A stretch of 64,000 nucleotides of DNA. Origin: Devosia sp. Root413D1 (lineage in GTDB: Bacteria > Pseudomonadota > Alphaproteobacteria > Rhizobiales > Devosiaceae). Location of the stretch: contig NZ_LMEA01000014.1 in the NCBI RefSeq assembly GCF_001425235.1, positions 56,795 to 120,794 on the forward strand. The letters are read 5' to 3'. A model generated the notes under the pieces. That model did not search any database. It worked only from the letters and a program-made list of their open reading frames with translations, and was not told the origin of the DNA. Position 1 is the first letter of the stretch. Every line of letters begins with the position of its first letter. Positions 1 through 64,000 of this stretch are shown one piece after another. Made by a program: the position numbers and the translations under genes.

Positions 1-20
1 GCAAAACTCGCCGGCTTTGG

Positions 21-80
21 CTCCCCCCTCCACCAGCTTCGCTGGTCCCCCTCCCCCGCCACGCGGGGGAGGATCATGGA
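21..80. repeat. palindromic extragenic repeat (CCTCCCCC/GGGGGAGG type)
   Basis: Short G/C-rich stem-forming sequence with CCCTCCCCCGCCACGCGGGG near 50-70. Close relatives recur at about 10756-10787, 21852-21882 and 48100-48265. It lies upstream of the IclR gene; I see no gene in bases 1-162. Confidence 0.6.
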
Positions 81-162
81 GAGACCGGTGCGAGTGAACT
101 GCTTGCACGCTGGTCCCGCAGGTCGCTAATGCCTAAACTCGGGCAAGGAGAATGGATAGCCA

Positions 163-945
163 ATGATCGAAGACACCGAGCAGCGGGGTAAGGCCGTCCC
201 CGCGCTGGTCCGGACCAAGAAAATTCTCGATGCGCTTTCGACCGGCGGCAAGCCCAAGGGCGTGTCGGAGCTGGCGCGGATGCTGGACCTGCCTAAGAGC
301 ACGGTGCATGGGCTTTGCCATACCCTGGTCGATCTCGGCCTGATGATGCGGGTGGGGCCGTCGCAGTTCGCGGTCGGCCCGCATGTGCTGAGCTGGGCCA
401 ACGCCTTCGAAGGCCAGAGCGACCTGACGCAGGAGTTCATGCGCATCGCCGAGGCGACCGACCTGATCTCGGAGCAGGCGATCAACCTCTCGATCCTGAC
501 CGGTCGGGAAGTGATGTATGTCGCCTGCCGGCGCGGCACCGACCCGCTCGGGGTCAGTTTCCGGCCGGGCGTACGCCTGCCGGCGCCGTTCACCGCCACC
601 GGCAAGGCGATGATGTCGACGATGCGGCCCGAGGAAGTCGAGGCGCTGTTCGGCGACGAGTGGCCGGAGCCCTGGACCAAGCAGAGCGTGCCCAACCTCA
701 AGACGCTGATGCGCGAGCTCGAGGAGACGCGCGAGCGCGGTTACTCGATCGACGACGGGCAGCTGCGCGACGCCATGGTGTGCTTCGGCGCCCCGGTGTT
801 CAACGCCAGCGACGACCACGCGGTGGCCGGCATCGCCATCGGGCTGCTGCGCGGCGAGGTGAACGACACCTCGCGGGCGCAGGTCAGCCACGCGGTGCGG
901 GCGCTGGCCGACAAGCTCAGCCACCGGCTCGGCGGGAATACTTGA
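163..945 (+). CDS. IclR family transcriptional regulator
   Basis: A 260-residue protein with the IclR architecture. An N-terminal winged helix (about residues 14-75) has the recognition region ELARMLDLPKSTVHGLCHTL, followed by the effector-binding domain (about 80-255) with the typical 'PAPFTATGKAMM' and 'RERGYSIDDGQ' blocks. IclR proteins bind short palindromes as dimers and respond to small acids or aromatic compounds. It is followed on the same strand by an ABM-fold protein and a FAH-family hydrolase, and a dyad operator candidate lies in the gap before them (1196-1217). I infer that it controls that pair and possibly itself. The effector cannot be read from the sequence. Confidence 0.9.
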   Translation: MIEDTEQRGKAVPALVRTKKILDALSTGGKPKGVSELARMLDLPKSTVHGLCHTLVDLGLMMRVGPSQFAVGPHVLSWANAFEGQSDLTQEFMRIAEATDLISEQAINLSILTGREVMYVACRRGTDPLGVSFRPGVRLPAPFTATGKAMMSTMRPEEVEALFGDEWPEPWTKQSVPNLKTLMRELEETRERGYSIDDGQLRDAMVCFGAPVFNASDDHAVAGIAIGLLRGEVNDTSRAQVSHAVRALADKLSHRLGGNT

Positions 946-980
946 GGGCTGTGGTGGTTCATGCTGCGACGCCGGCGCGC

Positions 981-1115
981 GCTGACCCCCACCCCTGTCC
1001 CCTCCCCGCAAGGGGACGACCAGATGTCGCCCCGGGGGGAGGGAGACCCTCACACCGATATCGTAGTCTGCGTCTCCCTCCCCCTTGCGGGGAGGGATCA
1101 AGGGTGGGGGTCAGC
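981..1115. repeat. large inverted-repeat extragenic element
   Basis: The outer arms GCTGACCCCCACCC (981-994) and GGGTGGGGGTCAGC (1102-1115) are perfect complements. Inside are further stem-forming blocks of the CCCTCCCC/GGGGAGGG type. A related element lies at 14337-14442. It fills most of the gap between the IclR gene and the next operon; I see no gene there. Confidence 0.7.
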
Positions 1116-1195
1116 CCGCACCGGCCCTTGCCGACTACGACTGCCGTCTACATTGACATCGTCCCCCACGCCATAGATTGTTCAATACCGAGAAT

Positions 1196-1217
1196 ATCGT
1201 TCAGCATATTGAACGAT
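1196..1217. promoter_or_regulatory. candidate IclR operator
   Basis: Perfect 8-bp inverted repeat ATCGTTCA-GCATAT-TGAACGAT, 33 bp upstream of the ABM start codon, in a locally AT-rich stretch. Another TTCAAT half-site lies just upstream at 1181-1186. Position and symmetry fit an operator for the neighbouring IclR protein, but binding is inferred. Confidence 0.55.
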
Positions 1218-1249
1218 TTGACCAGCGGACACATAGGGAAGGAACCGCA

Positions 1250-1543
1250 ATGATCGTCCTGATCGCCAAGTACCACACGAAGCCGGGCAACGTGCCGAAG
1301 GTGCTGGCCGAACTCGTCAAAATGAAGCCGCTGGTGGAAGCCGGCGAGCCGGGCTGCAAGTTCTACCAGGTGTCGAAGTCGACCGAGAACGAGAACCTGA
1401 TCGTGCTCTATGAGCACTATGTCGATGCCGCAGCGCTGGCCGCGCACCGTGAGACGCCGCACTTCAAGTCGATCATCGAGGGCACCGTGATCCCGATGCT
1501 CGAAAAGCGCGAGCGCGAGCTCTACGAACTCGCCATCTCCTGA
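1250..1543 (+). CDS. antibiotic biosynthesis monooxygenase (ABM) domain protein
   Basis: A 97-residue single-domain protein of the dimeric alpha/beta-barrel ABM superfamily, with a first strand 'MIVLIAKYHTKPG', a central 'GCKFYQVSKS' strand, and 'LYEHYVDAAALAAHRETPHF' followed by a C-terminal helix. The H-x-x-T-x-H-F helix is usual for the family. The ATG at 1250 is preferred because it follows GGAA and begins directly at the first beta strand; an upstream in-frame start would include the operator. The stop is 8 bp before the FAH-family gene, so the two are co-transcribed. Members include quinol monooxygenases and small aldehyde- or ketone-handling enzymes; the substrate is unknown. Confidence 0.85.
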   Translation: MIVLIAKYHTKPGNVPKVLAELVKMKPLVEAGEPGCKFYQVSKSTENENLIVLYEHYVDAAALAAHRETPHFKSIIEGTVIPMLEKRERELYELAIS

Positions 1544-1551
1544 GGTTTGCG

Positions 1552-2535
1552 ATGCGCCTCGTTTCCTTTAAGCTTTCCACTGTCACCGGTCCCGTAACCC
1601 GGATCGGCGCCGTGCTGCCGGATGGCCGCTATGCCGACCTGCAGTCGGCCTATCGGGCGGTGCTGGGGGATAACGGGGCGTCGCGGGAAGGGGCGGCGCG
1701 ACTTGCCGCCGCCACCATCCCCTCGGACATGGTGGCCTTCATCCAGAACGGGGTGACTGCGCTCGATGCGGCGCAGTCGGCCCTCGACTGGGTGACGGCG
1801 AAAGACGAGACCGGGCCCGATGGCGCGACCCTGGTCTTCGCGCCCGAGGCGGTGCAGCTGCTGGCGCCCGTGCCGCGGCCGCCGTTGATCCGCGACTTCA
1901 TGGCGTTCGAGACGCACTTGAAGAACATCTACCCCAAGCTCGGGCGCGAAATTCCGCCGCAGTGGTACGAGCTGCCGGTCTACTACAAGGGCAACCCCTC
2001 GGCGGTCGGCGCCGATGGCGATATCGTGCCGATGCCGGCCTATGCCACCAACATGGATTTCGAGTTCGAATTCGCGGCGGTGATCGGGCGGGGCGGCAGC
2101 AACATCCAGCGCGCCGACGCGCTCAGCCATATCTACGGCTACATGATCTATAACGACTTCAGCGCCCGCGAGATTCAGCAGCGCGAAATGTCGGTTGGCC
2201 TCGGGCCCGCCAAGGGCAAGGATTTCGAAAAGGGCCACGTATTCGGCCCCTGGCTGGTGACGGCGGACGAGATCCCCGACATCTACGCGTTGCGCATGCA
2301 GGCCAGCGTCAACGGCCTGCCCTGGTGTGACACGAGCACCTCCACCATGCACTGGCGCTTCGACCAGATGATCGCGCATGCCTCGACGAACGAGGTGCTG
2401 GTCGCCGGCGAGATTTTTGGCAGCGGCACCGTGGGCGGCGGCTCGGCCGCCGAAGTCGGCAAGACGCTGGCCAAGGGCGACAAGGTGGTGCTGACGATGG
2501 ATCGGCTGGGCACGCTGAGTAATGCGATAGGGTAG
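1552..2535 (+). CDS. fumarylacetoacetate hydrolase (FAH) family protein
   Basis: A 327-residue protein with the FAH-fold C-terminal domain. The family's metal-binding E-x-E motif is visible in 'MDFEFEFAAVIG', followed by 'GYMIYNDFSAREIQQRE' and 'GPAKGKDFEKGHVFGPWLVT'. Members hydrolyse or decarboxylate 1,3-diketo acids, acylpyruvates or 2-keto-3-deoxy sugar acids using Mg2+ or Mn2+. It is the second gene of the IclR-flanked pair and starts 8 bp after the ABM gene. The N-terminal 100 residues are variable and probably form the small FAH N-domain. A specific substrate cannot be assigned. Downstream are only extragenic repeats up to 2890. Confidence 0.87.
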   Translation: MRLVSFKLSTVTGPVTRIGAVLPDGRYADLQSAYRAVLGDNGASREGAARLAAATIPSDMVAFIQNGVTALDAAQSALDWVTAKDETGPDGATLVFAPEAVQLLAPVPRPPLIRDFMAFETHLKNIYPKLGREIPPQWYELPVYYKGNPSAVGADGDIVPMPAYATNMDFEFEFAAVIGRGGSNIQRADALSHIYGYMIYNDFSAREIQQREMSVGLGPAKGKDFEKGHVFGPWLVTADEIPDIYALRMQASVNGLPWCDTSTSTMHWRFDQMIAHASTNEVLVAGEIFGSGTVGGGSAAEVGKTLAKGDKVVLTMDRLGTLSNAIG

Positions 2536-2587
2536 GGCTGCCTACCTGAGCGCCTGGGGTTTGGCAGGTTCTCTCCCACCCACCAGC

Positions 2588-2667
2588 TGTCATCCCAGCG
2601 AAAGCTGGGACCCAACTTTCCGTCGGCGCGGGCGGTGAAATGGGTCCCAGCTTTCGCTGGGATGACA
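2588..2667. repeat. 80-bp palindromic element, family A
   Basis: Two perfectly complementary 27-bp arms (2588-2614 and 2641-2667) begin TGTCATCCCAGCG and flank a 26-bp centre containing GCGCGGGC. The same 27-26-27 layout recurs at 45154-45233 with identical arms, and at 40241-40320 with a partly diverged left arm. A more distant copy lies at 36231-36371. Confidence 0.85.
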
Positions 2668-2768
2668 CCAAGTTTGGGGCAATTGCGGTGGGTCAGATTG
2701 GAGCCCCTGGGTGGCGGTGCATCTGGTTCGGCGCGCTTGGCGCCCCTCACCCTGGCCCCGGGCTATCG

Positions 2769-2873
2769 CCTCCCTCCCCCTTGAGGGGAGGGATTGAGGG
2801 AGGGGGTGGTGCAGTCAGCACCGAGCGTCCCTCACCACCCCCACCCCCCACCCCTCCCCTCAAGGGGGAGGGG
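2769..2873. repeat. extragenic CCCTCCCC/GGGGAGGG inverted repeat
   Basis: The segment CCCCTTGAGGGGAGGG with trailing GGGAGGGGGTGGTG is mirrored by a CACCACCCCC-type arm and CCCTCAAGGGGGAGGGG. A related copy lies at 34779-34875. With the family A element it accounts for the gene-free 355-bp gap 2536-2890. Confidence 0.7.
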
Positions 2874-2890
2874 AGCGATGGAGCCGCGCC

Positions 2891-4282
2891 TTAAGTGCGC
2901 CTTGCCTTCCGCACCGCCTCGACCGTCTGCCCAACCAGATCATCGAACGCGATCTCCGCGGGCCTGCGCATGTAGGTGACGATGTCGTCGACCAGCAGGG
3001 GGGCGGACCAGCGGTCGGCGATGATGGAACTGCCGTGCTGGATGCCGAGGACGCAGAGCATCTGGGCGGCGTTGCAATCGACGTCGTGGCCGATGCCGCA
3101 GATGATCTCCAGCGTCAGGTCGAAATCGCCGTTGCCGAACCACAGCGCCACCACCTGCGCCGCGGCGTTGGGGTAGACGTGGATCCAGTTGTACTCGATG
3201 TATTCGGCATCGCATTTGGCCCAGGCGGTCTGCCAGTCCGCCGAGGTGCGGCAGGCTTCGAGGGCGAAGGCGAGGACGGCGCCGTATTCGGTGCGGGTCG
3301 AGAATAGCTCGATCGTCGAAACCAGCAGCGCTTTGCTGTCGGTCTCGGTGTAGGCGCGGGCGGCGAGCACGGCGTTGAACACTTCGCCGAGGATGCCGTT
3401 GCCGGCGGCGGAGATCTCGGCGTCGATATAGGCGAGGCGGGCGGCTTCGCGCGTCTGGCCGGGGGCGACCATGCCGCAGATGGTGCCGCGCATCTGGCCG
3501 CCGATCCACTCGTCGAAGGGGTTATCGAGCGAGCCGGTGAGGGGTGGCAAGAGGCCACGGCGGATGCTGGCGAGCGCCACGGCTTCGGCCGACCAGCCCA
3601 TCGGGATCAGCGCCGTCCAGCGCTCGGCGATATCGGCGCCGGTGACGGCGTGGCCCTTGTCGGCGAAGGCCTCGAGGAAGGCGATCTCGAAGGTGATGTC
3701 GTCATTATAGGTGTTGGGCTCGCGCACGTAATCGCGGATCGGGCCGAACACCTTGGCGATGTTCTCGGCGGTATAGCCCTCGAGCGCCGTGCCGGCGGCG
3801 GCGCCGACCAGCTGGCCGAGCCAGGCAGCGCGGGTGCGGTCGACGAAATCGGCGCTCGCCACATCGACGGCGGTATCGGCAGGCCAGCTGACGTCGGCAT
3901 CGAATGCCGCCCAATCGGTATAGCGCAGGGTCTGCTGACTCTTGTGGTTGGGGTCGGCCACGGCGGCACGCATGATGGCGCGGAGGCGGAAGTCGATGGT
4001 GTAGAGCGCTTCGTAGTCCTTCTTGCCCAGGGCATCGAGGCCCTGCTGCAGCAGCTCGCCATAGGGGGCGAGCACGAAGCCCTTGCTCTCCAGCGATTGC
4101 AGCGCGCCGGCCATCAGGCATTCGGGCGCGGCCGAGCCGGGCACGTTGCTCTGCCAGTACATCGCCATCAGCATGTCGCCGCCATTCATGATGGCGCTGG
4201 CGTCCCAGGTCTGCTCTTCGGCAGTGCGGACGATCGGCAGGGTGTCGCGCAGCAGGTCGCGGGTCAGTTCCCAGGCTTTCAT
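2891..4282 (-). CDS. ADP-ribosylglycohydrolase family protein
   Basis: A 463-residue protein. The ADP-ribosylglycohydrolase (ARH/DraG) fold starts near residue 150 with 'WLGQLVGAAAGTALEGYT'. Next comes 'NTYNDDITFEIAFLEAF', which replaces the usual TDD/D-x-T metal motif, and near the C-terminus 'GIGHDVDCNAAQMLCVLG', the counterpart of the family's GGDTDTNAA loop. The N-terminal 140 residues are an extra helical region. Members cleave ADP-ribosyl or other ribosyl bonds with Mg2+ or Mn2+. It is the last gene of the operon encoding a BMP-type importer, 24 bp after a permease. Hydrolysis of an imported ribosylated compound is therefore more likely than reversal of protein ADP-ribosylation, but this is inference. 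Confidence 0.85.
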   Translation of the reverse strand: MKAWELTRDLLRDTLPIVRTAEEQTWDASAIMNGGDMLMAMYWQSNVPGSAAPECLMAGALQSLESKGFVLAPYGELLQQGLDALGKKDYEALYTIDFRLRAIMRAAVADPNHKSQQTLRYTDWAAFDADVSWPADTAVDVASADFVDRTRAAWLGQLVGAAAGTALEGYTAENIAKVFGPIRDYVREPNTYNDDITFEIAFLEAFADKGHAVTGADIAERWTALIPMGWSAEAVALASIRRGLLPPLTGSLDNPFDEWIGGQMRGTICGMVAPGQTREAARLAYIDAEISAAGNGILGEVFNAVLAARAYTETDSKALLVSTIELFSTRTEYGAVLAFALEACRTSADWQTAWAKCDAEYIEYNWIHVYPNAAAQVVALWFGNGDFDLTLEIICGIGHDVDCNAAQMLCVLGIQHGSSIIADRWSAPLLVDDIVTYMRRPAEIAFDDLVGQTVEAVRKARRT

Positions 4283-4306
4283 GGGCTACCTTCGTTCTAG
4301 GGGTGG

Positions 4307-5227
4307 TCAGGAAATCTTGCGGGCTTTGGCCTGTCGGCGCGCCGCGTAAACGGTGAGCATCACGGCGGGTACGATGTAGGGGATCATCTGCATCAGCTCG
4401 CTGGGCAGGCCCTTGGTCTGCATGGTGATGGCGACGGTTTCGGCAATGCCGAGCACGGCGGCGGCAGCAAAGGTGCCCCAGGCGGTGCCCATGCCCATCA
4501 CCTCGGCGGCGAGCGCGATGAAGCCGCGCCCAGCCGTCATGTTCTGCGCGAACCAGCTGACATAACCCATTGAGAGATAAGCGCCGGCAGCGCCACCGAA
4601 CACGCCCGAGAGGGTCAGCGTATAGAGCTGCACGCGGTTGCGCGAGATACCGGCGGCGGCCGCCGCCTTGGGGTCGGACCCGACGGCGCGGATATGGAGG
4701 CCGAACGGCGTGCGGGCCAGCATGATGGCGACCGCCGGCACGGCGAGGATGGCGAGATAGGTCAGCATATGGTGCCCGGAAAGCAGCGGGCCGAGGATCG
4801 GCACGCCGCCGAGCAAGGGGATGTCGAGATTGGGCAGCACGCCGCTTTTCAGGGCGCCCGACATCCCCTTGTCGCCGGTGGCGAGGAACAGGCCGAGCGT
4901 CGTTGCGGCAAGCGCCGCCATGTTCAACGCGATGCCCGTAATGATGAACTGGGTGCCCAGTCCGTTGATGAAGAACGCCATCAGCGCTCCGAGCAGGCCG
5001 CCGCCGATAAGCGCGGCGAACAGCCCGAGGAACGGGTTGGCGGTGGCGGCGCTGACCAAGACGCCAATCAGCGCACCCGACAGCATGATGCCTTCCATGC
5101 CGATGTTCAGCACCCCGGCGCGATCGGAGATCAGCACGCCCAAGGCCGCCAGCAGCAGCGGGGTCATCACCCGCAGCACGGTGGCGAAAACGGCGGGGTC
5201 GGCGATGGCGCCAAAGAACTCGATCAT
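4307..5227 (-). CDS. BMP-type ABC transporter permease (second subunit)
   Basis: A 306-residue polytopic membrane protein of the BPD_transp_2 family, with the signature 'RAGVLNIGMEGIMLSGA' after the first membrane helices and 'RAVGSDPKAAAAAGISRN', the cytoplasmic coupling region. It resembles the YufQ-like subunit of nucleoside importers. Its start overlaps the stop of the other permease by 4 bp (ATGA), so the two are translationally coupled. With the other permease, the ATPase and the BMP binding protein it should form one importer for a nucleoside-like substrate. Membrane topology predicts about eight to nine helices. Confidence 0.9.
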   Translation of the reverse strand: MIEFFGAIADPAVFATVLRVMTPLLLAALGVLISDRAGVLNIGMEGIMLSGALIGVLVSAATANPFLGLFAALIGGGLLGALMAFFINGLGTQFIITGIALNMAALAATTLGLFLATGDKGMSGALKSGVLPNLDIPLLGGVPILGPLLSGHHMLTYLAILAVPAVAIMLARTPFGLHIRAVGSDPKAAAAAGISRNRVQLYTLTLSGVFGGAAGAYLSMGYVSWFAQNMTAGRGFIALAAEVMGMGTAWGTFAAAAVLGIAETVAITMQTKGLPSELMQMIPYIVPAVMLTVYAARRQAKARKIS

Positions 5228-6291
5228 GCGCCTTGCTCCTGACCCTTGATGTCGCGGATCAGCCGCAGGAAGGCCGGGTGGCGGAAGATGGCGGCGGCGG
5301 TGACCGCCAGCATGATGGCGGCGGTGACCAGCCCGACGATCTCGCTGGGCACGTCGAGATTGCGCGCCAGCATGTCGCCGCCGACCTGGAGATAAGCGAG
5401 GAACAGAGCCGCGGGGATGACGAGGAACGGGTTCTCGCGGGCGAGGATGGCAACGGTGATGCCGGTCCAGCCGTGGCCGGGCAGCCCGGTCCAGGAGAAG
5501 CGGCTATAGAGCCCGAGCACCTCGATGGCGCCGGCCATGCCGGCGATCAGCCCGCCGGCGATCTGCGCCTGCATCAGGAGTTTCGACGAGGCGAGGCCGA
5601 GATGGCTGGCAAAGCCGGGGCTCGAGCCGACGATGCGGACATTGAGGCCGGAGCGGGTGCCATAGAGCCAGATGCCGCCGAGGAGGCAGGCGACGAAGGC
5701 GATGATCACCCCGGTATGGAGGCGGGTGCCCTGCAGCAGCCGATCGAGGGTAAAATCACCGGGGAGTTTGTAGGACATCAGCGCCCCGGCATTGGGGTCG
5801 CGCAGCACGTAGTTGAGTACATAGACGCCGGCGAACAGGAAGGCGAAGTTCAGCACCAGCGAGTTGACCATCTCGGAAGCGCCGAAGCGCACGCGCAGGT
5901 AACCCGGGACGATACAGGCGAGCGAGCCGACCAGCGCTCCGACCAGGATGGCGGCAGGCGTCGCGACAAAGCCGGTGAGCGGCAGCAGCACGGCGGTCGC
6001 CGCAGCGGCGAGGCCGCCGAGAAAGAAGCTGCCCTCGACGCCGAGGTTGAACATGCCGGCGCGGAAAATGATGGTGGCGGCAAGCCCGGTCATCATGGTC
6101 GGCGTCGCTGCTTCGAGGATATTGCCCATATGGCGGATGGTGCCGAACGGGCCGAGGACGAAGAGCCGCAGCACCTCGAGCGGATCCGGCTGCGACAGCG
6201 CCAGCGGCACCAGCACGGCGAGGATCACCAAGCCGATGACCAGGGCAGTGAGAGCGAATTCGGTGAGGCCGGCGAGAATGGAGCGGGTCAT
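5224..6291 (-). CDS. BMP-type ABC transporter permease (first subunit)
   Basis: A 355-residue integral membrane protein of the BPD_transp_2 family, resembling the YufP-like subunit. 'FRAGMFNLGVEGSFFLGGLAAA' is the family signature, and 'GSSPGFASHLGLASSKLLMQAQIAGG' forms the coupling loop. It overlaps the upstream ATPase stop and the downstream permease start by 4 bp each, so the whole importer is one tightly coupled operon read leftward from 8948. It forms the transmembrane channel with its partner. Confidence 0.9.
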   Translation of the reverse strand: MTRSILAGLTEFALTALVIGLVILAVLVPLALSQPDPLEVLRLFVLGPFGTIRHMGNILEAATPTMMTGLAATIIFRAGMFNLGVEGSFFLGGLAAAATAVLLPLTGFVATPAAILVGALVGSLACIVPGYLRVRFGASEMVNSLVLNFAFLFAGVYVLNYVLRDPNAGALMSYKLPGDFTLDRLLQGTRLHTGVIIAFVACLLGGIWLYGTRSGLNVRIVGSSPGFASHLGLASSKLLMQAQIAGGLIAGMAGAIEVLGLYSRFSWTGLPGHGWTGITVAILARENPFLVIPAALFLAYLQVGGDMLARNLDVPSEIVGLVTAAIMLAVTAAAIFRHPAFLRLIRDIKGQEQGA

Positions 6292-7832
6292 GCGGCCGTC
6301 TCCAGACCGAGCATATAGGGGCCGAGCGCGGCGGGCGTCAGGCCGGCATGGTTTTGGAGGTCGGCGACGATTTTGCCGTTGAACAGCACCAGCACCCGGT
6401 CGGCGAGGCGCAGCAGCTCATCGAGATCGGCGGTGATCAGCAGCACGGCGGCGCCGTCGCGGGCGGCGAGGTCGATGCGGCCGTGCAGCAGGGCGGCGGC
6501 GGCGACATCGACGCCGCGGGTCGGCTGGTCGGCGATCAGCAGTTTCGGCGAACCGGCAAGCTCGCGCGCGGCGATCAGTTTCTGGGCGTTGCCGCCCGAC
6601 AGCGAATCCAGCCGTTCGCCGGTGCCGCCGGCCCGCACGGCGTAATCGGCGATCATCTGCTGCACCCGCTTGCGGATAGCGCCGCGACGGAGGAACGGGC
6701 CCCATTGCAACGCCTTGTCGCCATCGGTGCCGGCAATGGCGTTGTCGGCGAGGCTCAAGGCGGCGGTGCCGCCGCGGGCGTAGCGATCGGCGGGCAGGTA
6801 AGCGAGGCCGGCCTTGCGCCAGTCGGGCGCGGCGGCGCGTGACATGTCGGCGTCGGCGAGCCGGACGCTGCCGCTGGCCGGATGCATCAGCCCGCTCAGC
6901 ACGCCGACGAGGCCGCGCTGGCCGCTGCCATCGACCCCGGCAATGCCGACGATCTCGTCGGCGCGGATCGAAAGCGAGATGTCCTCGATGCGGTCGGCGG
7001 GGTCGCGCGAGCGGGTGGAGACGCGGTCGAGTTCGAGCACCACCGGCGCGTCGGTGCGCTGGCGCTGGCGGCGCGGCACATCGACATCGCGGCCCATCAC
7101 CATGCGGGTGATTGTGGTGTCGTCGACCTCGGCAAGCGGCGTGGTGCCCACCACCCTGCCGGCGCGCAGTACGGTGACGGTTTCGGCCAGCGCCCGCACT
7201 TCGTGCAGCTTGTGGGAGATGAAGAGGATGGTCATGCCGGCGGCGCAGAGGTCGCGCAGGCGGTTGAACAGCTCTTCGATTTCGGGCGGCGACAGCACCG
7301 CGGTCGGTTCGTCGAGGATGAGAAGGCGAGTATCGCGCGACAGGGCTTTCAAAATCTCGACCTTCTGCTGCGCTGCGACCGACAGGGTGTCGGTGCGCGC
7401 ATCGGGGTCGACCGCGAGATCGAAGCGCTGAGTCAATTCAACCACCTGGCGGCGCGCCTTGCTGCGATCGATGAAGATCGAGCGGCGCGGCTCGTGGCCG
7501 AGGATGATGTTCTCGGTGACAGTGAGGATGGGAACCAGCGAGAAATGCTGGTGCACCATGCCGATGCCGTGCTTGCCGGCGAAATCGGGCGTCGCGGTGT
7601 CGACCGCGGCGCCATCGATCAGGACCTGTCCGGCGCTCGGACTTTCGAGCCCGAACAGGATCTTCATCAGCGTGGATTTGCCGGCGCCATTCTCGCCGCA
7701 GATGGCATGGATCGATCCCCTCCGAATATCGAAGCTGGCATCGGTGAGGGCCACAGTGCCGTTCGGGTAGGTCTTCGACACTCCCCGGAACGAGACAATG
7801 GGGCCCTCGGCCAGGTGCGGCGAGTTGCTCAT
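6288..7832 (-). CDS. BMP-type ABC transporter ATP-binding protein
   Basis: A 514-residue protein with two nucleotide-binding domains in tandem, typical of sugar and nucleoside importers. The first has Walker A 'GENGAGKST', Q-loop 'MVHQHF', a diverged signature 'LSVAAQQKVEI' and Walker B 'LLILDEPTAVL'. The second has a degenerate Walker A 'GVDGSGQRG' but a good signature 'LSGGNAQK' and 'LIADQPTRGVD'. Such asymmetry is normal in the family. It follows the binding protein gene by 6 bp and overlaps the permease gene by 4 bp. It energises uptake through the two permeases. Confidence 0.92.
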   Translation of the reverse strand: MSNSPHLAEGPIVSFRGVSKTYPNGTVALTDASFDIRRGSIHAICGENGAGKSTLMKILFGLESPSAGQVLIDGAAVDTATPDFAGKHGIGMVHQHFSLVPILTVTENIILGHEPRRSIFIDRSKARRQVVELTQRFDLAVDPDARTDTLSVAAQQKVEILKALSRDTRLLILDEPTAVLSPPEIEELFNRLRDLCAAGMTILFISHKLHEVRALAETVTVLRAGRVVGTTPLAEVDDTTITRMVMGRDVDVPRRQRQRTDAPVVLELDRVSTRSRDPADRIEDISLSIRADEIVGIAGVDGSGQRGLVGVLSGLMHPASGSVRLADADMSRAAAPDWRKAGLAYLPADRYARGGTAALSLADNAIAGTDGDKALQWGPFLRRGAIRKRVQQMIADYAVRAGGTGERLDSLSGGNAQKLIAARELAGSPKLLIADQPTRGVDVAAAALLHGRIDLAARDGAAVLLITADLDELLRLADRVLVLFNGKIVADLQNHAGLTPAALGPYMLGLETAA

Positions 7833-7838
7833 CGGCGC

Positions 7839-8948
7839 TTACGGACGGACGGCGTCGCGGATGGCGTTGATCGCGGCGGTGTCCATGCCGAAGGCGGTCG
7901 GCACGACCACTTCGCCGGAAGCGATCTTGGCCTTGGCGTCGGCGATGGCGGCCTTGGTCTCGGCCGAAGCGAGCTTTTCGTAATTGCCGGTCTCGACGAT
8001 GCCGACGGCGCCTTCAGCGAGCCCGACCGTTTCGGCCGAACCGAAGGGGAGCTTGCCCTCCTTGTAGAGGTCGTAGGCGCGAACGAGGCTGACATCGACG
8101 TTCTTCAGCACCGAGCTCACCACCTGGCTGGCAATCGCCGGATCGCTCTCGGCGAAGATCGCTTCCTGGTCGGAATCGACGCCGAGCACGAACTTGCCGG
8201 TTTCCTTGGCGGCAGCGGCCTGGCCGAGGCCGGCCTGCGAGGCGGCGATGAAGCCGAGCGCCACGCCGGAGCGATACTGGGCGAGCCCCAGTTCCTTGCC
8301 CTTGGCTGCATCGGTGAACGAGCCGGCATAGGCGACGGAGACCTTGATGTCTGGGGTGACCGACTGGGCGCCGGCGATGTAGCCGACGAGGAAGTCGTTG
8401 ATGACGGGGATATCCATGCCGCCGAGGAACCCGAGCGCCGTGCCGGCGTCAGCCGGCAGGCCCGACTTCAAGAGGCCGGCGGCGAGGATGCCGCCGAGAT
8501 AGGAGCCTTCGTTCTGCTTGTACTGGACGGCGTAGACGTTGGGGTAGGCGCCGCCTTCGAAGGGGAGGCTCGCATCGAACAGGATGTACTTCTTGTCCGG
8601 GTACTGCTCGGCCACGGCGCCCAGGGTTTCGCTGAGCGAGAAGGTGCCGCCGATGATCAGGTCCCAATCCTGCTCGGAGACTTCGAGCAGCGCCGGCTCC
8701 CAGCCGGTCGGATCGTCGCCGATCTCGAGCACCTTGGTCTCGACCTCGTCGCCGTACTTCGCCTTGATTTGCTCGATGCCCTTGTTGGCCGAGTCGAAGA
8801 ACGACTTGTCGCCGAGCGCACCGTTGACCAGCAGCAGCACCTTGTCGGCGGCGAGGGCGCCGGCGGCAGTGGCGGCGAGCAGCGCGGTGGCGCTGACCAG
8901 CCCGAGGGCAGCGCGGCGCAGCGCCACGCGGGTAACCGATTTAGTCAT
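7839..8948 (-). CDS. BMP family ABC transporter substrate-binding protein
   Basis: A 369-residue exported protein. A Sec signal peptide ends near residue 33 ('AAGALA|ADKV'), and the mature part has the BMP/PnrA fold with 'LLLVNGALGDKSFFDSANKGI' at the start, 'LGFLGGMDIPVINDFLVGY' in the middle and 'VLGVDSDQEAIF' later. BMP proteins bind purine or pyrimidine nucleosides and related compounds in the periplasm. It is the first gene of the leftward importer operon and faces the LacI regulator across a 175-bp intergenic region that contains a dyad. The ligand is inferred to be nucleoside-like because an ADP-ribosylglycohydrolase closes the operon. Confidence 0.9.
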   Translation of the reverse strand: MTKSVTRVALRRAALGLVSATALLAATAAGALAADKVLLLVNGALGDKSFFDSANKGIEQIKAKYGDEVETKVLEIGDDPTGWEPALLEVSEQDWDLIIGGTFSLSETLGAVAEQYPDKKYILFDASLPFEGGAYPNVYAVQYKQNEGSYLGGILAAGLLKSGLPADAGTALGFLGGMDIPVINDFLVGYIAGAQSVTPDIKVSVAYAGSFTDAAKGKELGLAQYRSGVALGFIAASQAGLGQAAAAKETGKFVLGVDSDQEAIFAESDPAIASQVVSSVLKNVDVSLVRAYDLYKEGKLPFGSAETVGLAEGAVGIVETGNYEKLASAETKAAIADAKAKIASGEVVVPTAFGMDTAAINAIRDAVRP

Positions 8949-8981
8949 GAAAAACTCCTCCAGAGCGATCCGATGAAACTG

Positions 8982-8996
8982 AACGATCAGGTCGTT
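8982..8996. promoter_or_regulatory. candidate LacI-type operator
   Basis: Inverted repeat AACGA-TCAGG-TCGTT in the divergent gap between the BMP operon (start 8948) and the LacI-family gene (start 9124). It is 34 bp upstream of the binding-protein ATG, a place where repressor binding would block transcription. Binding is inferred. Confidence 0.45.
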
Positions 8997-9123
8997 TAAT
9001 CGTGTAAATAGATAAGCGAGGTGCTATAGGGGGAGTCAAGACGGATTTCGTCGTAGTCCGCTAACCACTTGGCAGCGCTACGAACTTCGTCCACAGATGG
9101 CGACGGCGGGGCATGGAGATCAG

Positions 9124-10116
9124 ATGAGCAGGGGCAGGAGCCCGACCATCAAGGATGTGGCGAAAGTCGCCGGGGTCTCCTCGGCGACGGTGTCCTATGT
9201 TCTCAACGATCTCAACAAGGTAACGCCGGAAGTTGATGCGCTGGTTCGGCGCGTGGCGAAGGAGCTCGGCTACTCGCGCAACAATGCGGCGCGGGCGCTG
9301 AAGACCGGCCGCAACAACATTATCGGCTGTATCCTGCCCACCCTCACCAGCCCGGTGTTCCCGGAAATCGCCCAGGCGGTGCAGTTGCGGGCCGAGGCGC
9401 ATGGCTATGCGACGCTGGTGATCGATTCCGGCAATGCGCCGATGCGCGAGGAAAAGGTGGTGCGCACCCTCGCCAAGCATGGCGTCGATGGCGCGGTGGC
9501 GCTCTTACACCCCAACTTCAAGTTGGCCGACCCGCCGCTGTTCCCGATCGTCTCACTCGACGCAAAATTCCCCGGGCTCGACAGCGTGCATGCCGATCAT
9601 TATGCGGGCGGCCGGCTGATGGCCGAGCACGCCATCGCGCTTGGGCATCGCTGTATCGGCATGCTCTCGGGCTTCCAGGATCTCACCAGCAGCTTCGAGC
9701 GCCGCCAGGGGTTCGTCGATGCGGCAGCGGGGCGGGTGGAGCTGGTATGGGAAGTGAACGTCCAGCTGGTGCCGCAACTGCCGCCGGAAGCGGTGGCAGC
9801 GATCCGCCGGCGCGAGGTGACGATGATCGCCTGCGTCAACGACCTCGTCGCCATCGCGGCGCTGAGCGTCTTGAAGGATAGCGGCATGAGCGCGCCGGGC
9901 GATGTATCGGTGTTCGGCTTTGACGACATGCAATGGGCGAGCTGGCCGCTGATCGATTTGACCACCATCCGCCAGCCGCTGGCCGAGCTCGGCAGCCGCG
10001 CCGCGGACCTGTTGATCTCGCGGCTCGACGATCGGCAGCGGCCGGTCGTGGATGTGGTGCTGCCGGTGACACTGGTCGAACGCGGTTCGACGGCGCGGGT
10101 GCCCCCTCTCCCCTGA
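9124..10116 (+). CDS. LacI family transcriptional regulator
   Basis: A 330-residue protein with the LacI headpiece 'TIKDVAKVAGVSSATVSYVLN' at residues 7-27 and a hinge helix with 'NNAARALKTGRNN', followed by a periplasmic-binding-protein-like effector domain ('IIGCILPTLTSPVFPEIAQAV', 'DDMQWASWPLIDLTTIRQPL'). The ATG at 9124 is chosen over one 27 bp upstream because GGAG precedes it and the headpiece begins a few residues later. It is divergent from the BMP importer operon and most likely represses it until its nucleoside- or sugar-like ligand appears. The regulator-target link is inferred from orientation. Confidence 0.9.
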   Translation: MSRGRSPTIKDVAKVAGVSSATVSYVLNDLNKVTPEVDALVRRVAKELGYSRNNAARALKTGRNNIIGCILPTLTSPVFPEIAQAVQLRAEAHGYATLVIDSGNAPMREEKVVRTLAKHGVDGAVALLHPNFKLADPPLFPIVSLDAKFPGLDSVHADHYAGGRLMAEHAIALGHRCIGMLSGFQDLTSSFERRQGFVDAAAGRVELVWEVNVQLVPQLPPEAVAAIRRREVTMIACVNDLVAIAALSVLKDSGMSAPGDVSVFGFDDMQWASWPLIDLTTIRQPLAELGSRAADLLISRLDDRQRPVVDVVLPVTLVERGSTARVPPLP

Positions 10117-10348
10117 GAGGAGAGGGAAGTGCAGCTAGGACCGTGAGGTCCGTAGCGAAACTCGGGTGAGGGGTTCAGCTTCTCTGCGAGCGCGAGTTGC
10201 GCCGCTTCACCCCTCATCCGGCGCTTCGCGCCACCTTCTCCCCTGAGGGGAGAAGCGACCCGACTGGGACGCCGGAGATGCCCGCCATTCATCGCCGGTG
10301 TGCTTGGCTACCCCTCACCCTGACCCTCTCCCCAGAGGGGAGAGGGGA
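10100..10348. repeat. cluster of CTCTCCCCTNAGGGGAGAG extragenic repeats
   Basis: Three stem-forming copies of TCTCCCCTGAGGGGAGA-like sequence, at about 10105-10125, 10232-10252 and 10325-10346, are separated by 'CCTCATCCGGCGCTTCGCGCC'-like spacers. Similar clusters occur at 26781-26952 and 23768-23957. They fill the gap 10117-10414, where I see no gene. Confidence 0.7.
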
Positions 10349-10414
10349 CGCACTCGGCGTGGGTCCGGTGATGCGGCTCGACCGTCCGGGTCGAAACGGC
10401 TTAGGGTTCGAGCG

Positions 10415-10732
10415 ATGCACAACCACTATTCCACCGATGTCGAAGGCGGCGCGCCGGTACGGCGGCGCTATGCGATCAGCGGCCGGCTGGAGGTGGCGAG
10501 CTATCTGGAATTCGTCGCCGAGCGCGCCCGCTGGCTCGATATCCGCGGCTGGGTGAGCGCCGACGGATCGGCGGTGACGCTGGTCGCGGCCGGGCCTGAG
10601 GCGCTGGTCGGGGCGCTGGAAATGGCCTGCACGCTCGGACCGCTCGAAGCGCTGGTCGAAACGATCGAGGCTGTGGACGAGGCGGGGCCGGTGGGGAATG
10701 GGTTTGAGGTGCGGGGTGGGGTTTCGCGCTGA
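10415..10732 (+). CDS. acylphosphatase-like protein lacking the catalytic residues
   Basis: A 105-residue protein whose fold pattern matches acylphosphatase: a strand with G-R-x-x at 23-26, 'FVAERARWLDIRGWVSADGSA' (33-53) and the 'GPLEALVETIE' block (75-85). Acylphosphatases use an Arg in the G-x-V-Q-G-V-x-F-R loop and an Asn in the GWVxN turn. By motif alignment these are Leu31 and Ala49 here, so normal catalysis is unlikely. It may be a binding or structural relative or a decaying copy. The ATG at 10415 follows 'TTCGAGCG' and no good ribosome site. It stands alone between the LacI gene and the convergent GST gene. Confidence 0.6.
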   Translation: MHNHYSTDVEGGAPVRRRYAISGRLEVASYLEFVAERARWLDIRGWVSADGSAVTLVAAGPEALVGALEMACTLGPLEALVETIEAVDEAGPVGNGFEVRGGVSR

Positions 10733-10806
10733 TCCTCCGTAGCCCGCAGTCGGGCGCCCTCCCCCGCAAGCGGGAGAGGGACGCCGACGGCGGGCTTCAA
10801 TGATCG

Positions 10807-11430
10807 CTAAAAGTAATCCGGCACTCCCGGCATCCCCACAAATCCCGGGAGCTTGCGCACCTGGCGTTGCCAGAGGTTGATTGCCGGATAATCCTCGTGG
10901 CCGATGCCGGCGTCGTGGCTTAGCGCGACGTAGGGGAACATGGCGATGTCGGCGATGGTGGGGGTGGCGCCGACCAGCCATAGGCCGCCGGCCTGGGCGC
11001 GGTCGGCGAGGTGGTCGTCGAGGAGGCGGAGGGCGGCGCGGGCCTTGGCCTGCAGCGCGGCGAGATCGCCGGCGTAGTTCAGCATGGCGATCATCCGGGC
11101 GCCGGAAATGGCCATCAGCTCGCCGCCGGCAAAGCTCAGCCACATCATCACGGAACCGAAGCGCACGTCGCGCGGCAGCCACTGGCCTGACGCGTCGTAG
11201 GTGTTGGCGAGGTGGCAGAGGATCGCCTGGGCGTCGCGGAGGACGAGGCCGGCGTCTTCGAACACCGGCAGCTGGCCGAGCGGGTTGAGCGCCAGGAATT
11301 CCGGACGCTTGTGCTCGCGGCCGGGGAAGAAGTCGACGGCCTGGGTTTCGTAGGCGATGCCGAGCAGGCTGAGCAGCAGGCGCACCTTGTAGCAGCTGCC
11401 CGAGAGCACATAGTCGTAGAGCTTAGGCAT
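10807..11430 (-). CDS. glutathione S-transferase-like protein, possible NdmE-type partner of the adjacent oxygenase
   Basis: A 207-residue two-domain GST-fold protein. The thioredoxin-like domain (about 1-80) has 'LSGSCYKVRLLLSLLGI', the cis-Pro 'GQLPVFED' and 'LRDAQAILCHLA'; the helical domain has 'LVGATPTIADIAMFPYV', the family's N-capping box. Its start overlaps the stop of the Rieske-less oxygenase gene by 8 bp, so it is the third gene of the oxygenase operon. In Pseudomonas NdmCDE, a GST-like protein (NdmE) is a structural partner of a Rieske-less oxygenase (NdmC) and a reductase carrying the extra Rieske cluster (NdmD). Here it could be a scaffold or an ordinary glutathione-dependent enzyme. 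Confidence 0.85.
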   Translation of the reverse strand: MPKLYDYVLSGSCYKVRLLLSLLGIAYETQAVDFFPGREHKRPEFLALNPLGQLPVFEDAGLVLRDAQAILCHLANTYDASGQWLPRDVRFGSVMMWLSFAGGELMAISGARMIAMLNYAGDLAALQAKARAALRLLDDHLADRAQAGGLWLVGATPTIADIAMFPYVALSHDAGIGHEDYPAINLWQRQVRKLPGFVGMPGVPDYF

Positions 11431-12301
11431 GCGGCAGGTCCGTACTCTGCAGGTCCGTTCTGGGTTCCGTGCCGAAGCGGAGCTGCTTTTCCTTAAGCCA
11501 GCGGCGGTAGAGCACCGAGCTCAAATCGGCGCGGGTCGGGGTTTCGCGGCCCGGCTGCAGCGGCAGCAGTGAAGGGCGCTGGTTCTCGAGCACGATCTTG
11601 TCCTGGACGAAGATCATCTGCTGGAAGGCGCTGAGTTCGGCATCGGTGCTGGTCAAGTCGATCACCAGCATGAAGGCATGCGCCACCGACACCGCCTCAT
11701 CGGCGGGCTGCACGAACAGCGCGATGACGTCCCAGCGATCGGGTGCGGTGGGCGGGGTCTTGTAGAGCATGACGTTGAAGGGGCTCACCACCCGGTACAT
11801 GTACTTGCTGATCTGGCCCTCGTCGGAGGCGGCGGCGGCCTTGGGCTGGTAGAACTCGCATTTGGTGGCCCAGAGCTCATCGACGTCGCGACGCTGCTCG
11901 ACCTCGTATCTGGCCACCTCCGGATGCGCCTCGGAGCCGAGGATATCGGTGTGGACATAGGGGAAGTGGGCCAGATCGAGGAAATTCTCGACCAGCCGCA
12001 GGCCGGAGGCGCGGACGCGGACCGGGCCGCAATGGATCCAGCGCCGATCCGGTTCGCGGCTTTCGGGCAGCTCGAACAAGTCGCGCTCCGGCGTACCGAA
12101 ACTGGTCCACAGGTGCCCGTAATCGGTGCGGACGGGGAGGGCGCGGCCGGCGGCACGGACCTCGACGTCATCGGTAAGCCGGCGGACGGTGAGATCTTCA
12201 CCGAGGAGGCGGGAGGGGACCTCGGCACCAGCGGGGAAATCCTGGAGCGCGCCGAGCGTGTACCACTGGTCGAGCGCGGCCCGGTCGTCGGTGAGGCTCA
12301 T
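11423..12301 (-). CDS. Rieske-type ring-hydroxylating oxygenase catalytic subunit without a Rieske cluster site
   Basis: A 292-residue protein of the VanA/Ndm type. The mononuclear iron ligands are visible as D109-x2-H112-x4-H117 in 'NFLDLAHFPYVH', with the later Asp in 'FVQDKIVLENQ' (D234). The N-terminal part keeps the Rieske-domain framework: 'WYTLGALQDFPAG' and 'RLLGEDLTVRRL' run almost directly into 'TDYGHLWTSFG'. The roughly 60-residue segment that should carry C-x-H and C-x2-H is missing, so the protein has no cluster of its own. It is about 60 residues shorter than full-length VanA-like enzymes. The upstream gene, overlapping by 4 bp, encodes a protein with that cluster motif. NdmC of caffeine-degrading Pseudomonas has the same deficiency. 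The substrate is unknown; N-demethylation or hydroxylation are both possible. Confidence 0.85.
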   Translation of the reverse strand: MSLTDDRAALDQWYTLGALQDFPAGAEVPSRLLGEDLTVRRLTDDVEVRAAGRALPVRTDYGHLWTSFGTPERDLFELPESREPDRRWIHCGPVRVRASGLRLVENFLDLAHFPYVHTDILGSEAHPEVARYEVEQRRDVDELWATKCEFYQPKAAAASDEGQISKYMYRVVSPFNVMLYKTPPTAPDRWDVIALFVQPADEAVSVAHAFMLVIDLTSTDAELSAFQQMIFVQDKIVLENQRPSLLPLQPGRETPTRADLSSVLYRRWLKEKQLRFGTEPRTDLQSTDLPHA

Positions 12302-12906
12302 GCGGCGGCTTCCTGTTCGAGGCTTTGGCGCAGGGCCCGCAGGTGCGCCGTGGCGGCGGCGATATCGGCGCCGGCCCCAGTCGCGTGCAGCATGGTTTTT
12401 GCGGCATGGGCGCGGTGCCAGCCGAGCTGCAGGGTGCCGCCGGCGAAGGGTAGCCCGATGAGCGGCTCGGCGGTCGAGCCGCCCAGCGCGGCAAGCACAC
12501 GTTCGGGGGCCGCTTCGATGGCGAGGGTGATCACCGGGGTTAGCGCGGGCAGCAGCGGCGGTGGGTCGGCGCTGTCGCTGCTCATCCAGACCATGCCGCC
12601 GGTCTCGGTCGCCGCATAGGCATTGGCGCGGATGGTGGGCGGTACGGTCAGATCCGGGTGGGCCGGGATGCGGAGGCAGTTGGCGCCGGCGCCATATTGC
12701 CAGCCGTGGTAGAGGCAGTTCAGCGCGTTGCCGCGCACGAAGCCGAGGCTCAGCCGCATGCCGCGATGCGGGCAGCGATCCTCCCAGACCTGCGCCACGC
12801 CATCCTCGCCACGCCAGATCATCACCTCGCGGGTGTCGACGATCACCGCCCGGGTAATGCCGACGGGCACATCGCGGCTCAGGGCAATCGGTATCCAGTC
12901 AGCCAT
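12298..12906 (-). CDS. stand-alone Rieske [2Fe-2S] protein, probable electron donor for the adjacent oxygenase
   Basis: A 202-residue protein with a Rieske domain in residues 1-115. The cluster ligands C45, H47 ('DRCPHRGMRLS') and C64, H67 ('NCLYHGWQYG') are intact, and the oxygenase-like features 'IPAHPDL' and 'GMVWMSSD' follow. The C-terminal 85 residues are not a catalytic oxygenase domain: there is no D-x2-H-x4-H motif, and they include 'LQLGWHRAHAAKTMLHATG' and a helical tail. It is the first gene of the leftward operon and overlaps the Rieske-less catalytic subunit gene by 4 bp. I infer that it supplies the missing cluster in trans. No flavin or ferredoxin reductase gene is nearby, so the final reductase must come from elsewhere. 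Confidence 0.85.
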   Translation of the reverse strand: MADWIPIALSRDVPVGITRAVIVDTREVMIWRGEDGVAQVWEDRCPHRGMRLSLGFVRGNALNCLYHGWQYGAGANCLRIPAHPDLTVPPTIRANAYAATETGGMVWMSSDSADPPPLLPALTPVITLAIEAAPERVLAALGGSTAEPLIGLPFAGGTLQLGWHRAHAAKTMLHATGAGADIAAATAHLRALRQSLEQEAAA

Positions 12907-12938
12907 GGGCGAGATGTCCTTGGTTAGCGATGGTCAAC

Positions 12939-12961
12939 GCATTGTATGCAATGCACGTGCA
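12939..12961. promoter_or_regulatory. candidate GntR/FCD operator in the oxygenase-importer divergent promoter
   Basis: ATTGTATGCAAT at 12941-12952 sits inside the wider inverted repeat GCATTG-TATG-CAATGC (12939-12954), followed by the perfect palindrome TGCACGTGCA (12952-12961). It resembles ATTGTATACAAT-type sites known for several FCD-class GntR regulators. Further TGCA cores lie at 13000 and 13120. The FCD regulator at 21191-21832 is the likely binder. Binding is inferred. Confidence 0.5.
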
Positions 12962-13193
12962 TGTGATCAAAGAATGGGCAACTCGATCGGTCGTGCGGAT
13001 GCATTAAGCATTCATTGCTCGGGCCGGGCAAGCGGCATTCTCCGGCCATTCCACTCAATGCGCTGGAATCGTTGATGGAATGGCGCTGATCGGGCGCCGC
13101 TCCGGCTTGGCACATGGATTGCATTGACCTCGGTGGATACCGGCGCCGGGCTGAGAAGGCGGCGCCCAAAGGTGCAATCCAGGGGAAGACGTC

Positions 13194-14297
13194 ATGACAC
13201 TAACCGCTATCTCACGCCGCAGGTTGCTCAAGGTCGGTGCAGCCGGGCTTGCCGCATCGGCGCTGCCGTTCGGGATCGCCCGGGCGCAGACCAATGTCGT
13301 GCTGGGCATTGTCTATGTCGGGCCGAAGGACGATTTCGGCTGGAACCAGGCGCATGCCGTATCGGTGGAATCGCTGAAGGCACTGCCCGGCATCACCGTG
13401 GTGGAAGAAGAGAATGTGCCCGAGACCGACGCCGTGGCCAAGTCCATGGAGTCGATGATCAACCTCGATGGCGCCAACCTGATCCTCGCCACCTCGTTCG
13501 GCTATTACAACCCGTTCGTGGTCGAGCTGGCCAAGAAGTATCCTGACGTCACCTTCCGGCACGCGGCGCCCTTGTGGAACAAGGACAAGGACCCGGCCAA
13601 TGCCGGCTCGTATTTCCCGTACCTGAACCAGGCGCATTACGTGAACGGCGTGGCCGCCGGGCTCTCGTCGGGCGGCAAGATCGGGTTCGTCGCGGCCAAG
13701 CCCATTCCGTCGGTGCTGTCCAATATCAACTCGGCGCTGCTCGGGGCGCGTTCGGTGAACCCCAACGCCACGGTGCAGGTGATCTTCACCGGCGAGTGGA
13801 GCCTGCCGGTGCGCGAGGCCGAGGCCACCAATGCGCTGGTCGATGCCGGCTGCGAAGTCATCACCTGCCATGTGGACAGCCCGAAGGTGGTGATCGAGAC
13901 CGCCGAGGGGCGCGGGGTGAAGACCGCCGGCCACAATGCCAGCCAAGCGCCGCTGGCGCCCAAGGGCTTCATCACCGGCGCCGAATACAAGTGGGAGACG
14001 ATCTACAAATCCTACGCCGACGATATCGCCGCCGGTAAAACCCCGCCCAATTTCCTGGTCGGCGGCTACAATAACGACATGCTGCGCAACACGCCCTATG
14101 GCGCGGGTGCGACGCCCGAGGCGATCGCCGCAGCCGACGCCGCCATCGCCGCGCTGGTCGCTGGCGCCCCGATCTACAAGGGCACGCTCAAGGACAATGC
14201 CGGCAACGTCGTCGTCGACAAGGACTACGACAATTACGACCCGTATCTCGACGGCATGAACTGGCTGCTCGAGGGCGTGCAGGGGTCGATTACGTGA
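13194..14297 (+). CDS. BMP family ABC transporter substrate-binding protein, Tat-type signal
   Basis: A 367-residue exported protein. The N-terminus 'SRRRLLKVGAAGLAASALPFG' is a twin-arginine signal with a cleavage site near 'ARA|QTN', unlike the Sec signal of the other BMP protein here. The mature part has the BMP/PnrA fold ('VLGIVYVGPKDDFGWNQAHA', 'GKIGFVAAKPIPSVLSNINS'). It starts a rightward operon with two permeases, formamidase, biuret hydrolase and the ATPase. Because those enzymes lie between importer genes, the ligand is probably a nitrogen-rich heterocycle or ureide, not a plain nucleoside. That is inference. Confidence 0.9.
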   Translation: MTLTAISRRRLLKVGAAGLAASALPFGIARAQTNVVLGIVYVGPKDDFGWNQAHAVSVESLKALPGITVVEEENVPETDAVAKSMESMINLDGANLILATSFGYYNPFVVELAKKYPDVTFRHAAPLWNKDKDPANAGSYFPYLNQAHYVNGVAAGLSSGGKIGFVAAKPIPSVLSNINSALLGARSVNPNATVQVIFTGEWSLPVREAEATNALVDAGCEVITCHVDSPKVVIETAEGRGVKTAGHNASQAPLAPKGFITGAEYKWETIYKSYADDIAAGKTPPNFLVGGYNNDMLRNTPYGAGATPEAIAAADAAIAALVAGAPIYKGTLKDNAGNVVVDKDYDNYDPYLDGMNWLLEGVQGSIT

Positions 14298-14336
14298 TCT
14301 GACGGTTGGTTGGCGAATGCGGGGGCCGGCGCGTGC

Positions 14337-14442
14337 CGCCCCCACCCCTGGCCCCTCCCCGCGAGGGGGAGGGAGACGCCCACACTGAGGCTGGTGTTTT
14401 GGTCTCCCTCCCCCTTGCGGGGAGGGGACAGGGGTGGGGGTC
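14337..14442. repeat. large inverted-repeat extragenic element inside the importer operon
   Basis: Arms 'CCCCCACCCCTGGCCCCTCC' and 'GGGGAGGGGACAGGGGTGGG', each with inner CTCCCTCCCCC stems, related to the element at 981-1115. It lies between the binding-protein gene and its first permease gene, so it would be transcribed and could form a strong mRNA hairpin. Confidence 0.7.
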
Positions 14443-14468
14443 CACGACCACCGGATGCGAGGTAGACC

Positions 14469-15584
14469 ATGACCGCTGAAACCGCCGACACCGCCGCGAT
14501 CCCGGCCAAGGCCGGGCCGAGCCTCGGCCTGCTCCGCCTCGCCGAGGCGGTGAGCATTCCGGTGGGGGCGCTCGTCGTTTCGGCGGTGTTGTTCGCGCTG
14601 TTCCTGCTCGCCATCGGCAAGGACCCGCTGCAGTTCTACCAGTTGATCTGGACCGGTGGCTTCGGCTCGTCCTTCTCGATCCAGAATTCTCTGCAGCGCG
14701 CCGCGCCGCTGATCCTTACGGGCCTGGCCTTCGCCATTCCGGCGCGCATCGGGCTCACCATGATCGGCGGGGAAGGGGCGCTGGTGCTGGGCGGCTTCAG
14801 CGCTGCCGCCATCGCCATCCCGCTGGTCTCGAGCGCCGTGCCGCCGCCGCTGACGCTGCTCATCATGGCGCTCACCGCGGTGGTGACCGGCGGGCTGTGG
14901 GTGGGGTTCACTGGCTGGCTCAAATATGCGCGCGGTGTCAACGAGACCATCGCCTCGCTGCTGATGAGCTACATCGCCATCGCCATCATGAACTTCTTCG
15001 TCGAGGGGGCGCTGCGCGACCCGGCGTCGGCCAACAAGCCCTCGACCATGCCGATCGGCGATGCCTACCGGATCGGGGCGATCCCCGGCACCGACGTGCA
15101 CTGGGGCTTTGCGGCGGGCGTGGTGCTGGCGCTGCTGCTCTGGGTGCTGATGAGCCGCACCACGTTTGGCTTTGCGGCGCGGATGACCGGCGGCAACCTC
15201 CGAGCCGCCCGGGCGCAGGGTCTGCCGGTGGGCTGGCTGATGGTGGTCTGCTGCGCCATTGCCGGCGCCGCCGCCGGGCTCGCCGGCTTCTTCGAAGTCG
15301 CGGCGATCCACGGCCAGGCCAATGCCTCGCTGGTCGCCGGCTATGGCTTTACCGGCATTCTCGTTGCCTTCCTCGCGCGGCAGAACCCACTGGCGGTGAT
15401 CCCGGTGGCGATCCTCTTCGGGGCGCTGGCGGCGGCCGGTGGGGTGATCCAGCGGCGGATGGGGATGCCCGATGCGACGATCCTGGTGCTGCAGGGGATG
15501 ATGTTCGTGGTGCTCCTGGTGTCGGAGACGTTCTACGGGCGGCTGAAGATCTTCCAGCCCAAGGCAACGGGGGAGCGGACTTGA
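14469..15584 (+). CDS. BMP-type ABC transporter permease (first subunit)
   Basis: A 371-residue integral membrane protein of the BPD_transp_2 family, with 'RIGLTMIGGEGALVLGGFSAA' (the family signature) and 'ARMTGGNLRAARAQGLPVGW', the coupling loop. A 30-residue hydrophilic N-terminus precedes the first helix. The stop overlaps the next permease start (TGATG), showing translational coupling. A 171-bp gap with a palindromic element separates it from the binding-protein gene. It forms the importer channel with the next gene product. Confidence 0.9.
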   Translation: MTAETADTAAIPAKAGPSLGLLRLAEAVSIPVGALVVSAVLFALFLLAIGKDPLQFYQLIWTGGFGSSFSIQNSLQRAAPLILTGLAFAIPARIGLTMIGGEGALVLGGFSAAAIAIPLVSSAVPPPLTLLIMALTAVVTGGLWVGFTGWLKYARGVNETIASLLMSYIAIAIMNFFVEGALRDPASANKPSTMPIGDAYRIGAIPGTDVHWGFAAGVVLALLLWVLMSRTTFGFAARMTGGNLRAARAQGLPVGWLMVVCCAIAGAAAGLAGFFEVAAIHGQANASLVAGYGFTGILVAFLARQNPLAVIPVAILFGALAAAGGVIQRRMGMPDATILVLQGMMFVVLLVSETFYGRLKIFQPKATGERT

Positions 15585-16501
15585 TGGACAACGCGCTGGT
15601 CACCGTGCTCATCGCCATGCTCGGCGGCGCCATCCGGGTGTCGACGCCCTTCATGTTCGTGGCGCTGGGCGAAACGCTCACCGAGAAATCGGGGCGCATC
15701 AATCTGGGGCTCGAGGGCAACCTGGTGCTCGGCGCCATGGTCGCCTACGCGGTGAGTTACCTGAGCGGCAATGCCTGGCTGGGGGTGCTCGCCGCCGGCG
15801 GTTCGGGGCTCTTCCTGGGGGCGCTGCACGGCTATATCTGCAAGCTGCCGCGGGTCAACGACATCGCCGTCGGCATCGCCATGATGAGTTTCGGCACCGG
15901 CCTCGCCTTCTTTTTCGGCAAGCCGTTCATCCAGCCGACCGCGCCGCGGCTCGACGCCATTCCGCTGGGCGATTGGACCGGCAACCCGGCTCTGGCCCAG
16001 GCGCTGCAGGTCAACCCGCTGTTCTTTGTCGGCATCGCGCTTGCCGTCTTCATGTTCTGGGCCTTCAGGAATACCCGCTGGGGCCTGATCGTGAGGATGA
16101 CCGGCGACAGCGCCGCCTCGGCCAAGGCGATGGGCGTATCGGTCGACCTGGTGCGCTTCCTCGCCACCGCGGCAGGCGGCTTTCTCGCCGGGATCGGCGG
16201 GGCGTTCCTGTCGCTCTACTATCCGGGCAGCTGGAACCAGGGGCTCAGCTCCGGCCAGGGGCTGATGGCGGTGGCGCTGGTGATCTTTGCGCGCTGGGAC
16301 CCGATCAAGTGCATCTTCGCGGCGCTGCTGTTCGGGGCCGCCGGAGCCCTCGGGCCCTCGCTGCAATCGATCGGCATTTCCCAGGGCTACTACTTCTTCA
16401 ACGCCGCCCCCTACATCCTGACGCTGATCATCATGATCATTTCCGCCGGCTCGAAAGCCGCGGCGCGGGATGTGCCGGGCGAACTGTCGATCACCAAGTA
16501 G
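15584..16501 (+). CDS. BMP-type ABC transporter permease (second subunit)
   Basis: A 305-residue membrane protein with 'EKSGRINLGLEGNLVLGAMVAY' (family signature) and 'RMTGDSAASAKAMGVSVDLVR' (coupling loop). The ATG overlaps the stop of the preceding permease. It is followed after 27 bp by formamidase. This pair lacks an adjacent ATPase gene; the only matching ATPase is two genes downstream at 18261, so the enzymes between them belong to the same transcription unit. Confidence 0.9.
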   Translation: MDNALVTVLIAMLGGAIRVSTPFMFVALGETLTEKSGRINLGLEGNLVLGAMVAYAVSYLSGNAWLGVLAAGGSGLFLGALHGYICKLPRVNDIAVGIAMMSFGTGLAFFFGKPFIQPTAPRLDAIPLGDWTGNPALAQALQVNPLFFVGIALAVFMFWAFRNTRWGLIVRMTGDSAASAKAMGVSVDLVRFLATAAGGFLAGIGGAFLSLYYPGSWNQGLSSGQGLMAVALVIFARWDPIKCIFAALLFGAAGALGPSLQSIGISQGYYFFNAAPYILTLIIMIISAGSKAAARDVPGELSITK

Positions 16502-16528
16502 GAGCGTTCCGATGAGTGGAGCTTTGTC

Positions 16529-17545
16529 ATGAGCGGACTTGGCGGTCTCAACAAATCCGACAATGGCGTGGTGATCGGGCTGGTGCAGCTGCAACTGCCG
16601 GTGGTGGCAACGCCCGCCGACCTCAAGCGGCAGACGGCGCGGATCGTCGAGATGGTCGGCAAGGCGCGACGGAACCTCGGGACCATGGATCTCGTGGTGT
16701 TCCCCGAATACGCGCTGCACGGGCTGTCGATGGATACCAACCCGGCGATCATGTGTTCGCTGGATGGGCCGGAGGTCGCGGCGTTCAAGGCGGCCTGCAA
16801 GGAGCACCGGATCTGGGGGTGCTTCTCGATCATGGAGCTCAACCCCGGCGGCAACCCGTACAATTCCGGCATCGTCATCAATGATCAGGGCGAGCTGAAG
16901 CTCTACTATCGCAAGCTCCACCCGTGGGTGCCGGTGGAACCCTGGGAGCCGGGCAATCTCGGCATTCCCGTCATCGAGGGTCCGAAGGGCGCCAAGCTCA
17001 GCCTGATCATCTGCCACGACGGCATGTTCCCCGAGATGGCCCGCGAGGCGGCCTACAAGGGGGCCGAGATCATGCTGCGCACTGCCGGCTACACCGCCCC
17101 GATCCGGCAGGCCTGGCGCTTCACCAACCAGGCCAACAGTTTTCACAACCTGATGGTGACGGCCAATGTCTGCATGTGCGGCTCGGACGGCACCTTCGAC
17201 TCGATGGGCGAGGCGATGATCGTCGATTTTGACGGCTCCATTATCGCCCAAGGCACGACCGGGCGGGCCGACGAGATCATCACCGCCGAGGTGCGCCCCG
17301 ACCTGGTGCGCGAGGCGCGGGCCAACTGGGGCGTCGAGAACAACATCTACCAGCTCGGTCACCGCGGCTTCACCGCCGTCGACGGTGGCGCGCAGGATTG
17401 CCCGTACAGCTTCATGCACGATCTCGTCGCCGGACAGTACCGGTTGCCCTGGGAGGCGAGCGTGAAAGTCACCGACGGCACGCCCTCGGGCTTTGCCAAG
17501 CCGACCCGCCGCTATGGCGAGACATTGCAGGAGGCTGCCGAATGA
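16529..17545 (+). CDS. amiF: formamidase (nitrilase superfamily)
   Basis: A 338-residue protein very close in pattern to AmiF formamidases. The nitrilase triad is visible as Glu60 ('[11 protein letters not shown]'), Lys129 ('[14 protein letters not shown]') and Cys162 ('[12 protein letters not shown]'). The lengths and the N-terminal '[20 protein letters not shown]' are also typical. It should hydrolyse formamide to formate and ammonia in the cytoplasm. The ATG at 16529 matches the family N-terminus. Its stop overlaps the biuret hydrolase start by 4 bp. Placement inside a BMP importer operon suggests that formamide or a related amide is released during breakdown of the imported compound. Aliphatic amidase is less likely given the overall motif match. 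Confidence 0.88.
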
Positions 17546-18261
17546 GCCTTGCCGACGAACGGATCGATGCTGCTGCCGTGCCCGGCGGCAAGACCATCGC
17601 CTCGACGCCCTATGCCTGGCCCTATGACGGCGACCTCAGGCCCGACAATACCGTGCTGGTGGTCATCGACATGCAGACCGATTTCTGCGGGCCTGGCGGC
17701 TATGTCGACTCGATGGGCTACGACATCTCGCTGACCCGGGCTCCCATTGAACCGCTGAAGCGGCTGATGGCTGCGTTCCGGGCCAAGGGCTATCCGATCA
17801 TCCACACCCGCGAAGGCCACAAGCCGGACCTCAGCGACCTGCCGTCCAACAAGCGCTGGCGGTCGCAGCGGATCGGCGCCGGCATCGGCGACCAGGGGCC
17901 GCAGGGGCGCATCCTGGTGCGGGGCGAGCCGGGCTGGGAGATCATCCCGGAACTGGCGCCGGCACCGGGCGAGGCGATCATCGACAAGCCGGGGAAGGGC
18001 TCGTTCGCCTCCACCGACCTCGAGCTGATCCTCAGGCTCAAGGGCATCCGCAACATCGTGCTCACCGGCATCACCACCGATGTCTGCGTCCACACCACGA
18101 TGCGCGAGGCCAATGATCGCGGCTTCGAATGCGTGCTGCTCGAGGATTGCTGCGCCGCCACCAAATACGACAACCACCTCGCCGCCATCGACATGATCAA
18201 GATGCAGGGCGGGGTGTTCGGCGCGGTCGCGACGTCCGCCGCACTCATCGAGGTGCTGTGA
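17542..18261 (+). CDS. biuH: biuret amidohydrolase-like cysteine hydrolase (isochorismatase fold)
   Basis: A 239-residue isochorismatase-fold amidohydrolase. The catalytic triad is Asp43 ('VVIDMQTDF'), Lys149 ('[10 protein letters not shown]') and Cys182 ('[11 protein letters not shown]'). Each lies seven residues later than the positions I recall for Rhizobium BiuH, and segments such as '[13 protein letters not shown]' and '[15 protein letters not shown]' match it closely. BiuH splits biuret to allophanate and ammonia. The ATG overlaps the formamidase stop, and the stop overlaps the ATPase start (TGATG). An allophanate hydrolase gene is present 5 kb away, which strengthens the call. RutB-like ureidoacrylate hydrolase is the main alternative. 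Confidence 0.82.
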
Positions 18262-19775
18262 TGGCCGGTCGCGCGCCTTCGCTCGAAGCCATCGGCATGA
18301 CCAAGGTGTTCGGGCCGCTGGTGGCGCTCGACGATGTGTCGATCAAGGTCGAAGCCGGCTCGTTCCATGCACTGCTCGGCGAGAACGGCGCCGGCAAGTC
18401 GACGCTGGTCAAATGCATCATGGGCTTTTACAGCGCCGACAAGGGGCAGGTCCGGCTCGACGGCCAGGAAGTCTCGATCCGCTCGCCGCGCGACGCGCGG
18501 GCCAATGGCATCGGCATGGTCTACCAGCAGTTCACCCTGGTGCCGTGCCTCAACGGGGCGGAGAACCTGGTGATCTCGCGCGCCGATGCGCCGGCGATTA
18601 TCGACTGGGCCAAGGAGAAAAAGCACCTCGACGCCTTCATGGCCGAGATGCCGTTCCGGGTGCCGATGAATACGCCGGTCTCGTCGCTGTCGGCGGGCGA
18701 AAAGCAGAAGCTCGAAATCCTGAAGCTGCTCTATCTCGACCAGCGCTTCATGATCCTCGACGAGCCGACCTCGGTGCTGACACCGGGCGAGGCCGACGAA
18801 ATGCTAGGGCTCTTGGGCGGCATGGCCGACCGCAAGGAGATCACCGTGCTGATGATCTCGCACAAGTTCCGCGAGGTGAAGGCGTTCTGCGACCACTTCA
18901 CCGTGCTGCGGCGCGGCCGCTTCACCGGGGCGGGCGATGCCAAGACGGTGAGCGTGCCGGACATGAGCGCCATGATGATCGGCGATACGGCGATCCGCGA
19001 ACGCGCGGCACGCAAGAAGCACAATGAAGGGGCCGACCGGCTGGAGCTCGCGGGGCTGTTCGCCGAGGACAATGACGGGCTGCCGGCGATCAAATCGGTA
19101 AATCTCAAGGTGAAAGCCGGCGAGATCGTCGGCATTGCCGGGGTGTCGGGCAACGGGCAATCGGCGCTGGTCGAGGCGCTCTCCGGGCAGCGGCCGCTGT
19201 CGGATGGCGGCATCTACATCAATGGCGAATTCTTCCGGCCCAAGCGCGGATCGTTCGATCGCTACAAGGTGTTCGGGCTGCCCGAGGAGCCGCTGAAGAA
19301 CGCCACCGTGCCGCGGATGAGCGTCGCCGAGAACCTGGCGTTCCGCTCGTTCGACAAGCCGCCGGTGGCCAAGCTCGGCTGGTGGATGTCGCCCGGGCCG
19401 ATGCGCGAGAAGGCCAAGGAATTGATCGCCAAATACCGGGTGAAAACCCAGGGGCCGGATGCGCCGATCGAGACGCTGTCGGGCGGCAATGTGCAGCGGG
19501 CAGTGCTGGCACGCGAGCTCAGTGGCGACGTCGACGTGCTGATCGTCGCCAACCCCTGCTTCGGGCTGGATTTCGCCTCGGTGGCCGATATCCGCAGCCA
19601 GATCATGGAGCAGCGCAACCGCGGGGCGGCAGTGCTGCTGGTGAGCGAGGACCTCGACGAGATCCTCGAACTCGCCGACCGGGTAGCGGTGATGAGCGGG
19701 GGGACGATCAACTACGTGGCCCGCATCGAGGACACTGACCGGAACACCATCGGACAACACATGGCGGGACATTGA
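18261..19775 (+). CDS. BMP-type ABC transporter ATP-binding protein
   Basis: A 504-residue tandem-domain ATPase. The first domain has Walker A 'GENGAGKSTLVKC', signature 'LSAGEKQKLEIL' and Walker B 'FMILDEPTSVLTP'. The second has a degenerate Walker A 'GVSGNGQSALVEALSG', signature 'LSGGNVQRAVLARELS' and 'LIVANPCFGLDFASV'. It starts inside the biuret hydrolase stop codon, so an enzyme and a transport subunit are translationally coupled. It drives the importer formed by the genes at 13194-16501. A 342-bp gap of repeats follows. Confidence 0.92.
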   Translation: MAGRAPSLEAIGMTKVFGPLVALDDVSIKVEAGSFHALLGENGAGKSTLVKCIMGFYSADKGQVRLDGQEVSIRSPRDARANGIGMVYQQFTLVPCLNGAENLVISRADAPAIIDWAKEKKHLDAFMAEMPFRVPMNTPVSSLSAGEKQKLEILKLLYLDQRFMILDEPTSVLTPGEADEMLGLLGGMADRKEITVLMISHKFREVKAFCDHFTVLRRGRFTGAGDAKTVSVPDMSAMMIGDTAIRERAARKKHNEGADRLELAGLFAEDNDGLPAIKSVNLKVKAGEIVGIAGVSGNGQSALVEALSGQRPLSDGGIYINGEFFRPKRGSFDRYKVFGLPEEPLKNATVPRMSVAENLAFRSFDKPPVAKLGWWMSPGPMREKAKELIAKYRVKTQGPDAPIETLSGGNVQRAVLARELSGDVDVLIVANPCFGLDFASVADIRSQIMEQRNRGAAVLLVSEDLDEILELADRVAVMSGGTINYVARIEDTDRNTIGQHMAGH

Positions 19776-19914
19776 GATGGACGCTGCGACCGCGACAGGG
19801 CAGACGAAACCCCAGAGCTGGGGCAGAGGCTGGCGGTGGGCAGCGCCGGGTGAGGGGGCCCTCGATTGGGTCCGTGGCAGGGGCCCCCTCACCAGACTGA
19901 TTGGCGCAACCGAG

Positions 19915-20042
19915 CGTGGGGCCACCCCCCTCCCAACCTCCCCCACAAGGGGGGAGGTGCCGGCCGGCGCTTGGGGCACGACCGTGCCAGGAACTGGGTC
20001 TGCCACCTCCCCCCTTGTGGGGGAGGCCGGGAGGGGGGTGGC
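19915..20042. repeat. extragenic inverted repeat (CCCCCCTCCC...GGGAGGGGGG type)
   Basis: Left part 'CCCTCCCAACCTCCCCCAC' is mirrored by the right part 'GTGGGGGAGGCCGGGAGGGG', with inner ACAAGGGGGGAGGT stems. A similar unit lies at 56388-56546. It occupies the gap 19776-20117 between the ATPase gene and the second hydrolase gene; no gene is seen there. Confidence 0.7.
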
Positions 20043-20117
20043 CGCAGGCGCCGGCCCCGCCGACTACCTCGTCCTCCACATCCCCTGCCGCGGCTCCTTC
20101 GTCATGGATGTCCGCCG

Positions 20118-20783
20118 ATGATCTCCGTTCCCGCGCGGCCCTATCCCTATGCGCTCGACCCCGCGCATACGGCGCTCGTTGTCATCGATATGCAGCGCGA
20201 TTTCATCGAGCGCGGCGGCTTTGGGGATTCGCTCGGCAATGACGTCAAACGGCTCGAGGCGATCATCCCGACGACGGCGGCGCTGATCGGGCTGTTCCGG
20301 GCTCAGGGCTGGCCGGTGATCCATACGCGCGAGGCGCATAAGCCGGACCTCAGCGATTGCCCGCCCGCAAAAATCCGGCGCGGCAACCCGAGCCTTCATA
20401 TCGGCGAGGTCGGCGCCATGGGGCGGCTGCTGGTGCGGGGCGAGCCGGGCAACCAGATTGTCGATGCGCTGGCGCCGCTCGAAGGCGAGATGGTCATCGA
20501 CAAGCCGGGCAAGGGGATGTTCTGGGCTACGGGCCTGCACGAGCAACTGGTGGAGCTCGGCATCACGCATCTGGTGTTTGCGGGCGTCACCACGGAAGTC
20601 TGCGTCCAGACTTCGATGCGCGAGGCCAATGATCGTGGCTATGAGTGCCTGCTGATCGAGGATGCGACCGAGAGCTATTTTGCTGAGTTCAAGGCAGCCA
20701 CCCTCAAGATGATCGCGGCGCAGGGCGGCATTGTCGGCTGGGTGACGCCGCTCGCGGCGCTGCAAGGGGCGGTCAAGGCATGA
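20118..20783 (+). CDS. isochorismatase-fold cysteine hydrolase, probable ureide or N-carbamoyl amidohydrolase
   Basis: A 221-residue paralogue of the BiuH-like protein, with the triad Asp24 ('VVIDMQRDF'), Lys129 ('[10 protein letters not shown]') and Cys162 ('[11 protein letters not shown]'). It lacks the BiuH-specific N-terminal extension and the '[13 protein letters not shown]' loop, which is replaced by '[19 protein letters not shown]', so its substrate differs. The ATG at 20118 is chosen because the fold starts about 17 residues later; an upstream extension would be repeat-derived. It overlaps the AtzH-like gene by 4 bp. Enzymes of this fold act on biuret, ureidoacrylate and N-carbamoylsarcosine. 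The exact substrate is unknown. Confidence 0.8.
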
Positions 20784-21160
20784 TGATCAATGATCCCGCG
20801 GTGCTGGCCGAGGTTGAAGCGGTGTTCGCGCGCTACGAGGCGGCTTTGGTCGACAACGACGTCGCGGTGCTCGACGAGCTGTTCCTCGATAGCCCGCTGA
20901 CCGTCCGTTACGGCATCGCCGAGAACCTCCATGGCAGCGAGGCGATCCGGGCATTCCGGCTGCTCCGCCGTTCCTCCGGGGCCGACCGGCGGCTCGCCGA
21001 GACGGTGATCACCACCTATGGGCCGGACACCGCCATTGCCGCGACGCTGTTTTCGCATGACAGCGTCCCCGGGCGGGTTGGACGGCAGATGCAGACGTGG
21101 ATACGGATGCCGGATGGCTGGCGCGTCGCGGCGGCGCATGTCAGCGTCATCGACGCGTAG
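20780..21160 (+). CDS. AtzH-like NTF2-fold protein
   Basis: A 126-residue protein with the AtzH-like (formerly DUF3225) pattern: '[21 protein letters not shown]' in the opening helices, '[18 protein letters not shown]', then strands ending in '[21 protein letters not shown]'. This NTF2/SnoaL-like fold accompanies carboxybiuret- and allophanate-type amidohydrolases; AtzH of the s-triazine pathway has been reported as a 1,3-dicarboxyurea amidohydrolase. It overlaps the preceding hydrolase gene (ATGATGA) and precedes a GntR regulator by 30 bp. Neither AtzD nor AtzE/AtzG is present in the window, so the full s-triazine pathway is not encoded here. Confidence 0.8.
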
Positions 21161-21190
21161 ATCACAACTACGCAGGGACTAGAGGGGACT

Positions 21191-21832
21191 ATGCTGAAAC
21201 GCACCTCCGGCGAGGAGATCCGCCGCGTGCTGGCCAGCCGCATCATTGCCGGCGAGCTGGAACCCGGCACGCCGCTCGATGAGACGCTGCTGGCCAGCGA
21301 GTTCGCGGTGTCGCGCACCCCGGTGCGCGATGCCCTGCGGTTGTTGGCGGCGAGCGGGCTGGTGGACCAGAAGCCGCATGCCCGCGCGCTGGTGGCAAAG
21401 CCCGCGCCGGACGAGCTGGCCGGTATGTTCGAGGTGATGGGCTATCTCGAGGCGCTGTGCGCCGGGCTCTGCGCCCAGATGATGACGGCGGCCGAGCGCG
21501 AGGCGCTCGATGCGCAGCACATCCAGATGGCCGGGATCGTCAGGGCCGGCGACAATACCGGCTATGCCGAGGCGAATGACGCGTTCCACACCGCGATCTA
21601 CGAGGGGGCGCACAACGCCTATCTCAGTGAGATCACCATCTCGACCCGGCAACGGCTGCAGCCGTTCCGCCGGGCGCAGTTCGGGGCGCGCGGGCGGCTC
21701 CAGCAATCGCATGCCGAACACGGGCTGATCGTCGAAGCGATCCTGCGCGGGGATCGCGGTGAGGCGGAGGCCGCGATGCGGAAGCACATCGCGATTGTCG
21801 GCGATGCGTATGAGCGGTTGAGTCGGGTTTAG
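21191..21832 (+). CDS. GntR family transcriptional regulator (FCD class)
   Basis: A 213-residue protein with an N-terminal winged helix ('LASEFAVSRTPVRDALRLLAASGLV') and an all-helical FCD effector domain carrying 'NDAFHTAIYEGAHNAYL' and C-terminal 'H-x-x-I' and 'MRKHI' positions for a metal or carboxylate ligand. It is the last gene of the hydrolase operon and convergent with allophanate hydrolase. It is the only regulator within the nitrogen locus, so I infer that it acts on the TGCA-core sites at 12939-12961 and 23596-23729. Carboxylates such as allophanate could be effectors, but nothing in the sequence proves it. Confidence 0.9.
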   Translation: MLKRTSGEEIRRVLASRIIAGELEPGTPLDETLLASEFAVSRTPVRDALRLLAASGLVDQKPHARALVAKPAPDELAGMFEVMGYLEALCAGLCAQMMTAAEREALDAQHIQMAGIVRAGDNTGYAEANDAFHTAIYEGAHNAYLSEITISTRQRLQPFRRAQFGARGRLQQSHAEHGLIVEAILRGDRGEAEAAMRKHIAIVGDAYERLSRV

Positions 21833-21887
21833 GGGAGCGCGGGCGGTGCCGTAATCCTCCCCCGCCACGCGGGGGAGGATGGGCTGC

Positions 21888-23600
21888 TCATCCGGCGCTC
21901 GCCGCCAGAAACCCCCGCCACCCGCCGAACTCCGAGATATCGCGGGCGCCCTTGACCGCCTCGGCTTCCACCACGAACCCCTTGGCGGTGGTGCCATCCG
22001 CCAGCCGCAGCGTGCCGATGCCCAGGGGTGACGGGATTTTGGCGACGAACGTGCCGAACCCGCTCGCGTCGAGCGACCAGATTTCGGTGGCGACGCCCGC
22101 GCCCGTGCCGTCGGCGACCCGGAGCAGGCCAGGCTTGGGCGGGGTGGTGCCGGGGAGGGCATAGAGCCGGTAGTCGGGCGTGGTGGTGGCCGCGCGGAGA
22201 AAGCTGCCGCCGAGGCCGGTCAGCTCGCCGTTCAGCGGCAGGCCGGAGAGATGGGCGCCGACCACGGCGATCTCGATGCGGTCGGCCGTCGCGCGGACAG
22301 GAGCCGCCAAATCCTCCCCCACGAGCGCAGCGCCGATGCCGGCGAGGGTGCCGTCGCTGCCGGCGCGGCCGATCAGCGTCAGGCTGCCGCGCAAGCCGTC
22401 GGACCGAGCGGCCGTCGGTACCGAGAGGGCGGCGAGGTCGAGCAGGTTGACGAAGTTGGTGTAGCTGCCGAGGTTGGAGTTGAGAGTGATCGGGTCGGCC
22501 GTGAGCTCCGCCACGGTATAGGCCCGCGGCACGGTCGGCACGGCGAGGCAATCGAGCCGGGCCAGCAGCGGCGCCACGGCGCGCTTGAGATCCATCAGCC
22601 GGTAGGTCGCCTCGAAGGCCGAGACAGCGGTGAGGCCGCGGGCGCCTTCGATGATCTTGCGCGTCACCGGGTGGAAGGAACTCGGGCTCGCCTCGAGCAG
22701 GCGTTTGGTCGCGGCATAGCGCTCTGCCACCCACGGCCCCTCGTAAAGCAGCCGGGCCACGGCGTGCAGCGGCTCGAAATCCACCTCGATGATCTCGGCG
22801 CCGAGCGCCGCGAGGCGTTCGAGGTCGGCGGCATAGGAGGCCTCGGCCGCCGCGTCGCCGAAGAATTTCCGCTGCGCCGGGTGCGGCACGCCGACCCGCA
22901 GGCTTGGCGGCGCGGCGGAGAGAGCGGGCGCCGGCAGCGGGCGCGAAAAGGCGTCGGCGGCATCGTAGGCGGCGGCGACCGTGGTGACGCGGAAGGCGGT
23001 GGCGACATCGCGCGCGAACACCGAGATGGTATCGAGCGTGCGGCAGGCCGGCACCATGCCGCTGGCCGAGAACAGGCCGAGGGTCGGCTTCAGCCCGACA
23101 ATGCCGTTCATCCCGGCGGGGATGCGGCCCGAACCGGCGGTGTCGGTGCCGAGCGCGAAATCGACGATGCCGGCGGCCACCGCAACAGCCGAGCCGGAGC
23201 TCGAACCGCCAGGCACCAGATCGGCGCGCTGCACATTGCGCGGCACGCCATAGGGCGAACGCACGCCGACGAGGCCGGTGGCGAACTGATCGAGGTTGGT
23301 CTTGCCCAAAACGATGGCGCCAGCCGCCTCGAGCCGTGCGACGACAAAGGCGGAAGCCTCGGGGGTATAGGCGAAGTCGGGGCAGGCGGCGGTGGTCGGG
23401 AGGCCGGCCGCGTCGATATTGTCCTTCACCGCAAAGATCAGCCCGTAGAGCGGCTTGCCGGCCGGGCCGGCGGCTTCGAGCGCTGCGGCTTCGGCCAGCA
23501 GTGCGGCCTCAGGCTTCAGGCTGATGAAGCATGCGGGGTCGTCATAGGCGGCGAGGGCGGCAAGGGCCCGCTGGACGGCGGTGACGGGAGAAATCTGCAA
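21888..23600 (-). CDS. atzF: allophanate hydrolase (amidase plus C-terminal domain)
   Basis: A 570-residue amidase-signature enzyme. The catalytic residues Lys59 ('IFAVKDNIDAAG'), cis-Ser near 134 ('VPGGSSSGSAVA') and Ser157 ('GTDTAGSGRIPAG') are present. The C-terminal 130 residues ('GGSFLRAATTTPDYRLYAL' ... 'GFVVEAEAVKGARDISEFGG') are the extra domain specific to allophanate hydrolases, needed for full conversion of allophanate to CO2 and ammonia. I place the start at the TTG 23600-23598, with GAGG 8 bp upstream. The longer in-frame extension runs through the TGCA operator region and repeat DNA and has no homology. It completes biuret breakdown begun by the BiuH-like enzyme. AtzF and the Dur-type enzyme are the nearest named relatives. 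Confidence 0.88.
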   Translation of the reverse strand: MQISPVTAVQRALAALAAYDDPACFISLKPEAALLAEAAALEAAGPAGKPLYGLIFAVKDNIDAAGLPTTAACPDFAYTPEASAFVVARLEAAGAIVLGKTNLDQFATGLVGVRSPYGVPRNVQRADLVPGGSSSGSAVAVAAGIVDFALGTDTAGSGRIPAGMNGIVGLKPTLGLFSASGMVPACRTLDTISVFARDVATAFRVTTVAAAYDAADAFSRPLPAPALSAAPPSLRVGVPHPAQRKFFGDAAAEASYAADLERLAALGAEIIEVDFEPLHAVARLLYEGPWVAERYAATKRLLEASPSSFHPVTRKIIEGARGLTAVSAFEATYRLMDLKRAVAPLLARLDCLAVPTVPRAYTVAELTADPITLNSNLGSYTNFVNLLDLAALSVPTAARSDGLRGSLTLIGRAGSDGTLAGIGAALVGEDLAAPVRATADRIEIAVVGAHLSGLPLNGELTGLGGSFLRAATTTPDYRLYALPGTTPPKPGLLRVADGTGAGVATEIWSLDASGFGTFVAKIPSPLGIGTLRLADGTTAKGFVVEAEAVKGARDISEFGGWRGFLAASAG

Positions 23601-23729
23601 GGCTCGGCCCTCGATGATGGTCGAGCTGATTATGCACAGTCTGGCGGAGCGGCCTACGGAGATGTGTGCATTGGCGAGTGATATGCAGAAAAAATGTGCA
23701 GATGTGATCTGGATGCACGAAGTGATGCA
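23596..23729. promoter_or_regulatory. cluster of TGCA-core sites in the allophanate hydrolase promoter
   Basis: Seven TGCA cores at 23596, 23633, 23667, 23684, 23697, 23714 and 23726 lie in an unusually AT-rich stretch, several as ATGCAC, GTGCAT or ATGCAG. Their density suggests a multi-site operator. Similar cores occur in the divergent promoter at 12939-12961. No gene lies between 23601 and 23984. Confidence 0.45.
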
Positions 23730-23767
23730 GGTGGGGCTGTTTGACATGGCCAGTGGCACAGCCACAC

Positions 23768-23957
23768 CGCCCCCTCGCCCCTCTGGGGAGAGGGCGGCGA
23801 ATGAGGCCGACGGCCTCATTCGCGGGGTGAGGGGCGCCAAGCGCTGGAATCGTGCAGATAAAACGGCGGCGGGTCGGTCGGTGTGCTTGGCTGCCCCTCA
23901 CCCTGACCCTCTCCCCCCGGGGGCGCTATTGCGCCCCCTAGGAGGGGCGAGGGGACG
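23768..23957. repeat. extragenic CTCTCCCC/GGGGAGAG repeat cluster
   Basis: Stem-forming 'CCCCTCTGGGGAGAGGG', 'ATGAGGCCGACGGCCTCAT' and 'GGGGGCGCTATTGCGCCCCC' units sit between allophanate hydrolase and the SMP-30 gene. They are transcribed by neither gene's 5' end and occupy the rest of the gap to 23984. Confidence 0.65.
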
Positions 23958-23984
23958 ATGGGGCGCCGCCGGCGATAGGTCCGC

Positions 23985-24866
23985 TCAGTCCGCAAACCTG
24001 CCGACCGGCACACCCCTGGTGCCACTCGCAAAGCTCACCATCGCCCCACACAGCGGCCACTTCGCCAGATCCTCGGCCGGCACCCCGGTGCTGAGGCTGG
24101 GGACGTAGAGCGTCGTGAGATCGGGGCCGCCGAAGCAGGGCATGGTGGGGCGGAGGTTGGGGAGGGTGACCCAGTGGAGCAGTTTGCCCTCCGGGGAGAA
24201 GCAGTTGAGGCGGCTGGCCGAGGCGCCGCCGGACCAGTAGTTGCCATCGATATCGCAGGCGCCGCCATCGGGGCGGCCGGTCAATTCGTCGAGCTCGAGC
24301 CAGCGGCGGCGGTTGCTGGCTGCGCCGCTGACCGGATCGAAATCGTAGATATCGATCCAGATGCCGCGCGAGTCCGAATGGTACATGCGGGTGCCCGCGC
24401 CATCCCAGGCGAGGCCGTTGGAAATGCGAAACCCCTCGGTGATGACGTTGACGCCGCCATCGGGGGCGACACGATAAAGCACGCCCGCGGGGTTGGCCTC
24501 GCCGCTCGCATCCATCGAGCCGACCCAGAAGGCGCCATCGGGGCCGACCTTGCCGTCGTTGAGCCGCATCTCGGGTTTCTTGTGCGTCACCGCGGCGAGC
24601 AGCTGTCGGCTGCCGTCGCGCGGGTCGAACAGGATCACCGTGCTCCTGAGCGCGACGACCAGCTTTTCGGACCGGCAGAGCCCCAGTGCGCCGACCGGTT
24701 CGCCGAATTCCCAGCGCTGCCGCACGCCGGTGGCGGGATCGATGCGGTGGATGGTGCCGGGAGTGATGTCGACCCAGTAGAGCAGCCCCGTGCGCTCGTC
24801 CCAGACCGGGCTCTCGCCGATATCGCAGCGGTCGGCGGCGACGGTGGTGATCTCGGGGGCGCTCAC
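23985..24866 (-). CDS. SMP-30/gluconolactonase family lactonase
   Basis: A 293-residue six-bladed propeller. Family metal ligands are visible: Glu in 'CDIGESPVWDER', Asn in 'FRISNGLAWDG' and Asp in 'MYHSDSRGIWIDIY', plus the substrate-side 'MRLNDGKVGPDG'. Such enzymes hydrolyse sugar lactones using one divalent metal. The GTG at 24866 is chosen because it overlaps the stop of the GntR gene as GTGA and starts right at the first blade. In context it should open aldarolactones made by the uronate dehydrogenase at 33972. The exact lactone is inferred. Confidence 0.85.
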   Translation of the reverse strand: MSAPEITTVAADRCDIGESPVWDERTGLLYWVDITPGTIHRIDPATGVRQRWEFGEPVGALGLCRSEKLVVALRSTVILFDPRDGSRQLLAAVTHKKPEMRLNDGKVGPDGAFWVGSMDASGEANPAGVLYRVAPDGGVNVITEGFRISNGLAWDGAGTRMYHSDSRGIWIDIYDFDPVSGAASNRRRWLELDELTGRPDGGACDIDGNYWSGGASASRLNCFSPEGKLLHWVTLPNLRPTMPCFGGPDLTTLYVPSLSTGVPAEDLAKWPLCGAMVSFASGTRGVPVGRFAD

Positions 24867-25591
24867 TGTTCGGTATCCTCGTGCGCGAGGCTCCATTCGC
24901 GATAGCGGCGGCGGCCGCCTTCGAGGTGCTGGCGCATGGCGACGCGGGCCTCGTCGGGCTTCCGATCGCTGATGGCGTCGAAGATGCGCTGATGTTCGGT
25001 GCGGATGACGTCGAGGAATTCCGACTTGCTCTTGTCGTCGGAGAAGCTGGCGCCGAGCGCCCGCCGCGGGATTAGCCGCTCGCCCATCTCGTCGACGAAC
25101 AGGCGGAAGCGCTTGTTGTTGGTGGCGTCGGCGATGGCGCGGTGGAAGGCGCGGTCGGCGTCGGTAGCCAGCGTGTTGTCGCTGAGGTGGCGATTGAACT
25201 GGGTCATTGCCTGCTCCATGCGGAGGAGGTTCGTTTCGGTCCGGCGCTCGGCCGCGAGCCCGGCCGCTTCGACTTCGACGCTGATGCGGAACTCGAGGAA
25301 ATCCAGCACGTCGCCGATCTCTTCAGGCGCCGCCATCAGCATCGAGAGGCCCCCGGCGGGCAGGGGAGGCTTGCTGACATAGACACCGCTGCCGCGCAGC
25401 GAGCGCAGCCGGCCCTCGGCCTTGAGGCTGGCAATCGCCTCGCGCACCACGGTGCGGCTCACCGAGAACTGCTCGCACAGCCGATCGGCCGGCGGCAGCT
25501 TGTCGCCGGGGTTGAGCGCGTTGGTCTCGATCAGCCGCAACAGGTCGAGCTTGACCCGGTCGGTGAGGTGGATGGCAGGGCTGGAAGACAT
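24863..25591 (-). CDS. GntR family transcriptional regulator (FadR/FCD class)
   Basis: A 242-residue protein with a winged helix ('ADRLCEQFSVSRTVVREAIASLKAEGRL', followed by 'RGSGVYVSKP') and an FCD effector domain with 'DADRAFHRAIADATNNKRF' and 'EHQRIFDAI', the usual ligand-binding positions. The ATG at 25591 is preferred; an in-frame ATG 39 bp upstream adds residues of no visible homology. It is divergent from the mannonate dehydratase gene and is followed by the lactonase gene with a 4-bp overlap. An exact 14-bp sequence occurs in its promoter and in that of the hexuronate importer, suggesting it controls both. Confidence 0.9.
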   Translation of the reverse strand: MSSSPAIHLTDRVKLDLLRLIETNALNPGDKLPPADRLCEQFSVSRTVVREAIASLKAEGRLRSLRGSGVYVSKPPLPAGGLSMLMAAPEEIGDVLDFLEFRISVEVEAAGLAAERRTETNLLRMEQAMTQFNRHLSDNTLATDADRAFHRAIADATNNKRFRLFVDEMGERLIPRRALGASFSDDKSKSEFLDVIRTEHQRIFDAISDRKPDEARVAMRQHLEGGRRRYREWSLAHEDTEQ

Positions 25592-25699
25592 CAGGGTTCG
25601 GGGCCGTTCGGCTGGGGTTCTGAGGCGCATTCATAGGCGGGGCAAGCGGGTTGCGGAAGAGGTGCCGCGCATTGCCACCGTTGCCGATGTGGAGAAACT

Positions 25700-25713
25700 A
25701 TCATACTACTTTG
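25700..25713. promoter_or_regulatory. candidate hexuronate GntR operator, copy 1
   Basis: ATCATACTACTTTG lies between the divergent GntR and mannonate dehydratase genes. The exact reverse complement is present at 28047-28060 upstream of the importer operon. The surroundings are AT-rich, as expected of a promoter. Confidence 0.6.
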
Positions 25714-25740
25714 AAGAAGTCATATTTTTGGAGGGAATGA

Positions 25741-26751
25741 ATGTACGTAGGCACGCAGCTCGGCGGCGATCAGTTCGCCAAAGTGGGCGACCGCTACCTC
25801 AGGCAGCTGGCACAACTGGGGGTGAAGCATGTGTGCATCGACCCGGTCGGCGACCCCTGGCAGTGGGATCGCGATATCCTGATGCGACACGCCGAGCATG
25901 TTTCGAAGTTCGGCCTGGTGCTCGACATGGTGCAACTGCCGCTGCCCTCGTCCGGTATCGAGCGCAAGCACCAGTCACCCGGCATCGTGCTCGGCAAGCC
26001 GGGCGAGCGAGACCGCGAGATCGACGGCATCTGCCGCATCATCGAGGCGCTGGCCGAAGCGGGGATCGGGGCGGCAAAGTACAACTTCAACGTGCTGGGC
26101 ATTCCGCGCACCGAATCCGAGACCGGTCGCGGCGGGCAGAAGCTCTCGACCTGGCGGGCCGCAGAGGCGACGGATGGCGACACGCTGACCATTGCCGGCA
26201 AGGTCTCATCGGAGGAGTTCTGGGGCCGCATCGAGTATTTCCTCGAGCGCGTCGTGCCGGTCGCCACCGCCAACAAGGTGCGGCTCGCCTGCCATCCGCA
26301 CGACCCGATGACGCCGCCGGGCTATCGCGGCTTCGAGAGCCGCGTGTTGTCGAGCGTCGAAGGGCTGATGCGCTTCGTGCAGACCTCGGAGAGCCCCTAT
26401 CACGGGCTCAATTTCTGCCAGGGCACGGTGGCTGAAGGGATGGAAGATCCGCGCTCCGAAATCGGCGAGGTGATCCGCTGGTTCGGCAGCCGCAAGAAGA
26501 TCTTCAACGTGCACTTCCGCAACATCAAGGGCGGCCGCTACTCGTTCACCGAGGAGTTCCCCGACAATGGCGACATGGACATGCCGGCGGCGCTGAAGAT
26601 CTACCACGAGGTCGGCTATGACGGCATGATCATGCCCGACCACGTGCCGCATATCGATGCCGACAACTCGATGGAAACGGCATTTGCGTTCTGCTTTGGG
26701 TACATCATTGCGCTGTTCCAGGCCAATGGCTGGGATCCGTATGGGGCTTGA
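25741..26751 (+). CDS. uxuA: mannonate dehydratase
   Basis: A 336-residue xylose-isomerase-like barrel of the UxuA family. All four metal-ligand motifs are present: 'LACHPHDPMTPPGY', 'LNFCQGTVAEGM', 'NVHFRNIKGG' and 'IMPDHVPHID', with 'FPDNGDMDM' between. UxuA converts D-mannonate to 2-keto-3-deoxygluconate in glucuronate catabolism. The ATG follows GGAGGGAATGA. It is divergent from the FCD regulator and shares its operator. No uronate isomerase or mannonate oxidoreductase gene is nearby, so mannonate must be made elsewhere, or the enzyme acts on a related aldonate. Confidence 0.88.
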   Translation: MYVGTQLGGDQFAKVGDRYLRQLAQLGVKHVCIDPVGDPWQWDRDILMRHAEHVSKFGLVLDMVQLPLPSSGIERKHQSPGIVLGKPGERDREIDGICRIIEALAEAGIGAAKYNFNVLGIPRTESETGRGGQKLSTWRAAEATDGDTLTIAGKVSSEEFWGRIEYFLERVVPVATANKVRLACHPHDPMTPPGYRGFESRVLSSVEGLMRFVQTSESPYHGLNFCQGTVAEGMEDPRSEIGEVIRWFGSRKKIFNVHFRNIKGGRYSFTEEFPDNGDMDMPAALKIYHEVGYDGMIMPDHVPHIDADNSMETAFAFCFGYIIALFQANGWDPYGA

Positions 26752-26780
26752 GGGGGCGTTGACTGGTTTGAGGTGACGCA

Positions 26781-26952
26781 GGCTGCTCTGTCCCTTCTCC
26801 CCTCAGGGGAGAAGGTGGCGCGAAGCGCCGGATGAGGGGTGAAGCGGTGCAATACGCGCTCGCTGAGAAGCTGAACCCTCACCCTAGTTCCGCTACGGAC
26901 CTGAAGGTCCTAGCTCCACTTGCCCTCTCCCCTCAGGGGAGAGGGGGCGCCG
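26781..26952. repeat. extragenic CTTCTCCCCTCAGGGGAGAAG repeat cluster
   Basis: Stem-forming 'TTCTCCCCTCAGGGGAGAA', 'GGCGCGAAGCGCC' and 'CCCTCTCCCCTCAGGGGAGA' units between convergent genes, related to the cluster at 10100-10348. They are followed by a separate terminator hairpin. Confidence 0.7.
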
Positions 26953-26986
26953 GTGGTTAGTGATCCGCCGGGGGCACCAAAGAGAC

Positions 26987-27016
26987 AAAGGCCCGGATCC
27001 TGCGATCCGGGCCTTT
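26987..27016 (-). terminator. intrinsic terminator hairpin of the kdgD gene
   Basis: Perfect 13-bp stem AAAGGCCCGGATC / GATCCGGGCCTTT with a 4-nt loop, ending in TTT on both strands. It lies 21 bp past the stop of the leftward dehydratase gene and between convergent genes, so it can act bidirectionally. Confidence 0.75.
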
Positions 27017-27037
27017 CGCCGTGACGGGGGAGAGCCG

Positions 27038-27943
27038 TCAGGCGTTGGCGGCGATCAGATCCGCGAGGATCTGGCGCTCGCTGGCGTCGAGCTCGGTGAG
27101 GGGGGTGCGCACCTTGCCGGCCGAGCGACCGACCAGGTCGGCGCCGGCCTTGATCATAGACACCGCATAGCCGCGCTTTCGGTCGCGCAGCTCGATCAGC
27201 GGCAGGTAGAAGCTCTTCATCAGCCCGTCGACCACCTGGGTGTCGCGCTGCCGCACGGCGTTGTAGAAGCGCAGCGCCAGCTCGGGCACGAAGTTGAAGA
27301 CGGCCGAGGAATAGGTGGTGACGCCCATCTCGAGATAGGGCTGGGCGAAGACTTCGGCGGTCGGCAGGCCGCCGATATGGACGACGCGGTCGCCGAGCCG
27401 GTGCGCGACGCGCTGCATCAGCTGCAGGTCGCCGATGCCATCCTTGTAGCCGATGAAGTTCGGGCAGGCCTCGGCCAGTTTTTCGAGCCCGGCGGGCGAC
27501 AGCCGGGTGTTGTCGCGGGCGTAGTAGATGACCCCCAGCCCAACCGCGTCGCAAATCGCCTGCATGTGGGCGATGACGCCCTGTTCCTCGGCGAACATCA
27601 GGTAGTGCGGAAGCACCAGGATGCCGGCGGCGCCGGCCTTTTCGGCGCGCTTCGCCAGATCGACCGCCATGCGGGTGCCATAGCCGACGCCGGCCAGCAC
27701 CGGCACGTCGGCGGCGCTGTTCTCCACCGCGGTGCGGATCACCGCGTCATACTCGTCATAGCCGATGGAGAAGAACTCGCCGGTGCCGCCCGCCGCGAAC
27801 AGCCCGGCCGCGCCATAGGACGAGAGCCATTGCAGGCGCCTGGCATAGGAGGCGGCGTCGAACTCGCCATCAGCGCCGAAATCGGTCACCGGGAAGGACA
27901 GGAGCCCGGAACCGATCTTCGATTTGATCTCGTCAAAAGTCAC
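27038..27943 (-). CDS. kdgD: 5-dehydro-4-deoxyglucarate dehydratase
   Basis: A 301-residue member of the DHDPS/NAL barrel family. The Schiff-base Lys167 ('NFIGYKDGIGDLQLM') and Tyr140 are present, as is the subgroup pattern 'LLSFPVTDFGADGEFD', 'FAAGGTGEFFSIGYDEY', 'HIGGLPTAEVFAQPYLEMG', 'YSSAVFNFVPELALRFYNAV'. KdgD enzymes dehydrate and decarboxylate 5-keto-4-deoxyglucarate to 2-oxoglutarate semialdehyde in oxidative uronate breakdown. It is divergent from the importer and uronate dehydrogenase operon, whose promoter contains the GntR operator copy. The match to KdgD is much stronger than to DapA or NanA. Confidence 0.9.
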   Translation of the reverse strand: MTFDEIKSKIGSGLLSFPVTDFGADGEFDAASYARRLQWLSSYGAAGLFAAGGTGEFFSIGYDEYDAVIRTAVENSAADVPVLAGVGYGTRMAVDLAKRAEKAGAAGILVLPHYLMFAEEQGVIAHMQAICDAVGLGVIYYARDNTRLSPAGLEKLAEACPNFIGYKDGIGDLQLMQRVAHRLGDRVVHIGGLPTAEVFAQPYLEMGVTTYSSAVFNFVPELALRFYNAVRQRDTQVVDGLMKSFYLPLIELRDRKRGYAVSMIKAGADLVGRSAGKVRTPLTELDASERQILADLIAANA

Positions 27944-28046
27944 CAGGCGTCTCCCAGGGCAGAAAATTAGTACTATTTCTTGGTGCTAGCACCGGCAAAA
28001 CCCCGCTGTCAACGCAACGAAAGCCGCATCAAGCGCGACTCGCAGC

Positions 28047-28060
28047 AAAGTAGTATGATT
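28047..28060. promoter_or_regulatory. candidate hexuronate GntR operator, copy 2
   Basis: CAAAGTAGTATGAT is the exact reverse complement of 25700-25713. It lies just upstream of a TTGACA hexamer (28068-28073) in the divergent gap between kdgD and the importer operon. A looser relative, ATTAGTACTATTT, is at 27967-27979, near the kdgD start. Confidence 0.6.
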
Positions 28061-28159
28061 TATCGTTTGACAGTGCATTTGCAGTCATACCACATTGCCC
28101 CGCCGACGCTGAAGGGGAACGCTCCCGGCGTCCGGATGCACTTTCGAGGGGAGGGTGAA

Positions 28160-30070
28160 TTGAAGCATTTCCTGATGCCTGCACTGGCCGGGGTATCGAT
28201 GCTGGCCTTGGCCGGCGCCGCACTGGCCGTCGATTACAAACAGGCGCCGGTGCTCGACGCGGCCGTCGCCGACGGCAGCTTGCCGCCGGTGGCCGAGCGA
28301 GTTGGCGCCGCACCGCGCATCATCACGCCGGTCAGTGAAGTCGGTCAGTATGGCGGCACGTTCCGCGGCGGCATGGTGGGCGGCAATGACCGCAACATGC
28401 TGTTCACCTACTTCGGCTACGAGCCGCTGCTTGCCTGGGATGCCGAGTGGACCGGCGAAATCCAGCCCAATATCGCCAGCGCGTACAGCGTCAGCGAAGA
28501 CAGCAAGTCCTTCACCTTCACGCTGCGCGAGGGGATGAAGTGGTCGGACGGCACGCCGTTCACCGCCGATGACGTGGCGTTCTTCGTTCAGGACATTTTG
28601 CCGGACGAGAAGCTGTTCCCGACCAAGCCGGGCTGGCTGACCGTCGAGGGCGAGCTGCCGACCATTGCCGTCGCCTCGCCCACCGAGTTCACCCTGTCGT
28701 GGAGCAAGCCGAATGGCCTGTTCATCCTCAACGCCGCCAGCGTCTACGGCGTGCAGCTGACGCTCTTGAGCAAGGCCTATTGCAGCCAGTTCCTGCCCAA
28801 GTACAACCCGGAGGCCGATGCCAACGCCAAGGCGGCGGGCGTCGCCGACTGGTCCGAGCAGATGGTCAACATGTGCGGCGTCGGCATCGAGAACATCCAG
28901 CGCTGGCGCAACCCGGATCGCCCGACGATCGAGGCCTGGCGCATCACCGAGCCCTATGTGGCGGGCGCCACCCGCGTGGCGCTCGAGCGCAACCCGTTCT
29001 ACTGGAAGGTTGATACCGCCGGGAACCAGCTGCCCTATATCGACGGGCTCTCGATGTCGGTGAATGCCGAAGCGCAGACCCTGCTGCTCAGCGTCCTCGC
29101 CGGCGAGATCGACTACGAAGTCCGCCACACCGCCAACACCACCAACCTGCCGGTGCTGTCGGAAGGCCAGGAGGCCGGCAATTTCCGCATCAGCCCGCGC
29201 GAGTCCCGGGTCGGCAACTCGCTCGCCATCTCGGTCAACCTCAACTCGCATGATGCGGTGAAGGCGCCGATCTTTGCGAACAAGGATTTCCGCATCGCGC
29301 TGTCCTATGCGCTCGACCGCCAGGCGATCATCGATACGGTCTATCTGGGGCAGGGCACGCCGCGTCAGGTGGCGCCGCTCGAAGGCACGGCATTCTACAA
29401 CGAGAAGCTGGCCACCCAGTATCTCGAGTACAATGCCGACGAAGCCAACCGGCTGCTCGACTCCATCGGCCTCGACAAGCGCGGCAGCAACGGGTTGCGC
29501 CTCGCGCCCGACGGCAGCCCGCTGGTGGTCAACGTCGCCGCGGTGACGGCGCTGGGCAACACCGCCGATGTCGCCGAGCTGCTGGTGCAGTACTGGCAGG
29601 CAGTGGGTGTCGATGCCCGCTTCACGGCGATGGATCGCACCCGCTTCTACGAGGAAAAGACCGCCAGCCAGCACGATATCGTGGTGTGGGGCGCCACATC
29701 GGGCGGCATCGACGTCTATATCGATCCGCGCGACTACTTCCCGTTCTCGACGGAATCGAACTTCGCCGTCGACTGGGCCAAGTTCTACATCAAGGATGGC
29801 GGGGTCGAGCCGCCCGACTATGTCAAGCAGCAGTGGGCGCTGTACGACCAGATCAAGGGCACCTCGAACGCCGACGAACAGGCCAAGCTCCTGAGCCAGC
29901 TGCTCGATATCAGCGCCGAGCAGTTCTACCAGATCGGCATTGGCAGCGCGATCCAGGGCTTCGCGGTGGTGTCGAACAAGCTGGGCAACGTGCCCGACGA
30001 TACCCCGACCGGCTGGATCCATCCGGACCCGGGTACGCTGAATACCGAGCAGTTCTACTTCAAGCAGTAG
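28160..30070 (+). CDS. ABC transporter substrate-binding protein, family 5 (oligosaccharide/peptide type)
   Basis: A 636-residue exported protein. I choose the TTG at 28160 because GAGGGGAGGG lies 4 bp upstream, and it starts a clean Sec signal peptide ('KHFLMPALAGVSMLALAGAALA|VDYK'). The mature protein is SBP_bac_5-like ('YGGTFRGGMVGGNDRNMLF', 'FTLREGMKWSDGTPFTADDVAFF', 'IALSYALDRQAIIDTVY'). An upstream ATG at 28136 is possible. With a downstream uronate dehydrogenase and shared regulation, uptake of an acidic plant oligosaccharide such as oligogalacturonide is more plausible than a peptide, but this is inferred. Confidence 0.88.
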   Translation: MKHFLMPALAGVSMLALAGAALAVDYKQAPVLDAAVADGSLPPVAERVGAAPRIITPVSEVGQYGGTFRGGMVGGNDRNMLFTYFGYEPLLAWDAEWTGEIQPNIASAYSVSEDSKSFTFTLREGMKWSDGTPFTADDVAFFVQDILPDEKLFPTKPGWLTVEGELPTIAVASPTEFTLSWSKPNGLFILNAASVYGVQLTLLSKAYCSQFLPKYNPEADANAKAAGVADWSEQMVNMCGVGIENIQRWRNPDRPTIEAWRITEPYVAGATRVALERNPFYWKVDTAGNQLPYIDGLSMSVNAEAQTLLLSVLAGEIDYEVRHTANTTNLPVLSEGQEAGNFRISPRESRVGNSLAISVNLNSHDAVKAPIFANKDFRIALSYALDRQAIIDTVYLGQGTPRQVAPLEGTAFYNEKLATQYLEYNADEANRLLDSIGLDKRGSNGLRLAPDGSPLVVNVAAVTALGNTADVAELLVQYWQAVGVDARFTAMDRTRFYEEKTASQHDIVVWGATSGGIDVYIDPRDYFPFSTESNFAVDWAKFYIKDGGVEPPDYVKQQWALYDQIKGTSNADEQAKLLSQLLDISAEQFYQIGIGSAIQGFAVVSNKLGNVPDDTPTGWIHPDPGTLNTEQFYFKQ

Positions 30071-30092
30071 TCCCCCAGAGCATCTCAAGGCA

Positions 30093-30121
30093 CGATCCGG
30101 CGGGCGCTGTCCGCCGGATCG
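30093..30121 (+). promoter_or_regulatory. intercistronic hairpin after the binding-protein gene
   Basis: Perfect 11-bp stem CGATCCGGCGG / CCGCCGGATCG with a 7-nt loop between the binding-protein stop and the first permease start. There is no T-tract. Such hairpins usually protect the upstream mRNA and lower downstream expression, giving excess binding protein. Function is inferred. Confidence 0.55.
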
Positions 30122-30141
30122 TCCAACCCCCGGGCCGGTTC

Positions 30142-31128
30142 ATGCTCCTTTACATCCTCAAGCGAATAGCCGGCATGATCCCGGCGATGGTGGCGATCTC
30201 GATCCTGGCGTTCACCGTCATCCAGCTGCCGCCGGGCGACTATGTCTCGACCTATGCGGCACAGATCGCGCAGGCCGGGGAGACGGTTGACAGCGCCATG
30301 CTCAACAGCCTGCGCGAGCGCTATGGGCTGGGCGAGAATGTCGTGGTGCAATACTTCAAGTGGATCGGCGGCATCGTCACCCGCGGCGATTTCGGCGACA
30401 GCTTCGAGTGGAACCAGCCGGTCACCGAACTGATCTGGGGCCGCATGGGAATGACGGCGCTGATCTCGGTGCTGACGCTCATCCTGATGTGGGCGTTCTC
30501 GCTGCCGATCGGCATCTACTCGGCGGTGCGGCAATATTCGATCACCGACTATGTGGCCACCGCCTTTGCCTTTCTCGCCATGGCGACGCCGAATTTCCTC
30601 CTCGCCATCGTGCTGCTCTATGCCTCGACCATGTGGTTCGGCGTCTCGGTGGGCGGGCTGTTCTCGCCGGCCTTCGAGAATGCGCCGCTGTCGCTGGCCA
30701 AGGTGTGGGATTTCATCACCCATGCCTGGATCCCGATCTTCGTGCTCGGCACCGCCGGCACCGCTTCGCTGATCCGGGTGATGCGCGCTAACCTCCTCGA
30801 TGAGCTGCACAAGCCCTATGTCGAGGCGGCGCGTTCCAAGGGGATGCCCGAGGGGCGGCTGATCCTCACCTATCCGGTGCGGGTGGCGCTGAACCCGTTC
30901 ATTTCCACCGTCGGCTGGGTGCTGCCGGCGCTGATCTCGGGCGAACTGGTGGTGTCCACTGTCCTGAATCTCCCCACCGCCGGGCCGCTGCTGCTGCAGG
31001 CGCTGAAGAGCCAGGACATGTATCTGGCCGGCGCCTTTATCCTGTTGAGTGGCGGGCTGGTGCTGATCGGCACGCTGGTCTCCGACATCCTGCTCGCCAT
31101 CTCCGACCCCAGGATCCGGCTGTCATGA
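30142..31128 (+). CDS. ABC transporter permease (DppB/OppB type)
   Basis: A 328-residue membrane protein of the binding-protein-dependent transport family. It has the N-terminal helix 'LYILKRIAGMIPAMVAISILAF', the periplasmic 'YGLGENVVVQYFKWIGGIVTRGDFG' typical of OppB, and the coupling EAA-like motif 'YVEAARSKGMPEGRLI'. The ATG is chosen as the first codon before the conserved helix. It overlaps the second permease by 4 bp. It forms the importer channel together with the next gene product. Confidence 0.9.
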   Translation: MLLYILKRIAGMIPAMVAISILAFTVIQLPPGDYVSTYAAQIAQAGETVDSAMLNSLRERYGLGENVVVQYFKWIGGIVTRGDFGDSFEWNQPVTELIWGRMGMTALISVLTLILMWAFSLPIGIYSAVRQYSITDYVATAFAFLAMATPNFLLAIVLLYASTMWFGVSVGGLFSPAFENAPLSLAKVWDFITHAWIPIFVLGTAGTASLIRVMRANLLDELHKPYVEAARSKGMPEGRLILTYPVRVALNPFISTVGWVLPALISGELVVSTVLNLPTAGPLLLQALKSQDMYLAGAFILLSGGLVLIGTLVSDILLAISDPRIRLS

Positions 31129-32282
31129 GCGCCCCCACCGAAGCCACCGATATCGAGGCCGGGCTGCTCGACCAGCAGCTCATTGCCGGACGCCTGCAGG
31201 CGGCCGGGCAGTGGACGCTGTTCTGGCACAAGTTCAAGAAACACAAGCTCGCCGTGCTGTCGCTGGTGATCGTCGGGCTGATCTATTTCGTGGCTCTGTT
31301 CGCCGAGTTCCTGGCGCCGCAGGATCCGGCCAAGTTTGATCCGCGCTTCACCTATGTGCCGCCGCAGGCGATCGGCTGGTTCGTCGATGACGGCGCCGGC
31401 GGCTCGCGGTTCCAGCCGCATGTCACCGGCTTCGACATCAAGGTCGACGCCAAGAGTTTTAGGCGCATCTTCACTCCCAAGCCGAGCGAGATCATCCCGA
31501 TCGGGCTGTTCGTCAAAGGCCAGAGCTACAAGATGTGGGGGCTGTTCGATGCCGATATCCACCTGATCGGGCCGCTTGAAAAGAACAAGCCGTTCTTCCT
31601 CGCCGGCGGCGACCGGCTCGGCCGGGACCTGCTCAGCCGCACCATCCACGGCACCCGCATTTCGATGTCGATCGGGCTGGTCGGGGTCAGCCTGTCGCTG
31701 ATCATCGGCATGATCCTGGGCGGGATTTCCGGCTATCGCGGCGGCCTCGTCGACCGGGTGATCCAGCGGGTCATCGAGTTCATCCGCTCGGTGCCGACCA
31801 TTCCGCTATGGCTCGGCCTCGCTGCCGCGATGCCGAAAGACTGGCCGCCGCTGCAGGTCTATTTCTCGATCCTCGTCATCCTGTCGCTGATCGGCTGGAC
31901 CGAGATCGCCCGCGTGGTGCGCGGGCGCTTCCTCAGCCTCAGGAGTGAGGATTTCGTCATCGCAGCGCGGCTCGACGGGGTGAGCGAGTTCCGGCTGATC
32001 ATGCGCCACATGATGCCGAGCCTCTATTCGCACATCATCGCCGCGGTCACCCTCGCCATCCCGCACATGATCCTCGCCGAAACCGCGCTCAGCTTCCTCG
32101 GCCTCGGGCTGCAGCCGCCGATCGTCAGCTGGGGCGTGCTGCTGCAGGATACGCAGAACCTCCGCGCCATCACCCAGGCGCCCTGGCTGTTCGTCCCCGG
32201 CATCTGCGTGGTGGTGGCGGTGCTGTCGCTCAACTTCCTCGGAGACGGCGTCCGCGACGCTGCTGATCCCTATGCCAAGTAA
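31125..32282 (+). CDS. ABC transporter permease (DppC/OppC type) with a large periplasmic insert
   Basis: A 385-residue permease with the OppC N-terminal helix ('HKLAVLSLVIVGLIYFVALFA') and coupling motif 'FVIAARLDGVSEFRLIMRHM'. Between the first and second helices there is an insertion of about 110 residues ('FDPRFTYVPPQAIGWFVDD' to 'LIGPLEKNKPFFLAGG'), making it roughly 80 residues longer than usual. Such inserts are seen in OppC-like proteins of saccharide importers and may contact the binding protein. It overlaps the ATPase gene by 11 bp. Confidence 0.88.
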   Translation: MSAPTEATDIEAGLLDQQLIAGRLQAAGQWTLFWHKFKKHKLAVLSLVIVGLIYFVALFAEFLAPQDPAKFDPRFTYVPPQAIGWFVDDGAGGSRFQPHVTGFDIKVDAKSFRRIFTPKPSEIIPIGLFVKGQSYKMWGLFDADIHLIGPLEKNKPFFLAGGDRLGRDLLSRTIHGTRISMSIGLVGVSLSLIIGMILGGISGYRGGLVDRVIQRVIEFIRSVPTIPLWLGLAAAMPKDWPPLQVYFSILVILSLIGWTEIARVVRGRFLSLRSEDFVIAARLDGVSEFRLIMRHMMPSLYSHIIAAVTLAIPHMILAETALSFLGLGLQPPIVSWGVLLQDTQNLRAITQAPWLFVPGICVVVAVLSLNFLGDGVRDAADPYAK

Positions 32283-33963
32283 CGCCGCGCCCAACACCAA
32301 ACCGGTTCTCACGGTCAAGAACCTCGCCGTCGAGTTCCCGGTGCACAAATCGGTGGTGCATGCGGTGCGCGGCGTCAGCTTCACCCTGTCGCGCGGCGAA
32401 ACGCTGTGCCTCGTGGGCGAAAGCGGCTCGGGCAAGAGCGTCACCGCCCGCGCCATCCTGCAGCTCGTCGCCTCGCCTGGGCGGATCACGGCGGGGGAAA
32501 TCCTGCTCGATACTGGCAGCGGCGAGCTCGATATCGTCAAGCTCGGGGCGCTCGGGCGCGGCATTCGCGAAGTGCGCGGCCGGCGCATCGCGATGATCTT
32601 CCAGGAGCCGATGTCGAGTCTCTCGCCGGTGCACACCATCGGCCACCAGATCGTCGAGACCATCCTGCTGCACGAAAAGATCAGCAAGGAGGAAGCGCGG
32701 AAGCGGGCCGCCGCTCTGCTCGACCGGGTGCGCATTCCGAACCCCGAGGCGGCGCTCGATCGCTACTCCTTCGAGTTTTCCGGCGGCATGCGGCAGCGCG
32801 CCATGATCGCCATGGCGCTGTCGTGCAACCCGGAAATCCTGATCGCCGACGAGCCGACCACGGCGCTCGACGTCACCACCCAGGCCGAGATCCTGTCGCT
32901 GCTGCGCGAGCTGCAGCGCGATCGCGGCATGGCGGTGCTGTTCATCACCCATGACATGGGCGTGGTGGCGCAGATCGCCGACCGCGTCATGGTGATGTTC
33001 AAGGGCGAGATGGTCGAGCAGGCCGATGTGTTCGACCTGTTCGAGCGGCCGCAGCAGCCCTACACCAAGGCGCTGCTCGGCTCGGTGCTGAAGCTCGAAA
33101 CGCCGGCGCCGCGGCCGCCACGCCCGGCCGAGGAATCGCCGATCGCCGAGATCAGCGACCTGTCGCTGCATTTCCCGCTCAATGTCGGCATGCTGGGGAA
33201 ACCCGCCGCCTATCTCAAGGCGATCGACGGGGTCAGCCTCACCATCAACAAGGGCGAAACCGTCGGGGTGGTGGGCGAGAGCGGCTCGGGCAAGACCACG
33301 CTGGGCCGCACGCTCTTGCGCATCTACACGCCGACCGGCGGGCAGGTGAACTACTGGCGCGGCGACGGGGTGGAAGTCGATATTGCGCGGCTATCGAAGC
33401 GCGAGATGAAATCGCTCTACAGCGAAGTGCGCATGGTGTTCCAGGATCCGCATTCCTCGCTCAACCCGCGGATGACTGTCTACCAGATCATCTCGGAGCC
33501 GCTGCGCACCAACACGGCGATGAGCGAGCGCGAGATGCGCGATCGGGTGGCGGAGCTCTTGATGCGCGTCGGGCTGCCGGCCGATGGCGGCGAGCGCTAT
33601 CCGCATGCCTTTTCCGGCGGGCAACGGCAGCGCATCTCGATCGCCCGCGCCATTGCGCTCAGGCCGCGGCTGATCATCGCCGACGAGCCGACCTCGGCGC
33701 TCGACGTGTCGCTGCGCCACCAGGTGCTCGACCTGATGCGCGGGCTGCAGGACGAGTATGGTCTGTCCTACCTGTTCATCAGCCACGACATCTCGGTGAT
33801 CCGCTATTTCTGCGACCGCGTCGCGGTGATGAAGAACGGCAAGATCGTCGAGATCGGCGACGTGCAGCAGATTTGCGAGCGGCCCGAGCATCCCTATACT
33901 CAGACCCTGATCCGCGCCGTCCCCCGTCCCGATCCGCGCCTGCGGCTTTCGGCTCCTGCCTGA
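32272..33963 (+). CDS. ABC transporter fused ATP-binding protein (DppD-DppF type)
   Basis: A 563-residue protein with two complete nucleotide-binding domains. The first has Walker A '[11 protein letters not shown]', signature '[15 protein letters not shown]' and Walker B '[12 protein letters not shown]'; the second has '[11 protein letters not shown]', '[15 protein letters not shown]' and '[12 protein letters not shown]'. Each is followed by the family's C-terminal oligopeptide-transporter extension ('[13 protein letters not shown]', '[13 protein letters not shown]'). It serves the permeases at 30142-32282. It ends 8 bp before uronate dehydrogenase. Confidence 0.92.
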
Positions 33964-33971
33964 GGTAGATC

Positions 33972-34751
33972 ATGCCGCAAATCCTGTTGACGGGCGCCGC
34001 CGGCAGGCTCGGCACCCACTTCCGGTCGAGATTTGCCGAAGCGGGGAGGGCGGTGCTGGCGACCGATATCACGGCGCCAGCCGACGGTGGGCCGGTGGTG
34101 CCGGCCGACCTTGCCGATCGCGCGGCGATCGACGAGTTGATGCGGCAGGACATCTCGGCCGTGGTGCACCTGGGCGGCATGGCGAACGAAAAGCCGTGGC
34201 AGGCGATCCTCGATGCCAATATCGCCGGCACCTACAATATCTTCGAAAGTGCCCGCAAAGCCGGGGTGAAGAGGGTGATCTACGCCTCGTCCTACCATGT
34301 GCTGGGCATGCACGAGGTCGCCGCTGCGCCGCTCGACCGGCATGCCGAAGTGCGGCCGGATTCGCTCTATGCGGTGAGCAAGCTGTTCGGCGAGAACCTC
34401 AGCCGGCTCTACCACGACAAGTTCGGCATCGGCTGCCTCAACATCAGGATCTGCGCCGCCAACAATCCGGGCTCGCAGCGCGACATCAAGATCTGGTGCG
34501 ACCGCGACGACCTGTGGCGCCTGGTGCTCGCCGGGCTCGACGCGCCGGAACTGGGCTACCGTACGGTGTTCGGCATCTCCGACAATGCCGGCGCCTGGTA
34601 CGTCAACGCGCCGGACCAGACGCTGGGCTGGACGCCGGAGCATGGCTCAGGCGAGCTGCCGGCGCCGGCGGGCGGCTGGCCGGCGCCGGACCCGGAGGTG
34701 GCGGTGCTGCAGGGCGGCGGCTTTGCGGTGCGGGGGCATTTTGAGGATTGA
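33972..34751 (+). CDS. udh: uronate dehydrogenase
   Basis: A 259-residue short-chain dehydrogenase/epimerase-fold enzyme. The NAD motif 'TGAAGRLGTHFR' opens the chain, 'VVHLGGMANEKPWQAIL' follows, and the catalytic Ser near 106 ('YASSYHVLG') and Tyr133-x3-Lys137 ('SLYAVSKLFGENL') are present. The length and the 'NIRICAANNPGSQRDIKIWC' block match Agrobacterium/Pseudomonas Udh. It oxidises D-galacturonate or D-glucuronate with NAD+ to the aldarolactone in the cytoplasm. It is the last gene of the importer operon, linking transport to the lactonase at 23985 and KdgD. A generic sugar-nucleotide epimerase is unlikely. Confidence 0.88.
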   Translation: MPQILLTGAAGRLGTHFRSRFAEAGRAVLATDITAPADGGPVVPADLADRAAIDELMRQDISAVVHLGGMANEKPWQAILDANIAGTYNIFESARKAGVKRVIYASSYHVLGMHEVAAAPLDRHAEVRPDSLYAVSKLFGENLSRLYHDKFGIGCLNIRICAANNPGSQRDIKIWCDRDDLWRLVLAGLDAPELGYRTVFGISDNAGAWYVNAPDQTLGWTPEHGSGELPAPAGGWPAPDPEVAVLQGGGFAVRGHFED

Positions 34752-34778
34752 GGTCTGAGCCGGACTTGCAGTCGTCGC

Positions 34779-34875
34779 TTCCCTCCCCCTTGAGGGGAGG
34801 GATTGAGGGAGGGGGTGGTGCGGTGATCACCGATGGACCCCCACCCCCAACCCCTCCCCTCAAGGGGGAGGGGAG
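34779..34875. repeat. extragenic CCCTCCCC/GGGGAGGG inverted repeat
   Basis: 'CCCCCTTGAGGGGAGGGA' and 'TCCCCTCAAGGGGGAGGGG' units, with GAGGGAGGGGGTGG against CCCCACCCCCAACC. Related to 2769-2873. It lies between convergent genes. Confidence 0.7.
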
Positions 34876-34893
34876 CAGATCGCGGCCGGCCGC

Positions 34894-36189
34894 CTAACCC
34901 CTAACCGGCCCACCCGCTTCCTTCACCATTTCCACCAGCCGCTTGAACACGTTGCCGCTCTGGCGGATGCCGTCGTGTTCGTATTCGTTGGTGACCCAGT
35001 GCTGCAGGTTCCCGACCGCCGCGGCGGTTTCGAGCGACAGGCCCGCATCGACATAGAGATCGTCGTAATAGACCACGGCGCTGACCGGCACCTGGTTGGT
35101 CGCGAGGCGCTTCAGGTCGTAGAGCTCGGAGTAGCTCCGGCGCGCCGCCAGGGTTTCGACGCCGGCGCGGAACGGACGAAGCGAACGGATTTCCTCGAAC
35201 ATCCAGGGGAACATCATCTCGCCGGTGAACAGCAGCGGGCGGGCGGCGGGGTCGAACTCGGGGTGATCGGCGCGGACCCGCTCGGCGGCCCAGTTGGTGG
35301 CGCCGGCGCCGTGGCCGTAAATGCTCTCCTGCAGCGCGGCAAACAGCGGGCCGCTGTCATAGCTGGTGAGGCTCATGACGCTGAACAGGAAATGGTCGGA
35401 GAGCCGATCCGGGGTGGAGAAGGCTTCGTCGATCAGCCAGTGGACGTTCTCGTGGCCGGGCGCCATGCCGAGATCAATGCCGATGGTCTGCAGCCGCTTG
35501 ACGGTGAGTTGGTCGCCATCGGGCAGGCGCACGTCGTTGCTGTCGATGAAATCGGCGATGGCGGCGACGCGGGCGACGTCATCGGGATAGCGCTTGTAGT
35601 AGAGCCGGCTCTTTGCCGCGGCGCGCGGATAGGTGCGGCGGTAGACCTCGTCGGCATTGGGCACGAGGCTCGCGAGGCCGCCGGCGACGTAGCAGGCGGC
35701 GAGCGCTTCGGGGTAGCGCGACAAATAGGTGAGGGTGAGGAAGCCGCCATAGCTCTGGCCGAGGGATTCCCAGCGCTTACCGGGGAACAGGGTTTTGCGG
35801 GCGTGCTCGAAATCGTCGACGATCGAGTCGGCGCGGAAATGGCTGAGGTAGTCGGCGGCGGCGTCCCCAGTGGCAAAGCCCGCCATGGTAGCGGCTTCGA
35901 TGCGGGTGGAGCGGCCGGTGCCGCGCTGGTCGGGGAGGATCACCCGATGCGTCTTCAGCGCCTCGGCCAGCCAGGACGGGCTGCCCTTGGTCGGCCGCGG
36001 CGACTTGCCGCCCGGGCCACCCTGCAGGAACACCAATAGCGGCAGGTCTTCATGGCGTTTGGTCGGGTCGACCACCTCGCGCAGGAACAGCTCGATGGTT
36101 TGGCCCTCAGGTTTGCTCCAGTCGAGCGGCACCGGTAGCAGGTGGTCGCGGATCAGCATGCCGGGGATGGTGTATTCGGCGACGGGCAT
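34894..36189 (-). CDS. alpha/beta-hydrolase, S33 family prolyl aminopeptidase-like
   Basis: A 431-residue protein. The oxyanion motif GGPG (57-60), 'LPDQRGTGRST' and nucleophile Ser146 in 'GQSYGG' are the S33 (proline iminopeptidase / tricorn-interacting F1) hallmarks; a C-terminal His in 'NEYEHDG' could complete the triad. The ATG at 36189 is preferred since AAGGAG lies 7 bp upstream. There is no signal peptide, so it is cytoplasmic. It releases N-terminal residues, typically proline, from short peptides. It is the last gene of the peptide importer operon. An esterase role cannot be excluded from sequence alone. Confidence 0.85.
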   Translation of the reverse strand: MPVAEYTIPGMLIRDHLLPVPLDWSKPEGQTIELFLREVVDPTKRHEDLPLLVFLQGGPGGKSPRPTKGSPSWLAEALKTHRVILPDQRGTGRSTRIEAATMAGFATGDAAADYLSHFRADSIVDDFEHARKTLFPGKRWESLGQSYGGFLTLTYLSRYPEALAACYVAGGLASLVPNADEVYRRTYPRAAAKSRLYYKRYPDDVARVAAIADFIDSNDVRLPDGDQLTVKRLQTIGIDLGMAPGHENVHWLIDEAFSTPDRLSDHFLFSVMSLTSYDSGPLFAALQESIYGHGAGATNWAAERVRADHPEFDPAARPLLFTGEMMFPWMFEEIRSLRPFRAGVETLAARRSYSELYDLKRLATNQVPVSAVVYYDDLYVDAGLSLETAAAVGNLQHWVTNEYEHDGIRQSGNVFKRLVEMVKEAGGPVRG

Positions 36190-36230
36190 TTTTGTCTCCT
36201 TGGGAACTCGTGGCCGGACCAAACCACCGG

Positions 36231-36371
36231 CCGTCATCCCGGCGAGGGCCGGGACCCAGTGCTCGGACGGTTGGCAGACACGACCCCATCCGGTCCGTCA
36301 CAGCAAGGTCCGAGGGATCGCGCTTGGGGATGAGCCTGAGCACTGGGTCCCGACTTTCGTCGGGATGACGG
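36231..36371. repeat. palindromic element, diverged family A
   Basis: Outer arms CCGTCATCCCGGCGAGG-type and CGTCGGGATGACGG-type, related to the 80-bp family A but with a longer centre holding further stems. It separates the S33 gene from the permease gene of the same operon. Confidence 0.65.
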
Positions 36372-36421
36372 CCGGTGGGTGGTTGCATGCATCGAGGAAG
36401 CGTTTCCAGATCTGAAGAACA

Positions 36422-37375
36422 TCACCGCACACGCGGATCCAGCAGCACATAGGCGATGTCGACGATGATGTTGGCAACGACGATGAACAGGCCGCCGAGC
36501 AGCACCACGCCGATGATGATCGGCCGGTCCTGGTTGGCCACCGCCTGCACCGCGAGGGCGCCGACGCCTTGCAGGCCATAGACCTGTTCGATGACGATGG
36601 CGCCGCCGAGCAGCAGTGCGATATCGGCGCCGAGCTGGGTGGCGAGCGGGGTGAGGGTGGCGCGCATGCCGTGCTTCCAGACGACCTTGCGCTCCGAGAG
36701 GCCCTTGGCGCGGGCGGTGCGGATGTAATCCTCGCCCATCACTTCGAGCATCTGGCCGCGGGTGAGCCGCGCATAGACCGCGGCGGTGGTGAGCGCCAGC
36801 GTGGTCCAGGGCAGGACCAGGTGCCAGGCCCAGATCGCCGGGTTGGGCAGGAACGGCTTGAAGCCGCCGGCCGGGAACAGCATGAAGCCCGATTGCCGGG
36901 GCAGGAAATAGAACAGGTAAAGCGACATCATGCCGAGCACGAAAGTCGGGAAGCTGAGGCCGATGAGGATGAAGCCCTGTCCCAAGCGATCGCGCACTCC
37001 GCCGGGATGGCGGGCCGACATGATGCCGATGGGGATGCCGACGGCGAGCCAGACCAGGACGCCGCCGACCACCAGCGACAAGGTGGCGGGCAGCCGGTTG
37101 AAGATCAGCTTCGCGACGGGCTGCTGGTTGCGGTAGGAAAAGCCGAGATCGCCGGTCACCGCCTTGCCGAGAAAGCTCAGATATTGCTCGTGGATCGGCC
37201 GATCGAGGCCGAGATTGGTGCGGATCTGGATCAGCTGCGTTTCGGTCGCCTTGTCGCCCGCCACCATGCGGGCCGGATCGCCCGGGGCGACGAAGAACAG
37301 GAAGAACACGAACATGCTGAGGGTGAGCAGGATCAGCGCGCCGAACGCGACTCGGCCAAAGAGATAGCGGATCAT
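36422..37375 (-). CDS. ABC transporter permease (DppB type)
   Basis: A 317-residue membrane protein with 'YLFGRVAFGALILLTLSMF' as first helix, 'NLGLDRPIHEQYLSFLGKAV' in the periplasmic loop, 'LGFSYRNQQPV', and the coupling motif 'YIRTARAKGLSERKVVWKHG'. All are typical of dipeptide/oligopeptide importers. The ATG at 37375 overlaps the stop of the second permease by 4 bp. It forms the inner-membrane channel of the peptide importer. Confidence 0.9.
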   Translation of the reverse strand: MIRYLFGRVAFGALILLTLSMFVFFLFFVAPGDPARMVAGDKATETQLIQIRTNLGLDRPIHEQYLSFLGKAVTGDLGFSYRNQQPVAKLIFNRLPATLSLVVGGVLVWLAVGIPIGIMSARHPGGVRDRLGQGFILIGLSFPTFVLGMMSLYLFYFLPRQSGFMLFPAGGFKPFLPNPAIWAWHLVLPWTTLALTTAAVYARLTRGQMLEVMGEDYIRTARAKGLSERKVVWKHGMRATLTPLATQLGADIALLLGGAIVIEQVYGLQGVGALAVQAVANQDRPIIIGVVLLGGLFIVVANIIVDIAYVLLDPRVR

Positions 37376-38291
37376 CTGGCTTTCCTCCGCACTGGCCGGC
37401 CACGCGGATCGAGCGCGTCGCGCAGCCCATCGCCGAGGATGTTGAAGGCAAGCGTGGTGAACAGCAGCGCGAGGCCGGGGATCAGCACCAGCCAGGAGGC
37501 GACGAGATAGAGCGAGTTGCCGGCGGCATCGGCCAGCATGCCGCCCCAGCTCGGGGCCGGCGGCACGATGCCCATGCCGAGAAAGCTCAGCGTCGCCTCG
37601 AAGACGATGGAGCCCGGGATCATCATGGTGGTGTAGACGATGATCGGCACGCTCAGGTTGGGCAGGATGTCGATGAACATGATCGACAGCGGCCCGGCGC
37701 CGAGCGAGCGGCTGGCCTCGACGAATTCCTGCCGGCGCAGCGACATCACCTGACCACGGATGACGCGGCCCATGGTGGTCCAGCTGAAGAAAACGATGAC
37801 GCCGATACTGAGCGACAGGCTGGGGCCGAACACCGAGACCAGCGCCAGGGCGCAGAGCAGGAACGGCACGCTCATGACCAGGTCCATGGCGCGGCTGAGG
37901 ACGGTATCGACCCAGCCGCCGAAATAGCCGGCGACCATGCCGACGGTGATGCCGATCAACGCCGCGACCACGGCAGCGAGGACGCCGACGGTGAGCGAGA
38001 CCTGCGCGCCATAGGCGAGGCGGACGAGGACATCGCGGCCCAGATGATCGGTGCCGAACAGGAACTCGGCATTCGGCGCCACCGGCAGGCCCATCTCGGA
38101 GAGGCCGGTATCGCGATATTGCTCGATGGCGGAGTGGCCGGTGAGCGCCGAAATCCATGGCGCCGAGAGGGCAAAGATCACAACCAGCACGATGAAGACC
38201 AGCGCGGCGACGATGGCTGGGTCGCGCCCGAGCCGGCGCAGCGTCAGCGCCAGCGAACCACGCTGCACGACGGGAATGGCAGCTCCGGCGC

Positions 38292-38295
<4 letters not shown>
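37372..38295 (-). CDS. ABC transporter permease (DppC type)
   Basis: A 307-residue membrane protein of the OppC/DppC class: 'DPAIVAALVFIVLVVIFALSAPW' as first helix, 'GTDHLGRDVLVRLAYGAQVSL' (the N-terminal family block), coupling motif 'FVEASRSLGAGPLSIMF' and C-terminal 'LNILGDGLRDALDPR'. It is coupled by 4-bp overlaps to the ATPase upstream and the other permease downstream. Unlike the OppC-like protein at 31125 it has no large insert. Confidence 0.9.
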
Positions 38296-40136
<1,841 letters not shown>

Positions 40137-40240
40137 GCAACCACTCCAGACTGGGCACCGGCGCCTCGCAAGCGCTGGTGCGGTATTCGATTGAGCTGAA
40201 CCGGCTGCACGGCTGACTCGGCCCTTGACCTGCCCACCAG

Positions 40241-40320
40241 TGTCATCCCTGTGAAAGCAGGGACCCATTTCCCCGCTCGCGCGGGCTGCGAGTTGGATCC
40301 CAGCTTTCGCTGGGATGACA
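40241..40320. repeat. 80-bp palindromic element, family A
   Basis: 27-bp arms (40241-40267, 40294-40320) around a 26-bp centre with GCGCGGGC, the same layout as 2588-2667. The right arm is nearly identical to the other copies; the left arm has several changes. It lies inside the peptide-importer operon between the binding-protein and ATPase genes. The rest of the gap 40137-40449 shows no gene. Confidence 0.8.
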
Positions 40321-40449
40321 GCCGGTGGTGGGGTGATCACGGTGGGTCCACTCGACCACGAGCCCCAGAAATACGCTTGTGATCGCCGAAACCGTACTTC
40401 CCCTCACCGCGAGGAGAGGGGAAGTACGGGCGTTCGAACCAGCCCCAGC

Positions 40450-42207
40450 CTATTGCTGCAGCCAGACGTTGGTCCAGTCGCCCTGGACGCCGATCGAGTA
40501 AGGCTGGAAGTTCTGCACAGCCGCGCCGTGGTAGAGCACGATCAGGTTGGCGATCAGCGGCACCACCGGCGCATCGGCCATCACCAGCTCGTCGACCTGG
40601 GCCCAGAGTGCGCCGACTTCTTCGGGCGTCGTGGCGTTGATCGCCTGCTGGGCCAGTTCGTTGGCCTTGTCGTTGTTGTAGTCGGTGTAGTTGTAGGTCT
40701 GGTGCGTGCCGTCATAGCTGAACTGCGGCTGGAACACCGAGCGCGCCGAGCCGCCGGCCCAATCCGGAGTCCAGCCGACCGGCGCGATATCCCAGGTGCC
40801 TTCCTGGGTGTTCACCGGGTTGGTCATGAACTTCGAGTAGTAGTCAGCCGGAGCCACCGGGGTCAGCTCGAGGGTGATGCCGGCCTTGGCCATCGAGGCC
40901 TGGATGGTCTGCGCCACCGCCGGCTCGTTGCCCTTGTTGCGGAACGGCATTTTCAAGGTGATGCCATTGGGGAAGCCGGCTTCGGCAAGCAGCGCCTTGG
41001 CCTTTTCCGGGTCACCCTTGGCCTCAGGCGAGGGGTAGAGGTCGAACTCGTGGTAGCCGAGCACGCCGAGGCCGAAAATGCCGTTGACGGGCTTGGCGAT
41101 CGACGGCCCGCCCATCTGCTGGACGATGGCGGCCTTGTCGACGGCGTAGTTCAGCGCCTGGCGTACCTTCAGATCCTTGAGCGCGCCGTTATTGTTGCCC
41201 GAAACGGTGTTGATGAAGATGAAGTTGGTGTTGCCCGACGACACCGTCATCAGCTTCTCGTCGCCCTGGGCGGTCAGCATCTGCAGGATCGCCGGCGGGA
41301 TGGTGACGTCATAGGTCATGTCGCCGTCGCCCGATTGCAGCTGCTGCATGATGGCGTCGACGGTGAGGCCGAAGGTGATGTCGATCTGGTCGACATAGGC
41401 CTTGCGCAGCGGATCGCTCTCGGCGGTCCAGGCCGGGTTGCGCACCAGCTGCAGCGAGGAATCCGGAGTGTAGGCGCCGGGAGTGTAGGGGCCGCTGGCG
41501 ATGAAGTTGCTGCGGTAATCCGGACCATCCGGCAGGTAGTCGAGCACTTCGATCGGCGCCGGGGCAGAGGTCGCGAGCGACAGCATGTAGATGAAGTCGC
41601 CGGCGCGCTGCGTCAGCTTGATCACCACGGTCTCATCATCAGGCGTCTCGATGCCGGTGATGTCGTTGCCCTCGATATAGGTCTTCATCGCCTCGACGGT
41701 CGGCTCGACCTTACTGAAGCCATCGCAGAACTCGGCCATGCCGGCGACGAGGCTCGAATAATAGGTCAGCGCCGCCGAGCCCAAAGCCGGGTTGCACATG
41801 CGCTTGAAGCCGCGCTCGAGGTCGGCCGAGGTGATCTGGCGGGCGCCCGAGGGGGCGTTCCACTGCGCGCCCTGACGGATCTTGAAGGTGTAGGTGAGCC
41901 CGTCATCGGTCGGCTGCGGGACTTCGGTCGCGAGATCGCCCTTGGGGGTGATGCGCACCGTCTCGTCGGTGGAGGCTTCGTAGGAGATCAGCTGGCGCGA
42001 TACGGCGCGCAGGAAATTGTTGGTGGTGACCAGAGCCGCGGAAGTCGGGTCGAAATGGTCGAGATCCTCGGTGCCGAGGATGCGCAGGGTGCCGCCGGGC
42101 TGGGCGTCCTGCGCGAAGCTGGGCAGGGCCGACAGGGCCGTTGCGACGAGGCCGGCGAGCGCCAGCCGGGGCAGCAGTTTGAGGCGTTTCGGGGTGGTAT
42201 GCGCCAT
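40450..42207 (-). CDS. ABC transporter substrate-binding protein, family 5 (peptide type)
   Basis: A 585-residue exported protein. The ATG at 42207 follows AGGAGGGAACCC and begins a Sec signal ('KRLKLLPRLALAGLVATAL...SFA|QDAQPGG'). The mature protein has SBP_bac_5 marks: 'GGTLRILGTEDLDHFDP', 'YTFKIRQGAQWNAPSGARQ', 'VRQALNYAVDKAAIV'. It captures peptides in the periplasm. It heads the leftward importer operon and is divergent from the DHDPS-family and Xaa-Pro aminopeptidase genes. Proline- or hydroxyproline-containing peptides are the inferred ligand, from the neighbouring enzymes. Confidence 0.9.
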   Translation of the reverse strand: MAHTTPKRLKLLPRLALAGLVATALSALPSFAQDAQPGGTLRILGTEDLDHFDPTSAALVTTNNFLRAVSRQLISYEASTDETVRITPKGDLATEVPQPTDDGLTYTFKIRQGAQWNAPSGARQITSADLERGFKRMCNPALGSAALTYYSSLVAGMAEFCDGFSKVEPTVEAMKTYIEGNDITGIETPDDETVVIKLTQRAGDFIYMLSLATSAPAPIEVLDYLPDGPDYRSNFIASGPYTPGAYTPDSSLQLVRNPAWTAESDPLRKAYVDQIDITFGLTVDAIMQQLQSGDGDMTYDVTIPPAILQMLTAQGDEKLMTVSSGNTNFIFINTVSGNNNGALKDLKVRQALNYAVDKAAIVQQMGGPSIAKPVNGIFGLGVLGYHEFDLYPSPEAKGDPEKAKALLAEAGFPNGITLKMPFRNKGNEPAVAQTIQASMAKAGITLELTPVAPADYYSKFMTNPVNTQEGTWDIAPVGWTPDWAGGSARSVFQPQFSYDGTHQTYNYTDYNNDKANELAQQAINATTPEEVGALWAQVDELVMADAPVVPLIANLIVLYHGAAVQNFQPYSIGVQGDWTNVWLQQ

Positions 42208-42266
42208 GGGTTCCCTCCTGATGTGGGCGAGCGGCCGCAATGCGCAGCCTCTCCCGTGCTGGGGAT

Positions 42267-42309
42267 AGTCGACAGCCTGTACGCAGCTTGTCAATAGTAA
42301 TGTCGACAA
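42267..42309. promoter_or_regulatory. candidate operator with GTCGACA repeats
   Basis: AGTCGACA (42267-42274), TTGTC-N12-GACAA (42288-42309) containing the palindrome TGTCGACA (42301-42308), and a nearby GCCGACAG lie in the divergent gap between the peptide importer and enzyme operons. The GntR protein at 47325 is the likely binder; this is inferred. Confidence 0.4.
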
Positions 42310-42413
42310 CTTGCCGACAGTTGCTTTTCATCCTATGAGAGCTACAAGGCCGGACGCCGTAACGCGTCCTGAACGACGAGTGCGGCCGTTGCCCGCGAGA
42401 CAAGGACCAGACG

Positions 42414-43328
42414 ATGCAGAAGAGCGATTTCCGCGGCGTATTCCCGGCGATCACCACCAAGATGACTAGTGATCAGGAGGTCGACCTCGCTGCCGTCCGG
42501 GCGGATGTTGCCTACCAGATCGAGTCCGGCGTCGACGGCGTCATCGTCTGCGGTTCGCTCGGTGAAGCCAGTAGCCTGACGCGCGAGGAAAAGCTCGCCA
42601 TCGCCAAGGCGGCAATCGCCGAGGCTGCCGGCCGGAAGCCCATCCTCCTCACCATTGCCGAAGACTCCACCCGGGCCGGCGCGGCGCTGGCGGCGGAGGC
42701 CGAGGCGATCGGTATCGAGGGGCTGATGGTGCTGCCGGCGATGCGCTATCTCGCCGACGATCGCGAAGTGGTGGCGCATTACCGCTCCATCGCCGCCGCC
42801 TCCGGCCTGCCGATCATCATCTACAACAACCCGATCGCCTATGGCATCAACGTCACCGAGGCGATGCTGAAGGAAATGGCGGACGAGCCGAAATTCGTCG
42901 CCATCAAGGAATCGACCGGCGATACCCGCCGCATCAACGAGACGCTGCGGGCGCTCGGTGATCGCTATCAGCTGCTGACCGGGGTCGACGACCTGGCGCT
43001 CGAAAGCCTGATCCTCGGCTGTTCTGGCTGGATCGCCGGGCTGGTGGTGGCTTTCCCGCGCGAGACGGTGGCCATCTACAAGCTGGCGGCAGAGGGGCGG
43101 ATCCCCGAGGCGATGGAGATCTATCGCTGGTTCCTGCCGCTGCTCAGCATGGATATCGGGCCGAAATTCGTCCAGAACATCAAGCTGGTCGAGGCCATTG
43201 TCCGCGGCACCTCGCCGGTGACCCGGGCGCCGCGGCTGCCGCTGGTCGGTGCTGAGGAAGCACGAGTGCGCGCCATCACCGAGGCCGGGCTGAAGAGCCG
43301 GCCGGATCTCTCCAAGTACGGCTTCTGA
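42414..43328 (+). CDS. DHDPS/NAL family lyase or deaminase, possible hydroxyproline-pathway 1-pyrroline-4-hydroxy-2-carboxylate deaminase
   Basis: A 304-residue DapA-fold enzyme. Schiff-base Lys165 ('FVAIKESTGDTRRIN') and Tyr137 ('IIIYNNPIAYG') are present, along with 'VCGSLGEASSLTREEK'. It is not a true DapA: the family branch with 'GDTRRI' and the C-terminal 'RGTSPVTRAPRLPL' is the one I associate with hydroxyproline loci of rhizobia (HypD-like deaminases yielding 2-oxoglutarate semialdehyde), but I cannot confirm that from motifs alone. It is followed after 2 bp by Xaa-Pro aminopeptidase, which supports a proline/hydroxyproline role. Other 2-keto-acid aldolase functions remain possible. 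Confidence 0.7.
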   Translation: MQKSDFRGVFPAITTKMTSDQEVDLAAVRADVAYQIESGVDGVIVCGSLGEASSLTREEKLAIAKAAIAEAAGRKPILLTIAEDSTRAGAALAAEAEAIGIEGLMVLPAMRYLADDREVVAHYRSIAAASGLPIIIYNNPIAYGINVTEAMLKEMADEPKFVAIKESTGDTRRINETLRALGDRYQLLTGVDDLALESLILGCSGWIAGLVVAFPRETVAIYKLAAEGRIPEAMEIYRWFLPLLSMDIGPKFVQNIKLVEAIVRGTSPVTRAPRLPLVGAEEARVRAITEAGLKSRPDLSKYGF

Positions 43329-43330
43329 CG

Positions 43331-45106
43331 ATGACCAGACTTCAGGCGCTCCGGGCCCATCTCGGGGCCCTGGGTATCGACGGGGTGATCGTGCCGCGCT
43401 TCGATGCCCACCAGGGTGAATATTGCGCGCCGCATGATGAGCGGCTGCGCCATCTCACCGGCTTCACCGGCTCGGCGGGCATCGCGCTGGTCACTGCCGA
43501 GGCGGCGGTGATCTTCGTCGATGGCCGCTACCAGGTGCAGGTGCGCCAGGAAGTCGATCTCGGGGCGTTCGAGATCTCGCACTTTTATGATTTTCCGCTG
43601 GAGCGCTGGCTCGGCGAAAAGCTGCCGCGCAACCGCCGGATCGGTTTCAACCCGATGCTGATCCCGTCGGACCTGCATCAGCGGCTGATGGCGGCGATGC
43701 AGCAGGCCGGCGGCGAACTGGTGCCGCTCGAGGCCGATCCGATCGATGCGATCTGGCCGGATCAGCCGGAGCCGCCGACCGGGCGGATCAGCAGTTTTGC
43801 CAATGCCGGCGAAGCGGCTCAGTCGAAGCGCCGCCGGATCGGGGCGCGGCTGGCTGAGCTGGGGGCGGATTTCCTGGTTGAGACGCAGCCCGACAATATC
43901 GCCTGGCTGCTCAATGTGCGGGGCAGCGATGTCAAATACACGCCGCTGCCGCAGTCGTTCCTCTTGCTCGACAAGAGCGGGGATACCGAGTGGTTTGTCG
44001 ATGAGCGAAAGCTCCCCAATGATCGCGAGGCCTATGAGCTCGAAGCGGTGACGACGCGCTCGCCGGCCGATTTGCTCGCCGGCATCGCGGCGCGCGCGGG
44101 CGGCAAGCGGGCGCTGGTCGATCCGCGTTTCGCCTCGGTGGCGGCGGCGCTGGCGGTGACCGGGGCAGGGGGCACGGTGCTGTCGGAAACGAGCCCGATC
44201 ACCATTGCCAAGGCGATCAAGAACAGCACCGAACTCCAGGGCTTCCGCGCGTCGCATGTCAGCGATGGCGTGGCGCTCACTGAGTTCCTGAGCTGGCTCG
44301 CCGACAACGTCGCGCTCCGCGAGGCGGCCGGCAAGCCGATCACCGAACTCGAAGCCGAGGACAAGCTGCTGGAGTTCCGCTCGCGGGGCGAGGGTTTCGT
44401 CGAGCCGAGCTTCCGCTCGATCTCGGCTTCGGCGGCCAACGCGGCGATGTGCCACTACGCTTCGAGCGAAGCGACCAATGCCGCCCTGACGACCAGCGGC
44501 GTCTATCTGATCGATTCCGGCGGGCAGTATCTGACCGGCACCACCGATGTCACCCGCACGACGGCCTTCGCCCCAGTCTCCGACGAGGTGCGTCGCACCT
44601 ATACTGCGGTGCTCAAGGGCTTTGTGGCGCTGATGACGGCGCAGTTCCCGGTGACGGCGCGCGGGCACCATCTCGATGCGCTGGCGCGGCGGCCGCTCTG
44701 GGATCTCGGCCTCGATTACGACCACGGCACCGGGCACGGGGTCGGGCACTTCCTCTCGGTGCACGAACACCCGCAGCGCTTCGGCAAGGTGGTGAACAAT
44801 TATGAGTTCGCCCCCGGCGTGATCATGACCATCGAGCCCGGCTATTACCGCGAAGGCGAGTTCGGGCTCAGGGTCGAAAACCAGGTGGAGACGGTCGCCG
44901 CGGCGCCGGGGTTCCTGCGCTTCGAGACGCTGACCCTGGCGCCGATCGACCTGGCATTGGCGGATGTGAGCGCGCTGACCCGCGAGGAGGTGGCGTGGAT
45001 CGATGGCTATCATGCGCGGGTGCGGCAGGCGCTGGCGGACAAGCTGTCGCTGTCGGCTCGGGCCTGGCTCGAGCGGATGACGGCGGCGATCTCGGTGGGT
45101 AATTGA
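43331..45106 (+). CDS. pepP: Xaa-Pro aminopeptidase (M24B)
   Basis: A 591-residue protein with two N-terminal creatinase-like domains and a C-terminal pita-bread catalytic domain. All five dinuclear metal ligands are visible: Asp in 'YLIDSGGQY', Asp in 'GTTDVTRT', His in 'GTGHGVGHFLSVHEHP', Glu in 'MTIEPGYY' and Glu in 'RVENQVE'. It removes the residue before proline from peptides in the cytoplasm; there is no signal peptide. The three-domain length is that of the large APP1-type enzymes. With the S33 enzyme it would degrade imported proline-rich peptides completely. Confidence 0.92.
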   Translation: MTRLQALRAHLGALGIDGVIVPRFDAHQGEYCAPHDERLRHLTGFTGSAGIALVTAEAAVIFVDGRYQVQVRQEVDLGAFEISHFYDFPLERWLGEKLPRNRRIGFNPMLIPSDLHQRLMAAMQQAGGELVPLEADPIDAIWPDQPEPPTGRISSFANAGEAAQSKRRRIGARLAELGADFLVETQPDNIAWLLNVRGSDVKYTPLPQSFLLLDKSGDTEWFVDERKLPNDREAYELEAVTTRSPADLLAGIAARAGGKRALVDPRFASVAAALAVTGAGGTVLSETSPITIAKAIKNSTELQGFRASHVSDGVALTEFLSWLADNVALREAAGKPITELEAEDKLLEFRSRGEGFVEPSFRSISASAANAAMCHYASSEATNAALTTSGVYLIDSGGQYLTGTTDVTRTTAFAPVSDEVRRTYTAVLKGFVALMTAQFPVTARGHHLDALARRPLWDLGLDYDHGTGHGVGHFLSVHEHPQRFGKVVNNYEFAPGVIMTIEPGYYREGEFGLRVENQVETVAAAPGFLRFETLTLAPIDLALADVSALTREEVAWIDGYHARVRQALADKLSLSARAWLERMTAAISVGN

Positions 45107-45153
45107 AGCGCACCAGAATGGGGGTTGGGCACCATCCCCGACCTCCCACCGGC

Positions 45154-45233
45154 TGTCATCCCAGCGAAAGCTGGGACCCATCCATCAGCTGGCGCGGGCT
45201 GCGAGTTGGGTCCCAGCTTTCGCTGGGATGACA
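45154..45233. repeat. 80-bp palindromic element, family A
   Basis: Arms at 45154-45180 and 45207-45233 are identical to those at 2588-2667, with the same 26-bp centre length and a conserved GCGCGGGC core. It lies in the gap between the aminopeptidase and GH127 genes, where I see no gene. Confidence 0.85.
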
Positions 45234-45287
45234 CCGTGGTTGTGGCGCTGATCAGTGAACACCTAACTATTGAAACCAGGCATCCCA

Positions 45288-47207
45288 ATGTCCGCCCCCT
45301 CCAATCCACGCCTCGATCGCTACACTCCCGTTGACCACGCCAAGGTCGATTTCACTGGCGGGTTCTGGGAGAGCTGGAGCGAGACGGTGCGTAAGGTCAC
45401 CGTGCCGACGCAGCACCAGCGGCTCGACGAGGAGGGGTTCCTCGAGGTGCTGAACTTCCACCTGCCGCCGGCGCCGCTGGTTCGCCCGATCCAGCCGAGC
45501 GGGCTTTCCATGCAGCACTTCTTCGACAGCGATTTCGGCAAGTGGATCGAGGCGGCGAGCTATACGCTGAAGGCGCATCCCAACCCGGAGCTCGAAGCAA
45601 AGATCGACGAGATCGTCGAGCAGCTGGCCAAGGGGCAGCTGGCGGACGGTTACCTCAATTCGTGGTTCATCCGGCGCGAGCCGGAGAAGCGCTGGACGAA
45701 CCTCCGCGACCTGCACGAGATGTATTCGATGGGCCACCTGCTCGAGGGGGCCGTCGCCTATTTCGAGGCGACCGGCAAGCGGCGCTTTCTGGAGGTGATG
45801 AGCCGCGCCGTCGACCACATCATCGACACCTTCGGGCCCGAGCCGGGGAAACTGCGCGGCTATGATGCGCATGAAGAGATCGAGATCGCGCTGATCAAGC
45901 TGCATCGCATCACCGGCGACCAGCGGCACCTCGACCTCGCGACATTCTTCGTCAACGAGCGCGGCCAGCAGCCGGCTTACCACGACGAGGAGGCGCGGCG
46001 GCGTGGCAAGGACCCCAGGGACTATATCTTCAAGGATTACTCCTACAGCCAGGCCCATATGCCGGTGCGCGAGCAGACCCAGGTGGTGGGCCATGCGGTG
46101 CGCGCCATGTACCTGTTCTCGGCGATGGCCGACGTCGCCGCCGAAACCGGCGATCTCAGCCTGTTCGCTGCCGCCGACCGGCTGTTCGACAACCTGACCG
46201 GACGGCAGCTCTATGTCACCGGCGGGCTGGGACCCGCCCATGCCAATGAGGGGTTCACGCGGGAATACGACCTGCCCAACGTCACCGCCTATGCCGAGAC
46301 CTGCGCGGCGGTGGCGCTGGCGTTCTGGGGCCATCGCATGGCGCAGATCGAGCTCGACGGGCGCTTCACCGACCATGTCGAGCTGGTGCTGTTCAACGGC
46401 GCGCTGTCGGGGATCTCGCGCGATGGCGAGCACTATTTCTACGAGAACGTGCTCGAGAGTCACGGCGATAACAGGCGCTGGAAGTGGCACTATTGCCCGT
46501 GCTGCCCGACCAATATCGCCCGGCTGATCGCCTCGCTCGGCAGCTATTTCTATACCACGAAGCCCGACGAGCTGGCGGTGCACCTCTATGGCGCCAACAC
46601 CGCCGAGGCGGTGCTGGGCGATACCGTGGTCAAGCTGAGCCAGGAGACGCGCTATCCCTGGGATGGCGACATCCGGCTCGGCATTTCGCCGGCGACGCCG
46701 AAGCGCTTTGCGCTCAGGCTGCGGGTGCCGGGCTGGTGCGGCGAGGCGAAGCTCAGCGTCAACGGCGCCTTCGTGCCGCTTGAGGTGACCAAGGGCTATG
46801 CCACCATCGAACGCGAGTGGCGGGCCGGCGACGAGGTGCGGATCGGTTTCGCCATGCCGGTCGAGCGGCTCTACGCCAACCCCGAAGTCACCGAAGATGC
46901 CGGGCGGGTGGCGCTGAAGCGCGGGCCGGTGGTCTATTGCCTCGAAGAGGTCGATAACGGCTTTGTGCCGCAGCGGCTGCGGCTGGCGCCGGGGGCGGCG
47001 ATCGAGACGGCGTTCGATCCCGACCTGCTCGGTGGCGCGGTGACGCTCAGCGGCAGCGCAGTGAAGGCTGGTGATGCCGGCTGGGGTGGGGCGCTCTATC
47101 GCAACGCGCCTTCGACGCTGGAGCCGACGCGCTTTACGGCGATCCCCTATCACCTCTGGGCCAATCGCCAGGCGGGCGGCATGCTGGTGTGGCTGCTCGA
47201 GGCCTAG
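45288..47207 (+). CDS. GH127 family beta-L-arabinofuranosidase
   Basis: A 639-residue protein with an (alpha/alpha)6-barrel followed by beta-sandwich regions, as in Bifidobacterium HypBA1. The Zn-thiolate site is intact: Glu337-x-Cys339 ('AYAETCAAVA') and Cys405-Cys406 ('YCPCCPTNIARL'), with Cys406 the expected nucleophile; the spacing is almost that of HypBA1. HypBA1 removes beta-L-arabinofuranose from hydroxyproline-linked arabino-oligosaccharides of plant extensins. There is no signal peptide, so it acts in the cytoplasm on imported glycopeptides or sugars. The ATG at 45288 is the first ATG in frame. Related GH127 members act on other sugars, so the linkage is inferred. Confidence 0.87.
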   Translation: MSAPSNPRLDRYTPVDHAKVDFTGGFWESWSETVRKVTVPTQHQRLDEEGFLEVLNFHLPPAPLVRPIQPSGLSMQHFFDSDFGKWIEAASYTLKAHPNPELEAKIDEIVEQLAKGQLADGYLNSWFIRREPEKRWTNLRDLHEMYSMGHLLEGAVAYFEATGKRRFLEVMSRAVDHIIDTFGPEPGKLRGYDAHEEIEIALIKLHRITGDQRHLDLATFFVNERGQQPAYHDEEARRRGKDPRDYIFKDYSYSQAHMPVREQTQVVGHAVRAMYLFSAMADVAAETGDLSLFAAADRLFDNLTGRQLYVTGGLGPAHANEGFTREYDLPNVTAYAETCAAVALAFWGHRMAQIELDGRFTDHVELVLFNGALSGISRDGEHYFYENVLESHGDNRRWKWHYCPCCPTNIARLIASLGSYFYTTKPDELAVHLYGANTAEAVLGDTVVKLSQETRYPWDGDIRLGISPATPKRFALRLRVPGWCGEAKLSVNGAFVPLEVTKGYATIEREWRAGDEVRIGFAMPVERLYANPEVTEDAGRVALKRGPVVYCLEEVDNGFVPQRLRLAPGAAIETAFDPDLLGGAVTLSGSAVKAGDAGWGGALYRNAPSTLEPTRFTAIPYHLWANRQAGGMLVWLLEA

Positions 47208-47324
47208 CACCCCTCCCCTCAAGGGGGAGGGGTGCAGAACAGGCATAGCCGGAAGCAGCCGTTGCAATCGCCGGTGGAACCGGCTTTCTAGCGCCGAGAG
47301 CAGGCTGAATGCAGGAGAATCGTC

Positions 47325-48065
47325 GTGGCTGCTATGCGCGGGGCGACAAAGAAGGGCAAAGCGGCGCCGGATGGCAGCGAGCCGGTGCGGGTGCGCGGGC
47401 AGGGGGCGCAGACCGTCTATGAGAAGCTGCGCCAGTCGATCCTCGACCTGACGCTGGAGCCGGGCGCGCCGCTGGACGAGGTGGGGCTCTCCGAGCAGTT
47501 CGAGATGTCACGCACCCCGATCCGCGAGGCGCTGGTGCGGCTCTCGGCCGAGGGGCTGGTGACGACGCTGCCCAACCGCAGCACCATCGTCTCGTCGATC
47601 GATTTTGTGCAGCTGCCGATCTATTTCGAGGCGCTGACGCTGATGTATCGGGTAACGACGCGCGGCGCCGCGGTGCACCGGCGCGACAGCGACATGGTGA
47701 CGATCCGGAAGCTCCAGGCCGCCTATGCCGATGCGGTGGCGCAGCGCGACGCGCTGAAGATGATCCAGTCCAACCGCGATTTCCACGTGGCGATCGCCGC
47801 CGCCGGCGGCAACAGCTATTTCACCGGGCTGTTCACCCGGCTGCTCGATGAAGGACGGCGGATTCTCAGGCTCTACTACCAGAGTTTCGACGACACCCTG
47901 CCGCGCCAGTATGTCGATGAGCACGAGGCGATGGTTGCGGCGGTGGCGGCCGGAGATGCGGAACTGGCGGACAGGCTCGCGGCCGGCCACGCGGCGCAGA
48001 TCGTGCGGCAGATCCAGAGCTACATCGCGCGGGACACGACCTCGCATATCAGTTTGGCGTCGTAG
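47325..48065 (+). CDS. GntR family transcriptional regulator (FCD class)
   Basis: A 246-residue protein. The GTG at 47325 is preferred because GGAG ends 8 bp before it; a following ATG at 47334 would be too far from that site. A 28-residue basic tail precedes the winged helix ('LSEQFEMSRTPIREALVRLSAEGLV'), then an FCD domain with 'NRDFHVAIAAAGGNSYF' and 'DEHEAMVAAV'. It ends the GH127/peptidase operon and most likely controls it and the divergent importer through the GTCGACA sites near 42270-42310. Confidence 0.88.
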   Translation: MAAMRGATKKGKAAPDGSEPVRVRGQGAQTVYEKLRQSILDLTLEPGAPLDEVGLSEQFEMSRTPIREALVRLSAEGLVTTLPNRSTIVSSIDFVQLPIYFEALTLMYRVTTRGAAVHRRDSDMVTIRKLQAAYADAVAQRDALKMIQSNRDFHVAIAAAGGNSYFTGLFTRLLDEGRRILRLYYQSFDDTLPRQYVDEHEAMVAAVAAGDAELADRLAAGHAAQIVRQIQSYIARDTTSHISLAS

Positions 48066-48099
48066 CTGGCAGTCAGCGGCCCTCTCCGTTAAGGCGCCG

Positions 48100-48265
48100 G
48101 CCTCTCCGTAGTCCCCCCGCGTGGCGGGGGGGCGGATGAGGGCGAAGGTCCTCACCGCGGGGGACCAGCGAAGCTGGTGGTGGGGGAGCTAAACTAACCG
48201 TCGACTCTTGCCGCCCCCTCCACCGCCTTCGGCGGTCCCCCTCCCCCGCCACGCGGGGGAGGATT
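48100..48265. repeat. extragenic CCCCCGCNNNGCGGGGG repeat cluster
   Basis: 'CCCCCCGCGTGGCGGGGGG' and 'CCCCTCCCCCGCCACGCGGG' stems with a spacer containing 'GACCAGCGAAGCTGGTGG'. Related to 21-80. It lies between convergent genes and probably ends transcription structurally; no T-tract. Confidence 0.65.
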
Positions 48266-48284
48266 ACCGACTGCCAGCTTCGCG

Positions 48285-49649
48285 CTAGCCTTCCACCAAT
48301 GGCAGCAGCATCGAGAATCTTGCGCCGCCGGTGGGGGACTCCGTGACCGCGACGCGGCCTTTGTGGCGCTGGACGATGGAGGCGACGAGGTTCAGACCCA
48401 GGCCGGCGCCGGTGGCCAGCGGCTTGATACGGTAGAACGGCTCGAAGATGCGTTCGCGGTCGGCGGGGGCGATGCCGGGGCCGTCGTCCATCACCGAGAC
48501 GGTGCCGTTGGGGCTGACCTCGACGACGATCTGGCCGTGATTGGCGGCATGGACGATGGCGTTCTGCACCACATTGGCGAGGGCGCGGGTGAGGCTGCCT
48601 TCGTCGCCGCGGATCAGCACCGGGTGATCCGGCGCGTTGAGCCCCAGTTCATAGCCGGCGTTGAGGGCGAGCGGCGCGAGATCGCTGACCACGGTGCCGG
48701 CGAGTTCGACCAGGTCGAGCGGCTCCATCGTGGTTTCGCCCAGGTCCATGCGCTGCAGGTCGAGCAGCTGGTCGGCGAGGCTCGAGAGGCGGGCGACATC
48801 CATCAGCAGCCGGGCCTTTTCGGGGAAGGGCTCGGCGGTCTCCAGCCGGGTCTGCAGGATGGCGATCGGGGTGCGCAGCTCGTGGGCGGAATCGGCGAGG
48901 AAACGCTCGCGCTGCGCATAGGCCTTGTCGAGCCGGGCGAGGCCACCATTGACGGCGTCGACCAGAGCGCGGACCTCCTGCGGCACGTTCTCGGTGGGCA
49001 GCTGCGTGCCGCGGGCATCGATATCGATCAGTTCGGCCTGCTCGGCGGCCTGCTTCAAACCGCGCAGCTCGCGGCGGATCACCTTGGGGATGATGATGGT
49101 CGTGGCAATGCTGGTGATGGCGAGCAGGGCCAGGCTGAACAGGGCCCAGAAGCCGGCAACGAACGACACCACACCGATGGTCCGCCCACCGCCCGAGACC
49201 ACCATGACGTCGCCGATCTGGCTCTGGTGCTTTTCGAGCTGCAAGCCATCGGCCTGCGAGCCGGCGCGCGGGCGGACGTCGACCGAGGCGAATTGCCAGA
49301 GCTCGCCGTGCAACTCCTCGTAGTAGATGGGCATCTTGCCGTAGGAAACCTCGGTGCCCGCCTCGGTCGCGGCAACGAACCAGACCGCCGGCCTGTCGGC
49401 GATCAGTTGCTTCAGCTTGGAGGTCATCTCGATTTCGGCGCCACCGCCGGCGGCCGGCCGGATCGCCTCGGCGAAGGTCGCGGAATTGCCTGGGTCGAGC
49501 GGCGGCGCATCGATGAAGCGGAGCGCCGGGTAGATGCCGAGCGGGAACACCACCAGCGCGAAGAACAGCAACAGCGCCACCGCCTGCACCTGGATCATGC
49601 GGCGGGTGAGGCGGCGTTCGAGCCGGACGATTTTGGGTTTGCGGGTCAT
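48285..49649 (-). CDS. sensor histidine kinase
   Basis: A 454-residue membrane kinase. One transmembrane helix at about 20-40, a periplasmic sensor of about 120 residues, a second helix at about 157-188, a HAMP-like linker, and the HisKA box with His256 ('LADSAHELRTPIA'). The HATPase domain has N-box 'NVVQNAIVHAAN', G1 'VMDDGPGIAP' and G2 'GAGLGLNLV'. Its start overlaps the response regulator stop by 4 bp. It senses an envelope or periplasmic signal and phosphorylates the adjacent regulator. The divergent RND pump is the obvious target. Confidence 0.92.
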   Translation of the reverse strand: MTRKPKIVRLERRLTRRMIQVQAVALLLFFALVVFPLGIYPALRFIDAPPLDPGNSATFAEAIRPAAGGGAEIEMTSKLKQLIADRPAVWFVAATEAGTEVSYGKMPIYYEELHGELWQFASVDVRPRAGSQADGLQLEKHQSQIGDVMVVSGGGRTIGVVSFVAGFWALFSLALLAITSIATTIIIPKVIRRELRGLKQAAEQAELIDIDARGTQLPTENVPQEVRALVDAVNGGLARLDKAYAQRERFLADSAHELRTPIAILQTRLETAEPFPEKARLLMDVARLSSLADQLLDLQRMDLGETTMEPLDLVELAGTVVSDLAPLALNAGYELGLNAPDHPVLIRGDEGSLTRALANVVQNAIVHAANHGQIVVEVSPNGTVSVMDDGPGIAPADRERIFEPFYRIKPLATGAGLGLNLVASIVQRHKGRVAVTESPTGGARFSMLLPLVEG

Positions 49650-50317
49650 GACTGCCTGAGGAGGTAACCGACGCCACGCACCGGATGGATTTCGACGGTG
49701 CTGCCGGCTTCGGCGAGCTTGCGCCTGAGGCGCGAGATATGGGCTTCGAGCGAATTGGACTGGATCTCGTCGTCCGAACCGTAGACGTCCTCCTCGAGCA
49801 GGGCGCGGCGCACGGTGCGGCCGGACCGGCGCATCAGGCTTTCGAGCACCAGGTATTCGCGGCGCGGCAGATCGACCTTTTCGCCATCGACGAACACGTC
49901 GCCGTGGTTGAGGTCGAGCGACAGGTTGCCCATCGCCAACGGCGCGGTTTCCACCTGGCTGGGCCGTCGCAGCACGGCGCGGAGCCGCGCCACCAGCTCG
50001 TCGACGACGAAGGGTTTCGCCAGATAGTCGTCGGCGCCGAGGTTCAGGCCCTCGATGCGGTGATGGGCGCCGCCCATGGCGGAGAGCACGACGATCGGGG
50101 TGTGCGGGCGGCGTTTGCGGATATGGGCGATCAGCGAGGCGCCGTCGCCATCGCCGAGCTGCCGATCGAGGATCACCAGGTCATGCGCCACCGTCTCGAT
50201 CGCCTCGATGGCGAACTCGATCGAGGGCACGTGATCGGTGACGAAATCGTGCTTCTCCAGCGCCGCGCGCAGCAGCGCCGCCATGTCGGGCTCGTCTTCA
50301 ACCAGCAATAGCCGCAT
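49646..50317 (-). CDS. OmpR/PhoB family response regulator
   Basis: A 223-residue regulator. Receiver domain: acidic pocket 'VEDEPDM', phospho-acceptor Asp51 ('DLVILDRQLGDGDG'), Lys in 'YLAKPF'. The C-terminal winged helix has 'LPRREYLVLESLMRRSGRTV' and 'NSLEAHISRLRRKLAEAGS', the OmpR recognition region. The ATG at 50317 follows GGAGGT, so it is preferred over one 21 bp upstream. It is co-transcribed with the kinase and divergent from the RND pump. Two pairs of direct repeats at 11-bp spacing lie in the shared gap, which suits OmpR-type dimers. Confidence 0.93.
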   Translation of the reverse strand: MRLLLVEDEPDMAALLRAALEKHDFVTDHVPSIEFAIEAIETVAHDLVILDRQLGDGDGASLIAHIRKRRPHTPIVVLSAMGGAHHRIEGLNLGADDYLAKPFVVDELVARLRAVLRRPSQVETAPLAMGNLSLDLNHGDVFVDGEKVDLPRREYLVLESLMRRSGRTVRRALLEEDVYGSDDEIQSNSLEAHISRLRRKLAEAGSTVEIHPVRGVGYLLRQS

Positions 50318-50346
50318 CGGCACCTCCTTCGTCGTCATCGCCGATC

Positions 50347-50438
50347 AAGCTTGCCGAAAGCTTGCGCCGACCGAGGCGGCCCGCGCAACCGACCCATGCG
50401 CGCTGCGCCGGGGCCACGCAAGGTTCATGCAAGCTTGG
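50347..50438. promoter_or_regulatory. candidate response-regulator sites: two pairs of 11-bp direct repeats
   Basis: AAGCTTGC at 50347 and 50358, and AAGGTTCA at 50420 with AAGCTTGG at 50431, each pair exactly 11 bp apart. OmpR/PhoB-type regulators bind direct repeats one helical turn apart. The sites lie between the regulator gene and the RND operon. A third pair is at 58275-58293. Confidence 0.5.
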
Positions 50439-50521
50439 CGGCAGACAAGCCATCGCTCGCAATGCCCCGGGGTCTCCCAGGGCGGCGAGACGTTTGGACC
50501 CATCACCCTGAGGACTGCGCC

Positions 50522-51745
50522 ATGGACGAGCCCGCAATCCAGCCCGCCGCGAAACCCGAGTGGGCGCTGAGCCGGCGCGAACTGAAGAAGCGGGCGCTGC
50601 TGGCGGCCGGCATCCAGCCGGCGCGCTTCCCCTGGCTGTGGGCCGGTGCCGCCGTGGTGGTGGTCGGCCTCGCGGTGTTCGTGTTGCCGCAGTTCCTTGC
50701 GCCGCAGGCCTCGACGCCGACCGAAACCGCCGCAACCGCGCCGGATGTGGTGAAGCGGCTGCTCACGATTGACGTCGCCACGGCCGAGCCGGCGACGCTG
50801 TCGGAAACGCTGAAGGCGACGGGCTCGCTGATGCCGCGACGTTCCATTGCCATCGCCTCGCAGGTCAACGGCACGCTGAAGAGCGTCGACGTGCGGATCG
50901 GCGACCAGGTGAAATCAGGCGATGTGCTGGCGACGGTTGATGTCGAAACCTCCCAGATCCAGCTCAGCCAGCAGCGCAGCACTGCCGCGGCGACCCGGGC
51001 GCAACTGGCGCAGGCCGAGAACCAGCTCGAGCGCACCTTGCGCCTGGCCGATAGCGGCCTCACCCCCAGCGCCACTGTGGAATCCGAGAAAGCCTCGATC
51101 GAAGCGCTGAAGGCCAACCTCGCGGCGCTCGAGGCGCAGGTTGCCGGCGCCGAACTGGTGATCCGCAACGCCACCATCACCGCGCCGTTCGACGGCATCG
51201 TCGCGGCGCGCTCGATCGAGCCGGGCCAGCTGATCACATCAGGGGCGGCTCTGTTCGATCTCGTCGATCTCTCGATGATGGAAATGACCGCCTATGTGCC
51301 GGTGAGTGCCAGCCCGAAGCTGTCACCGGGGCAAGGGGTATCCCTTACGGTCGAGGGACTGCCCGGCCAGAGTTTTGCCGCGACCGTCGAGGGCGTCAGC
51401 CCGGTCGCGGCCAAGGGCACCCGCACCGTGCCGGTGCTGATCTCGGTGCCCAACCCCGAAGGCAAGCTGCGTGGTGGCATGTTCGCCTCGGGCAGCATCG
51501 TCATCGAAGAGACGCAGGGGGCGTTTGCCGTGCCCGACGCGGCTTTGCGCGAGGATGACGAGGGGACGCATATCCTCAGGATCGCCGATGGGGCGCTGGT
51601 GCGCCAGCCGGTCGAGATTGCGCGCAAGTGGGTGTCGAGCCGGATGACCGAGCTCGCCTCGGGCCTCGTGGCTGGCGAGAGCTATGTCTCCGGCCAGCTC
51701 GACGATCTGAAGCCCGGCATGCGCGTCACCGTGGTGGAGAACTGA
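50522..51745 (+). CDS. RND efflux membrane fusion protein
   Basis: A 407-residue periplasmic adaptor. A cytoplasmic N-terminus of about 38 residues is followed by one membrane anchor ('WLWAGAAVVVVGLAVFVLPQF'), a lipoyl half-motif 'GSLMPRRSIAIASQVNGTLK', a coiled-coil hairpin (about 145-225) and a second lipoyl half ('GIVAARSIEPGQLITSGAAL'), then a beta-barrel domain ('GMFASGSIVIEE'). It links the inner-membrane pump to the outer-membrane channel. It is the first gene of the rightward operon; the stop is 3 bp before the pump gene. Confidence 0.92.
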   Translation: MDEPAIQPAAKPEWALSRRELKKRALLAAGIQPARFPWLWAGAAVVVVGLAVFVLPQFLAPQASTPTETAATAPDVVKRLLTIDVATAEPATLSETLKATGSLMPRRSIAIASQVNGTLKSVDVRIGDQVKSGDVLATVDVETSQIQLSQQRSTAAATRAQLAQAENQLERTLRLADSGLTPSATVESEKASIEALKANLAALEAQVAGAELVIRNATITAPFDGIVAARSIEPGQLITSGAALFDLVDLSMMEMTAYVPVSASPKLSPGQGVSLTVEGLPGQSFAATVEGVSPVAAKGTRTVPVLISVPNPEGKLRGGMFASGSIVIEETQGAFAVPDAALREDDEGTHILRIADGALVRQPVEIARKWVSSRMTELASGLVAGESYVSGQLDDLKPGMRVTVVEN

Positions 51746-51748
51746 GCC

Positions 51749-54700
51749 ATGTTCCTCACCAAGATCAGCGTCCGCCACCCGGTTTTCGCCACCATGGTCA
51801 TGGTGGCGCTGCTGGTGTTCGGCCTCTACTCCTACTCGCGCCTCTCCATCGAGCAGATGCCCAATATCGACCTGCCGGTCGTCGCGGTGGTGGTGAACTA
51901 TCCCGGCGCCTCGGCGCAATCGGTCGAAAACGACATCATCAAGCCGATCGAAGACGCGGTGAACTCGATCAGCGGCATCGATACGCTGCAATCGATCGCG
52001 CAGCAGAACGCGGCGATGATCATCATGATGTTCGACATGGAGGTGAGCTCGGTCGACGCGGTGCAGGAGGTGCGCGACAAGATCGCCGGCATCGAAGCCA
52101 ACCTGCCCGATAATGCCGATAAGCCGCGGGTGCTGCGGTTCGATCCCAATGCCATGCCGATCATGTCGCTGGCCATCCGCTCCGACAAGCTCAGCTCGCG
52201 CGAGCTGACGCAGCTGGCCGATGACGTGGTGGTCAACCGGCTGCGCAATATCCCGGGCGTCGGCAGCGCCGATCTGGTCGGCGGGGTGCCGGCGCAGCTC
52301 GATGTGCTGGTCGATCCGGACCGGCTCGACGGGTTCGGCGTCAGCATGTCCGAGGTGATCTCGGCGATCCGCCAGAACAATCTAGACCTGCCGGCCGGAA
52401 CCATCACCGAGGGCGCGGTGTCGCGCGCCATCCAGGTCGAAGGCCGGCTCGAGGATGTCGAGGATTTCCGTAACATCATCGTGTCGCGCACCGGCGGCCA
52501 GGCGGTGCGGCTGGGCGATGTGGCGACCATCACCCAGGGGCAGGGCGACGAGGAAAGTCTCGCCTTCATCAATGGCGAGCGGGCGCTGGCGATCAACATC
52601 ATCAAGGTGCAGGGCGCCAACACGGTGGGCGTGGCGAAGGCCGTGCACCAGGAGCTCGAGCGGCTTCAGGAGCGCGAGCTGCCCGAGAGCGTCAGCATCG
52701 ACGTGGTGGCCGACAATGCCGTGCCGGTGGAGCAGTCGTTCCACACGGTGCAGAACATGATCGTCGAAGGCGCGGGGCTCGCCGTGCTGATCGTGTTCCT
52801 GTTCCTCAACTCGTGGCGCTCGACCGTCATCACCGCGCTGACGCTGCCGATCTCGATCATCGGCACGATGACAGTGCTGTTCGCGCTCGGCTTCACGCTC
52901 AACATGATGACGCTGATGGCGCTGTCGCTGTCGGTGGGCATCCTGATCGACGACGCGATCGTGGTGCGCGAGAACATCATGCGGCACCTGCATATGGGCA
53001 AGAACCACGTGCAGGCGGCGCTCGACGGCACCAACGAGATCGGTCTCGCGGTGCTGGCGACGACGCTGTCGATTGTTGCGGTGTTCCTCCCCGTCGCCTT
53101 CATGGACGGCATCATGGGGCGGTTCTTCCTGCAATTCGGCGTCACCGTCTCGGTGGCGGTGCTGATCTCGCTGTTCGTCGCCTTCACGCTCGACCCGATG
53201 ATGTCGTCGGTGTGGCACGACCCGGATTCCGAGCCGGGCGCCAGGCGCGGCCCGCTCGGCCGGGCGGTGGCGAAGTTCGACCAGTTCTTCGAGTGGTGCG
53301 CCGGCGGCTATCGGGCGCTGCTGCGCTGGTGCCTGAGGCATCGGATGACGACGCTCGCCACCGCCGTGGTGCTGTTCTTCGCCAGTTTCGCTTTGGTGCC
53401 GCTGGTCGGGTTCGAGGTGACGCCGGCCACCGACAACAGCGAGTTCCAGGTCGAAGTGGAGACGCCGCAGGGCTCCTCGCTCGACTATACCGGCCAGAAG
53501 GTCCGGCAGGTGGAAGCGCTGCTGCGCACGCTGCCCGAAGTGAAGCGCACCTATGCCACCGTCGCCGGTGGGCAGGGCGTATCGAGCAACAATGCCGGCA
53601 CCGTCGTCGTCACCATGGTGCCGCCGGGCGAACGCCAGCTGATGCCGCACGAAATGACGGCGCCAGTTCGAGATCTTCTCGCTCAGGTGCCCGGGGTGAA
53701 GACCATTGTCGGCGTCTCGAGCGGTTTTGGCAGCCTGAGCAAGCCGATCCAGGTCACCGCCTATGGCGACAGTTTTGCGGTGCTCGGCGACCTCACCGAC
53801 CAGCTGGCGGCAAAGCTCGCCCAGATCCCCGGCCTCACCGATATCGAGACGTCGCTCGATGCGGCGCAGCCGATCGTCGGCATCCGGGTCAACCGCGAGC
53901 TCGCCAGCGAGGCCGGCATCTCGCTGCAGCAGGTGGGCGCGGTGCTGCAGCCGATGCTCAGTGGCGAGGAGGTCAGCGAATGGACCTCGCCGGCGGAAGA
54001 AACCTACAAGCTGGTGGTGCGGTTGCCGGAAGGCGAGCGCAACAGCGTCGAGCTGCTCTCCAACCTGCCGATCAGCCGCAATGACAGCGCGGTGATCCGG
54101 CTCGGCGACATTGCCGAGATCGAAACCTCGACCGGCCCGGCCGAGATCAACCGGCAGGACCTGTCGCGGCAGGTGACGGTCGACGCCAATATCAGCGGCG
54201 CCAATATCGGCGAGCTGATGCCCAGGATCCAGGCAGCGATCGACGCGATCGAGATGCCGGCGGGCTACCGCATGTCGATGGGCGGCGATGCCGAGCAGCT
54301 GGGCGATATCGGCTCCTCTGCCGGCTCGGCGCTGCTCCTCGCAGTGGTGTTCATCTACCTGGTGCTGGCCAGCCAGTTCGGCAGTTTCGTCCAGCCCATT
54401 GCCATCATGATGGCGCTGCCGCTGTCGCTGATCGGCGTCCTGGTCGGGCTGCTGATCGGCGGCTCGACGCTCAACATGATGTCGATGATCGGCTTCATCA
54501 TGCTGATGGGCCTTGTGGTGAAGAACGCCATCCTGCTCGTCGACAATGCCAACCAGCACGTGCGCGAGGGCTGGAACCTGTTCGATGCGCTGGTCGAAGC
54601 CGGGGGCACCCGCTTCCGCCCGATCATCATGACGACGCTCGCCATGGTGTTCGGCATGCTGCCCTTGGCGCTGAGCCTCCATGAAGGCTCGAGCCAGAAC

Positions 54701-54883
54701 GCGCCGATGGCTCATGCAGTGATCGGCGGGCTGATCAGCTCGACGCTGCTGACGCTGGTCGTCGTTCCCGTGATGCTGACCTACACCGACTCGTTGAGCG
54801 GACTGGTCAAGCGTGTGCTGCGTCGGCGCGAGCCGGCGCAGCATCACCCAACGCCTGCGGCGGCCGAGGTCGCCCCGCACTGA
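51749..54883 (+). CDS. RND family efflux pump (HAE1/AcrB-like)
   Basis: A 1044-residue pump with the standard RND layout: two halves of six helices and large periplasmic loops. The proton-relay pair Asp401-Asp402 in TM4 ('SVGILIDDAIVVRENIM') and the TM10 Lys region ('MGLVVKNAILLVDNA') are present. 'HPVFATMVMVALLVFGLYSY' is the first helix. It extrudes hydrophobic or amphiphilic compounds by proton exchange. Operon position with adaptor and outer-membrane factor gives a complete tripartite system. The substrate is not predictable. Confidence 0.95.
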   Translation: MFLTKISVRHPVFATMVMVALLVFGLYSYSRLSIEQMPNIDLPVVAVVVNYPGASAQSVENDIIKPIEDAVNSISGIDTLQSIAQQNAAMIIMMFDMEVSSVDAVQEVRDKIAGIEANLPDNADKPRVLRFDPNAMPIMSLAIRSDKLSSRELTQLADDVVVNRLRNIPGVGSADLVGGVPAQLDVLVDPDRLDGFGVSMSEVISAIRQNNLDLPAGTITEGAVSRAIQVEGRLEDVEDFRNIIVSRTGGQAVRLGDVATITQGQGDEESLAFINGERALAINIIKVQGANTVGVAKAVHQELERLQERELPESVSIDVVADNAVPVEQSFHTVQNMIVEGAGLAVLIVFLFLNSWRSTVITALTLPISIIGTMTVLFALGFTLNMMTLMALSLSVGILIDDAIVVRENIMRHLHMGKNHVQAALDGTNEIGLAVLATTLSIVAVFLPVAFMDGIMGRFFLQFGVTVSVAVLISLFVAFTLDPMMSSVWHDPDSEPGARRGPLGRAVAKFDQFFEWCAGGYRALLRWCLRHRMTTLATAVVLFFASFALVPLVGFEVTPATDNSEFQVEVETPQGSSLDYTGQKVRQVEALLRTLPEVKRTYATVAGGQGVSSNNAGTVVVTMVPPGERQLMPHEMTAPVRDLLAQVPGVKTIVGVSSGFGSLSKPIQVTAYGDSFAVLGDLTDQLAAKLAQIPGLTDIETSLDAAQPIVGIRVNRELASEAGISLQQVGAVLQPMLSGEEVSEWTSPAEETYKLVVRLPEGERNSVELLSNLPISRNDSAVIRLGDIAEIETSTGPAEINRQDLSRQVTVDANISGANIGELMPRIQAAIDAIEMPAGYRMSMGGDAEQLGDIGSSAGSALLLAVVFIYLVLASQFGSFVQPIAIMMALPLSLIGVLVGLLIGGSTLNMMSMIGFIMLMGLVVKNAILLVDNANQHVREGWNLFDALVEAGGTRFRPIIMTTLAMVFGMLPLALSLHEGSSQNAPMAHAVIGGLISSTLLTLVVVPVMLTYTDSLSGLVKRVLRRREPAQHHPTPAAAEVAPH

Positions 54884-54905
54884 TTCGATAACCCAAGGAC
54901 TGATC

Positions 54906-56309
54906 ATGATCACCGCACCGGCTTTGCAGGCGCGCGCCGCGCGCCTGCCCCGACTGCTCGTTGCCATCAGCATCGCGGCGCTCTTGGCGGGCTGTTCCTC
55001 GCTCGCCTACCAGAAGCCGCAGATGGCGGTGGCCGCCGCGTTTAGCGCCTCGTCTAACGCTAGAGTTTCCGTCGACAACAGCAACAAAGCGTGGTGGACG
55101 GCGTTCCGCGACCAGCGGCTGAGCCGGCTGATCGACCGCGGGCTTGCCCAGAACCTCTCGATCGCCCAGGCGGTGGAGCGGATCAACGAGGCCAATGCCG
55201 CACTGATCGCCGTCGGCGCCACCGTGCTGCCCTCGGCCTCGGGCAGCGCCACCGGGCGCGAAAGCGGCGGCTCGGGGGCATCGAGTTCGTCGGTGACCTA
55301 TGGCGCCACCGCGTCGTGGATGCTCGACCTGTTCGGGCAGTATGCCAATTCGAGGAAGGCCGCCGAGGCCGGTCTTGATCAGGCCTACCTCTCGGTCGAT
55401 ACGGCGCGGCTGACCTTCCTGTCGGAACTCACCAACGCCTATATCGACCTGCGCTACTATCAGGAATCCCTGGCGCTCACCCGCTCGAGCCTTGCCACCC
55501 GCCAGCAGACGCTGGAACTGACGCAGTCGCTGCTTTCTAACGGCGCCGGCTCGCAGCTCGATGTGCTGCAGGCGCAGAGCGCGCTCGATGCCGCCTCGCT
55601 GCAGCTGCCGAGCCAGGAGCTGGGGTTCGTGCGCAGCCTCAACCGGCTGGCGACATTGACGGCGCAATCAACGGGCGCGATCGAAAAGGACCTGATCAAG
55701 GGCGCGCCGCAGCCCTGGCCGCGGGCCAAGGTGAATGCCGGCGTTCCGGCCGACCTGATCCGGCAGCGGCCGGACATCCAGGCGGCCGAGCGGGCGCTGC
55801 TGGCGGCGACCGCCAATGCCGGGATCGCCGAGGCGCAGATGTATCCGTCGATCACGCTCAGCGGCAATATTCAGCTGGCGGCGCTGGCCGGCGGCAATAC
55901 CACCAGCTGGGGGTTCGGGCCGACGCTCAGCCTGCCGTTCCTCGATGGCGGGCGGGCCAAGGCCAACCACCAGGCGGCGTTGTCGAAAGTGAACCAGGCT
56001 TATCTCAGCTGGCAGAGCGCGGTGCGCGGCGCCATCGAGGAGACCGAAAACGCGCTGGCCGCGGTGCGTCGCGACGGCCGCAGCATCGACGCGGCGACCA
56101 AGGTGTCGGACAGCGCGCAGCGGCAGCTCGAACTGGCGCGGAAGAGCTACCAGGAAGGGCAGGGGCAGATCCTCGACGTGCTCAACGCCGAACGCAGCCT
56201 GTTCGATGCCAAGGCCCAGCTGGCAACGTCGACGCGGCAATATGCGAGCAATTACGTGGCGCTGAACGTGGCGATTGGTGGCGGGATCGGGGCGTTGGCG
56301 GGGAAGTGA
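54906..56309 (+). CDS. outer membrane efflux lipoprotein (NodT/TolC family)
   Basis: A 467-residue outer-membrane factor. The signal peptide ends in the lipobox 'LLAGCSS', so the mature N-terminal Cys is lipidated. Two OEP domains follow with 'WWTAFRDQRLSRLIDRGLAQN' and the second-domain 'GVPADLIRQRPDIQAAERAL', both NodT hallmarks. The ATG at 54906 starts 22 bp after the pump stop and right at the signal; a longer reading overlapping the pump gene lacks a signal. It forms the exit channel for the RND pump. Confidence 0.92.
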   Translation: MITAPALQARAARLPRLLVAISIAALLAGCSSLAYQKPQMAVAAAFSASSNARVSVDNSNKAWWTAFRDQRLSRLIDRGLAQNLSIAQAVERINEANAALIAVGATVLPSASGSATGRESGGSGASSSSVTYGATASWMLDLFGQYANSRKAAEAGLDQAYLSVDTARLTFLSELTNAYIDLRYYQESLALTRSSLATRQQTLELTQSLLSNGAGSQLDVLQAQSALDAASLQLPSQELGFVRSLNRLATLTAQSTGAIEKDLIKGAPQPWPRAKVNAGVPADLIRQRPDIQAAERALLAATANAGIAEAQMYPSITLSGNIQLAALAGGNTTSWGFGPTLSLPFLDGGRAKANHQAALSKVNQAYLSWQSAVRGAIEETENALAAVRRDGRSIDAATKVSDSAQRQLELARKSYQEGQGQILDVLNAERSLFDAKAQLATSTRQYASNYVALNVAIGGGIGALAGK

Positions 56310-56387
56310 GCGAGTCCTGCGGTTCCGACATAGCGATCAACTGCCGGCAGACGGCCCCCTCCTTAGCCATTCGAGCGTAGCTCTCAT

Positions 56388-56546
56388 GGCCTTCTCCCCT
56401 CAAATCGCTCCGCTGGAGCGATTTGCCCTTCGGGACGGCTCGAAGTCCCCCATAAAGGGGGAGGTGCCCCGCCAGTGCGTTGGGCACGATCGAAGACAGA
56501 GCCTCGGCTCTTCACCTCCCCCTTTATGGGGGAGGCCGGGAGGGGG
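56388..56546. repeat. extragenic inverted repeat cluster
   Basis: Contains the perfect hairpin CAAATCGCTC-CGCTG-GAGCGATTTG (56401-56425) and 'CCCATAAAGGGGGAGGTGCC' mirrored by 'CACCTCCCCCTTTATGGGGG'. It lies between convergent genes downstream of the efflux operon. No T-tract follows the hairpin. Confidence 0.65.
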
Positions 56547-56582
56547 CCGTCTCTATCAGTCAGCGCCCAAGATCAGGCCGTC

Positions 56583-56942
56583 TCACCGCTCCGGCATCCC
56601 CGCCTCCACCCAGCGGACGAACAGCGCGATCTGCTCCTCTGCCAGCGGGTAGCTCAAGAACGGCATGCGCGGGGTGCTGATGCCCTTCAGCCGGCGGATC
56701 AGTTCGCTGCCTTCGGGGTCGCCCGGCAGCAGCACCGGGCCATCCTTGCTGCCGGCGATCGCCAGGGCGTAGCTGTCGAGGCGCAGGCCTTTCCCGGCGC
56801 CCTGGGCGGAATGGCACATCACGCAGTGCTTGGTGACGATGGGGTTGATATCTGCCCAGGTCGGCGGCTGGCCCACGGCTTCTGCCGCCGCTGTCGCCTG
56901 GCTGAAGCAGATCAGGAGTAGAGCGACAAAAGTCCGCTGCAT
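56583..56942 (-). CDS. small periplasmic c-type cytochrome
   Basis: A 119-residue protein with a signal peptide (cleavage near 'ATAAA|EAVG') and one haem-binding motif Cys40-x2-Cys43-His44 ('KHCVMCHSAQG'). A Met in 'TPRMPFLSYPL' is the probable axial ligand. It resembles single-haem domains of the cytochrome c / planctomycete-type group. The ATG at 56942 is the first true ATG; an upstream TTG is possible. It stands alone and is divergent from the unknown exported protein. The electron partner is unknown. Confidence 0.82.
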   Translation of the reverse strand: MQRTFVALLLICFSQATAAAEAVGQPPTWADINPIVTKHCVMCHSAQGAGKGLRLDSYALAIAGSKDGPVLLPGDPEGSELIRRLKGISTPRMPFLSYPLAEEQIALFVRWVEAGMPER

Positions 56943-57187
56943 GGTGGCGACCAAAGTCAGTGTTCGAACGAGGAGGTGAAATCATCCTGGCGCATAAGCA
57001 CTAGCACATCCTCAGTCACAGCGCGCGAAGTGCATCGCATGGTGGCGAAATAGTCTTTGTAAATACGTGTCGTCGCTGATGAATCTGGCGTCAGCTGTTA
57101 CTGGATACGCCTATTCGCGGCGTGATATGCTGCCCTCCTCGCAGCCGCCGGCCGCCCGCCTGCGGCGTCTCGCGTGGGAGGAAGAAC

Positions 57188-57772
57188 ATGAGAAGACTGG
57201 TTCTGCTTGCACTGGCTGCTTCGTTCTGCCCGATGGTCGCGTCGGCCGCCGATGTCAGCCTCGACGACATGCGCAAGGCCGTGGACAAGTACAAGGACGT
57301 GAAGGTGGCGCTGGCGGATGGTTACATCCTGCCCGAAAACCATTGCGTGTCGGCCGCCAATTCCGGATTGCCGGCCGAGCTTGGCGCTATGGGGCTCCAC
57401 TACATTCACCCGGGCTTGCTCGAGATCACCGGCACCGCCCCCAAGGTGGACGGCAAGAGCACCTACACCGACTGGATGAAGCCCTCGGTGCTGATCTATG
57501 AGCCGCAGGCCGATGGCACGCTCGAGCTGGTGGCGGTGGAGAACCTGGTGTTCCAGGCGGCCTGGGATGCGTCGGGCAAGACCGAGGAGCTGGTGCTCAA
57601 CGGGCGCGCCTGGGACCACATGGCCGACGACCCGGCGACCGCCGGCGACGAGGCGCATGGCTTCATGCCGCATTACGACCAGCATGTCTGGCTCTACCGC
57701 ACCAACCCGGCGGGCGACCTGATGCCGTTCAACCCAGCGGTGACCTGCGACCACGCTGAGCACAAGATGTAG
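57188..57772 (+). CDS. exported protein of unknown function
   Basis: A 194-residue protein with a Sec signal ('RRLVLLALAASFCPMVASA|ADVS') and a GGGAGGAAG ribosome site. I do not recognise a characterised family. The mature part has 'DGYILPENHCVSA', 'GLHYIHPGLLE', a block 'PSVLIYEPQADGTLELVAVENLVF' and a C-terminal 'MPHYDQHVWLYRTNPAGDLMPFNPAVTCDHAEH'. The repeated His, the two Cys (one in 'NHC', one in 'TCDH') and the conserved-looking W-x-x-x-x-N-P-x-G-x-x-x-x-F-N-P pattern suggest a metal- or ligand-binding periplasmic fold. This is only suggestive. Confidence 0.75.
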   Translation: MRRLVLLALAASFCPMVASAADVSLDDMRKAVDKYKDVKVALADGYILPENHCVSAANSGLPAELGAMGLHYIHPGLLEITGTAPKVDGKSTYTDWMKPSVLIYEPQADGTLELVAVENLVFQAAWDASGKTEELVLNGRAWDHMADDPATAGDEAHGFMPHYDQHVWLYRTNPAGDLMPFNPAVTCDHAEHKM

Positions 57773-57788
57773 GAACTGTCACCGGCGG

Positions 57789-57857
57789 TGCCACAGCGCC
57801 CCCTCTCCCCAAAGGGGGGCGCAAGAAGCGCCCCCGGGGGGCGAGGGGACGTTGGGG
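57789..57857. repeat. extragenic stem-forming repeat
   Basis: 'GCCCCCTCTCCCC' facing 'GGGGCGAGGGG', with an inner GGGCGC/GCGCCC hairpin. It lies between the convergent unknown-protein and HxlR genes. Confidence 0.6.
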
Positions 57858-57868
57858 CGCTGCCGGTG

Positions 57869-58243
57869 CTAGATCGCCGCGGAGTTCTCCGCTCGCTCGG
57901 CAAACTGCCGGCGCGCCGTAACGATACGGTCGCGGTTGTTCAGCGCGATCGAGCCGAGCCGCTTCACCCCGCCGACCAGTTCCTCGCCCAGCTCGGTCAG
58001 TTCGTATTCGACCCGCGGCGGAATCGTAGCGAAGGCGGTGCGCTCGACGAAGCCATCCCGCTCCAGTTCCCTGAGCGTCGCCGCCAGCTGTTTCTGCGCC
58101 ACGCCGCCGACATCGCGGGCGATTTCGCCGAAGCGCAGCCGGCCGGTTTCCAGCGCCACCAGCACCGGCACGGTCCAGCGCGCTCCGGTCAGGTCGAACA
58201 CTTCGCGGACGATGGTTGCGTCTGGCTTGGTCATTTTCGGCAC
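57869..58243 (-). CDS. HxlR family transcriptional regulator
   Basis: A 124-residue MarR-like winged-helix protein of the HxlR family, with 'VFDLTGARWTVPVLVALETGRLRFGEIARDV' in the opening helices, 'QKQLAATLRELERDGFVERT' as recognition region, and wing 'PPRVEYELTELGEELV'. The N-terminal redox Cys found in many HxlR sensors is absent; the chain contains no Cys at all, so it is not a thiol switch. Its promoter region carries a pair of 11-bp direct repeats like those near the two-component system. Its target is unknown. Confidence 0.88.
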   Translation of the reverse strand: MPKMTKPDATIVREVFDLTGARWTVPVLVALETGRLRFGEIARDVGGVAQKQLAATLRELERDGFVERTAFATIPPRVEYELTELGEELVGGVKRLGSIALNNRDRIVTARRQFAERAENSAAI

Positions 58244-58274
58244 CTCGATTCACACAGGTGCACCCTGCGCCAGC

Positions 58275-58293
58275 AAGCTTGCGACAGGCTTGC
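58275..58293. promoter_or_regulatory. candidate response-regulator site near the HxlR gene
   Basis: AAGCTTGC (58275) and AGGCTTGC (58286) are 11 bp apart, matching the pairs at 50347-50438, and lie 32 bp upstream of the HxlR start codon. The first repeat is part of the palindrome GCAAGCTTGC. Confidence 0.4.
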
Positions 58294-58355
58294 AGGTGCG
58301 GCAGTCGGCAGTTGGGAGTCGGCAGTCGTGGCACTGCCCATCGACTGCCGATTGC

Positions 58356-58700
58356 CTACTGCCGACTGCCGTCTTCCGTCTCCCGCGCTTCCTCAATCCG
58401 ATCGCGGAACAGCGTCGCCCGGGCCAGGAGCATCAGCGTTACCGGCGTGGTGACGGTGACGAACAGGAAGATCACCAGTTCGTGGATCACCAGCCGCTGT
58501 TCCGTCACGGTGAAGAAGATCGCCGAGGCGAGGAGGATCAGGCCGCCGCCCATGCTGGTGCCCATGGTGGGGGCGTGGATGCGACGGTAGAAATCGGGGA
58601 AGCGGACGAGGCCGAGGCACCCGGCCATGGTGAGGCCGGCGCCGACGACGACGCAAACCGAGACGAGGATGGCAAGCCAGAGCGGCAGCTCGTCGATCAT
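58356..58700 (-). CDS. phaG: Mrp/Pha cation/proton antiporter subunit G
   Basis: A 114-residue membrane protein with three helices. 'GCLGLVRFPDFYRRIHAPTM' is the MnhG/PhaG signature. Last gene of the leftward antiporter operon; its start overlaps subunit F by 4 bp. Subunit G is needed for assembly of the whole antiporter complex that exchanges K+ or Na+ for protons. The C-terminal 15 residues are hydrophilic. Confidence 0.93.
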   Translation of the reverse strand: MIDELPLWLAILVSVCVVVGAGLTMAGCLGLVRFPDFYRRIHAPTMGTSMGGGLILLASAIFFTVTEQRLVIHELVIFLFVTVTTPVTLMLLARATLFRDRIEEARETEDGSRQ

Positions 58701-58978
58701 TCGATCACCTCGCCGCGCATCAGGAACTTGGCCAGCGCCACCGTGCCGACGAAGCCGAGCAGGCCGATCAGCATGGCGAGCTCGAAATAGATCGTAGAGC
58801 CGGTGCGGATGCCGAGCGTCACCAGCAGCAGCAGGCCGACGACATAGAGCGCATCGAGCGCCAGGATCCGATCCTGGGCGCGGGGGCCGCGCACCATGCG
58901 GTAGAGCGTTGCCAGCATGCAGACGCCCAGCATCAGCTGGGCGGCGAGGAGGCTCCAGTCGAGGATCATCTGGCTCAT
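58697..58978 (-). CDS. phaF: Mrp/Pha cation/proton antiporter subunit F
   Basis: A 93-residue three-helix membrane protein with 'YRMVRGPRAQDRILALDAL', the MnhF signature. The ATG at 58978 is chosen because it overlaps subunit E's stop by 4 bp (ATGA) and gives the normal length; the upstream extension would run through subunit E. It is part of the membrane arm of the antiporter. Confidence 0.93.
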   Translation of the reverse strand: MSQMILDWSLLAAQLMLGVCMLATLYRMVRGPRAQDRILALDALYVVGLLLLVTLGIRTGSTIYFELAMLIGLLGFVGTVALAKFLMRGEVIE

Positions 58979-59460
58979 TGAAAAATCTCCAGCAACAGCC
59001 GCTCGTAGCGGTGCCTGACGGTGGCGATCCATTCGTCCTTGTCGGCGAGGTCGAGCACGTGGATCAGCACGGTGTTGTGCTCGCCGTCATATTCGAGCCA
59101 GGCGCTGCCCGGCGTCGCGGTGAGGAGGCAGGCCAGCACCGCCAGCCCGAACTGGTTGGTCAGCTGCAATTCCATCTTGATGAAGCCCGCCGAGGGTTCA
59201 GCCCTCGGGTTGATGAGGATCAGCAGCACCGCGATGTTGGAGCGGATGATGTCGATGCCGGCCACCGCCACCAGCTGCAGCAGGCTGGTGAGGCCCCGGA
59301 AACGCACGCGCCCGGGCAGGATGGCGCTGGCGGCGAGCGCGGCGGCAACAGCAACGGCGCCACCGAGCAGGATCTGGCCCAAGCCGATCGATTGCTGCAG
59401 CACCAGCCACATCAGCAGCAGCAGCGCGGCGAGAACCGGATAGGGGAGCAGGCGCTTCAT
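58975..59460 (-). CDS. phaE: Mrp/Pha cation/proton antiporter subunit E
   Basis: A 161-residue protein with two to three N-terminal helices and a C-terminal cytoplasmic domain. 'NPRAEPSAGFIKMELQLTNQ' and 'ATPGSAWLEYDGEHNTVLIHVLD' are the MnhE pattern. The ATG at 59460 overlaps the stop of subunit D by 4 bp. Coupled overlaps on both sides are typical of this operon type. Confidence 0.92.
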   Translation of the reverse strand: MKRLLPYPVLAALLLLMWLVLQQSIGLGQILLGGAVAVAAALAASAILPGRVRFRGLTSLLQLVAVAGIDIIRSNIAVLLILINPRAEPSAGFIKMELQLTNQFGLAVLACLLTATPGSAWLEYDGEHNTVLIHVLDLADKDEWIATVRHRYERLLLEIFQ

Positions 59461-61046
59461 GGCGCAGTCCCCATGGGCAGCACCACATCCATGTAGCCCT
59501 GCGGCGAGTGGATGAATGCCGCCGTCTCGGCGAAGAACGCCATCGCCGGCCCGGCGGCCAGCGCCAGCAGCACGCAGAGCGCCAGGAGCGCGACGATCGG
59601 GACGATTTCGGCAGTACGGACCCGCGGGACGTCGCTGTCGGGCAGCGAGGTCCAGAAGATGTTGATGCCGTTGCGCACCATCGCCACCAGCACCAGGAAC
59701 CCCGAGCCGATCAGCGCCGCGATGAACCACCAGGTGGCGGCAGTCGGGCCGGCGCCGAGCGCTGCCGAGATCATGGCGAATTTCGAGACGAACCCGGAGA
59801 GCGGCGGCAAGCCGGCCATGATCAGCGCAGCAATGGCGAAGCACCAGCTGACCAGCGTCGCGGCGCCGGGCAGGGTGCGGCTGACCTCGTCGCTGTCATC
59901 GGGCGCCTCTTCCTCGTCGCCGTAGATTTCGAGCGACACGGCCAGCACCTGGGCTTCGGCCGGCAGGATCTGGTCGATCACATCCTTGAGCAGGAACAAC
60001 GCCCCGGCCGCGAGGGTGGCGGCCACCACATAATAGAGCGCCCCGCTGGTCACCCCTGGCGCGTTGTAGCCGACGGCGAGGAGGAGCGTGCCGGCCGAAA
60101 CCAGGATCAGGTAGCTCGCCAGCCGGTCGAGCGCCTTGCTGGAGAGCGCGCCGATGCTGCCATAGGCGATGGTCGCCAGCCCCAGCACCAGCAGCACGTT
60201 CTGCCCGAACGCCAGTTCCGGGCCCGAGGCGTTGGCGAAGACCAGGGTCCAGAGCCTGAGGATGGCGTAGAACCCCACCTTGGTCATCACCGCGAACAGG
60301 GCCGCGACGGGTGGCGCCGCCGAAGAATAGGTGCGCGGCAGCCAGAAATGCAGCGGCCAGGAGCCGGCCTTGATCAGGAAGGCGACCCCCAGCACCGCAG
60401 CGCCGGCATCGAACAGCCCGCGATCATCGGGGGCGATCAGCGGCACGGCGCGGCCGATATCGGCCATGTTGAGCGTGCCGGTGGTGGCGTAGATCAGCGC
60501 CACGCCGATGAGGAACAGGAACGAGGCGACGAGGTTGATGGCGATATAGTGCAGCGCCGCCTTCACCTGGTTGCGGCCACCGCCATGCAGCGTCAGCCCG
60601 TAGGAGGCGGCGAGCAGCAGTTCGAAGAAGACGAACAGGTTGAACAGGTCGCCAGTCAAGAAGGCGCCGTTGAGCCCCATGGTCAGGGCATGGAACAGCG
60701 GGAAGAAGTTGCTGCCGCGGCTGTGCCAGCGCGCCGAGGCATAGAGGAGGGCCGCGAGCGACAGGATCGAGGTGACCAGCACCATCACCGCCGCCAGCCG
60801 GTCGGCGACCAAGACGATGCCGAACGGCACCGGCCAGTTGCCGAGCGGGTAGACTGCTGCGAGGTTCCCATCCGATCGCGCCAGCACCACCAGCAAGAGG
60901 ATCGAAACCAGCAGCAGCACGACGCTGAAGGCGATGTTGAGCCGCACCCGGCTGACGGGCCTGAGGTTGCCCAGCAGCAGGTTGGCGATCACCGCCGCCA
61001 TCGGCACGAGGATGGGCAGGATGGCGATGTGGTTGAGCTCGGCCAT
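59457..61046 (-). CDS. phaD: Mrp/Pha cation/proton antiporter subunit D
   Basis: A 529-residue membrane protein of the proton-conducting NuoL/M/N-like family, about 14 helices. Conserved features: the Glu-containing helix 'LFVFFELLLAASYGL', Lys in 'FLIKAGSWPLHFWLP' and the His-rich 'AAPPVAALFAVMTKVGFYAI'. A loop 'YGDEEEAPDDSDEVSR' is acidic and specific to the Pha branch. It is one of the two proton or cation translocating subunits. The start overlaps the stop of subunit C by 1 bp. Confidence 0.94.
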   Translation of the reverse strand: MAELNHIAILPILVPMAAVIANLLLGNLRPVSRVRLNIAFSVVLLLVSILLLVVLARSDGNLAAVYPLGNWPVPFGIVLVADRLAAVMVLVTSILSLAALLYASARWHSRGSNFFPLFHALTMGLNGAFLTGDLFNLFVFFELLLAASYGLTLHGGGRNQVKAALHYIAINLVASFLFLIGVALIYATTGTLNMADIGRAVPLIAPDDRGLFDAGAAVLGVAFLIKAGSWPLHFWLPRTYSSAAPPVAALFAVMTKVGFYAILRLWTLVFANASGPELAFGQNVLLVLGLATIAYGSIGALSSKALDRLASYLILVSAGTLLLAVGYNAPGVTSGALYYVVAATLAAGALFLLKDVIDQILPAEAQVLAVSLEIYGDEEEAPDDSDEVSRTLPGAATLVSWCFAIAALIMAGLPPLSGFVSKFAMISAALGAGPTAATWWFIAALIGSGFLVLVAMVRNGINIFWTSLPDSDVPRVRTAEIVPIVALLALCVLLALAAGPAMAFFAETAAFIHSPQGYMDVVLPMGTAP

Positions 61047-61381
61047 CAGTCGAGCTTCCCATCGACATGGTCATTGCCGGTCAAGCCGCGGGCGGCGAGC
61101 AGCACCACGAGGAACAAAGCCGTCATGGCAAAGCCGATGACAATGGCGGTGAGCACCAGCGCCTGCGGCACCGGATCGACATAGTCGGCCGGGTTGGCGT
61201 TGGCGCCATCGAGGATCGGCGCCGCATCCATGCGCAGCCGGCCCATGGCGAGGATGAACAGGTTCACCGCGTAGGAGATCAGCGACAACCCGATGATTAC
61301 CTGGAAGGTGCGGGGGCGGAGGATCAAATAGACCCCGGAGGCAGCAAGCACACCGATGGCGGCGGCAAGGATCAGTTCCAT
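61046..61381 (-). CDS. phaC: Mrp/Pha cation/proton antiporter subunit C
   Basis: A 111-residue NuoK-like membrane protein with three helices and 'GLSLISYAVNLFILAMGRL', the MnhC signature, and 'DPVPQALVLTAIVIGFAMTA'. The ATG at 61381 overlaps the end of the AB gene by 10 bp. It is the small core subunit next to D. The symbol follows antiporter naming and has nothing to do with polyhydroxyalkanoate synthase. Confidence 0.92.
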   Translation of the reverse strand: MELILAAAIGVLAASGVYLILRPRTFQVIIGLSLISYAVNLFILAMGRLRMDAAPILDGANANPADYVDPVPQALVLTAIVIGFAMTALFLVVLLAARGLTGNDHVDGKLD

Positions 61382-64000
61382 TTTGCCAGCCCCTCGCGTT
61401 CCCTGGGTTTGGCCGATCCGGCAGGCTTGGGCCGGCGGATCGACTGGTGCGCCAGCGCGATCAGCATCAGCACGGTGGCGCCGACCACCAGGGCAAAGAC
61501 GCCCAGGTCGAACAGCAGCGCCGTCGCCAGCGGGATTTTGCCGATGAGCGGGATCTCGGCATAGGCGAAAGCCGAGGTGAGGAACGGCGCGCCCAGCGCC
61601 ATCGCCCCCAGCCCGGTCAGCATGGCGAGCAGCAGGCCCCAGCCGATCCACAGCACCGGCAGGACGCGCAGCCGCTCTTCGACCCAGCGGGTGCCGCGGG
61701 CCATGTATTGCAGGATAAAGGCCAGCGACATGATGATGCCGGCGATGAAGCCGCCGCCCGGCAGGTCGTGGCCGCGCAGCAGCATGTAGATGGCGATCAG
61801 GATCACCACCGGGAACAGCCAGCTCATGATCAGCGAGGGGATGCGCAGGAAATCGTCGGCGACGCGCTGGCCGTCGGCGCTGCCATCGAGCAGGCGCTGC
61901 TGCTCGGGCCGCTCGGCGCTGTCGACGGCCGGCCGGAAGCGGCGCAACAGGCCGAACACGGTGAGCGCCACGACGCCGAGCACGGTGATCTCGCCCATCG
62001 TGTCAAAGCCGCGGAAATCCACCAGCATGACGTTGACCACGTTGGTGCCGCCGCCCTCCTTGTAGGCGTTGGCGAGGAAGAACTCCGAGATGCCCAGGGG
62101 AGCGTCGCGGGTCATCACGGCGTAGCTCAAGAGGGCGGCGCCCAGCCCGACCAACACCGCGAGGCCGACGTCGCGCAGGCGCCTGAGCCGCATCTTCAGC
62201 GTCAGGTCCTCCGGCACCGGCAGGCGCTTGGGCAGCCAGCGGAGGCCCAAGAGGATCAGCACCGTGGTGGCTATTTCGGCGAGCAGCTGGGTGAGCGCCA
62301 GGTCGGGCGCCGACAGCCAGGCGAAGGTGATGCAGGTGGCGAGCCCGGCGCCGCCCATCAGGATCATTGCCGCGAGCCGGTGGAACTTGGCCTGCTGTGC
62401 GGCGGCGATGGCGCTGATGCCGCCCACGAGCCAGACGAGGCCGAGCACCGGATCGAAGCTTTCCGGCAGCGGCAGGTTGCCCATGCGGGCCCAGCCGGCC
62501 GCGACGCCCGCGGCGAGCGCCAGGAGCACCACGATGAAGATCTGCGGCTGCAGCCGTTGCGTGCCGAACAGCTCGATGAAGCTGCGCGCCCATTTGTTGG
62601 TGGCGTTCAGCAGCAGGCGTTCGAAGATACGCTGGCCGCGGAAGCGGGTCAGCAAGGGCAGTCCGTCGACATCGCGGAAGCGCCGGTAATAGGGCACGTA
62701 GATCACCACGCCGCCGAGCATGGCGAGGAGGCTCATCAGCAGCGGCCAGTTGAAGCCGTGCCAGACTGAGAGGCTGTAATAGGGCGTGTCGGGCCCGAGC
62801 ACCGACTGCACTGCCGCGGCGAGGAACGGCCCGATGGTGATGCCGGGGATGATGCCGACGGCGAGGCAGACCACTACCAAGAGTTCCATCGGCCGCCGCA
62901 TCAAGGCCGGCGGTTCGTGCGGCACCCGGTCGAGTTCGGTTGGCGGTGGCCCGAAGAACACGCCATGCACGAACTTGATCGAGTAGGCGACGCTCAGCAT
63001 GCCGGCAATGGTCGCGCCGATCGGCAGCGAGTAGTTGACGAAGATGTCGGGGTGGAACTCCGCCGTTTCGGTGAAGAACATTTCCTTCGACAGGAAGCCG
63101 TTGAGCAGCGGCACCCCGGCCATGGCGCCGCAAGCGATGATGGCGAAGGTGGCGGTGAACGGCATGAACCGCCACAACCCACTGAGCTTTCGCACGTCGC
63201 GGGTGCCGGTCTCGTGGTCGATGATGCCCACCACCATGAACAGCGAGGCCTTGAAGGTGGCGTGGTTGGCGATGTGGAAGATCGCCGCGACGGCAGCGAG
63301 CGGCGTCCCCATGCCGAGCAGCGTGGTGATGAGGCCGAGGTGACTGATGGTCGAATAGGCGAGGAGGCCCTTGAGGTCGCGCTGGAACAAGGCCGCGGCA
63401 GCCCCGAAGATCAGCGTCGCGAGCCCGGTATAGGTGACGATGGCGAACCAGAGCTCGGAATCCGACATCACCGGCCAGAAGCGGGTGAGGAGGAACACGC
63501 CGGCCTTCACCATAGTGGCCGAGTGGAGATAGGCCGAGACCGGGGTCGGCGCCGTCATGGCGTTGGGCAGCCAGAACTGGAACGGGAACTGCGCGCTCTT
63601 GGTGAAGGCGGCGAGCAGGAACAGGATCAGCGTCACCGGGTAGAGCGGGCTATCGACCAGCGTGCTGCCCGAAGCCAGCACATCGTCGAGCTCGTAGCTG
63701 CCCACGATATGGCCGATGAGCAGCATGGCGACGAACAGCGCCAGCCCACCCATGCCGGTAACGATCAGCGCCATGCGGGCGCCATCGCGCGCATCGCCGC
63801 GGTGGTACCAGTAGCCGATGAGCAGGAACGAGACGAGGCTGGTCAGCTCCCAGAACACAGCGAGCTGGATGATGTTGCCGGAGAGCACGAGCCCCAGCAT
63901 CGCCCCCATGAAGGCGAGCAGCAGCGCATAAAAGCGCGCCACCGGATCCTTGGGCGACATGTAGTAGCGCGCATAGAGCACGACGAGCAGGCCGATCAGC
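61372..64000 (-). CDS. phaAB: Mrp/Pha cation/proton antiporter fused subunits A and B (5' end cut off by the window)
   Basis: At least 875 residues are visible; the reading frame is open to the right edge, so the N-terminal part is missing. The NuoL-like core shows 'FWELTSLVSFLLIGYW', 'FTKSAQFPFQFWLPNAMTAP' and 'ATMVKAGVFLLTRFWPVM'. The last 250 residues form the MnhB domain ('GHDLPGGGFIAGIIMSLAFI'), fused directly to A. This AB fusion marks the group 2 Mrp systems common in alphaproteobacteria such as Sinorhizobium Pha. It is the main cation/proton path. The C subunit gene overlaps its end. Confidence 0.93.
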   Translation of the reverse strand, partial: LIGLLVVLYARYYMSPKDPVARFYALLLAFMGAMLGLVLSGNIIQLAVFWELTSLVSFLLIGYWYHRGDARDGARMALIVTGMGGLALFVAMLLIGHIVGSYELDDVLASGSTLVDSPLYPVTLILFLLAAFTKSAQFPFQFWLPNAMTAPTPVSAYLHSATMVKAGVFLLTRFWPVMSDSELWFAIVTYTGLATLIFGAAAALFQRDLKGLLAYSTISHLGLITTLLGMGTPLAAVAAIFHIANHATFKASLFMVVGIIDHETGTRDVRKLSGLWRFMPFTATFAIIACGAMAGVPLLNGFLSKEMFFTETAEFHPDIFVNYSLPIGATIAGMLSVAYSIKFVHGVFFGPPPTELDRVPHEPPALMRRPMELLVVVCLAVGIIPGITIGPFLAAAVQSVLGPDTPYYSLSVWHGFNWPLLMSLLAMLGGVVIYVPYYRRFRDVDGLPLLTRFRGQRIFERLLLNATNKWARSFIELFGTQRLQPQIFIVVLLALAAGVAAGWARMGNLPLPESFDPVLGLVWLVGGISAIAAAQQAKFHRLAAMILMGGAGLATCITFAWLSAPDLALTQLLAEIATTVLILLGLRWLPKRLPVPEDLTLKMRLRRLRDVGLAVLVGLGAALLSYAVMTRDAPLGISEFFLANAYKEGGGTNVVNVMLVDFRGFDTMGEITVLGVVALTVFGLLRRFRPAVDSAERPEQQRLLDGSADGQRVADDFLRIPSLIMSWLFPVVILIAIYMLLRGHDLPGGGFIAGIIMSLAFILQYMARGTRWVEERLRVLPVLWIGWGLLLAMLTGLGAMALGAPFLTSAFAYAEIPLIGKIPLATALLFDLGVFALVVGATVLMLIALAHQSIRRPKPAGSAKPREREGLAKWN

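Follow-up and report, generated by a model that had tools for sequence, protein, structure and literature searches.

The locus described here raises the question of whether a Rieske oxygenase can be made from two genes, one providing the iron-sulfur cluster and the other the catalytic iron, and, if so, how such an enzyme would work and on what. The window, a stretch of 64,000 nucleotides from a contig of Devosia sp. Root413D1, contains three overlapping genes on the minus strand. They encode a free Rieske [2Fe-2S] protein of 202 aa that is akin to the N-terminus of NdmD (12298..12906, hereafter RSK), a Rieske-less oxygenase catalytic protein of 292 aa that is akin to NdmC (11423..12301, CAT) and a GST-like partner of 207 aa that is akin to NdmE (10807..11430). 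RSK and CAT overlap by 4 bases, CAT and the GST-like gene by 8. Pfam assigned RSK to the Rieske family (PF00355, E 8.8e-19), CAT to VanA_C (PF19112, E 2.1e-19, with no Rieske match to E 0.01) and the third protein to GST_N (E 4.3e-14) and GST_C. The first-pass annotation had proposed these three ORFs, the overlap of the GST-like gene with the catalytic one and a Rieske part that is free and has no reductase beside it, and all of this is confirmed: RSK ends at 202 aa and there is no reductase among the adjacent genes. The dN/dS values of window genes against three relatives were 0.08-0.43 (nine comparisons). A scan of the window for TATAAT gave one match, no more than chance, which is irrelevant to the trio.

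Conservation in relatives

In a scan of genome contigs CAT had 349 relatives, the nearest being from Devosia, and the analysis continued with the best 80. RSK was present in 72 of these 80 loci; in the other eight, closely related loci with the same gene order would place it outside the flank or past the contig end. In the 72 loci the two genes were adjacent on one strand, like in the window, in eight cases, and on opposite strands in 64, near each other in 23 and farther apart in 41. Within the genus, a CAT relative was found in 12 of 19 genomes, own included, nine at >=76% identity and three at 46-48%. Some of these genomes, and the stretches L143 and L144, are apparently the same contigs as loci among the best 80. 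Two of the three more distant relatives were fetched (L140 and L141), and both have a reductase-fused form of the system. In the class sample, where at most six candidates were scored in each genome, eight of 385 genomes (own included) had a match at E 1e-60 or better. The system is patchy across the class.

One might suspect that a single oxygenase gene was broken by a sequencing or assembly error, and the 4-base overlap of RSK and CAT would fit a frameshift. The chance of this is negligible, since CAT is devoid of the Rieske motif in all 80 of the best relatives and RSK is a separate gene in every one of the 72 loci that show it, mostly on the strand opposite to CAT. Both a frameshift and a Rieske domain hidden in CAT are ruled out by the motifs of the relatives and by these separate, often divergently placed genes. 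The first-pass annotation had named a hidden domain, a frameshift and a lack of conservation as grounds for doubting its own reading; the domain was looked for and not found, the relatives likewise have two distinct genes, and they share the whole trio.

Two complementary halves

The motifs that define a Rieske oxygenase, the Cys2His2 cluster site and the 2-His-1-carboxylate triad with its bridging Asp, are present in the RSK and CAT sequences as a pair and in neither alone. Among the 81 catalytic proteins (window plus the best 80 of 349; 277-294 aa, with starts chosen by script), a regex search found DxxHxxxxH in all and CxH..CxxH in none. For the trees, sequences were clustered at 80% identity, which reduced CAT from 81 to 17, RSK from 67 to 39 and GST from 56 to 27. 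The CAT alignment took 34 of the 81 sequences, and in all 34 D109, H112 and H117 (11951..11977, minus strand) and D234 (11600..11602, minus strand) are invariant. We take the first three to be the bridging Asp and two iron His, assigning their roles from the motif of Rieske oxygenases, and D234 to be presumably the third iron ligand. Against the PDB, residues 55-277 matched SxtDIOX/SxtT best (E 2.5e-20) and then NdmA.

The N-terminal part of CAT (residues 1-75; 12077..12301, minus strand) is predicted, from the model, hhalign and fold alignment, to be a remnant of the Rieske framework without the cluster-binding segment. Residues 14-66 of the model form six confident strands (pLDDT 90-97 in the strand blocks), the active-site loop at residues 114-123 being poorly modelled (pLDDT under 50), and the fold alignment with solved structures begins already at residue 3. 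With hhalign, residues 13-52 of CAT aligned to residues 5-45 of RSK (E 1.5e-4, probability 52%). With phmmer, the match of residues 4-41 to residues 3-40 of SxtDIOX was insignificant (2.6 bits) and that from residue 55 onward to SxtDIOX 107 onward was significant, so that about 53 residues are missing from CAT, where roughly 60 had been claimed at first.

In RSK the cluster-binding segment runs from C45 to H67 (12706..12774, minus strand). C45, H47, C64 and H67 are invariant in the 38 aligned sequences (of 39 representatives; L019, cut at the locus end, was left out). CxH..CxxH was found by regex in 71 of 73 Rieske proteins, the other two being 69-aa fragments at locus ends, and [DE]xxHxxxxH after residue 110 in none of the 73, four of which are fragments ending earlier. 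Beyond the Rieske domain there is a C-terminal extension (residues 113-202; 12301..12570, minus strand) that is modelled as a shrunken, iron-less helix-grip domain with strands at 123-130, 149-154, 157-167 and 170-178 and helices at 134-140 and 182-201; H174 and R193 in it are invariant in 38 of 38 aligned sequences. Residues 123-201 fold-align with oxygenase catalytic domains; the 50 VIA-align rows listed are all oxygenases, and the lack of other folds among them is no evidence. By sequence, the extension matched CAT weakly (hhalign E 0.0025, probability 12%, 24 columns; global mode gave meaningless alignments), so the step from extension to degenerate oxygenase catalytic domain, which we regard as predicted, leans mainly on the modelled structure. 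The residue numbers of both metal sites, the retention of framework strands in CAT and the existence of the RSK extension had all been put forward in the first-pass annotation. Its residue numbers are right and its interpretation is supported; the prediction that the extension is a degenerate catalytic domain goes further than it did.

Could RSK instead be an ordinary Rieske ferredoxin that serves other enzymes, CAT having another source of electrons? Rieske ferredoxins do match RSK weakly (E 3e-4 to 7.5e-4), and the placement of RSK and CAT on opposite strands in 64 of 72 relative loci also speaks for it. However, the first 110 residues match oxygenases far better (SxtDIOX/SxtT, E 9e-24, followed by NdmA), RSK accompanies CAT in 72 of the best 80 loci (its place in the other eight lying outside the flank or contig), no full-length Rieske oxygenase that RSK might serve was seen in the own genome, and a Rieske ferredoxin is a small single-domain protein whereas RSK has a second predicted domain. 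We consider this reading very improbable.

On balance, the trio probably encodes an NdmCDE-type Rieske non-heme-iron oxygenase made of two proteins, in which RSK and CAT are copies with opposite losses and electrons pass from the first to the second. RSK would carry the [2Fe-2S] cluster, and CAT the mononuclear iron and the substrate pocket. Both would go back to a single full-length oxygenase subunit whose two copies each lost the metal site that the other retained, RSK keeping the cluster and a shrunken, iron-less catalytic domain, CAT keeping the iron site and the Rieske framework alone. A simpler history would be fission, that is, an oxygenase gene cut between its domains, with the extension of RSK added later from elsewhere. 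Both halves match the same solved proteins in complementary regions, which speaks for fission, and the faint sequence similarity of the extension to CAT has also been counted in its favour. Still, we think it unlikely, because in the models CAT retains a Rieske framework and RSK a catalytic-like domain, so that both resemble complete subunits from which a piece was deleted, and not half proteins. Reciprocal loss, the reading that we prefer, would also be workable: a distance of ~12 angstroms separates the cluster of a Rieske oxygenase subunit from the iron of the adjacent subunit (PMC12445004, PMC10380055), and since it is the neighbouring cluster that serves the iron in ordinary oxygenases, a subunit with the cluster alone beside one with the iron alone would preserve this pairing and can work across an interface. 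The electron would thus pass from RSK to CAT between subunits.

Relationship to NdmCDE

The trio shares with NdmCDE of P. putida CBB5, an N7-demethylase of 7-methylxanthine, a Rieske-less catalytic subunit, a Rieske domain on another protein and a GST-like third protein. It differs in that its Rieske protein is free, with no reductase fused to it or seen nearby, and in the company of an acylphosphatase-like gene and a BMP transporter. Thus an NdmC-like subunit, an NdmE-like GST and an NdmD-like Rieske part are all there, and since the Rieske-reductase fusion is absent, the trio is not NdmCDE proper. The first-pass annotation had suggested a possible new system of this type. It is better called a variant than a wholly new system, as earlier work had pointed out homologues of ndmCDE, most of them from Sinorhizobium and Mesorhizobium (PMC4408171). 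These have the same three parts; the two that we examined are Rieske-reductase fusions (588 and 586 aa), both with a BMP transporter and one with a guanine deaminase. Neither the variant with a free Rieske protein nor a remnant catalytic domain in NdmD was found in the available text of the literature searched (PMC4408171, PMC8055839, PMC7948467, PMC12445004, PMC13237722, PMC9615114, PMC10380055). By profile, the Rieske part of the NdmC/D/E-type homologues has the same remnant domain as RSK.

In annotated plasmids two architectures can be distinguished. Type A comprises a catalytic protein, a Rieske-reductase fusion (585-588 aa) and a GST, and was seen in records from P. putida, S. meliloti, Klebsiella and Mesorhizobium. 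In Type B the Rieske protein is free and lacks an adjacent reductase; besides the window, R. tumorigenes, R. johnstonii and Shinella have this form. Kinship with NdmC, NdmD and NdmE, as first claimed, is backed by the trees, in which plasmid-borne homologues stand in for the characterised CBB5 proteins. In the tree of catalytic domains (Pp_RO, missed by the pattern, was left out), all 31 Rieske-less proteins fall on one side of a branch with support 96/98; the full-length oxygenase L133 adjoins them (98/94), followed by three NdmA/B-like rows. The order of free and fused forms in this tree depends on forks supported at 75/40 and 82/37, and the program warned of long branches. In the tree of Rieske domains, free and fused parts group together (97/84), the free form at 100/98 and the fused form at 95/90, and L133 joins after them through a very short branch (95/87). 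With 115 columns the deep forks of this tree are soft; it contains no Rieske ferredoxins, and Kn_RSKb (lacking a cluster Cys) and Kp_RO (longer spacing), both missed by the pattern, were left out. As the catalytic, Rieske and GST trees all group Types A and B, by sequence they look like one family.

The closest solved structures to both RSK and CAT, SxtT/GxtA (SxtDIOX) and NdmA/NdmB, in contrast carry both metal sites on one full-length subunit. A Rieske oxygenase on two polypeptide chains is also described from Micromonas pusilla, the chlorophyllide a oxygenase, with another substrate and setting; the available text mentions no GST alongside it (PMC9615114).

Several other arrangements were seen. 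A Komagataeibacter nataicola plasmid from a kombucha culture (L084 4935-17000) carries two split sets with free Rieske proteins, one of these partners without a cluster Cys. Also on it are an unfused VanB-type reductase and a pair of full-length oxygenases that by eye resemble NdmA. On S. meliloti pSymA (L088 8977-13237) two tandem Rieske-less catalytic genes are followed by one Rieske-reductase fusion and one GST, which suggests one electron donor for two catalytic subunits. A conjugative Klebsiella plasmid (L089 6743-18825) has a full-length oxygenase and NdmC-, NdmD- and NdmE-like genes, with a purine permease gene a few kb away. The L133 oxygenase (336 aa, L137 7880-8890), neighbour of both halves in the trees, lies directly after a BMP-type transporter operon, and no GST was matched by the queries used in the stretch fetched around it.

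Assembly and electron supply

In the GST tree the trio and NdmE-type proteins cluster (97/99), apart from seven of the eight other GSTs of the own genome; the eighth, an unrelated protein on a very long branch, fell inside the cluster. NdmCDE is reported to contain three of each subunit (3:3:3), NdmC being insoluble alone and NdmE being needed for assembly (PMC10380055). The same role is to be expected of the GST of the trio, which by this analogy is probably a structural subunit holding RSK and CAT together. As to the NdmCDE class, both free and fused, we lean towards seeing it as two reciprocally degenerate copies of one subunit, one a pseudo-oxygenase with the cluster alone and the other an iron protein whose Rieske framework is empty. 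Either copy would persist as a scaffold of whole-subunit size, the electron transfer between subunits that is normal in Rieske oxygenases would have become obligate between two gene products, and a GST would have been added for assembly.

A fourth gene, on the plus strand (10415..10732, its start inferred inside the ORF 10298-10732), encodes a small acylphosphatase-like protein (PF00708, 24.2 bits against a cut-off of 22.5). A homologue was found in 73 of the best 80 of 349 loci, with EMACSLGP as a conserved motif. The window protein has apparently lost what we take to be the catalytic arginine and asparagine of true acylphosphatases, and might play an additional part in assembly or regulation.

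Not being fused to a reductase, RSK would be reduced by a separate and probably housekeeping enzyme, a general flavin reductase being the likely donor. In the best 80 of 349 loci, within flanks of <=8 kb of which many were cut, no ORF had NdmD or VanB as its best match. One VanB-type query gave two weak partial matches in the own genome (best E 8.9e-6). A candidate flavin reductase ORF was picked by eye in L097.

Neighbouring genes and putative substrate

A plus-strand array diverges from the trio. It begins with a BMP/PnrA-like ABC substrate-binding protein (13194..14297; PF02608, 3e-27) and two ABC permeases (14469..16501, as ORFs 14469-15584 and about 15581-16501, homologous to permeases annotated in L082). 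Then come a formamidase (16529..17545; NF009803, 563 bits against a cut-off of 406), a biuret amidohydrolase BiuH (17596..18261; NF050097, 411 bits against 370), an ABC transporter ATPase with homologues in relatives (18129..19775, the true start probably downstream of 18129), a second BiuH-like hydrolase that is a candidate TrtA-like triuret hydrolase (19866..20783; NF050097, 240 bits, below the cut-off of 370) and an AtzH-like/HpxZ protein (20780..21160; PF11533, 3.2e-53; NF033625, 181.7 against 135), which at a guess is a candidate TrtB-type decarboxylase. An allophanate hydrolase follows on the minus strand (21888..23840; NF006043, 803 bits against 487), and a GntR regulator gene is also among this set (16529-23840). 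The biuret, allophanate and formamide genes to which the first-pass annotation had pointed are thus real. The set resembles the one described for the breakdown of triuret and biuret, in which TrtA is a co-occurring BiuH homologue of about 50% identity and triuret is considered a product of the oxidation of uric acid (PMC7948467), and a triuret/biuret pathway is possible from the sequences. Elsewhere in the window there is a second BMP-type ABC transporter operon (2891-10116), which also encodes an enzyme of the ADP-ribosylglycohydrolase family (2891-4282) and, at 9097-10116, a LacI-type regulator, possibly for uptake of a nucleoside- or ADP-ribose-like compound.

CAT would activate O2 and oxidise a small nitrogen heterocycle that enters the cell through the adjacent BMP-type transporter, the likeliest chemistry being an N-dealkylation or a hydroxylation, with a purine-like or ureide compound as the substrate. 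Within the flanks of the best 80 of 349 loci, 54 had a BMP-type binding protein, 43 a guanine deaminase and 21 an amidohydrolase whose best match was that of the R. johnstonii cluster (itself a hit to the 8-oxoguanine deaminase model, below its cut-off), counts that are not independent, as many of the loci are close kin and cut short. These neighbours and the position of L133 after a BMP-type operon favour a purine. The trio might then be an N-demethylase that turns N-methylguanine into guanine, or methylxanthine into xanthine, with release of formaldehyde, and that feeds guanine deaminase, a reading also in line with the kinship of CAT to NdmC and with the NdmA-like oxygenases beside the two split sets of the kombucha plasmid. 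We hold it tentatively, since the partner genes in the Devosia loci are biuret/triuret hydrolases and the two guanine deaminases of the own genome that exceed the cut-off are both on other contigs. These, and two MoCoBD_2 matches in the own genome (one on the contig of the window, outside it), neither support nor exclude a purine substrate.

It is also possible, if rather doubtful, that the Devosia trio acts on a ureide- or triazine-like ring, by opening or by dealkylation, with triuret, biuret or formamide as fragments. BiuH is present in five of the seven Devosia-type loci L002-L008 (L003 and L005 are cut before that place) and in L142, and the window adds the TrtA-like, AtzH-like, allophanate hydrolase and formamidase genes. 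Yet the hydrolases form a separate, divergent operon, and the formamidase was found in the window, L004 and L006 (and L143, apparently the same contig as L006) but not in L002, L007, L008 and L142. A search for cyanuric acid hydrolase gave no match in the own genome, nor in the control genomes. Both substrate readings are guesses from the neighbourhood, and other compounds take the rest of our expectation.

Implications

In Rieske oxygenases electrons presumably cross from one subunit to another, and in a homotrimer donor and acceptor cannot be altered separately. Here they are on different genes, so that the electron step between subunits becomes directly testable. The putative catabolic system to which they belong occurs in many rhizobia and their relatives. 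The structure of the NdmCDE complex was called unsolved in 2026 (PMC13237722), and the reciprocal-loss model offers a structural reading of it. This architecture, which we infer from models and kinship, would also reinterpret NdmD.
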